Part shown: positions 1 through 64,000 of the stretch, in pieces | Layout of the letters: every line of letters starts with the position of its first letter | Position numbering within the stretch: the stretch's first letter is position 1 | Origin: Sipunculus nudus | Taxonomy: Eukaryota; Annelida; Sipuncula; Golfingiida; Sipunculidae | Direction: 5' to 3' | Length of the DNA stretch: 64,000 bases | Assembly (NCBI GenBank): GCA_026874595.1 | Contig: CM049316.1 | Location: 30,921,339 to 30,985,338, forward strand | Translations under genes and position numbers: made by a program | The notes under the pieces: model-generated | Told to the model about the DNA's origin: nothing | What the model saw: only the letters and a program-made list of their open reading frames with translations | Database searches by the model: none

Positions 1-426
1 TTCCCTTTCCAGATGATAACCCTTTTTAATATATGTGACCAAGGAATAAGAGCCCTAAGAAATGTGCCATGGTTTACCATACTGCATGGTAGCATCACAG
101 GTGAGCTGTGTTTGCCAAAACAATTGGGGCCTTAATACAAATGAATACGCCAACAGTGGCTCTTGGCCAGGAAAAAAACTTGCTACTCTATCTGGCATAG
201 ACCGACAATAAAAAAAAGAATTCTGAAAGCAAAGCCTTTGTGGAGAATTGATGATCCAGATTAATTTTAAAAATTAATGGATTGTTCCTTACCTTTACAT
301 AATTTTGTCAAAATCTGTTCATTAAGTTTTGCATAAAGTTTCTCACAGGCAAAAAACTAACTTACCAAGGGGTAAATAGTGTAAGATGTTTTTAACAAAG
401 AACTTGAGAAGCAATATGTAAACATG
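1..426. other. no gene seen
   Basis: AT-rich sequence with no convincing open frame, splice-bounded exon or repeat boundary. It directly precedes a ~500-bp dispersed repeat. Confidence 0.5.
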
Positions 427-917
427 AAAGGGGCCCAATCATATATAAGGCATGTTTAATTAACATGAAAAATAACTTCTTCCCATTTAAATAAATCTTT
501 ACATACCAAAATATTGTTAGCTTCCTCCTGTACACGAGTGTTGTAAACAGTGGACGATCACAGGTGTCAACAAAAAGACAATTTGTGTGGGGCCATGTGC
601 ATCACGGGGCCGCAACACAATCAGGAGACGCCTGACTGACTTGGGCCCAGAAATTGGAATACATGTTCCCGCTGGCTGAAACATCTCGCATTGCTGCTCA
701 TATTCAGACCTCCAGTCATACGGCCTTGTATGGTAAACAGACATGTAGACTGTGTCTACCAAGATGCAGAGCTATAACAAGGTGTTAAACTGTTGTATGC
801 GAGGTATTGAGACTGTGTGCTTGGATTGTTTTGCTTGGAAATTCTTTTATAAAGCCATTTTAACTGAACTGATATAGAGAAAGAACAAGCATCATATTGC
901 TCCTGATCATGTCCCTT
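427..917 (+). mobile_element. ~490-bp MITE with AAAGGG ends, copy 1
   Basis: Begins AAAGGGGCCCAATCA and ends with an imperfect inverted version (CTGATCATGTCCCTT). The same ~490-bp sequence recurs at 3370-3869 and 9803-10303 (both reversed) and, split by an insertion, at 5433-8532. The interior encodes nothing recognisable. A non-autonomous terminal-inverted-repeat element is the simplest reading. The superfamily is uncertain; copies flanked by TTAA hint at a piggyBac-type element. Confidence 0.65.
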
Positions 918-1184
918 GAAGCATTTGTGGTGACACGTACTGGCACTTTGACCATGTTGCTGCTTCGAATGTAGGTCTAAACTAAGGTTGTAATGAACAT
1001 CCCGACTGTGTTGAGATTTCTCTACTGCAGTATTGTGAGTTCAAAAATCTTATACGAAACCTTATTTAAGCCAACTGACAATAATAAATAGTAAAGAATG
1101 AATAAAACAAGTCTTTTATAAGATGGAACTTAATCTTATATTTCGCTTCAAGTAATTTGCTACATCCTCATTGGTACTGGGTAA

Positions 1185-1358
1185 AATCCTGTGGTCTAAT
1201 ACTAAATGTCAGGCCTTCAGTAAGGGTACCTTGTAAAACCTGTACTCGGACCCCAGATACTTGTGGTGTAGAATCCTGTGGTCTAATACTAAATGTAGGG
1301 CTTTCAGTAAGGGTACCTAGTAAAACCCAGACTCGGTCCCTAGACGCGCACTCCACAG
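1185..1358 (+). repeat. two-copy tandem duplication, 87-bp period
   Basis: The sequence starting AATCCTGTGGTCTAATAC at 1185 is repeated at 1272 with a few substitutions (both copies share CAGTAAGGGTACC). The period is 87 bp, divisible by three, so the frame stays open across both, but nothing suggests it is translated. Confidence 0.7.
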
Positions 1359-2013
1359 TAATAATTTTTGTGTTCAAATGTTCCTGGGAGAAATTATTTC
1401 CATCACACCCATGCCATCTTTACTCATTTGTCGGAGTCCCAGTTCGAGTCGGTAAAATCAAACATGCGGTGTAGATGTTACAGATAATATGAGAAAACAG
1501 TCGTATTATATTCTAAAAGAGTAAACAGTAGAGCATCTAACAAACGTTATATTGTTATGAAACAATCTATACAATATATATAAGCTGTTGTTCTGGGGTT
1601 GGCGATTATTACTTTGGAGTCCAGGGTCCAAGTCCGAGTCCCAGGTTTTACCAAGTACCTTCAGTAAGGTGCAAATATGCATCTGAGATGCTCAAAACCT
1701 GTTTGAGATCCAGGGCGATGTGGTTCCATGGGTCCAAGGCAGTGGCATCTGGCTGCGCAGATTGATTATCAAAAGAGGCTCTTATCAAAGTCTGTGGCAA
1801 GTGCCTTTTATTTTAAGCTAATCAGCTCCAGATTTGCCTATTAAAATGCTTTGGTGTGAACTGTGCTTACAGCTTGCTATGGGCACCATTAACAAATCCA
1901 AGTTCTCTGGGTTACTTGTGGAGTAGATCATAGTGTAATTTTTGCAAGCACCTGAAAGGGATCAGTTTGAATGCAAATCAGAAGTCAAAATGTTAGTTGA
2001 ATCAAACTATTAA

Positions 2014-2812
2014 CAGGACTGGGGTCAAATACAGTTTGCCAAATACAAATTTATACAAATATGTTACGTTGTATCAACCAAGTACAAATACAAGTGAGTG
2101 ATGTTGAATACAAATATTAATACAAGGCACCAAATACAAATATGCAAATGATTAGTTAGGCCAAAAAAAAGGTATGGTTCTCAGGCACCATGCGTGTCAA
2201 TTTAAACCCTGCATCAAAAATTTTTATTTAGATTTTTGTCTGTCAAGAAGATAGATTAAAACAATTAAATTTTCTGATTATATTACCTTTGTTATGTTGT
2301 GCTTTTACCTGTTCAGCAAAAAATTTTGTTATTATCATGCTTTTCCCTGATCATATGACATTTTAATCGAAAAATACAAGTGAAGGTAAAAAAAAAAAAA
2401 TCTCCCACCTGCACTGCTTTCTGAAAAAGTCCCTGAGAACCATCCTTTTTTTTTCGCCTCACACAGAAAGTTTATTCCTTTTCAGTACCAAAGATATATA
2501 TTTCATAGGTACTCATAATGAATGCTGGTATTCACGTATCAGAATTTGTACTCAAATAATATTGTCACTACAAATTCTACAAAAAACAGTTGCATTGAAT
2601 GAACAGAAACACTAGAAACTGCCACTTGTGTCGTTCAGGAGTTGGGCAGTACACACATAAGTCAAATTCAGGAGAAGACCAGATGCGCTTAGCATTTGAC
2701 AGATATGAAAATATATTTAAATTTATTTATGCCGTGTTCCATCAAATACATCAAATATTGAGCTCAAATACAAATACAGATATCTTAGCAATATTTAAAA
2801 TTTTTGCCTGAA
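2014..2812. repeat. CAAATAC-rich element, hAT-like end
   Basis: Starts near CAGGACTGGGGTCAAATAC and is filled with CAAATAC/ACAAATAC motifs at 2030-2160 and again at 2740-2780. The left end resembles the CAG...GGGGTCAA termini of the hAT elements elsewhere in the window, with a different subterminal motif. I found no matching right terminus or target-site duplication, so this is probably a truncated element. A MITE at 2155-2461 sits inside it. Confidence 0.35.
2155..2461 (+). mobile_element. ~290-bp MITE, GGTATGGTTCTCAGG family, copy 1
   Basis: Left arm GGCCAAAAAAAAGGTATGG followed by TTCTCAGGCA; right arm is the near-complement (CCCTGAGAACCATCC plus T-run). Three other copies lie at 29859-30131, 42966-43260 and 59757-60042. 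The interior carries TCAAAAATTTTTATTT and an AAGATA block shared between copies but no protein. Terminal inverted repeats are about 30 bp. Confidence 0.75.
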
Positions 2813-3016
2813 GAGTTTACACACTTTAAACATGGGATTGCCATGGGGGTATAAGACTAAAGAGACATATACTGTATGAGTTTTGGTATTTTTGTTCTTT
2901 GAAGTATATAGAACTTAACCACACTGTATTTAAGTGTATTACTATTTAAATAGATCAAGATCTCCACTTCCAGTAAATTGATAGAATCTCACTGTGTATC
3001 CTTAACAGTTCCTAAG

Positions 3017-3300
3017 ATGGCAATAGGAGATGCAACAGACAAAAAAGTCACAGCTTCCGTCCCCATGACAACAGGAGTTAAGGAAAATGAGGAAGGGGAA
3101 CCTTCAGTTGCCATGGCAACATCAGAGATCTTTCAGGATGACTTAGAGGACCAACCAGAACTGGGCGAGTGCAGCATCACCCCAGCAGATGATGATGAGA
3201 TGGAAGAGTTTGGTGACATCGAGTTACTGATGAAAGTAGAGCCCGAGGAAGGAGCTGAATGCTACCCATGGTGTACCGAGGATGATCCAGTTCTCGAACA
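3017..3300 (+). CDS. transposase-derived protein, exon 1 (acidic N-terminus)
   Basis: Encodes residues 1-94 and two bases of codon 95. ATG 3017 is the first methionine after a splice-acceptor-like TTAACAG ending at 3008, so an untranslated or further coding exon may lie upstream. The exon stops at a consensus donor, GTAAGT at 3301, in phase 2, matching the acceptor before 11241 exactly; the join creates glutamine and reads on into the large exon. The segment is strongly acidic (DDDEMEEFGD, EPEEGAE) and has no visible zinc finger, although relatives of this family usually start with a BED-like CxxC...H zinc finger. That this exon belongs to the gene rests on the frame-perfect splice sites and on the open, coding-like sequence. 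Confidence 0.65.
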
Positions 3301-3369
3301 GTAAGTCAGATACAGCAAGATTACTCTATACATTTCCATCCTCCTGGGAGCTAAGTCCAAAGCTTGGTT

Positions 3370-3869
3370 AAAGGGACATAATCAGAAGCAATATTATGCC
3401 TATTATTTCACACTATCAGTTCAGTTTTGCTTGATATAAAAGTTTCCAATCAAAACCATCCCAGCACACAGTCTCAGTACTTCGCATACTGCTGTTTAAC
3501 ACCTTGTTATGGCTGTGTGTGTTGGTACACAGTCCACGTGTGTCTGTTTACCATAAGAAGGCCATGTGACTGGAGGTTTGATTGTGAGCCTCAACACACC
3601 ATGTTTCAGCAAGCAGGAACATGTATTACATTTTTTTTTGCAAAGTCAGTCAGGACATCTCCTGTTTGACATGTTATGTGGCCGGGGGACATGCGCGCTG
3701 TGTTTATTTTGACACCTATGATTGTGCCCAGTCCATTCTTTTATCGCTTGTTTACAGGAAAAAGCAAATGGTTTCAGGGTAATATTTTGCCAGGTATAAA
3801 TTTATTTTAAAGGGAAGAAGCTATTTTTCGTGTTAATTCAACATGCTTTATAGGTGATTTGGCCCCTTT
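3370..3869 (-). mobile_element. ~500-bp AAAGGG MITE, copy 2 (reversed)
   Basis: Starts AAAGGGACATAATCAG and ends GATTTGGCCCCTTT, the inverted ends of the 427-917 copy. Shared internal text includes the TGTTTACCATAA block and the GGAACATGTATT block. It lies 70 bp downstream of exon 1 of the transposase-derived gene. Confidence 0.65.
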
Positions 3870-5432
3870 CAGCAGAGACCTTGTTTCAGTGGGCCTCCTT
3901 GTTTGTGTTATAGTGAATTTTGATTTTGCCATGATTATTTACATGCATAATGATCATGGAGTGTTTCATCACTTCCTGCAGACTGTTGATGCCACCTGTA
4001 TTCTGACCTGGGGTCAATTCAAATTTTTCAATTCCAATTCAATTCCAATTCAAGAACCTGTATGAAACTTTAGTTCCAATTCAATTCAGTTTAATGGACA
4101 AAAATATCAATTCCAATTTAATTCAAATTATTTTGATTCAATTCAAATTCAATTTGCAATTCAAAAAGTTGCAATCATTATAATATACTTTTCTTTGGTG
4201 TGGAACAAGTATTATCACAGGAGTTCTATAACTTTTGCATTAATACACAACTAACAGTTTGTTCAGATTGGTTGAGATTGTGTCAAAACTAAATGAAATG
4301 TCAGTAACTATGAGTTTTACCATTGCATGTGGTAAGTCATAGCAGCCAGACATATTTACTTCTTTTCCTCCGCAATTATTCCTCAAGATCAAGTAAACTG
4401 CCTTAATTTGGATAAAGGTTTATTTGGATTTCAAATGAGTGGCCATTTTCATCCTGTGCCATTAATGTATATGCAAATACTGTGGGTACCTCTATGTTCA
4501 AGAGGGTTTCAATTATGCAGAAAAGGGAAATCATCACAAAAATAAAACCTTCATGAATGAAAGATTATATCGTCAAAGGCAAGTCAAATCTCCAATATTT
4601 TATTTGAGAATGGACCTTGTATTTTACCCATTATTCACATATTTTATCACATTTTCCAAATGATAAACCACAAAAACTAAATGTCCTTAAGATAAATATT
4701 ATTAATTGGCTGATGGATTATTCTTCAGCTTATTTTGTTTTGTCAGATCATTAAAATGGAACCCTTGTGAAACTATAAACTAAGTGAAAATTGCTAAATT
4801 TAAACATAAAGCCAATCATGGTATTCTTTTTTGGGTGACAAAAAACATTAAAGTTCTCATAATCATGGGGGGGGGGGGGGAGTGAGGGGGAATGATGACT
4901 GTTACGTCCACTTACAAAAGCAAGGTCAGCAGACTTAGTGCTTGAATGAGCACTCATGTAGCATATAATTTTAATAATAATAATAATATTTAGTATTTAT
5001 ATATTAGATTTTACTGATTTTAGTCATCATAGACTAGTACACTAATCTATGGGATGTACTTTGATATCTCATAGCTGTTGCTTGTTCTAGCCAAGTAAAG
5101 TGCCCTAGGTAATTAGAACCACTGGGCCAGCAGAGCAGCTCAAGGCACAATGGATGCTATAACAACAGGCATATCCTGGAAAGTCAGTGGACCAGAACAA
5201 GTCAGTTCAGTATTATCTGAATACATCTTTTATGGCACAGCAGGGAATGGGAAGTAATTTGTAGTCATATATATTACTCTTACCCTTTGCTATCTATTAT
5301 CATTACTATTACAGCTCAATTTTATATCTTTTATAGTACTATTACTTAGAAAAGGTGAAAATAAATATATCCCATCTCTAGTGTGCTGAAACTGCTGATA
5401 CAAACAATTCAGGAACAGTGAGTAAGAGCATT

Positions 5433-8400
5433 AAAGGGGCCCAATCACCTCTAAAGCATGTTGAATTAACATGAAAAATAGCTTCTTCAATTTAAAAAAA
5501 ATTGTATCTGCCAAAATATTGCCCTGAAACCGTTTGCTTATTCCTGTAATCGAGCGTTAAAAACAGTGGACTGGGCACGATCACAGGTGTCAACATAAAC
5601 ACAGTGTGTGCTTCGCCCAAGCCACAACAAGTGTCAATCAGGGTATGCCCTGACTGAATTGGCCCGAACATTTAATACATGTTCCTGCTGGCTGAATCAT
5701 CACTTTTTGGGTCTAACAATCGGACATCTGGTCACATTTCCTTTTTAGCTCAGCTGACTATAAGTCATCTGAGCTATAGTTGTGGTCCATTGTCTGTCGT
5801 CCGTCCGTCTGTCCGTCCGTAGATGTGGCATGTTTTGAAAACGTAAGACTAGGAATCCAAAATTTGGCATAATGTTAGATGTCCCCAAGATCTCCTACCA
5901 AGCCGAAAACTGGGTTTTTGCAACTTCGTTCCTTTGAGAAATTAAGGAAAAACCTCAATTTTTATAAAAAACCTATTTTCACACTTCAGGACTGCCTAAT
6001 ATCAAAACCACTCATCTGTTTTTCCTCATATTTACCATAAATATTCCTCTATATAGTTCCTATGTACATGCCAGAAATTATGTCTGTATTATTCAATTTA
6101 AAAAAGTTATGGGCCCAAACATAATGCATTTTGTAAAAAATCATGAAAGATATTTGATCACTTAACACAAAAAATGTTAAAGCTATGGACCTTTTTTCCA
6201 GTAATATAACTTTAATTAATCAAAATTAAATTGTATACCCAAAATTAGATGAAAATCTTTTAAATTTTTTAAAATATTAATAAAAATAAAAATTGGTACT
6301 TTAAATTTTGCCCAACTTTGACCATGGCACGTTTTTTTCCTGTAAATGCTGTGGATTTAATTTTCACAGCATGTTTTTGTTAGCATTTCAACTGTTAACA
6401 CCAAAAATTTGAAACAGTGTGATCAAAAACTGTAGATTTTAATCAAGTTTTCAAGCACCATGTAACATATGGTTTACATCAAGCTAGTGTTATGCAGTTT
6501 GCAAGAGCTCAGCTCCCCAGCTTCAGCTCTAAGTTCCTTAAATTCGGCATACAGTTAGATGTCTCCAAAATCCCCTACCATACCAAGAATTTGGTCACTA
6601 GGACATTCGAGATATTAATGAAAAACTTCATTTTTCCATTAAAAACCCATTGTTACACTTCAAGACTGCCTAATATCAAAACCACTGATCTGACTTTAAT
6701 CATAAATAAAATACATATTTTTCATTCTCTATGCACATGCCAGAATGATGTCAGTATTGCGTAATTGTTTAAAGTTATGGGCCCAAGCATAATACACTTA
6801 GTAAAAAAATCAAGAAATATATTTACTCCCTTACCAAGGGCATTGCTGAAGCTAGAGATTTTTTTGTCAGGGATGTAACATTATTTAATCAAGATTCAAT
6901 TGAATACCCAAAATTAGTTCTGAATTTTTCAAATTTTATAAGTTATTAGTATAAATATAAAATTAGTACCTTAAATTTTGCCCAACTGTGACCATGGCAC
7001 GTTTGTTTCCCGTGAGCACTGTTGATATAATTTTCATATCATGCACACATAAGGATTTCAGCTTTTTAGTTTAGAAAGCTGAAAGAAATTGGCCAAAAAT
7101 TGTAGCTTTTATTAATGTTTTTTATGAGACCCTGTCAGACTTTGGCTCTCTCCAGCCCCTCTTGAGTCACCTGTATGTTGACCTTTCATCAAATTATGCA
7201 CGCTTGAGGCGAGGCATACAGGGAATCCAGGCAGCTTATGGCAAGCCACAGTTGATCCAGGTGTCCAACCCAACTCATCTAGTAGTTTTAACCAACAACA
7301 TAACAATAAACAATAAATTAATAAATTTTTATTGGTTTTTAATAACAAATTAAAGAAAAATAGAAAAGGAATTTGTTAGTTTATAATAACAGGAAATTAA
7401 CTTGCAGTTACTGATGATATAAGAATCTTGTATCGATGGGTAGAATGTCACATATTCCAAATAACACCATGCAGTCACCTATGGCATTTTTCAGTTCAAT
7501 TTTAATGATAAAGAAGTAAATCATATTATTCATTACTAATCATTAGGGATCATATGAAGGAAATTAATGATAGACAAAGATGCAGTTGATAATATTAATC
7601 TAGATTCCTACTGTGTCTAGTGTGTACATTGATGTGAAATTAGTCCAAAATGAATTTTTTACAGTTATTTTTTAATATAAATAAAAGCCATAAAACCAGG
7701 TACTTCTGATTATTATTTAAATTTTTGAATTTTGTATATTCTGGATTCTCAACATCATTGTTTGGTGAAAACTGAATAAATACCAGACATGGTGCGAATA
7801 CTTTGTAATTGTATTTAAATACGAATATGATTATGTACTCCATTATAAAAGTTCTTGCATAAAGAATGGGAATTCAGGTAAAAATGAAAGTGTATGAATA
7901 CTCGTTCAAATACTTTCAAAATGTATTCATGAATGCATTCATGAATATATTCTTTAATATTATTTTAATAATCATATCAGTTGTATTTCATTTTAAAAAA
8001 TCATATGATTCTCTTATTATTTTTAATAAAAATTATATTTGGGACAATATTTGTAATTTTTTTTAATAAATAGTTAAACTCTTATATTATATGTTCTGCT
8101 TATAAGTTATATGGCCAAGTCAAAATCTGTGTGACAATAGCACTCCATTTGTTAATAAAATAAATGAAATCAATCCTCTTCCCTGTCTCCAAAGGTACTA
8201 TCAAAATCATACATAAGCTAAACAACAACAACTCATAATACAGCTTATATTTATTACCACACATAACCAGCATGTGCCTCATTTCTAAATAATATTTTTT
8301 TATCATATATAACAGCTGAGCGCCGTGACCCATAGGTCCCTTGTTTATGGTAAACAGCCACACATGTACTGTGTTAACCTACACACAGAGCCATAACAAT

Positions 8401-8532
8401 GAGTTAAACAGCTGTATAAGTGGTACTTTGATTGTGTGTGGGAATGGTTTTGCTGGGAAACTTTTGTATAAAGTGCACTGAACTGATAGTGTGAAAGAAT
8501 AGGCATAATATTGTTCCTGATTGTGCCCCTTT
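5433..8532 (+). mobile_element. AAAGGG MITE, copy 3, split by a later insertion
   Basis: The left half (5433-5745) matches the start of the 427-917 copy. The right half (8346-8532) resumes it, with TATGGTAAACAG and the conserved end GATTGTGCCCCTTT. TTAA occurs at both outer edges (5431-5434 and 8531-8534), compatible with a TTAA target duplication, although the element's own A and T ends make that partly automatic. The break is filled by the hairpin-ended element 5746-8345. Confidence 0.75.
5746..8345 (+). mobile_element. hairpin-ended element, subfamily A, copy 1
   Basis: Begins TAGCTCAGCTGACTATAAG, whose first 32 bases fold into a 14-bp stem with one mismatch, followed by a GTCC/GTCT microsatellite (5790-5822). 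It ends CAGCTGAGCGCCGTGACC followed by CATAGGTCCCTTGTT. Inside are two diverged ~550-bp tandem units (about 5830-6480 and 6490-7130) sharing a TAGATGTC-CCTACCAT block and CTAATATCAAAACCACT. The rest (7140-8310) has no counterpart in the other copies. Boundaries are secure because the two halves of a MITE abut it. Short asymmetric inverted ends, a microsatellite core, a 3' palindrome and insertion at a T-run resemble Helentron/HINE non-autonomous elements; that assignment is inference. Confidence 0.7.
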
Positions 8533-8829
8533 AAAGTTGTTATCATACTCCTTGTGTCACCCATGAGAGGCATTTGTGTTTGATTTTAACCAAATACTGC
8601 ATGGCTGATCTTTAAACTGACCTTGAGTAACTTCCAATGATCGATACTTTGGGAAATATGAGATCGGGAACTTTTGTTGATCAATACAAAGATGCCTGTA
8701 CACTTCAATTCCAATTCCATTCCAATTCATTTCATTTTCACTTTATTTAATTAAATTCAATTCCAATTCAATTCAGAATTGACCCCAGGTCTGCCTGTAT
8801 TTTTACCAATTGTTTCACATTTTTCCAAT

Positions 8830-9540
8830 TTTTTGAGACGTCCATTTCAGGGCACAAATCATAACTGTTGTACCTAAAATCGTATAACTTGACACAAGGG
8901 AGGTCCATGAAGATTTTCCATGGAAACATATCTCTCTTTTAACCATATTCTCCAAGCTATGGAGCTTATAAATACCCCTCAGAATAATTGAAAATTTGAT
9001 ACGGAAGCAGGGCACAACTCATAACCATTTGACCTAGAATCTTTTAACTTGTTACCTCTAACTATGAGACAGTAAAATGACAGCAATTGTATCAGTTTGT
9101 CAATTGTGGTTTCATCTAGTGTCCTGAACATCATATATGATTATTGATCATGACTATAGTTTTGTCAGTTCCTGAGGACTTTGGTGCCATCAGTATTTTT
9201 ATATCTTTCCTAGCACACTGATAAATCTAAACCAATGGTGTCAGCTTTTCAACTGTAATTTCATCCAGTGTCCGGAAACAGGGTGTGCTTTTTGAAAAAA
9301 AAAATTGTTTCATCAGATGTTGAAGACTAGTTTGAACAAGTTGCAAATGTTCAGTCATGTCTAGTATCACTATTTTGCCTTGAACCATCAACTGATGTGC
9401 TTTATGCATACAAATCTTCCTGCCCCTCCCCAAAATTGTAACAACATTTGCAATTATTTCCTTCTAAATAAGATAACAGTTGTAAAAATTAGGCCATTAT
9501 CTAATGCTTATCAACTGAGCGTCATGACCCATGACCCATT
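8830..9540 (+). mobile_element. hairpin-ended element, subfamily B, 5'-truncated
   Basis: Contains the subfamily B block CAGGGCACAAATCATAAC and a degraded 3' end, CAACTGAGCGTCATGACC. The 5' hairpin is missing. It adjoins the right TSD of the hAT element, which may have inserted into this copy: sequence left of 3995 (GATGCCACCTGTATT) resembles the GGCGCCACCTGTATT block of subfamily B. Confidence 0.45.
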
Positions 9541-9802
9541 GTAAAACTCCAGGCCACCCACTTCTTGTTACTACAGCCCTGCCTGGGTAACCTTAAAGGT
9601 GATGCAACACAGGTTGAGCACCCCAGCTTTCCAAGGTGTAAAGTTATTCTCATGTCTTCCATCCCCTCCGCCCCCCCCCCCCAATTAGGTAATTAATTAC
9701 AAAACTTAGGAAGGTATCATGTTTTCCTCTTGGTTTCTTTGTTGGTTTATATGTTGGCAACTTTACCCAAACAGTTATTAATGGATTATGATGAAATTTT
9801 GT

Positions 9803-10303
9803 AAAGGGTTTTAGGGAAAAGAGCAATATTATGCCAATTATTTCATACTATCAGCTCAGTTTTGCTTTATGCAAAAGTATCCCAGCGAAACCGTCCCAGC
9901 ACACAATTTCAGTACTTCCTCATTTATGGCTGTTTAACAGCTTGTTATTGTTCTGCATGTTGGTAAACACGGTCTATGACTGTCTGTTTACCATAACAAG
10001 GCCTCATGACTGGGGGCTGAATGTAACCTGCAACACGCGATGTTTGAGCCAGCTGGAACAAGTATTGCATATTTTAGGCCAGGTCAGTGAGTCAGGGAAT
10101 CTCTTGATTGACACGTTGTGGCCTGGCAGATGCACTTGCTGTGTTTATGTTGACACATGTGATCATGCCTGGTCCACTGGTTTTAACACTCGTTTACAGG
10201 ATTAAGCAAACAGATTCAGGACATATGTTGGCAATTTATTTCAAAGGGGAGAAGTTATTTTTTGTGTTGATTCAACATGCTTTATAGGTGATTGGGCTCC
10301 TTT
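9803..10303 (-). mobile_element. ~500-bp AAAGGG MITE, copy 4 (reversed)
   Basis: Same orientation as 3370-3869. Shares AGCAATATTATGCC near the start, TCCCAGC-rich and TGTTTACCATAA blocks in the middle, and GATTCAACATGCTTTATAGG near the right end, which closes in GGGCTCCTTT. Confidence 0.65.
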
Positions 10304-11240
10304 AAGGTATCACTAAAGAAACAATCTGGATCAGAATTTGACAACCACATCTAGTTTTGCCAAATATAAAGTTTAATAACAACTCCTACCTCTCTGCAAA
10401 GTAGTCCTGTGAATGATGTGACGTAGGTGCTGAGTGCATCTTTGTCAGCTTTTGTTTAATGAGCCCACATTCACAGGATACTATAAGTACTCAGGATTTG
10501 GCTAAACATGGTTATATGTTTTAACTATGCTAGGAAAGTCTAGTTTTCTGGGTTACATTGTATTTGTCAAGCTTTCAGTGAAACAATTGCAAATGTTACA
10601 GAATCTACTTTACTTACACGTTGAGTCAAATAAGAATATGGCAGATTTTGCAAAAATGTCTACAACTCAGTCAGTTTTTAGGCTAGAGAGGTCTAGTGAA
10701 TGGACTGCAAGTTTTGTCAAATCTCACAACATCTGCTGTCAAATCAGAATTAGCAAGATTTAACAGGATTACCATTAACTCAGTCAATTTGTTTAGCTAA
10801 ACAGGTCTAGTTACTACTTTTGGTAGCATTTCATATGCTGTCAGTCACTTGAATTCAAGTCTCATCATTTCTTATCAGATCAGCAGTCAAATGACAAGAG
10901 GTGAGATTTACCAACATGCTAATAACTCAATTTACATTTTTTGCTAGAAAGGTCTGGTTGTCTGCATGTTGTGGCATTTTGTAAGCTCTACCTGTTGTAT
11001 CATTTACAGGTGTCTGCTGGCAGGGCTGGCGACTGTGTCATGATAACATCTTTTTGCATTTTTAGTTTGATGCATGCATTGAGTTTGGGTTGCTTCAATG
11101 TGTTGGATGCCCAGTACTCTTCGTACCAGCCACTTCATTCCACTTGTCTTCTGATGAATGTATTATGTTGTTCATGTCTTTGATGCAAATGATCATTGTT
11201 TTGGCTGTATTACTTAAAATTTACTACTTTGCATTTGCAG
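10304..11240. other. intron sequence, no gene seen
   Basis: Last part of the intron of the transposase-derived gene. No repeat boundary or coding exon is recognised. It ends at a pyrimidine-rich acceptor, TTTGCATTTGCAG, at 11228-11240. Confidence 0.5.
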
Positions 11241-13284
11241 GGCAGTGCCTTTAAAGCCGAGTGAGGAGATGAACCAATCTGTGTCCCTGGATGACACCTT
11301 GCGGGCAGAATTATTATGGACCATGAATGTTGTTTATGAAAACTGTTCATATAGTACATGTGAAGGATTACCACAATTATTTGCAATGATGTTCCCCGAC
11401 TCGGCAATAGCTAGAAGTTTCAATTTAGATGAACGCAGGTGTGACTATCTTTGCACATTTGGCCTTGCACCCTATTTTCTAGATTCCCTGAAGATGTCTG
11501 TCAAGAAGGAGGACCATGTAGTGCTGCTCTTTCACGAGTCTTTGAATCACATGACCCATTCCAAACAGATTGACATTCATGTGAGAATGTGGAGAAACAA
11601 CAGGGTAACAACCCGCTACCTCAACTCTCGGTTCATTGGTCATGGTGCATCAGGAGGTATGGGTAATGATGGTGTAGAGTTAAACAAAGTTCTTCAGGTA
11701 TCGATGGATGGGCCAGATGTCGATTGGCGGTTCCATGATGTTATGCAGGAAGATATAGAATCCAAGTTCAAAGTTGGTCTTTTTAACATCGGCAGTTGTG
11801 GCCTGCACATTGTCAATGGGGCTTTCAAAACAGGTGTATCTGCCAGTGGCTGGTCCATTGAGAACTTGCTTTCTGGCTTATATTGGTTTTTCAAAGATAG
11901 TCCTGTCAGACATGAAGACTACAAGGCTGTCACTGGCTCTGAAACTTTTCCATTGAAATTTGTTCACCGCAGATGGCTGGAGAATGTTAAGGTAGTGGAA
12001 CGAGCACTTTCTGTGTGGGACAATATATGCATTTACGTTAAGAAAACAAAAGAGAAGGATGCAATTCCAACTTGCAATTCATGGAAAGCCATAGAAGCTG
12101 CAACTCGGGACCCATTTGTCACAGCAAAACTGAATTTTTTCTTGAGTGTGGCCAAGATAATCACACCATTCTTGACTATGTATCAGACAGACAAACCAAT
12201 GATACTCTTCCTTAAAGAGGATTTGGAAAATCTGATTATGAACCTCATGAAGAGGTTTATTGATGATGAAGTACTTAAGGCGGCCAACACCACAGAGAAA
12301 CTGATAAAGTTGGATCCAAAGGACAAGAATAACCACTGTGATCCCAAATCTATAGATGTTGGTTACATGACAGATAGAATACTTCGAAAGACCATGAAAG
12401 TGTCAGAAGTAGCACTGTTGTCGTTTTGGATGGAATGCAAAGCATTTCTTGTGACACTAGTTGCAAAACTTCTGGAGAAGGCGCCAATCGTGTACCCTTT
12501 AGTTCGAGCAGTTTCCTGCCTTGACCCAAGGGTCATGAGATCAACAGAGACGGAAGTTCTGCTTGCTTCAATGAAGGATGTTCTGGAAATGTTTGTCCGG
12601 AACGGACGTTTAAGGGAGTCCATGTGTGAGGACGTTATGACAGAATTCAAAGGTTTTGTGGACACTGTAGGAAAATGTTCAGCAAAATTTAAGCATTTTG
12701 ATCCAACTGATGCAAACATGAGGGCAGATGAACTCTATTATGAACATATGGCCAAAGATGACAAGTACAACAAGCTCTGGGGTGTTGTAAAAATGATCTT
12801 GATTTTGTCTCATGGACAGGCAACTGGAGAAATTGGGTTATCAGCAAGCGGACAAAATGAGGGTGATCAAACGTCTGAGCAAACATATGTAGCCCAGCGA
12901 ATTGTGCGTGATGCCATTAAACTGTCCGGTGGCGTTTTGGAGGTAACCATCACAAAAGAAATGCTAGTCGCTGCAGCGGGAGCAAAACAAAAATACCATT
13001 CATATCTTGATGAACAAAGAAAACTGAAGGAATCTAAAGAGGTGAAAAACAAGAAAAGACCTATTCAGGAAGAAATTGATGAACTTAAGATCAAGAAAGC
13101 CAGGATAGAATCTGACATAGAAGACATGACAAAGCAAGCAGATATTTTAGCAGATAAAGCTGAATCTACTGGAGAGCTGGAATTAATAGCACGGTCCAAT
13201 AGCTTACGAAGGTCTGTAAAAAATATGAACAAGGATCTTCAGATTGTCGAGGCACAGTTAGATGAGAAGAGCGATCAACTTTGA
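11241..13284 (+). CDS. hAT-like transposase-derived protein, main exon
   Basis: Encodes residues 95-775 of the joined protein after the phase-2 splice from 3300; the in-frame GTG at 11245 is not needed as a start. It shows the features of an RNase-H-fold, hAT-like transposase family that is widespread, mostly unnamed, in aquatic animals: the VSMDGP segment (Asp near residue 251), the NIGSCGLHIVNGAFK helix start (~265-285), the HRRW tryptophan (~340), NFFLSVAK and YQTDKPM segments, LSHGQAT near residue 620 and a charged, coiled-coil-like tail (~690-775). Two expected key positions differ: the usual acidic residue before ESLN is histidine (FHESLN, residue 193), and the C-terminal ER pair reads EI (GEIGLS, Glu 625). 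No stop or frameshift interrupts 679 codons. That suggests a non-transposing, perhaps domesticated, nuclear protein; function unknown. Confidence 0.85.
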
Positions 13285-14209
13285 GAGTAACAGACATTTA
13301 ATATCTGCTACACTGAATGTAGAGATTTTTAGATTTCCTCTATTCCCTTTTTCATTTGCTTTTTGGTTCTGGTATCTGGTAAGAGGAAGTGTGTTGTATA
13401 TTTGAATAAGTCATTCCTTCAATTAGCCTGACTCTGGCAGCAACGCTTTCAGAGACCTTTTATTCAGAGACCTTGATCTGCTCATATGTCTATTCCATGA
13501 ATAATGAACAAGCCCGGATGCGTTAGAGGCAGACATATATCAGCCAAACAGCCACAACCTAACGAATGTAAACTGTATACAGTAGTCACAACTGTTCACA
13601 CACTGTTTGAACAAGAACACGTGCACAAGAAATGGCTTAGGTAGGGTTACAAGCCTTTGCTTTTCCGGTTTCTCGATGCTCTTCAGTGAACACAAAACGT
13701 TTGATCTAAAAATAGCGCCAAATGTATAATATAGAACTCTAAATACTGGCTAAGGCAGAGCACATAATGCGTTTCTTTTTTTAACGGTTTGGTCAAACAC
13801 ACGTATTACAGTTTCATGATATTGTCATACGAAATACCAATGTTTTATGTCACGGTATATGTTATGACAGGTACCAAAATCTTGTAGTTTTCTTTCTCAG
13901 CTTCACTGTAGTTCATCTTTTGATTTGCTAATATTTGTTTCTGTGTGTATGGACATTTTCACGAGGTAACGTTGTGAAACTCTGACTGAAGTTAACTTTT
14001 CACCCTTTTCAACAGGTAGCTGACCAAGGTGTGGAGGGTTTGCACTTGCCCGTTGTATCTTTTTTTGGAATAATTTTTAAAATCAAATACGATGTAAATA
14101 TTTTTTTGAGGCACATCGCCCCACTGCTATAAAATCGAGACATTTTAAACTCGGTGTGTTGGCTTTGTGTATGGATATAGTGACATGAGAGGTCTTGCTC
14201 TTTAATAAA
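13285..14209 (+). other. probable 3' UTR
   Basis: Follows the TGA at 13282. No repeat element is recognised and no coding frame is present. AATAAA at 14204-14209 is the first good polyadenylation signal I see, giving a UTR of about 0.9 kb. Confidence 0.45.
14204..14209 (+). terminator. candidate polyadenylation signal
   Basis: AATAAA hexamer within TTTAATAAACTC, about 0.92 kb after the stop codon of the transposase-derived gene, same strand. Cleavage is not demonstrable from sequence alone. Confidence 0.4.
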
Positions 14210-14659
14210 CTCGAGCTGGTCATACCATGGTCAAGTAAAATTTGTAGTGCATTCATACCTGGGCTGGATCCCCATACTGATTAGTCGTATCCCCAGATTG
14301 AAAATCATGGATATTGTTGTTCAACCCGAAGTCACGGATCTCTTTCAGATTTTACTTGTGAGTGACCTTAACATTGAAAAGATGTTTCGTTGAAAATTAT
14401 ACAAAACGGTAAATGACCCAAGAAAGACTGGATTGATCAGGTTGACCGAAGATATCTGACTTGAATTGCCTTGTACAGGAGCCACCTATTATTTTTTCCT
14501 CGAGTTTAATAACTCCATCACGGTCGCATGAGAAAATTATGAGCAATATAATCAATAATAATAATAAAGAAACACGGTCAAGCCAGTTTGTTCAATATTT
14601 CACAGAAATAATCTTTTATATCATCTCTCTCAAGTTTGTTCAAATGGTTCAAGTTCAGT

Positions 14660-15870
14660 GAATTTTTGCCGAATTACAGGAAGTTGAACCTAGTCATCTG
14701 TCCGAAAAAGCATACTAAAATTACAATCTCAGAAACGGCCGGAGCTATGATCACCAAATTTTCTGCCAGTGTTGGTCACATGAGCCATATATGAAATTCA
14801 GGTATTGGTGGTCACCTGCATTGACCTTTTTTTGTTCGGGGGTCATTGGTCATCTGTACATTAACCCATAATTTCTCAGAATAGCAGGAACTACCATCCC
14901 CAGTTTTTATGCAATAATCTGTCATATATCAAATGTGGGATTCAGCTTATGAAAAAAAACTGCATCTTTTATTATTCTAGATATTTTGATAAATAGTTTA
15001 TGAATATGTCAGCCTGAAAAAATGCATTTTAGCCAAAGTCTTTCAGTATGTGTAAACAGATTTGCCAACAGGCTAAGATTGTGTCTGTATATTTAAATAG
15101 GTTAAGAAACTGCCAACTGTTTCAGATTTGGCAACAGATCAAGAGTTCATTCAGTGCAGCCAGATATAGGTCAAGAGTTCAGTCAGTGCAGCCAAGCACA
15201 AGGCATGTGATCCCCTCATGGGTGACGTGAACACCTCATGGGCACCATGTGATCACCTCATGGGTGTCATGTCTCTCAGGGCTGCATGTAGAGCCAATCT
15301 ATTTATAGCTTTGGCAGACTGCCAACTGAATCAGATTAGGCAACAGGTCAAGAGTTCACTCAGGGCAGCCAGGTACAGGTCAAAAGTTCACCCAGTCTAG
15401 CCAGGTGCAGGTCATGAGTTCACACAGTGCAGTAGCCTGAGCAAGCATATTTGTCACAGTTCACTCGGGGCAACTGCCTTTCTCCCCTAAGCGTGGTCAG
15501 CCCCATGCATCAGACTAATGTAAGTTTGATGTATTGGCCTGATAATTTGACCTGTCTATGCGTCTTTGATGAGTTTCTCGTTCACAAGACAGGTGTCACC
15601 ACCTACAATGACTTTTGCACAGTGTGTGACTTTTGTGTCTGCTTATTTCTATAGAGGAATTTGATATATCATCCTGAAATTGGGCATATTTATACCTATC
15701 GAATAGCTTTGTCTTATACAAGACTGGTGGTGCCACCTACAAAAATTTTTGCATAGTGTGTGCCCCTACTTATTTCTCAGGAGGGGTTTGATATATCAGT
15801 CTGAACTTGGGCATATGTATATATCTCTGATAGCTTCGTTGTATACAAGACTGGTGGTGCCAGCTACAAT
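14660..15870. repeat. degenerate dispersed and tandem repeats
   Basis: No gene. 15115-15430 holds imperfect repeats of a GGTCAAGAGTTCA / GTGCAGCCAG motif and of CACCTCATGGG. 15570-15870 holds two or three ~150-bp units with the ACAAGACTGGTGGTGCCA type of sequence, related to the GGTGGCGCCACC units of the Helitron-like element at 46195-47628. Confidence 0.5.
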
Positions 15871-15876
15871 CATTTT

Positions 15877-16685
15877 TAGCTCAGCTGACTGTAAGTCAAC
15901 TGAGGTGTAGGAATGGCGCTTTGTCCGTCGTCCATACGGATATCCGGCCATCCATTAGCAGGGCACAAATCGTAACAGCTGGTCCTAGAAACTTCTAAGT
16001 TATAATCCAGGGAGGTCAATAAAAAATCTCCTTGGAAACCTGAAATAAGGGCACTGCGACCTATATCCTTTGAGCTACGGGGCTTGAAAGTCCCCCCAGA
16101 ATAGTAAGAAATTTGATACAAAACATCCACTATCTTGATAATTAATGCATGGTTTGTCATGAATCCTGCCTTGAATATTGACCATGACTAGTTTTGTCAG
16201 TTCCTGAAACGTGGTGGCGCCACCGGTATTTTTTCTATTTTAACAAATATTTTTCTATTTATTTACTAAAAATAAACTTGCTTCAAACTTGATTTAATAA
16301 TGACCAACCACATAAGTAAATTCATCATGATTACCAGGGTCCAGCAATCTAAGTTGAAGGTCACATAAGCCACATCTTTAAAAAGATTGTGGATGCACTC
16401 TAAATCAAACTTTTCATCCTGAAATCTCCAACGTTCACACATGGCTTACTTGCCTAAAGTTAGGAAACCTGTAGAATTTGAGGTTATCTGGTCAGAGGTC
16501 AAGGTCACTTTTTAAAAGATTGTTACAATAATCCTAATGCTGCAAGTTCAAGGATATTAAGTTCTAAGATTTTTTGGTTACAAGGTCATTGGTTAAGGTC
16601 ACAGGACTGTCATTCTGAAAAATTTCTTTCAAAATATCCTTATAGACAAATTCAGCTGGGTGTTGAGACCCATGGGTCCCTAGTT
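15877..16685 (+). mobile_element. hairpin-ended element, subfamily B, complete
   Basis: Starts TAGCTCAGCTGACTGTAAG with its complementary arm AGTCAACTGAGG, then the GGAATGGCGCTTTGTCC block. Ends TTCAGCTGGGTGTTGAGACC then CATGGGTCCCTAGTT. Length about 0.8 kb. Contains GGGCACAAATCG and GGTGGCGCCACC. The end has the palindrome GACCCATGGGTC directly before CCTAG. Confidence 0.65.
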
Positions 16686-17880
16686 GTGTTGTGTGCACCC
16701 ATGCCAGAATTTCAGCTGTGATGTTTGTGTAATTGTTTCTTATTCAAAATGTTTAGTACCTGCATTGTTAATATACATGAGAAGTAATGGTCCAGCATTG
16801 AGGCATTATACCTGGTGTATTTCCCAATGCACAGGTTCGCATTAGGACTGTAGGCCTTGTTTAATGGTAACACACAACGAAACGGTATGAATTTCAACAG
16901 GGCACAAGACGTTTATTTTAAACCAGGAAGTCAAAGTTCACCTGGACACATATTGGTGTAAAAACTGAAGTCTGGGTCACAGTGCCATATATTTCCTGAA
17001 GACAGATTTCAGCATACCAGCTTTTAGAGAGACATACTACTGAAAGTGTAAAAACTTCAAGGCCGATTTCGGAGGAATGGCAACAGGACATTCATCTTAT
17101 CAGTAATAAGTGTTAAATACCTAACGGCCTTCTTGATGGAACGGAAATTACGTCTACACGGAGGGGCCACTATGGGGAGAAAGTGTCAATAGGTTCATGC
17201 CCTGATTAGTACAGGTGATAAACGGCCTGTTCAGAATATCCGAGGAGAAAGTCGTAATTCAAAGAAAGCAGGTTTTCAAAGAAACATTCATGGGGACATC
17301 TAGGTAAACAGGCATGTCTTGGGAGAGCACGAGGAATGGCCATCTTTTTTGGTATGGCAACTAACATTAAGTGCTTTGTGTAAGCGTGTAGAATTTTTGA
17401 CACAGTCATGAAGAAGAAACGTGCTTGCAACTAGATCACGCTCTGAGAACAGTTGGATGCAGAAATTTTAAAAACTTCAGAGTGACAATTTCTTTGATAC
17501 TGCGGACTGCCTGAGTGTAACCTCTGTGAACAGGTTATTCTCTATTGCCTTTCGCAAACTTTATAATTAATAAACACAAAAGTTCAATTTTGCTAGATCT
17601 TGCATACTCTTAAAGGTTGTGAAGATGCAATGCAATTTTCTTGAAGGGAGTCTCATACAATGAATTATCAAAACTCCCAAGACAAGACATTGACGACAGT
17701 CCAATGCACAAATTTACAACGAAAGGTTTATTGCCGACAGTAAATAAACCACTTGGATTTTTATCCAAAGATGCACACTTGAAGGAAGAATAATGGAGAA
17801 AAAATTACAGAGGCCAGTACCAGAAGGGAAAAACTAGACGACCATAGGTTGAGCGCTTGCCGGATATGATGTGGATACAG
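16686..17880. other. no gene seen
   Basis: Unassigned sequence between two repeats. Short open frames (up to about 75 codons) show no recognisable domain or splice context. Confidence 0.4.
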
Positions 17881-19330
17881 TCCAGTGCATGAACAATAAT
17901 ATAGAGGAAGTTTGTGAAGGAAGATAGGACCAAATTTCATAGTTTTTTTTACAGTTTTTGAAGGAAGATAGGACCAAAATTTACAAAGTTATGAGGGAAA
18001 TAGGATTTTGACCTTGACCTTAACTTAAGCCTATTTAAAAATACACATGCAGTTTCCAAAAATCGCCTCGATATATGATATATGTAAGGTACTCCTGCAG
18101 GGTTATTCCTGCAAAACTATGGCCTGTAGAATGCTACAGGTAAGGCGCAAGAACCAACAAGAAGGCGAAATGGAGGGCAACTGGCAGACAGCCATAGTGA
18201 CAAAAAGAAGAGGGCTAGACCAGTTGACTAGACCGCGTCATGAAGAAGACTAAGAAGAAAATGAGCCATAGGTTGTGAAAATAGGACCAATATTAACAAA
18301 ATATGAGGAAAAATAGGATTTTGATGTGTTTTGATAATTTTGACTTATATAAATAGTAAAAATTGGCTTTCATAAATCGTTCCGATATATAATACATATA
18401 TAATAATTTACAAAGTGATTCCTGCAGAACTATGGGCTGTAGAATGTTATGTGTAAGATGCAAGAACCAACAAACAGGCGAAATTGAGGAAACTGACAGA
18501 CGGACAGACAGACACATTGTTACACAAATTGTAGGGAAGATGACTAGACCAGGTGATGGAAAGGGTAAAGAGGAAGAAAATGAGCCATAGTTTGTGAAAA
18601 TAGGACCAATTTTGACAAAATTATGAGGAAAATAAAATTTTGACCTTTGACCTATTAAAATAATATACATAAGACTTCGAGAAAACGTTCCTATTTACGA
18701 TGTGTGTAAGATACAAAGTGATTCCTGCAAAACTATTTGCTGTAGAATGCTATATGTAAGACGCAAGAACCAGCATGCAATCGAAATTGAGGACAGTTGA
18801 AAAACAGGCAGACACACTGGCAAACTGTCACAAGTTTGAGACCAGATGACCAGACCAAGTGTCGGAGCGGATGAAGAGGAAGTAATGAGCTATAATTTGT
18901 GAGAATAGGACCAATGTTGAAAAAATTATGAGGAAAATACGATTTTAATGTGTTTTGATGACCTTGACCATGACCCTTGACCCATAGAATCAATAAACAT
19001 AGGACTTCAAGAAACCATTCCGCTTTTCATTATGTGTAAGTAACAAAGTGATTCCTGCAAAATTGTGGCCTGTAGAATGCTGTATTTAAGAACCAGGAAG
19101 CCTTCGAAATTGAGTACAACTGACAAACAGACAGACATACTAACAAACTGAAATTAGTTTGAGACCCGATGACAAGACCAGATTATAAAGAAGATCAAGA
19201 GGAAGAAATGCGCCATAATTCGTGAAGACAGGTTTAATATTAACGAAGTTATTACGATATTAAAATTCCAACGTCTTTTGATGACCATGACCTTGGACTT
19301 TGACCTTTAATGACCAAAAAACAATAGGCT
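17880..19330. repeat. ~300-bp imperfect tandem units rich in GACAGACAGAC
   Basis: About four diverged units (near 18080, 18400, 18710, 19030) each hold AAGTGATTCCTGCAAAACTA, a CTGTAGAATGCT block, an AAGAACCA block, an ACAGACAGAC run and a GTTTGAGACC/ATGACCAGACC block. Related text is found at 48240-49625 (shared GACCATAGGT...CGCTTGCCGG). No protein is encoded. Confidence 0.6.
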
Positions 19331-19838
19331 CCAGTTGGAGTAGGGGAACAGATGTCACGTAGTCTGGGTTGTGAAGTGTTTAATCAACATGTTTTTCATA
19401 TATGATGTAACATAACCGTTAGATGTGCTGCACATATAGAAGAAGACGAGGTCATATGAAGACATTTAAACATTTTATTTGATATACAAAATGTTGGCAC
19501 GAAAGTCGAACATTCGGAGAGTAAAATATAAGCAGATTTCAGATGCACGAGGACTCTGGCACATCTTGCTGCAGACAATGACAGTTCGAAGTTCAGATAT
19601 GTATGTACAAGCAAAACCTAACCAAAGCACCGGTGACCGACTGCAAGTATCAGCATCCACGCTGGTTTTACATCACAGCCTTAAATAATGTTATTTGATA
19701 AAATTTCAGCATTGTCAGCTAAGGCAGACTTAACAACCGTAAGTATGCAAAAAGAAATCCGAAATAGTAAGTTCAATTCATAAAGGATATTTCAAGTTTG
19801 TCATATAGACTTTGAACTTTGTTAACTCTTACTGGTAG

Positions 19839-19875
19839 CCCCGTTTTCCCCCCGTTTTCCCCCCGTTTTCCCCCA
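19839..19875 (+). repeat. three 12-bp CCCCGTTTTCCC-type repeats
   Basis: CCCGTTTTCCCC occurs three times head to tail, ending in CCCCCAGGG. A short purely tandem repeat in otherwise AT-rich DNA. Confidence 0.75.
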
Positions 19876-20723
19876 GGGATTATATCCATCAAAATGCGGA
19901 AATATTTATAAAGATGCGGTTCTGCCAAGGGTTGCTGTATCTGCGCTCTTGGTGGCTACCTGAGTTAACGCCCATCATCTATAGCCTTTCCACATCGATT
20001 TTAATTTATACAATTACCCCACATTAATCATTGGTATTTAAAAATATATAATCCAATGATACAAATGAACCCCCTATGATTATTATATACATAATTGAAG
20101 TGCTAAAGCAACAGCAAGAACAGTCACATAAGTATGTAAATGTACAATCAACATTTAATTTGAAAATGCACAAAAGTTTCAATATTTACTAGTCTAGTAT
20201 TAATAAAGAATATGTTATACGAACGAACAAACCACAATAAATAAGATTCACGCTTTCTTCTTATGTTTGGACGTCTACTTCTGATTCTACAGAACCCTTC
20301 ACCTATAAAGTTATGAGGCCACCAGAAAGCCTGAAGGCGGACAAGTTTACATGTATGCGGCGTCACATTTACCTCATGAAACCAAAGCAGTACTTCTGTT
20401 GTAAGACATAAAAGCAAGCCTATTTCTTGGCAAATCCAATAAATGTTAAATCTCGCCTTCCAAGGATAAAGATCCTGCCACAGGTCTGCCGTATCTCTGC
20501 CCGCATGCAACTGATGATAAAACAAAGAATTGTTGAATATATTCTCTCTCGACGAGCAAAAGAATATATACAACTGAAAAAAAGTATAACCAACATTTAT
20601 CTTACCATAATGGTTTACCTTTTAATCACAAAGGAATGTTTCTGGACAAACACATTCGAAATAAAGGTAGGACTTACAAAGTTCCTAGAAGATAAAAAGA
20701 AAATGCAGGGAGGGTGTTTTCTG

Positions 20724-21155
20724 TTTGATCCTATGGCCAAAACCAGTTCATGTGGCTCTCTGCCTTGTTATCGTGGTGTGATCTTATTGTCAAAACCGGT
20801 TCAAACAGACAACTGGCATGAACATCATGATGTCATCCTATTGTCAAAACTGCTTCAAAAAGCTTTCTGGCATGAACATCGTCATGTGATCCTATTGTCA
20901 AAACCGGTTCAAACAGCTTAGTTGCATAAATATCGCGATGTGATCCTATTGTCAAAACCGGTTCATACAGCTTAGTTGTATAAATATCGCGATGTGATCT
21001 TATTGTCAAAACCGGTTGAAACAGCTTAGTGGCACAAACACCGCGTTGTGATCCTATAGTCAAAACCGGGTCAAACGGCTAAGTGGCATGAACATCGTGA
21101 TGTGATATCATTGACAAAACCGGTTCACACAGCTAACTGTTCCTTTACGATTCCG
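20724..21155 (+). repeat. 54-bp minisatellite with AACCGGTT cores, eight units
   Basis: Units begin near 20724 (degenerate), 20778, 20832, 20886, 20940, 20994, 21048 and 21102, all exactly 54 bp apart. The shared text is GTGATCCTATTGTC then AAAACCGGTTCAAACAG. AACCGGTT is intact in five units (20778, 20886, 20940, 20994, 21102) and altered in the rest (AACCAGTT, AACTGCTT, AACCGGGT). A ninth core, at about 21599-21630, lies at the start of the second GPCR 3' copy. The period is a multiple of three, so the frame stays open on both strands, but translation is not suggested. Confidence 0.85.
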
Positions 21156-21598
21156 TCTGTATTAGCCCTATTCGGACCTGTGACGTATATTTTTGGTGGT
21201 TTCGAGACCGGGCAACTATTAGCAAAAACCGCTTGTCGTTGTCTTGGAAAAATTTTGCTGCACTGCATGGATGATCTGCATATGCGGGTCTTTAACATTG
21301 CGAGATACGCCTGACGCATGGTGCTGTTAATCGAAAAGTAGACTGCTGTATTTGCTGTAGGGGCCGCTCTTATGATTATTGCACTGGCTATATTATATAA
21401 CCTCACTGTACCCGTATGATTTCCGGTAAGTTTTATGACACCGGGCAGTACATAAGTCAGCATTAATACGACAAATATGACAAACCCGGTCTTGGTCACC
21501 TGGTGCTTCTTTTTCCTCTTTTCTTTTTGAATCTCTTCCCAGGCCCGTGTCAGGTGACCGTTGGATACTGGCGCGATGCTGTAGTTTTTAGATACTTG
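21104..21598 (-). pseudogene. tandem partial copy of the GPCR 3' end
   Basis: A 495-bp unit is repeated head to tail, the second copy (21599 to about 22096) being the 3' end of the intact receptor gene. The partial copy encodes the same intracellular loop 3, TM6, TM7 and C-terminal tail through the same stop, with a few substitutions (for example IKLTGN for IKLIGN and RLYNIAS for RLCNIAS), and remains in frame. It lacks TM1-TM5 and any start, so it cannot make a receptor. Both copies begin at a minisatellite core (GACAAAACCGGTT), suggesting that unequal recombination at these repeats made the duplication. Confidence 0.85.
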
Positions 21599-21619
21599 GA
21601 TATCATTGACAAAACCGGT

Positions 21620-22792
21620 TCAAACAGCTAACTGTTCCTTTATGACTCCGTCTGTATTAGCCCTATTCGGACCTGTTACGTATATTTTTGGTGGTTTCGA
21701 GACCGGGCAACTATTAGCAAAAACCGCTTGTCGTTCTCTTGGAAAAATTTTGCTGCACTGCTTGGATGATCTGCATTTGCAGGTCTTGAACATTGCGAGA
21801 TACGCCTGACGCATGGTGCTGTTAATCGAAAAGTAGACTGCTGTATTTGCTGTAGGGGCCGCTCTTATGATTATTGCACTGGCTATATTACATAACCTCA
21901 CTGTACCCGTGTGATTTCCGATAAGTTTTATGACACCGGGCAGTACATAAGTCAGCATTAATACGACAAATATGACAAACCCGGTCTTGGTCACCTGGTG
22001 CTTCTTTTTCCTCTTTTCTTTTTGAATCTCTTCCCAGGCCCGTATCAGGTGACCGTTGAATACTGGCGCGATGCTGTTGTTTTTAGATACTTGGATATAT
22101 GAATTTCTCACTGCGCGGTAAATAAGTAAATAGAACACAGTTGTGAGTAACGGACAAGGTATTTGCACCAACACCAGCTGGATCGTACGTACAATTGCAA
22201 AGTCCTCCGTGTTAAGTCTGCAAGACAGGAACTCCGGTGCATAGTGCACCCTCCGGCGGGCACTGGCGAAACTAGGAATTAACGGAACCAGGGATAACAT
22301 GAATGGGGCTACCACAAGCCAGCGCGTGCCACATTTAACACTAAGCCTGTGAAATAAATTCGGTCGAACTACCTGCAAGTATCTCACAAGACCTGTGAAT
22401 TGTATACACAGTCCAGCGGTTGTGATGAAACAGTAATTTGCATAGACCTGTGCATGACACAAGTGTTCTCCAAAAGCCCAGTTTCCTTTGAGGATGGTCG
22501 CTATGCGTAACGGATAATCCAGTGGTATCATTAGTAAGTCCGACAGGGAAGCTACTGCAGCCAGAAAGTAAACCAGTCCATGCAGCTTTTTATTACGATG
22601 AACAATATGAACGGTCGCCCCTGTCCCCACACTGCCGGTTATCATCAAGATGATGTAGAGGGTGAGTGCCACCGATTTCGTGGAAGATGACAGGGGCTCT
22701 TCGTTCAAATCGGGAAAAATTGTGGTCACACTCTCATTTACAAATACACGAGAATCGTCTGCGGTTACATTCTGCGTTAAAATGCTTGCCAT
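21620..22792 (-). CDS. orphan rhodopsin-family (class A) GPCR
   Basis: A 390-residue single-exon receptor with seven hydrophobic segments. The N-terminus (1-40) has glycosylation sequons NVT and NES. TM2 has SLSDLLMIPLDYP; TM3 ends LVRYLQVV, a DRY-like motif with valine in place of the acidic residue. TM4 contains the conserved tryptophan (RWLVVAP); extracellular loop 2 has a cysteine (LSCRL) that can pair with the one before TM3 (EHLCHAQ). TM5 has a proline. TM6 lacks CWxP and reads LTYVLPG; TM7 reads NTAVY in place of NPxxY, followed by an amphipathic helix. The basic loop QKEKRKKKHQ precedes TM6. It should signal at the plasma membrane through G proteins; the ligand is unknown. I see resemblance to invertebrate orphan receptors only, not to a named subfamily. 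The start is the first ATG and gives a sensible extracellular N-terminus. Confidence 0.9.
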   Translation of the reverse strand: MASILTQNVTADDSRVFVNESVTTIFPDLNEEPLSSSTKSVALTLYIILMITGSVGTGATVHIVHRNKKLHGLVYFLAAVASLSDLLMIPLDYPLRIATILKGNWAFGEHLCHAQVYANYCFITTAGLCIQFTGLVRYLQVVRPNLFHRLSVKCGTRWLVVAPFMLSLVPLIPSFASARRRVHYAPEFLSCRLNTEDFAIVRTIQLVLVQIPCPLLTTVFYLLIYRAVRNSYIQVSKNNSIAPVFNGHLIRAWEEIQKEKRKKKHQVTKTGFVIFVVLMLTYVLPGVIKLIGNHTGTVRLCNIASAIIIRAAPTANTAVYFSINSTMRQAYLAMFKTCKCRSSKQCSKIFPRERQAVFANSCPVSKPPKIYVTGPNRANTDGVIKEQLAV

Positions 22793-25090
22793 TTAGATGC
22801 GCGCAGATATACAAACCGCCTGACACAGAGTGGAGCTTCTCGTATTGTATCTTCCAAAACTGCCGACTCGAGAAATCTATATTACCTGTCCAATTCAAAA
22901 TGTTGGTGCTCCTTGGCTGATTTTTTACCCACGCTCAACATGGGAGTATAAATCGGATGACTGTTATTGGGATGTTATTTTTCAGTGTCAGAGACCAAAT
23001 CTTTATTGTTGAATCCCATCAATGTATATTTCATCTTTGAGCATATCGTATCACATGAGTGATGATAAAATTTTCTGGTGACGAACGGTTTTCAGGTATA
23101 AATGTTATTTTTTTGCAGATGCCCAATGTTATATATGGTTCCTTTCATGTTACAATATGTTCAACTTGCTCAACGAATAGAACAACATTATTTATGATGT
23201 TCTCCATCTGGAGAAGAAATGTTCCTGCGGTATTATTTTCTTGATTTTTTTTCAATGGTAGAATATGTCCAATATCTACTTACTTTAAAACATGTCCACA
23301 CGTACTTAGGTCATTAACACCAGCACGGGACAATTGATTTTCAGATGATCATGATTCACATGAAGCATGGTTGTCCTGGGCACCCACTGTTGTCTTGGTG
23401 TTAAAGGATGCTTGTGCCACCAGTCCACAATTTCCAAGGTACCAGTCTGAAGCAACTTGCGTCATTTGTGGTCACAAGATGCTGATGCAAATGCTGACCA
23501 AATAACTTGTATTCATAATTATGCAAGCTATATTTTCATCTGTATCAGCAATTCATTGCTTAGAGTAAGGTCTACCTTGGACTCGCAGCCGTAGAAGTTC
23601 AAAACTTCGTTTAAAAGTAAAAATCGAAAGCCAATAGTCGAAACAGCTTTCGTTTCAAGGACAGCCTGAGACAGACGGCATTTCCGATAATGCCGTTTCA
23701 TGTGTATTAGAATTGATTTAATGGCACACTTGGCTATTGTCTTTCTGTTTTTAGTGAGCTAATTTCCTCTTTCAAAGACATCATTTTCTGTCTCAGCAGG
23801 GGTATTATTTTTGCGTTCACTTGGCTTGTACGTGTAGGCTCCGGACATATTAGCTATTTAAATCTCGGAAAAATATACTGACACTTATATCATTGTTTAG
23901 ATCAATTTTCTATGTCTAAAAGTGACAAAGGTAATTCTTAAAGTAAAATCGCACGTCCTGATCTCTACGTTGGCTGATTTAAAGACGATTAGAATGATTA
24001 CTTATTCCGACTTAAGCCAATCATCTTTCAGACAACATTGCATGTCAACACCTGTGTAGGTTACTTGGCCGGATCTTCAGCGGGTGAAGTCTATCCCTAG
24101 CGATAGTGTTTCAGTTATGATGGTTTTGGCTACGGGAATCAAGTCTTATTTTATCTGCTAGTGCAGAAAATCTTTCTGTCTTGTCCCTCTTGCTTGGTGT
24201 CTCATCACTTTCCTGACTTGTTCTCTGGATACTCTGGGATAGTTTACGAACCTTCACTGTTTTCTGCAGCGTAACGAGCTCTGCTTTGGTTTGAAGTCAT
24301 TAGGTGTTGTTTAGTTCTCATATGGATACGCGTGAAAACCGTTGGCATGACAACGGGTCACGATGCTTTGACGTCAGTCTTCATTAGCAAGCCACTGGGA
24401 GCGGTGTACTCCTCGGCAGACAATCAAGCTATGCAAATGAATGCTTTCGTTAGCTGATTTCAAATAGCTGGTTTTAGGTTTTGAGTGAAATAGAGCCAGT
24501 TTATTATCAAGAGCTTTGTTATTTAAAGAACAGTGTAGGCCCAATCACCCTAATTTGTATGCGTGCGATGTTTTCAATTTTCTGCAAATTTTATTAAAGA
24601 ATGTTTAGGCTGACAAGGCTTATACTCTGAAATTAAGTTTCTAACGAGTATCCAGGACATTTTAGACCCTTACAAAATAATTAATGACCTCAATTAATAT
24701 TTTTTAATACATTTTTATGTGGCATTAAATTATTGATGTTAATAATAGGTAACAAGAGTGAAATCACCCCTGAATTAGTTTATACTTTTGTATGTATGAA
24801 GTATACTGGTATTAACTTAAATTTGCTTGGAATTAGCGTTTATGTTGTCTTTCGCATGTAATTAAGATCTTGTGTTATGATAAATTGATATTTTATTGAA
24901 TAAGATTATTGGAAAAATAAAGTGTGGTTAGACTTTTTTTTTACTTATAAACTCAAACTGTTATCAGTAATTGAGATTCATATTGCACATCCCATGACGT
25001 TTTAAAGTTTTTTTTCTGGTGAACGAACTCTGGTTGAAGTACCTTTGCATTATGATGCATCTTATTTATGAATATTTGTTCACTGGTCTG
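22793..25090. other. GPCR upstream region, no other gene seen
   Basis: Expected to contain the receptor promoter on the minus strand, but I see no TATA or other element I could defend. Open frames up to 84 codons overlap the receptor 5' end or are isolated. No repeat boundary is recognised. Confidence 0.4.
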
Positions 25091-25096
25091 CGTTTT

Positions 25097-25730
25097 AGTC
25101 ATCAGAGAAATAGTGATGGTCATTTGTCCGTCGTTCGTCCGGCCGGCCATCCATCCAGTAACAGCTTGGTACTTTATGAAACCGCTGGATCTGCGATTTC
25201 AAAATTCGACATACAGTTAGATGTCCTAAAGTTCAACCACTACGTTCCTTTGAGCAATTAAGAACAATCTTCAATTTTCTACAAGAGTGCATTATATTAA
25301 GAGCACTGGTATGTTTTGTTTATATATGGCACATATATATATATATAAGTCAGTTATTGGGTCAGTATATTGTGTAATTTTTAGAAATTATGGCCCTGAG
25401 CACAATATACCTTTACAAAACACCAGGAAAGATTATTTTCCAACTTTACCTTGTTACTGTTGAAGCTAGTCTTTTTTAAGCATATTACTATAACAATTAT
25501 AGATTTTTATGTGTACCGGAAATTGGACCAGAAATTTGTATTTTTTAAAGTTATTGGCATAATTGTAAAATCAGTACCTTATGTTTTCCCCAGAATTTGA
25601 CCAAGGCACATTTTTTCTTGAAAGTTCTGTTGATTTAATTTTCATAGCATGCACACATAAAGATTTAATGTTAATTCTGAATCATTGATTTTCAGATTTT
25701 CATTGTGTTATAAATTTAGAAAAAATTTTT
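25097..25730 (+). mobile_element. hairpin-ended element, subfamily A, degraded fragment
   Basis: A degenerate start (AGTCATCAGAGAAATAG), the TTGTCCGTCGTTCGTCC microsatellite and one copy of the subfamily A unit (CATACAGTTAGATGTCC, AGCATGCACACATAAAG) are visible. No 3' end was found. Confidence 0.45.
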
Positions 25731-25775
25731 TTGTGATGAAAAAAGAAATACATCTGCAAGCATATATATAGCATA

Positions 25776-25779
<4 letters not shown>

Positions 25780-25806
<27 letters not shown>
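25780..25806. repeat. (AT)n microsatellite
   Basis: Uninterrupted AT dinucleotides within a wider AT-rich tract at 25760-25840. Confidence 0.85.
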
Positions 25807-25809
<3 letters not shown>

Positions 25810-27195
25810 ATATATTTGTTTTTATATATATGATATATCGCATTTGTATAATATACACTTATAAAAAGGTAAAATAAAAAATGAAAACATAATGCTAAGA
25901 ATTGTTCATTTTTCTCCAGTTTCAACAGAATGAGAAATAAAATTACCAGATTTGTTTGTCTGTCTCTCTATTTTTAACTTTTTAATAATCATGGATTGTT
26001 TTCCCCTGAAAGCACAATTTAGTTTAATTTCAATCATGTATGTTTGGCAGAGGTGTTGGTTTCTCCCACCATTAACCCCCACCCCCAACCCATGCAGCTT
26101 TGTCCTTGCACCTGTTCATAGGGAGCGTTAGTTTTATTGCAAATGTATCAAATTTATAAAATTGAAAGGAAATTGGTAAAATTAACAAATGTGTCAACTG
26201 CTGAACTGCCAACTACTCATCAAAGAGTCACCCAATGGTAATTAGTATAGATCTTATGTTTACAAGCTGCTCACATGCTTAAGTTTCAACATTAGAAAAC
26301 ACATGGTCAGATCACAAAATATTCTTTACTGGGGTTATGATTATTACTTAGGTTATCATTATATCTTTTGTTATCACTTTTCAAACGTCCAAATGAGAAC
26401 ACCTGAATTTTGATTTTTCTTAACATTTTAAAACATTACAGCAGTTTTGGAATCATCTTCATAATCTTCTTGAAATATGTGTTTACATTAATGTAATGTC
26501 ACTTTGATGAGAACCTTAAATAAAATTCTAAAATATCATAGCAATTGTGGAATTATCTTCATAATATTCTATATGATGCGTCTACATAAATGTTATATCT
26601 ATGCGATGATCACTATTATTCAACCGAATGACTTAAACATTTGAAAGAAATAAAATATTAATTAAAGGTGATCTGAATTTTTGCTGAGCTTAATTTTCTA
26701 ATACATCACAGTTATGAATTTTTCTTCATGAAATGTATGCTATAAATGCAGAATAAAAACCGTTACATTACAGAACTGCATTAAAGGGAATCAATGTAAT
26801 AGTGTATTATATTGTCCGTTGGTGTGAAGCATCTATGATTGCTTTGAAATTGTCATTGCTGGGTAAGTTTTCGCCTTCTGTTGTACCCGGACACATGGAG
26901 GATTTTGGAATCATGATTATATCCGAAAATCTACAATAATCTGGAAACTAATGCTTTTACTTCAGAAAATGTAGGAGTATTAATCAGCTCATACTTAAAG
27001 ATGGTAAATATTTCGCTATCAGCAACTTTGAAAGCCCAATCTCCTCAATTATGTTAAAATCCGCAGAAAATTGTAAATATTTCAATTTTTCAAGACCCAC
27101 CTTTTTTGCAAAATATCATTTAAATTTGTGTGTTACAAACATATAGACAGACAAACAAGTACACGGAATAGTTAAAAAAATAAAAAGCAAATTAA
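25810..27195. other. no gene seen
   Basis: AT-rich sequence without a recognisable coding segment or element boundary. Confidence 0.4.
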
Positions 27196-27405
27196 TAGTA
27201 AACTCAGCTTTCCTGAACTGGATTTAGGATGAAGAATGGTCAATCTGTCTGTTAAACTGGCACTTTTTAACACCGTTTATACTACGAATCTGAATTTCGG
27301 CATACATTTAGATGTCCCAAAGCTCTACAACCAAACCTGAATTGAGGTAACTGCGATTTCGTTCCTTCGAGAAAGTAAGAAAAAACCTCAATTATTTTCA
27401 TAAAT

Positions 27406-28247
27406 AAATGACCCAAGGGCCATGATGCTTAGCTGAATTCAAGTAGCCTTGAACAATGATTAACATGACTCCCAGAGTGCTCAAAATCATGCATTTTGCC
27501 AATAGACCTTAGATATAGGTTACAGTGCAATTATTCTACATCCAGCTGCTACCATTTGTACCCATCTGACTAACAGAGTGTTAAAATCATGTTCTTTCAC
27601 AAAGCTTGCAGAATACAGGTCACAGTGACATTATTTTAGGTTTCCAAGGAGATTTTTTTATGGATCTCCCTGAAAGTCATTTGTGAGTATTCTTAGCCAA
27701 ATTGATACAATTTGTGTTCCATCTGACTCATGTTAGTCATATATCATATTTATATATCATGTTTTCGCCCCTAATTCGTAAATTATAGGTAATAGTGATC
27801 ATATTTCCAGAGAGATTAACTTAGGACCTCCCTGCATATTAAGTTAGAAATGTCAAGGTCTAACGGTTACGGTTTGTGTCCTATTTACAGCGAGACCACC
27901 TCATATTTAGAAAAAAATGCACAAAAACTAGAGAAAAATACCGATGGTGCCACATGTCTGCTGAAACACTCAACGATCAATATACATGCAAAGAATTAAT
28001 GCACTGGTGATTCAGATACCGGTGCTTTCGTATTAAATTTTTAATTAATCTTGGGGGTACTAACGGGTAACATAGCTCGGAGGATATGGGTAACAGAGAC
28101 CTAATTTCAGGTTTTCAAGGAGATTTTTTATGGACCTCTCTGGGTGTACAGTTAGAAGTTTCTTGGTCCAACAGTTACGATTTGTGCCCTATTAATGACC
28201 GGACGGACGCGGACAAAGGGTGATCGCTATAGCGCAGATGAATTACA
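27406..28247 (-). mobile_element. hairpin-ended element, subfamily B, inverted and nested
   Basis: On the minus strand it reads from a GTCCGCGTCCGTCCGGTC microsatellite through AGGGCACAAATCGTAAC and the CTCCTTGGAAA-like block to a degraded CAGCTAAGCATCATGGCC end. It splits the subfamily A unit, whose two halves flank it. Confidence 0.5.
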
Positions 28248-28704
28248 AAAAAAAAAAAACTATTGTAACACTTCAGGACAGCCTACTATCAAAACTGCTT
28301 TGGTTATTCTGTTCATATTTGGCAAAATGGTCCTTTATATGTCTTCTACTTACATGCCATAAATTAGGTCAGTATTGTGTTATTTGAAGGAGTTATGGAC
28401 CAGAACATAATGTACTTGTCAAATCAGTACTAAAGATATTTTCTCACTTCACATGATAACTGTTGAAATAAGAGAGTCTTTTTCAAGCATAAAACTATAT
28501 TTAATATAGATTTAATTGTATACTAGAAATTATAACAGAATTTTTTTTTTTTTTTTAAGTTATTAGCGTAAATGTAAAATCAACATCTCTTTTCTATCAA
28601 CGCTTTTGATTTTATTTTAATATCATGCATACAAGTAGATGTAAACTTTAAATTCCTGAAATTATAATACAGTTTATCAAAAACTATACTTTTTCAAATT
28701 TTAG

Positions 28705-28820
28705 AAGACCATTTCACAGGCAACGTGCTGCAGAGATTACGTGCCCCATCCTCACTCCAGAGACAATGCATCTGTACTGGCCTGGAGGATCAACGGCTGG
28801 TTTGATATGGTTTGCAACAG
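28705..28820 (+). CDS. candidate exon of a P-element/THAP9-like transposase remnant
   Basis: Lies between an acceptor (CAAATTTTAG) and a donor (GTAGGC) and is open throughout: 38 codons plus two bases. It encodes RDNASVLAWRINGWFDMVCN, and the phase-2 end joins in frame to 29758-29827. The INGWFDMVCNR segment recalls the WFDxxNSR motif of P-element/THAP9-type transposases; that is a weak, single-motif resemblance. No upstream exon was found, and the exon lies in what may be the interior of a mobile element, so it could be a captured or dead fragment. Confidence 0.3.
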
Positions 28821-29757
28821 GTAGGCAACAGGCCCTCCTTTATCGGTACCTTGTTGTATAAGTCTACTGGTTGAGTGGCCACTTCAGTTAAATTTAACTC
28901 AGGTAATGAATCCAGACAAAACATATGTTAGTAAGATGTAACCTGTATCCCATTTCAAAACAATCACAAATGGGACGATATACTCATTAATTCTCTCATG
29001 TTTATAAAGATTTTGTATTAGTTATTTTTCTCTCAAGGGTTCAGACTGATCATTTCTAATGCCATTAGGTACAGTGGACCAAAAACTGACCGTTGGGCTT
29101 GGTCCACTGATGAGGGGGAGAGTGCAGATTTATGAGTTTCTGTTCTGGACTTAAGAAACGGGATAATTATCTGGTTAACAGTATACATGCTTAGGCTCAT
29201 TTCCAGTTTTCCTTTATTGGATTTCATTTGTTGCACAGGACAATATTTACAGAACTGGCTTATTTTAATATGATTATCAAATTTGGATTATTTTTATTTT
29301 GAAAATCGAAAGTTTTGATGATTTCTTAGCACCTTCTTATTTAAGTCAATAAATTAAATGTGTATTATGATACTTTGATAAACTTATCTACACTTTCTGC
29401 CTCTCTAACAATTTACATGCATATTACAGTCAGTTAGTTGAGATACTGACACTTATACAAATATGTAATCAATAGAGGCTCCTGTATCTTTCATGTAACC
29501 CATTAATGTACACACAGGCAAATCCAAATGTGTGTATATTGTACATTTCTGAAATAATGATATACAAAAAAAATTAAATTTTGCCGCATTTCAATATGTT
29601 AGGTTTTTATAAAAGAATATTCTCATAAACAATTTCAGCTCAGCGCAGTGACCCCTCAGGTCCCTTGTTCTTTGTTGAAATGTCTGAATAAATAAGTTGT
29701 TACAATTGATCGTAACAAATCCTTAGCCTACCAATCATGTGTTTTTTTTTCTCGCAG

Positions 29758-29827
29758 GAAATATGACAGAGGGAACAAAAGTAACCGCTCCAAGGATCCA
29801 CAGCTTTCGTGGCTTATTTTGCTGTAG
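29758..29827 (+). CDS. candidate terminal exon joined to 28705-28820
   Basis: Preceded by a strong acceptor (T-run then CTCGCAG). The join gives CNRKYDRGNKSNRSKDPQ, then a short hydrophobic end and TAG at 29825-29827. The splice phase fits the previous exon. Only 23 codons, so support is limited to the splice sites and composition. Confidence 0.3.
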
Positions 29828-29858
29828 AAAATATAAATCTGATATAAGATGATTAAAT

Positions 29859-30131
29859 TTAGGTAAAAAAGGTATGATTCTCAGGCACCGCCCTCATCAA
29901 TTTTAACCCCACCCCCTCATTTTTTTTAAATTTTATTTTTCATCTTTCAAGGAGATAAAACAATACAATGTTGATAAGTAGTTATTATTCCTGTTTAGCA
30001 AAAAATTATGTTATTATCATGTTTTTTTATCGAAACATATACAAAAAAAGGTAAATGAAAAAAAAAAAAAAATCGCCCGCCCTCACAGATTAACAAATGT
30101 GCCTGAGAACCATACCTTTTATTGGCCTTAG
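29859..30131 (+). mobile_element. MITE, GGTATGGTTCTCAGG family, copy 2
   Basis: Left arm AAAAAAGGTATGATTCTCAG; right arm GTGCCTGAGAACCATACC then TTTTATTGGCCTTAG. The AAGGAGATAAAAC and TTATTATCATG blocks match the other copies. Confidence 0.75.
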
Positions 30132-31779
30132 CCAATTTTTAGGCTCTTACTCTATTTATAAATATCCGAACCGTGGGCATGTATTCTGCTTTGATGAAAA
30201 CGGTGTCTGGCACAAGATAAATCATGTTATTTCAAAGACAATTTTACCTGTAACGCAGCAGTTAATCAAGTCTGAGACAAGATCATCTGCAATAATTTCT
30301 GCTGTACATTTATACAAGCTCAGATCTTTCTTGGAGTTAAATGCAAGTTGATGAAACACCCAAATTTCAATTAATGGCTTCTTTCATATACAAGCCATGA
30401 ATACAGCCATACGATTATTTCATCGGATTCTTACAGAATTCATTATTAATCATCAATCTTCAGCCGATGTTAACAAGACCATGCAGTAGAAGGTAATCAG
30501 GGGCGTCCATATAGGAGGATGGGGGTATATACCTCCCCCCTTTTTTTTCGCAGTGGGATGGTCAATGTAATCATCACCCCATCCCCCGCCACCCGCCCCC
30601 ACCATTCAGGGAAAAATATTTATATATTGCAAAAGAAATAAAATTGTAATTAGAATTAACGAATTCGATCCCATTTATGAGTCACTACGAAATATTATAT
30701 CTAAACCTTGTTTAGAATTAACTATAATTATACCAGAAACTTGATACCTTATTTTGTAAAACCTTTAACTTAATTTAATATATTTGAAATGTGACATACA
30801 CTCATATATAAATGTATATAGATAAATATATATGTATCTGTGTGTGTGAGTCCCCCCCCCCCGGGAGATAATTGACGCCACTGAGGTTAAGTCTCCGATA
30901 GCGGCAGCTAATAAAGAGGCTGAACCCGATATAGGTATGGATTTTAAATAGGCAGCTAGACGAATGAAAAGCTATGGAGATACCATCCACCATGTCAGGA
31001 AATGCTTGTCTCGTTTAGTCTCTGTGCGACAAACAACATACTATACAATAAGCGAGCTTATTTCTTTACGTCATATTGTCAAGACCAAGACCGTTTTCTG
31101 AATTTATCAACGTATATAAATCTAGGGATAGGGCGTTGTCTTGCAACCAAGGCATTTGGATATTTTGATACTTCCAGATTATGCCTACAACGTCGCATAA
31201 ATAAAACATTTTCCTGATTGCTTAAAAAAAACAATTCACTCTTTTCATATTGATGCCTTCATCTTCAAACAAAACACATAAGAATTTAAGAAATTTGAGT
31301 TTTTAAGTAGATTTTATCAGAATGTTTGCTCCATAAATAACCAGCTGTTATTTCATCTCTGATTGTATATTATATCATCTTCAAACGAAACACATAAGAA
31401 TACAAGAATTTCCTTAGTAGATTTAACCGGAATATTTTTTTTTATTATTCCAGGAAGACAGAAGTAAGACAGAAAGGAATCTATCCTGGGTCTGTTATTT
31501 TTAATATTTGTTATGAGATAACTACAAACACTGGGGATAATGAATTATGCATCGAAAAATCAATGATTACATGATGATAATGTTTGACACATTTTCACTC
31601 ATTCTAAATTTTCATTTATGCTTTGAAACCGTATTTTTTTGTTTTTAATTTCCTTGGATTTCAATGTTGACAATCTCAAAATTACCTGTAATTTTACACA
31701 CACGCACACACATATATATGTAACCCTTCGACAATTTATATTCTGAGAGTCAACCCATGATTAAGGGTTGGTATTTTTA
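30132..31779. other. no gene established
   Basis: A coding-looking stretch at 30118-30351 (HVFCFDENGVWHKINHVI, then a stop) has no recognisable family or splice partner. Otherwise low-complexity C-runs near 30530-30600 and 30850, and AT-rich DNA. Confidence 0.35.
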
Positions 31780-32391
31780 GGTTCTACTATAGCTTTCGAT
31801 GGGGTCTGGAATGAATGCCTTATCTTTAAATTATCGAACATGGGAATAAGTGGCAACCTTTTCAACTGACTACCAGACTTCTTAACAAACAGAACCCAGA
31901 GAGTTGAAATGCATGGTGCATTTTCATCATCGGGTCCGATTACAGATGGTGTCCCGCAATGTTCTATTTTAGGCCCCATCTTATTCTTAGTCTACATAAA
32001 TGACATAGATGACAAAATTGATTCTGAAACTTTCCTCTTTGCTGATAATACATGTCTGTTAAGTTTAGTAGATTATCAGATAATAGCACCAGAGCCTTCA
32101 AAATGACATCTCAAACCTTAAAGTTTGGTCAAAGAAATGTCGAATAATGTTCAATACCGTGAAAACTGTAAATATGACCTTTTACTCTTATATCACCCTC
32201 GCCCGTATATATCCAACGCCATTTTTGAACGGTATGCCTTTTCCGAAACTACATCCCATAAACACCTAGGATTAATTCTAACGCCTAAAATCTCAGTGTC
32301 GTTTCATATACGTCATATTGATAATAAAGCTCACAAAAGACTATGTTTGTTAAAACACTTAAAATATCGCCTTAAAAAAGAAGTTCCCTAG
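31780..32391 (+). pseudogene. decayed non-LTR (CR1/Jockey-like) reverse transcriptase fragment
   Basis: Successive frames encode reverse-transcriptase landmarks in the correct order. These are motif A as AFDGVWN (about 31790), then FLTNRTQRVEM, the GVPQCSILGPILFLVYIND segment (motif B, PQGS-like) and motif C as FADN instead of FADD (about 32038). After a frame change come SHKHLGLIL and NKAHKRLCLLKHLKYRL, the usual sequence after the RT core. A TGA breaks the frame near 31868 and another stop occurs at 32104. No endonuclease domain, 5' end or poly-A tail was recognised. Confidence 0.8.
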
Positions 32392-35300
32392 ACATTATTT
32401 AGAAATCTTACGTGAGACCTTCGCAGGGGATTCTCCTAATTTATTCATCAAACCTATGTACATGTTCGTTGATACTATTGCTGAACTTATTTTTTTATTT
32501 TATAATTATTTAATTTATTTTGTAATAATTTAATTTTATAATTCTTTTAATGTCCAATGTGCCTACTTTCTTCTTTGATGTTAACAACTCCTCTCAGTTT
32601 TTTTAACGATGTTTTCAAATCCTGCTTTTTTTCGGTATTACGACTATTTCAATTCTCTGTTGGGTAATTTGTTGTATATTATTTACCTGTTATGCTTCTA
32701 ACTTGTCATTTGATAATGTGTTACTTTGTGTGTACATTGGAAAATACTCATATTAGCGTTTAGCGCTACCTGTTTAATCAAATATGTTTAAACTAATATG
32801 TTCATGTAGAAGCTCCGGTCTTAAAGGGCATTGGCCAACACTATTGTTAGTAAGCTAATGAAAAGGGAGGCCGCAAAAGGTGGCAGGTGGTAAGGTTTGT
32901 TCCAGTCCTTTCTGCATGGAGTCCAAACAAAAGTTAATTCAGATTCTTGTCATGCATGTTTGTTCTCTTTTCGAAGCCATGCACGAAAGACATTGTAAGG
33001 GACAGTTCATCTGATATATTTATAAATATAGTGGCTCAATAATCCTTTGCAGTTTCTCTTATTAGTTAGTGCAGATCCGAAGCTATCTTTTTCATTGAAT
33101 TCTATGAACATTTTGCAGGTAATATATAATTAGCCTTATTTCAAGCCTGTTTCGTGTCATGTTCCCTGTTCAGAAAACAGCCTTATGTCCAGGAACTCAT
33201 TAAAATCTCATTGGGGTCTAATGAGCTGGCTGACGTGTTCGTCTGGAATAGAAAATGCCCTTAACCTTCAGGACATCAGGGATGGTATCAGTTACGTACA
33301 AAGCATGTCACACAAGCAGATATCCATCTGAAGACCGGCATCAGCTGATGTCAGTCAGCAATGGTAAAAGTTAGATATCTGTATTCTGAGGAATGCAAGC
33401 CTCCCCCGTGTGGGGTCCCTACTGTGGGATGCTCCCAAAATAAAAAACATGTTTCCAACACTCAGTTTAAGGCCTTATACCAAGATTCATTCGTGTACAA
33501 GTTACTGCATGTATACACTTGTGAATATCCTTCGACGACGGTCCTAAATCAACACCAAAACCTTATCAATTCTTCATCGCCTATGTCCTCATCGCCCGGA
33601 AAGTTTCATGAGATTCCGTTCTTTACTGCGTGAGCTATATGTTGTGAGCAAACACACAAACACGCACGCACCCATACAAACACACACGAACCAGCTGGGA
33701 TGCACGCATGCCCTCCTCGAGGACGCAACAAAGCTGGAATTGGTGTCCTAAATTATATGCCCGGTGTACTACTTGTAAAGGCTGCTGATAAAATGTCATT
33801 TACAAATTTTGAATAATTTTCAATTTCAGCAAGACCTCCTTGTTGCGCGAGTTTTTACAGTTTTTAAATTAAAGGAAAACTTACTGGACCTAACAATTAC
33901 TGTTAGATTCCCTTTTCATGTCCCGTTATAAAGCATATATATTGGAAACATATTAAAGCGGCCCAATCACCTACCTGACCTGTATAAACTAAATGTAATC
34001 CCTTGGGGCTTTTATAAATATAGGCAAGAAAACCTTGATATCACCGCACACAGACTGCTTGTTTTAATTATATCAACGTGTGTATAAAATGTGGGGGCCT
34101 GCAAAAAATAAAACAAATTCAACAAGGGCATCTTGCGGCAAGTCAGATAAGCCAGAGCTTTGCAAACGGCGTTTTGCAACAAGTGACCTTTCTACCTCCG
34201 CACATACGCAACCTGAAGACAACCATTGTATCTACTGAACAAACTGCCTTTCTCGCGGGAAAACCATTACAGTAGTGTGAGGAATCAGAATTATTGGGAG
34301 CGTAATCATGCAAAACGGAAGGTCACGTTCAGTTACAAAGCATCTGGCAGAGATAGTCCTAGTGTTTGGGATAAGTAGCAGTGTCGTGGAAGGTAGATGT
34401 TTACGTCTTTACGTCCATGTCCTGTGAAAGAATGTCCTGTCCATGAAGCATGAGGCAATGGAAACTTCTGCCTCTGGTGACGGTGACCATAATTAGAGCT
34501 TAGTCGTATATATCACGGCGTAAACACGTACTTACGATAAATGTATCAATACACAGACACAAGCATCGATGTTGCCTGAAAGACTGAGACTATACATGAA
34601 AATATTAAGAAAAATTGTCATCCACCCTTTTATATGGTATCCTTAATGATCCTTAACCTGTAATAACACATGTTGACGAAACTTTAACATCCCATGTATC
34701 GCGAGACGTATCGTATTATAAGGGAGTATCGTGATACCTATCGTATAGTAATTAGCTCACGATGCCCACATCTAACAATGATGACATTAACGGTGATTAG
34801 ACGAATATACTACTGACCCTGAGAGTGAATGATAGAGTGTGGACAAGATGAGTGGGATGATGTCATAACTGAATATAATTACTGATGGATTTCATATACT
34901 TGAGTCAAACACACTTTAAAAGATTTAAAGAATTTCTTTATTAATTATAACATTCAATTTTCATAACAAATAAACTTTCTAGAAACTTGTTAAGTGTAAA
35001 TTGGTTGTATCATTGCAATAAAACTGAATCAAGAAGCAGTACTTTGAAATACTTTTCGGCTTAATCAATCCTAACCTTAATACAGTGTCTGTATATACAT
35101 GTTAAAGCAAGTTTATTGCAATTATTAATTTGCTATTGTTTCCCTCTTCCTGAAATCAATAAATATAATTGCAGCACCTGTTATTAATAATAAACACACT
35201 GATGCACTGGTAACATCATACATAACTGTCATACCGTACTTGTACAGAAGTGAGTCGCCCCCATGACTGACAATTGCTATAATGATGCTACTCTGAACAA

Positions 35301-35490
35301 GGAATTAAAGCTGTTCTCTCTCCTTAAAATAAGTAGGTCTCGAACATGAAGGAGAGCACAATTGAGCTCCCCTGTAAAACTAAAATATGAAGCACGTTTT
35401 CATATCGAAAGTGCCGGTATGAGAAACTCACAAGCACATATAATCTCTGCCCATAGAGTAGCGAGTAAAGGAATTTAGACGTTTACACGT
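32392..35490. other. no gene seen
   Basis: No recognisable exon. A short sequence at 33954 (AAAGCGGCCCAATCACC) resembles one end of the AAAGGG MITE but the rest does not follow. Open frames of 65-90 codons (33361, 34078) have no recognised family. Confidence 0.4.
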
Positions 35491-35493
35491 ATA

Positions 35494-35700
35494 CAGTAGA
35501 GCCTCCGAATTACGGACACTGCATGACGGGACCGGACTTTTTGCCCACAATATATATATAGGTGCGTCCTTAGTAGGGAAGTAATGAAATAAATAGATGA
35601 CAATAGATAGTAAATTTTCAAAGGACTGCCGGTAATTAATTGTGACCTTAAATATGAGGTGCCCTTAGTACAGAAGTGTCCGTAAGGAGAGGTTCCACTG
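35494..35700. mobile_element. Tigger/pogo-like MITE, 207 bp
   Basis: Left end CAGTAGAGCCTC then CGAATTACGGACAC; right end GTGTCCGTAAGGAGAGG then TTCCACTG, its imperfect inverse. CAGT ends of this kind next to TA are typical of Tc1-mariner/pogo elements. Left flank TA is intact; the right flank reads TG, so the TSD is imperfect. No coding content. Confidence 0.65.
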
Positions 35701-36600
35701 TGAAAGATATAGAGCAAAAAATAATGCTATCAATAGACCTACTATATGTCACTTTCTAATGTTTAATGTACCTGTTAACGGTACCTGTATTATTGTGAGA
35801 GCTAAACGTGAATGTGTTATATATCATTTCAAAATTTAGAATGTGGGTTATAAATATAATTGGGTTTAAGGTTGTTTCAGGCAATAATCACCGTGTACAC
35901 AAAACTGATAGAAAAATAAATAATTTATCTAAACATTTTTTCCTCTCTGATTTTGAAATTTTTTTCTATTTAAAGCCTCACCTTCAGCCAAGATGACATA
36001 AATTTACATTAGTTAGAAAGAGCATGAAATTAGCGTCAAAATGACACCTAATACAACTTCATACATTGGAGGTTTTTGAACAGAAGCCCTTTTTCCTTTA
36101 CTCTTATCAGTCCTTATCTGTCTTAGAGCCTATAGATATAACTTGTGATCCTTCATGTCCTATGATACTTCTGCTGGACGGACATGTATACGTATGAAGG
36201 TCCAAGGATAGAATAAAGTCATTCCAATGAATTCGATTTTTGGCCCCTGGGCAACATTATTTTTTATAATAATTTAAGCACATTTTTTAAATAACACAGC
36301 TTCCGTCTTGTGATTTCTGGATTTTATCTACTGCTGTGTTAACAGGCGTTATAATTCGTTTTCCAAATTATCGCCCATGTCCACCAATTCGCGCTCTCTG
36401 CATCTCTCTGAAGCTCTGTGTATTTTATTGATCTATCTTACAACTTGAAAGCACTGACACTGGTGAATGAACCTTTATCTGACCAGCAGGATTTTAATCG
36501 GTAAATAAATCTGAACACACACAACCAAATATTGGATCTCTCGTAGGCTTCACTATGCATCAGTTCATGCCCAGACGTGGTGGACCATACAGGGTTCCAC
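35701..36600. other. no gene seen
   Basis: AT-rich sequence. It contains a CTTCTGCTGGACGGACATG block at 36170 that recurs at 37750 near the fold-back element. Confidence 0.35.
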
Positions 36601-37692
36601 GAAACACCCAAAAACAGCGGTGTTTTGGGTACCTATACCTGTGAAGAAACAACACGAAACACCCTATCAAATTCGAATTTGAAACGAAAAGTTGACAACA
36701 GTTGATAAATTATCACCTGCTGACTATGTCAATGCAGTATTGTGCCAATCCTTTTTTAAAAAATTAAAGAAAGGCTGTTGCTTCAAGTCTGGTCCTGGAC
36801 ACCAATCACACAGGCTAATGTTCTGGCACTTCCTCTGGGCATGCACACTGGCACTGCCAGACACATCTATGAGAGCTATTTCATTGGCACCAACTGATGG
36901 ACCTACCAGAACATTTGCTATTGGTTGGGAATTTAGTGTATCAGATATAAATTTCATTTAATTTTAATTCAATCACTCAATGTAGGACTTTCTACAACCT
37001 GGGGAATTGTCATAGACCTGGAGATTTGCAAAACCAAAAAAGAATTTCAGAAAATGTTACAAAAGTTAACTGCTGGGAATTGTGTTTTTATAAGACATAG
37101 GAGCTAAACAATTTTAAATTATATACTCGCAGATTATTGTTTAAAAAAATATATATATATAAATATATGTTAATTGTTATGGATTTGAGGAACTGCATAT
37201 GACAGTTTAATGAAAATAAAATTACTCCAGGTTTAATATGTTAAGAAATTAATGACAACTGATTCATATAAAGTGCGTAATAAAAAATTTAGTTTATCCA
37301 CAATTTGTACAATTATCAATCATTAAGATATGTTGATATGTATGCACTTATAACTCTTCAAATAAAGTGCGTAAGTTAGGACCGGAAATGGTAGGACCTT
37401 TTGCTCATGGGCAATGGGTCCAGTTCTGGAGCTCTAGAGACTTTGTTAAAGAAAACAGTGTTTTGTGCAGCTTGATTGCAACTTCTGTCACTAGGGGGCA
37501 GCGTCATAGCCATAACCGACTGCAACACAGAAAACTCATTAATCTTTATGTCATAAATTTATGATACGATATTGCATAGTTAAATTGAACTGATGATTAT
37601 TTATCAATTGGTGTTACATTTTTCTTCAAATTTGGCTTTAAGTGGGTGTTTCATCACAGGTACTCAAAACACTAGTGTTTTTTGGGTGTTTA
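36601..37692. mobile_element. fold-back/TIR element with compound hairpin ends
   Basis: The left end has AAACACCCAAAAACAGCGG then TGTTTTGGGTACC, itself a hairpin. The right end (37643-37692) is its inverse, GGTACTCAAAACACTAGTG then TTTTTTGGGTGTTT. Both also share CACCC/GGGTG inner repeats. An 89-codon open frame inside (36692-36961) is not recognised. Similar sequence flanks the element (GGACCATACAGG and GGTCCATACATG), but a clean TSD cannot be assigned. Confidence 0.5.
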
Positions 37693-39575
37693 GCGGGACC
37701 GGTCCATACATGATACATCGACCTGGCTTCATGTCCTCGGAGATATATCTCTGCTGGACGGACATAACAGTCCATAGGCCAAATGTAAATTAATTGTGAA
37801 ACCTGTCCCAACGAATTTGTGTAATAGGTCAAGGGGCCTAAGCTGAAATGAGACTAGCCCAAAATGTTCAGACTCTAAACCAGTAAAATATTTAAAAAAA
37901 AGTTTATGTTACAGGCCTGTAGCTAAAATGGGACTACTGTGACCCCATGTATCAGGTACCTGAGCCACCGCAACAATCAATGTTTAATCAAGTGGAAACA
38001 GGTACACAATACATTTTTTTTGGGAGCAAAATCAGCCAGGGCTTTTCCTGATTTACAAGTGTTGAAGCGTGATACACGGGGTCACACAAGTGTTGTTGGT
38101 TTCTTTTACTGAGGTCCATGTATGGTCCAGCTCACAGGTATCCCAACTTTATTGGACTGAATATTATTAGACCCACATAAGTCTGATATCAATTCTACAA
38201 AATAAACCTCGGACTACACACCACTCAATGCCCTTGTAATCCATGTCAATAGGTGTTACAGACGTACAATTACTGTGATCTATCGTGTAACTCTCTTCAA
38301 AGTTGGCTAGTCTAGGTCTGAATTCATTATATATAACCCACAAAGTAAAGTGCACTCAGCTAGTGACAGTTCACATAATCTGCCAAAATACAGCTTCAAC
38401 TGTAAAGCTAACACCAGCAAATTGCTGGAGCAGTGGCACTCACTCAGGTATTCAGCATTAATTGCTGTGATGTTTTTCTTAGAGGTTTTTTGGCTCTATG
38501 ACCCCTATCAAAACCTTTAATTTTTCCATTGTATAATTTGACAAGAACCTGATTTAATACAGAAAACTCAGTATATCATCTGGACTGAAGCTGATCATGG
38601 TTTCAGAGGTCTAGTTCACTTCTGGCAATACCAAGCTTGGTCTGCTTTGGGTCTTCACTGCCTGAAATCATGAACTCTTCAAAATTTTGTGGTTTTTTTT
38701 CTCTTTTGACTGCTGCAATGTGGAGTCCATAGATATGCCCAATTTATTACATATATGATTATAATGCTTTATATACAGCTGCACAATATAACATAATGCC
38801 ACTGTTTAATATCTAGTTAATTTATCTTAGGTGAATGCTTGACTACAAGAAAGAATAACTTATTCACCTATTGGTAAAACACCCAAAACACTTCCCACCC
38901 CACTGACTTTAGCCTTGACAACCCAACTCAGTAGGCAATGATAATTGGGCTGGTAAGCTTACTTTAGTCATGATACATGCAATATCAAGGAATGCATTGC
39001 AGTGGTCTTCCACCATTTTTGTGAACAGCCCATAATCTTAACATTATGCAACAAATGATGTATTATTGCAAGAGAATACATGTGATCTCACAACCGAAAC
39101 TGAAACCCTGTCTCTATGGAAAAGTGCCAATTCCTGTACCGTGTGCATGTTGGCTGCACCCAGTAACCCATGCAACCATGGCTGTATTCATGCGGTCAAA
39201 CATTCAACAAACATGCACAGGGATTTACCAATATGCTGAGTTAGAATGGAACTTTTCTTGCTCATGTTTGGTGTTGTGAGAAAGTACGCTAAAAATGCAA
39301 ACATTTAGTCTGGTTTATGTCAAGTGGGGCATGACCTTGTATCTGTAGGCCATGAGGCGTCAGAAAAGATGAAAATATTTGCATCCTCATGTGGCCTTAT
39401 AATGCGTTCCTCAGACCTAGATGTAAAGGCACTAAGGCAGGCCAGTAATCTGGTCGTGATGTCAGAGAACCAATATGGTGCTACACTGACCTGTAATGAG
39501 ATTTAGGATACTTATAATATCCCCATTATGCTTGCAATATACAACTGCTACAATAAATAAAGTGATTTTTTTCAG
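37693..39575. other. PNKP upstream region, no gene established
   Basis: Probably holds the PNKP promoter or untranslated exons; none can be defined. A 60-codon open frame ending at 39506 looks coding-like but has no recognised family. An acceptor-like TTTTTTCAG ends at 39575, so the first PNKP coding exon may begin at 39576. Confidence 0.4.
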
Positions 39576-39604
39576 GGAGGATAAGGAATATCAGGCTTGG
39601 TCAC

Positions 39605-62035
<22,431 letters not shown>

Positions 62036-62655
62036 GTAAGTAAACAGAATGGGATAATTATGTAACTGGATATACGTGTGGGATGAAAAATGCAACAAGG
62101 GGATTCTCCTGAAGATTCAATGATGATATTTATGTATATGTAATCTGTTTCTATATAAGTATATATATGATACTATAATATAGGGTTTTTGGCTAGATAC
62201 TATAATATAAGGTTTTGGGTGTGGTAAAAAAAAAGAGTTATTTCTCTCTAAACTTTGAAAATACACTTCCCCTTAAGCGTGCTGCCAAACTCCCAGCTCA
62301 GGTAGATTCATGCCTTAACACTGTCTTCTGAGTCTTTTTGTGTCAAATTCCCGTACCTGTATTAAAATCCTGTTTGGTTTATTTCTCTTAATTTCTTGAA
62401 ACTGCTCATGGTGACTGCGATTTTTCATACACACGAAAACAAGAATGTCACAGGTCACATGTTGATATTATGGTTGATGCTAGTAAAAATTCCATGTGTG
62501 TGTAATGCAGGGAGGAATATAAAGTACAAATGTTTTCTGGTAAGGATATAGAGGTTTATATAATTTTTTTAATGTAGATATTACCATATAATCACCTAGA
62601 AATATTTGTAACCAGGCAAGTGAGATATTACAAACTTCACACACACACACATGTA

Positions 62656-63863
62656 CAGTGAAACCTCATTGTGGCAAAGTCGAAGGGACTGGTGAATTTA
62701 CTTCGACACAACCAAAGTTCGAGACAACCGATGTTCATTATATTCAACATCTTCAGCCTCGATTATCATCAATAAATAGTGCACATGTATAGGGCCTATG
62801 TTATTTAGGTCTCACAAATGTTTTTGTGAAAGAAAACAGATTTTATGTACATTTTTTCATTAATAATAAAAAACACATACCACCAAAAGTCGGATTAGGT
62901 TAATAAAGAAAGTGAAATAAGAGCACAAACATGTACATGTATTAAAGCACACAAATCAATAAATGATTGGCTCAGATCATTTTCAGTTCGACACATCAGA
63001 TCTTCTTTAAAAAGGCAGTAATCTTGATCATCTCAGCATTTGTGATCCATGTACACAGCATGTTGGCGTGGATGTTGAGATCCTTTGCAATCTTAGCCTT
63101 GGTCTTGCCACCACGTTCAACTTCGACCAGTGCTTCGTACTTCTGCTCAGTGGTCTTAACATCAAGCTTACGCTTAGCAGGCCGCGACGCCAATGCAAAC
63201 AGGACAAATGAAATTGAAGCAGTAATACTGTATAACATACTCTATGGTAAATTTGAGTCAGTCTGATATAGATCTCATCTTCCTCCATTTATACAGTCCT
63301 GTATGTTTATCTCAGACACATCAAAGGTAAGGATTTGATTATGTTTGGTTTACCAATAACTACTCATTGATGCTTTTTCGGCGAGAGAAGAAAGGCGTGA
63401 TAATGAGTGACTAATTGGCCAAACAAGAAAACAACGGACTAGGTATGTCAGCCATCACGCTTGATGAGTAAGATCCTAGCCGGTATTAATTATGTAACTA
63501 GTCATTGCGGCCGTAGGTATGATTGTTGGACCGTGCACAACTGTTGTCCAAACATTAAAGTGGCATGACCTTGAGTCGACAGAGCCATTGCACTTGATAA
63601 TTATGACTGCTCATCATGGCCCAATCATGATTGACAGGCCCTGTACAACTGTTATCCAATCATGACTTCGAGTTAAGTGATAGAAATACTAACTAGGGAC
63701 CAACAAAACACCTCGACACATCCCGTTTTTCGACACATCCGACTTTGACACAAGCGGAGCTAAATTAGTAAGGTTTTAACTATTTTTTGCAGGGACCTTG
63801 TGTTCGACTTTGACATATGCGGAAATTCGACTTAACCGAGTTTGACACAACGAGGTTTCACTG
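62656..63863 (-). mobile_element. Tigger/pogo element, internally deleted, 1208 bp
   Basis: Ends CAGTGAAACCTCATTGTGGC and CAACGAGGTTTCACTG are inverted repeats flanked by TA on both sides (62654-62655 and 63864-63865), as in the Tc1-mariner superfamily. A second internal pair of CGACACA motifs lies near both ends. The interior carries only the N-terminal part of a transposase, on the minus strand. It lies in the PNKP intron after exon 12. Confidence 0.88.
62996..63220 (-). pseudogene. pogo/Tigger transposase fragment (CENP-B-type HTH)
   Basis: Encodes KRKLDVKTTEQKYEALVEV then ERGGKTKAKIAKDLNIHANM and a WI segment: the helix-turn-helix of CENP-B/pogo transposases. The frame stops about 20 residues after this domain; the second HTH and the DDE catalytic domain are missing. 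It should be non-functional for transposition. Confidence 0.82.
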
Positions 63864-63923
63864 TATTTATACAAATATAGAGGTATCAAGTTTTGTCAGA
63901 CATTTTTACTACTACGTATTTTC

Positions 63924-63993
63924 GTGCAACATGTTGTTGCACTGATCAGGTACTCGTACAGTCTTACCTGATGAGTGCAACAACATGTAGCAC
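63924..63993. repeat. 29-bp-stem inverted repeat at the window edge
   Basis: GTGCAACATGTTGTTGCAC continuing to CAGGTA at 63952 is followed, after 12 nt, by its inverse (TACCTGATGAGTGCAACAAC continuing to GTAGCAC, 63965-63993) with two mismatches in 29. It may be a fold-back end of an element running past the window. Confidence 0.85.
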
Positions 63994-64000
63994 AAAACTA

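Follow-up and report, generated by a model that had tools for sequence, protein, structure and literature searches.

A two-exon gene in the window (the whole 64-kb stretch of DNA that was analyzed) encodes a predicted hAT-like protein of 775 residues in which, in our preferred register, the first catalytic Asp is missing and the other key residues are present. We give about an even chance to the reading that this is a hAT-derived host gene that has been disabled for cutting and probably serves as a noncutting regulator. The protein may have been retained for a nontransposing role. If the host has indeed kept it, the gene would be a domesticated hAT-like transposase whose catalysis was cleanly lost through one residue, and one could use it to probe what a transposase body is for when it neither cuts nor carries a BED finger; as a young dead copy, it would be ordinary. 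No description of it was found in the part of the literature covered by our search.

Table 1. Features of the gene, in positions of the window
Feature	Position	Strand	Description
AG of acceptor-like CAG	3007..3008	+	8 nt 5' of the ATG; local sequence TATCCTTAACAG/TTCCTAAGATGG
Exon 1 CDS	3017..3300	+	residues 1-95, acidic N terminus; ATG at 3017; codon 95 split by the intron
Intron	3301..11240	+	GTAAGT...TTTGCAG
Exon 2 CDS	11241..13284	+	residues 95-775 and stop; transposase-like body and C-terminal coiled coil
H193 codon	11533..11535	+	register of Hermes D180, the first catalytic Asp; Asp lost
D251	11707..11709	+	read as Hermes D248, present; VSMDG versus Hermes FVTDRG
C281-G-L-H284 (CxxH motif)	11797..11808	+	present; matched in 2/4 unaided alignments
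R339 W340	11971..11976	+	Hermes R318 W319, present; matched in 2/4 unaided alignments
E625	12829..12831	+	Hermes E572 (catalytic Glu), present; matched in 3/4 unaided alignments
C-terminal coiled coil	13042..13281	+	about residues 696-775; predicted model

Two exons join in phase

The initial annotation described two exons that join in phase to give about 775 residues without a stop, and this is what we found: the joined protein has 775 residues and no internal stops, with a CA/G codon split between the exons (Table 1). Both splice sites match the consensus, the donor being CA/GTAAGT after 3300 and the acceptor TTTGCAG/GG before 11241, and the splice joining 3300 to 11241 is predicted from these signals. 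An in-frame stop lies 5' of exon 1 at 2951, and at the other end the exon 1 frame terminates within its own donor. The acceptor-like CAG shortly before the ATG may mark the end of an intron in the 5' untranslated region. Exon 2 is contained in the longest stop-to-stop frame of the window, which runs to 688 codons against 390 for the runner-up; with the stop frequency taken from the intron, the chance of such a frame at a given start is about 4e-19. Other genes in the window are a GPCR gene at 21.6 to 22.8 kb and a PNKP-like gene at 42 to 51 kb.

The first of five key residues reads as His

Five Hermes residues are named as essential in the available part of PMC6027215: D180, D248, R318, W319, and E572. 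Only the first of these positions is lost here (H193), and D251, R339, W340, and E625 are present. We confirmed FHESLN at residues 192 to 197, with the His annotated at 193, and located GEIGLS, which had been put forward as an eroded signature, at 624 to 629. The location holds, but E625 occupies the position of Hermes E572, so the catalytic residue of the signature is intact. The wider claim of eroded catalytic positions stands for the first Asp; plural erosion was ruled out because E625 is retained and just one of the five key residues is gone. One lost residue would also be expected of a young dead copy, a counterpoint to the host gene reading.

Hermes (Musca domestica; PDB 8edg and 4d1q) and this protein share the motif series [D/H]-D-CxxH-RW-E, in the same order and at roughly similar intervals; its members fall at 180, 248, 265 to 268, 318 and 319, and 572 in Hermes and at 193, 251, 281 to 284, 339 and 340, and 625 here. 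They differ in that this protein has His for the first Asp, a C-terminal coiled coil, and no BED finger that we could find, and its overall pairwise score with Hermes is no higher than those of shuffles. When the exon 2 part was shuffled 20,000 times, the ordered motif set including H193 occurred in 0 shuffles and the set minus its first position in 11, with pattern widths that had been chosen after the protein had been seen. A looser motif test (3 of 20,000 shuffles) was rejected as evidence on H193, since the match it gave started at residue 173 and not at H193.

As the counterpart of D180, H193 ranked 2nd of 735 by hydropathy pattern, 8th by BLOSUM62, and 23rd by BLOSUM45. None of four unaided gapped alignments to Hermes placed H193 at D180, and none placed D251 at D248. 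D176, in FLDSL, is an alternative first Asp that fits the loose spacing but lies ahead of the hydrophobic run VVLLF.

Ordered motifs and hAT membership

The description of the protein as hAT-like was supported by the ordered motifs (D251, CxxH, RW, and E625) but not by any Pfam profile. Searches with exon 2 and four sub-pieces matched no Pfam hAT model, the dimerization domain included, at E values up to 10, a range in which HMMER filters discard most matches above 0.1; a further query sequence likewise matched no hAT model in Pfam. Searching PDB by sequence gave five matches, all at chance level. Residues 96 to 380 and 541 to 680 scored no better than shuffles against two Hermes stretches, and homology to hAT transposases, and with it hAT membership, therefore rests on the ordered motifs only.

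Relatives were sought among viral contigs and prokaryotic genome contigs, where the protein alone as query gave zero pattern matches and a two-row alignment query gave 92 and 132, with zero confirmed. Two structure predictions made without relatives were of low confidence (mean pLDDT of 40.4 and 33.0), with strands at 187 to 197, 202 to 213, and 216 to 222 and a helical middle. The sole confident part of the model is the C-terminal coiled coil, with block means of 66 to 91 from exon 2 residue 601; coiled-coil matches in Pfam were weak and under the cutoff.

Transposon ends and the age of the frame

The main rival to a host gene is a fairly young, recently inactivated hAT-like transposon copy, its frame open for lack of time to decay. 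The change from Asp to His would then be an early hit or an assembly error, and exon 1 would be either part of the element or unrelated. We hold this to be possible rather than probable. Many animals have multiple copies of genes of this protein family, which counts toward a young copy, as does the loss of just one key residue. Simulated neutral frames (n = 500) were still open in 42% of cases at 1% divergence and in 15% at 2%, which also favors it. Vertebrate annotations, moreover, often mistake transposons for genes, according to the available part of PMC10641963.

Against a young copy stands the large intron full of diverged repeats, which would be unusual for a young element. The intron contains four of the five examined copies of a diverged interspersed repeat, with K2P distances of 0.20 to 0.32 between pairs and of 0.06 to 0.12 from the majority consensus. 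In style, the repeats of the window are reminiscent of those of molluscs. If the intron predates its repeats, an unselected frame as old as they are should contain stops, for in the same neutral simulation just 1% of frames were still open when divergence reached 5%, and 0 of 500 when it reached 8%; the argument is conditional because the intron repeats may predate the joining of the exons.

A young copy should also have ends. We scanned for an exact 8-bp TSD with an 11-bp TIR (up to 2 mismatches), pairing 1 to 3016 or 3301 to 11240 with 13285 to 19000, and found 0 pairs, where 20 shuffles gave means of 0.1 and 0.4; such a scan would miss decayed ends or ends outside these stretches. The initial annotation had set a TIR and TSD around the gene against its own reading, and none with an exact TSD turned up in the stretches scanned. 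No second copy of the gene was found within the window, which also argues against a young copy.

TIR-like 16-mers alone (up to 2 mismatches) were in excess, because the 30 and 61 found surpass the maxima of 10 shuffles (24 and 44; means, 10.6 and 32.2), a point against the host gene reading. Merged, they form 13 and 27 distinct diagonals (40 in total), many of them A/T-rich, some of them repeat or simple-sequence matches, and some neither. The best TSD among the 40 matches at 7 of 8 positions and occurs in two diagonals, one consisting of A/T only and one at 5758 that borders a dispersed repeat. We rejected these diagonals as transposon ends, zero of them having an exact 8-bp TSD.

Exon 1 and the missing finger

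Exon 1 is acidic, as annotated, with 29 D/E against 4 K/R in its 95 residues and a pI of 4.05. It includes MKVE (residues 72 to 75), which we take to be a SUMO-like motif, and had zero Pfam matches. The N-terminal BED-like zinc finger had been noted as not visible, and the pattern C-x(2-4)-C...H-x(3-6)-[H/C] was indeed absent from the three plus-strand frames of 1 to 11400 in a scan that was run with a positive control and would miss a finger divided by an intron; the whole plus strand of the window has eight such patterns. A codon score trained on exon 2 gave exon 1 a value of 0.56 per codon in frame, and its two other frames reached 0.17 and 0.16; 0 of 2,000 random windows scored as high as exon 1.

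This likeness in codon make-up hints at a shared history of the two exons and so speaks against a host-transposase fusion by capture, in which an older host exon 1 was spliced to a hAT-like ORF landing downstream. Capture, which we regard as somewhat doubtful, overlaps with the preferred host gene reading, being one route to domestication. A single clean donor, a single clean acceptor, and the absence of a BED-like finger pattern upstream fit with it, and host-transposase fusion genes arise in this way according to the available text of PMC8290160. On the other side, exon 1 is without a Pfam match, and no host gene with further exons was recognized beside it.

It is unlikely that the gene model is an artifact, with exon 2 real and exon 1 not joined to it, and with translation starting in exon 2 or in other first exons. 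In favor of an artifact, the plus strand of the window has 18 GTAAGT strings, and translation from the first ATG within exon 2, at residue 105, could yield a shorter protein that lacks exon 1. A codon score trained on the GPCR gene of the window did not single out exon 1, the frame being unremarkable and 5.9% of random windows scoring as high. Against an artifact, an ATG in favorable context begins a run of 94 open codons in exon 1 that reaches the donor closing the exon; 94 open codons have a chance of about 0.003, and the phase is correct upon joining.

A still active transposase, with His or a neighboring acid standing in for the first Asp, would have its remaining four key residues intact but is highly improbable, given that no ends were found in the scanned stretches and that Kat1 loses both cleavage and target joining when its first Asp, D310, is changed to Ala (PMC4763223, in the part available).

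A candidate noncutting regulator

Domestication, as first proposed, is favored by the lost Asp, the undetected ends, the long open frame, and the spliced acidic N terminus, and is tempered by the loss of one residue in five, not several. On the preferred reading, the host gene would descend from a hAT-like DNA transposase and would be transcribed and under selection. Exon 1 would provide an acidic N terminus where a DNA-binding BED finger would otherwise stand, and exon 2 a transposase body, presumably RNase-H-like, together with the coiled coil. Losing the first metal-binding Asp should abolish DNA cleavage, and the residues retained (D251, CxxH, RW, and E625) would be those that shape the pocket. 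The protein would most likely act as a noncutting oligomer in which the body and coiled coil mediate self-pairing or pairing with related transposases. Its acidic part would touch regulatory partners, leading to transcriptional regulation or to damping of active relatives. More tentatively, and at rather long odds, the dead transposase body and the acidic, possibly SUMO-modified, activation-like exon may partner live relatives in a dominant-negative or regulatory role; in this animal lineage, the pairing surface would have been retained and the cutting residue and the finger dropped.

Comparison with known domesticated transposases

Kat1 of Kluyveromyces lactis, a domesticated hAT transposase, is likewise a hAT-derived host gene that has the D-D-E, CxxH, and Trp positions, but its triad is complete, it has a BED domain, and it remains able to cut DNA, whereas cleavage is not expected here (PMC4763223, in the part available). 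ZBED genes are hAT derived and described as regulators; in the available text of PMC3606216, C7ORF29 is also without a BED domain, and the ZBEDs are reported to have a conserved DDE triad and, except for C7ORF29, BED domains. In contrast to the ZBED genes, this protein is without the first Asp, a BED finger, or a match to the hAT dimerization domain.

Host-transposase fusion genes (Cosby et al. in 2021, as cited in PMC8290160) have in common with this gene a nontransposase N terminus spliced to a transposase ORF. Such fusions typically capture the DNA-binding part of the transposase; in contrast, the gene described here has the transposase body, and the search for a finger found none. Imagin, a malacostracan gene derived from Ginger1, is also multi-exon and transposon derived, with loss of catalytic residues and no inverted repeats, but it comes from a different superfamily and lost D and E, where one D is lost here; a single copy, synteny, and dN/dS of 0.05 to 0.13 have been established for Imagin (excerpt of PMC12863088). 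TE-derived factors, ZBED among them, have also been reported in molluscs (PMC10027918, in the part available).

An intact two-exon frame with coding character

The coding part of exon 1 begins with an ATG at 3017, flanked by A at −3 and G at +4, and its frame stays open until the donor GTAAGT, which follows base 3300. The intron of 7,940 bases ends in TTTGCAG, and exon 2, coding from 11241 onward, is closed by the TGA at 13282-13284. When the exons are joined at this splice, which is predicted from the sequence, they encode 775 residues without a stop, in agreement with the initial annotation. The frame containing exon 2 is the longest in the window (688 codons from stop to stop; the next has 390), with a chance of ~4e-19 at a given start, using the intron stop frequency of 0.06. 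G+C content was uneven across codon positions, as in coding DNA, in both exon 1 (0.64/0.37/0.45) and exon 2 (0.49/0.34/0.42). Scored with a codon table trained on exon 2, exon 1 gave 0.56 bits per codon in its own frame versus 0.17 and 0.16 in the others, a value matched by 0 of 2,000 random windows of the same length. With a table trained on the neighboring GPCR ORF, its frame was not distinct (0.17 versus 0.19 and 0.16; 5.9% of windows equaled or exceeded it). The last base of an acceptor-like CAG is 3008, and the frame is closed upstream by a stop at 2951, so there may be an untranslated first exon upstream of 3017.

Motifs in hAT order

Pfam searches with exon 2 and four sub-pieces returned no hAT model at E values up to 10, only weak matches to other kinds, and the five matches in a PDB sequence search were all at chance level. 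Two parts of the protein scored at shuffle level (z −0.57 to 1.08) against two confirmed stretches of Hermes, the hAT transposase of Musca domestica, and no relatives of the 775-residue protein were found in viral contigs or prokaryotic genome contigs. The hAT label thus depends on an ordered motif set.

The essential Hermes residues are given as D180, D248, R318, W319, and E572 (PMC6027215), and a CxxH motif is described as required for hairpin formation (PMC4763223). Our protein has, in order, H193, D251, C281-x-x-H284, R339-W340, and E625. The full set, in which a hydrophobic run must precede [D/H], turned up in none of 20,000 shuffles, and the core set minus the first position in 11 of 20,000, counts that are flattering because the gap widths were set after the protein was seen. 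Among unaided alignments to Hermes (four per stretch), CxxH and RW fell on their counterparts in two of four and E625 on E572 in three of four; H193 and D251 did so in none of the four. When Hermes 176-216 was slid ungapped across all 735 positions, the H193 register ranked 2nd by hydropathy correlation, 8th by BLOSUM62, and 23rd by BLOSUM45. An alternative Asp, D176 in FLDSL, is also compatible with the loose spacing but sits ahead of a strand-like run, VVLLF. In a predicted model (mean pLDDT 33.0), residues 187-197, 202-213, and 216-222 are drawn as strands, which would match the order in an RNase H core, at a low confidence on which we do not rely.

One catalytic position lost, and a possible role

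The proposal that catalytic positions are eroded held for the first Asp: of the five essential positions it is the one lost, with His at 193 in its place, and the counterparts of D248, R318-W319, and E572 are retained. GEIGLS, read initially as a second loss, is not one, the catalytic Glu of that signature being its second letter, which is present. The N-terminal observations stood: no BED-like finger pattern occurs in the three forward frames of 1-11400, and the 95-residue exon in its place is acidic (29 acidic and 4 basic residues, pI 4.05). It carries MKVE, a SUMO-like motif, at residues 72-75. The last ~80 residues are predicted to form a coiled coil, the only confident region of a separate model (mean pLDDT 40.4).

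In Kat1, a domesticated hAT transposase of Kluyveromyces lactis, changing the first Asp to Ala eliminates both cleavage and target joining (PMC4763223); by analogy, H193 should block DNA cutting. The body, RW/CxxH pocket, and coiled coil would remain, leaving a non-cutting oligomer that might regulate transcription or damp related transposases, which we infer to be the likeliest function. We regard domestication itself as about an even chance, and the probabilities of the explanations overlap because host-transposase fusion by capture is one route to it. Imagin, a malacostracan gene from a Ginger1 transposon, provides a documented parallel from another superfamily, described as multi-exon, single copy, without its triad or inverted repeats, and with dN/dS of 0.05-0.13 (PMC12863088). 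ZBED genes, in contrast, retain the triad (PMC3606216), whereas the gene studied has His at the first Asp. Transposon-derived factors including ZBED have been reported in molluscs (PMC10027918).

Transposon ends, copies, and age

Terminal inverted repeats with a TSD would have spoken against domestication in the initial annotation; no exact pair (8-bp TSD plus 11-bp TIR, ≤2 mismatches) was found for 1-3016 or 3301-11240 versus 13285-19000 (0 and 0; shuffle means 0.1 and 0.4, n=20), in a scan blind to decayed ends or ends outside these stretches. With the TSD ignored, TIR-like 16-mers were in excess (30 and 61 windows versus 10-shuffle maxima of 24 and 44); these collapsed to 13 and 27 diagonals, where the best TSD agreed at 7/8 positions (two cases) and no exact one occurred. 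By tblastn there was no second copy within the 64-kb window, the only other match covering 22 residues (E 3.3).

In neutral simulations of a frame of this length (n=500), 42% were stop-free at 1% divergence, 15% at 2%, 5% at 3%, and 1% at 5%; from 8% divergence upward, none of the 500 stayed open. The frame is therefore either young or has been under selection. Four of the five examined copies of a diverged repeat lie inside the intron; K2P distances are 0.20-0.32 between copies (9 of 10 pairs computable) and 0.06-0.12 to the majority consensus. If these copies inserted into a gene that already had its current structure, it is at least as old as they are; they point to selection only if the exon join predates them.

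Neighboring features

The GPCR ORF and PNKP-like pieces mark the window as an ordinary animal gene locus.

Other features in the window
Feature	Coordinates	Strand	Remarks
Diverged interspersed repeat family	425-923, 3365-3871, 5429-5747, 8339-8534, 9821-10306		Five copies examined
1.4-kb repeat, GTCC runs and internal duplication	5740-7121, 51295-52709		Two copies, 76% identical
GPCR ORF, rhodopsin family, single exon	21620-22792 (feature 21104-22792)	-	7tm_1, E 3.8e-17
PNKP-like (polynucleotide kinase 3'-phosphatase-like) gene pieces	42262-50783	+	
CENP-B_N plus HTH_Tnp_1 fragment	62999-63241	-	CENP-B_N E 1.5e-4, over cut-off

The FHA-like piece of the PNKP-like gene (42262-42600) fell under the Pfam cut-off and matched an aprataxin FHA domain in PDB (E 0.0024); of two PNK3P pieces, one was over the cut-off and one slightly under. 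The CENP-B_N fragment may be what is left of a pogo-like transposase, or else the beginning of a CENPB-like gene. No Rfam family exceeded threshold in the window. A 105-bp tandem repeat lies within an open frame at 43372-43585, and the 3' part of the GPCR ORF is duplicated in tandem (495 bp, 97% identical; within 21104-22792, minus strand).
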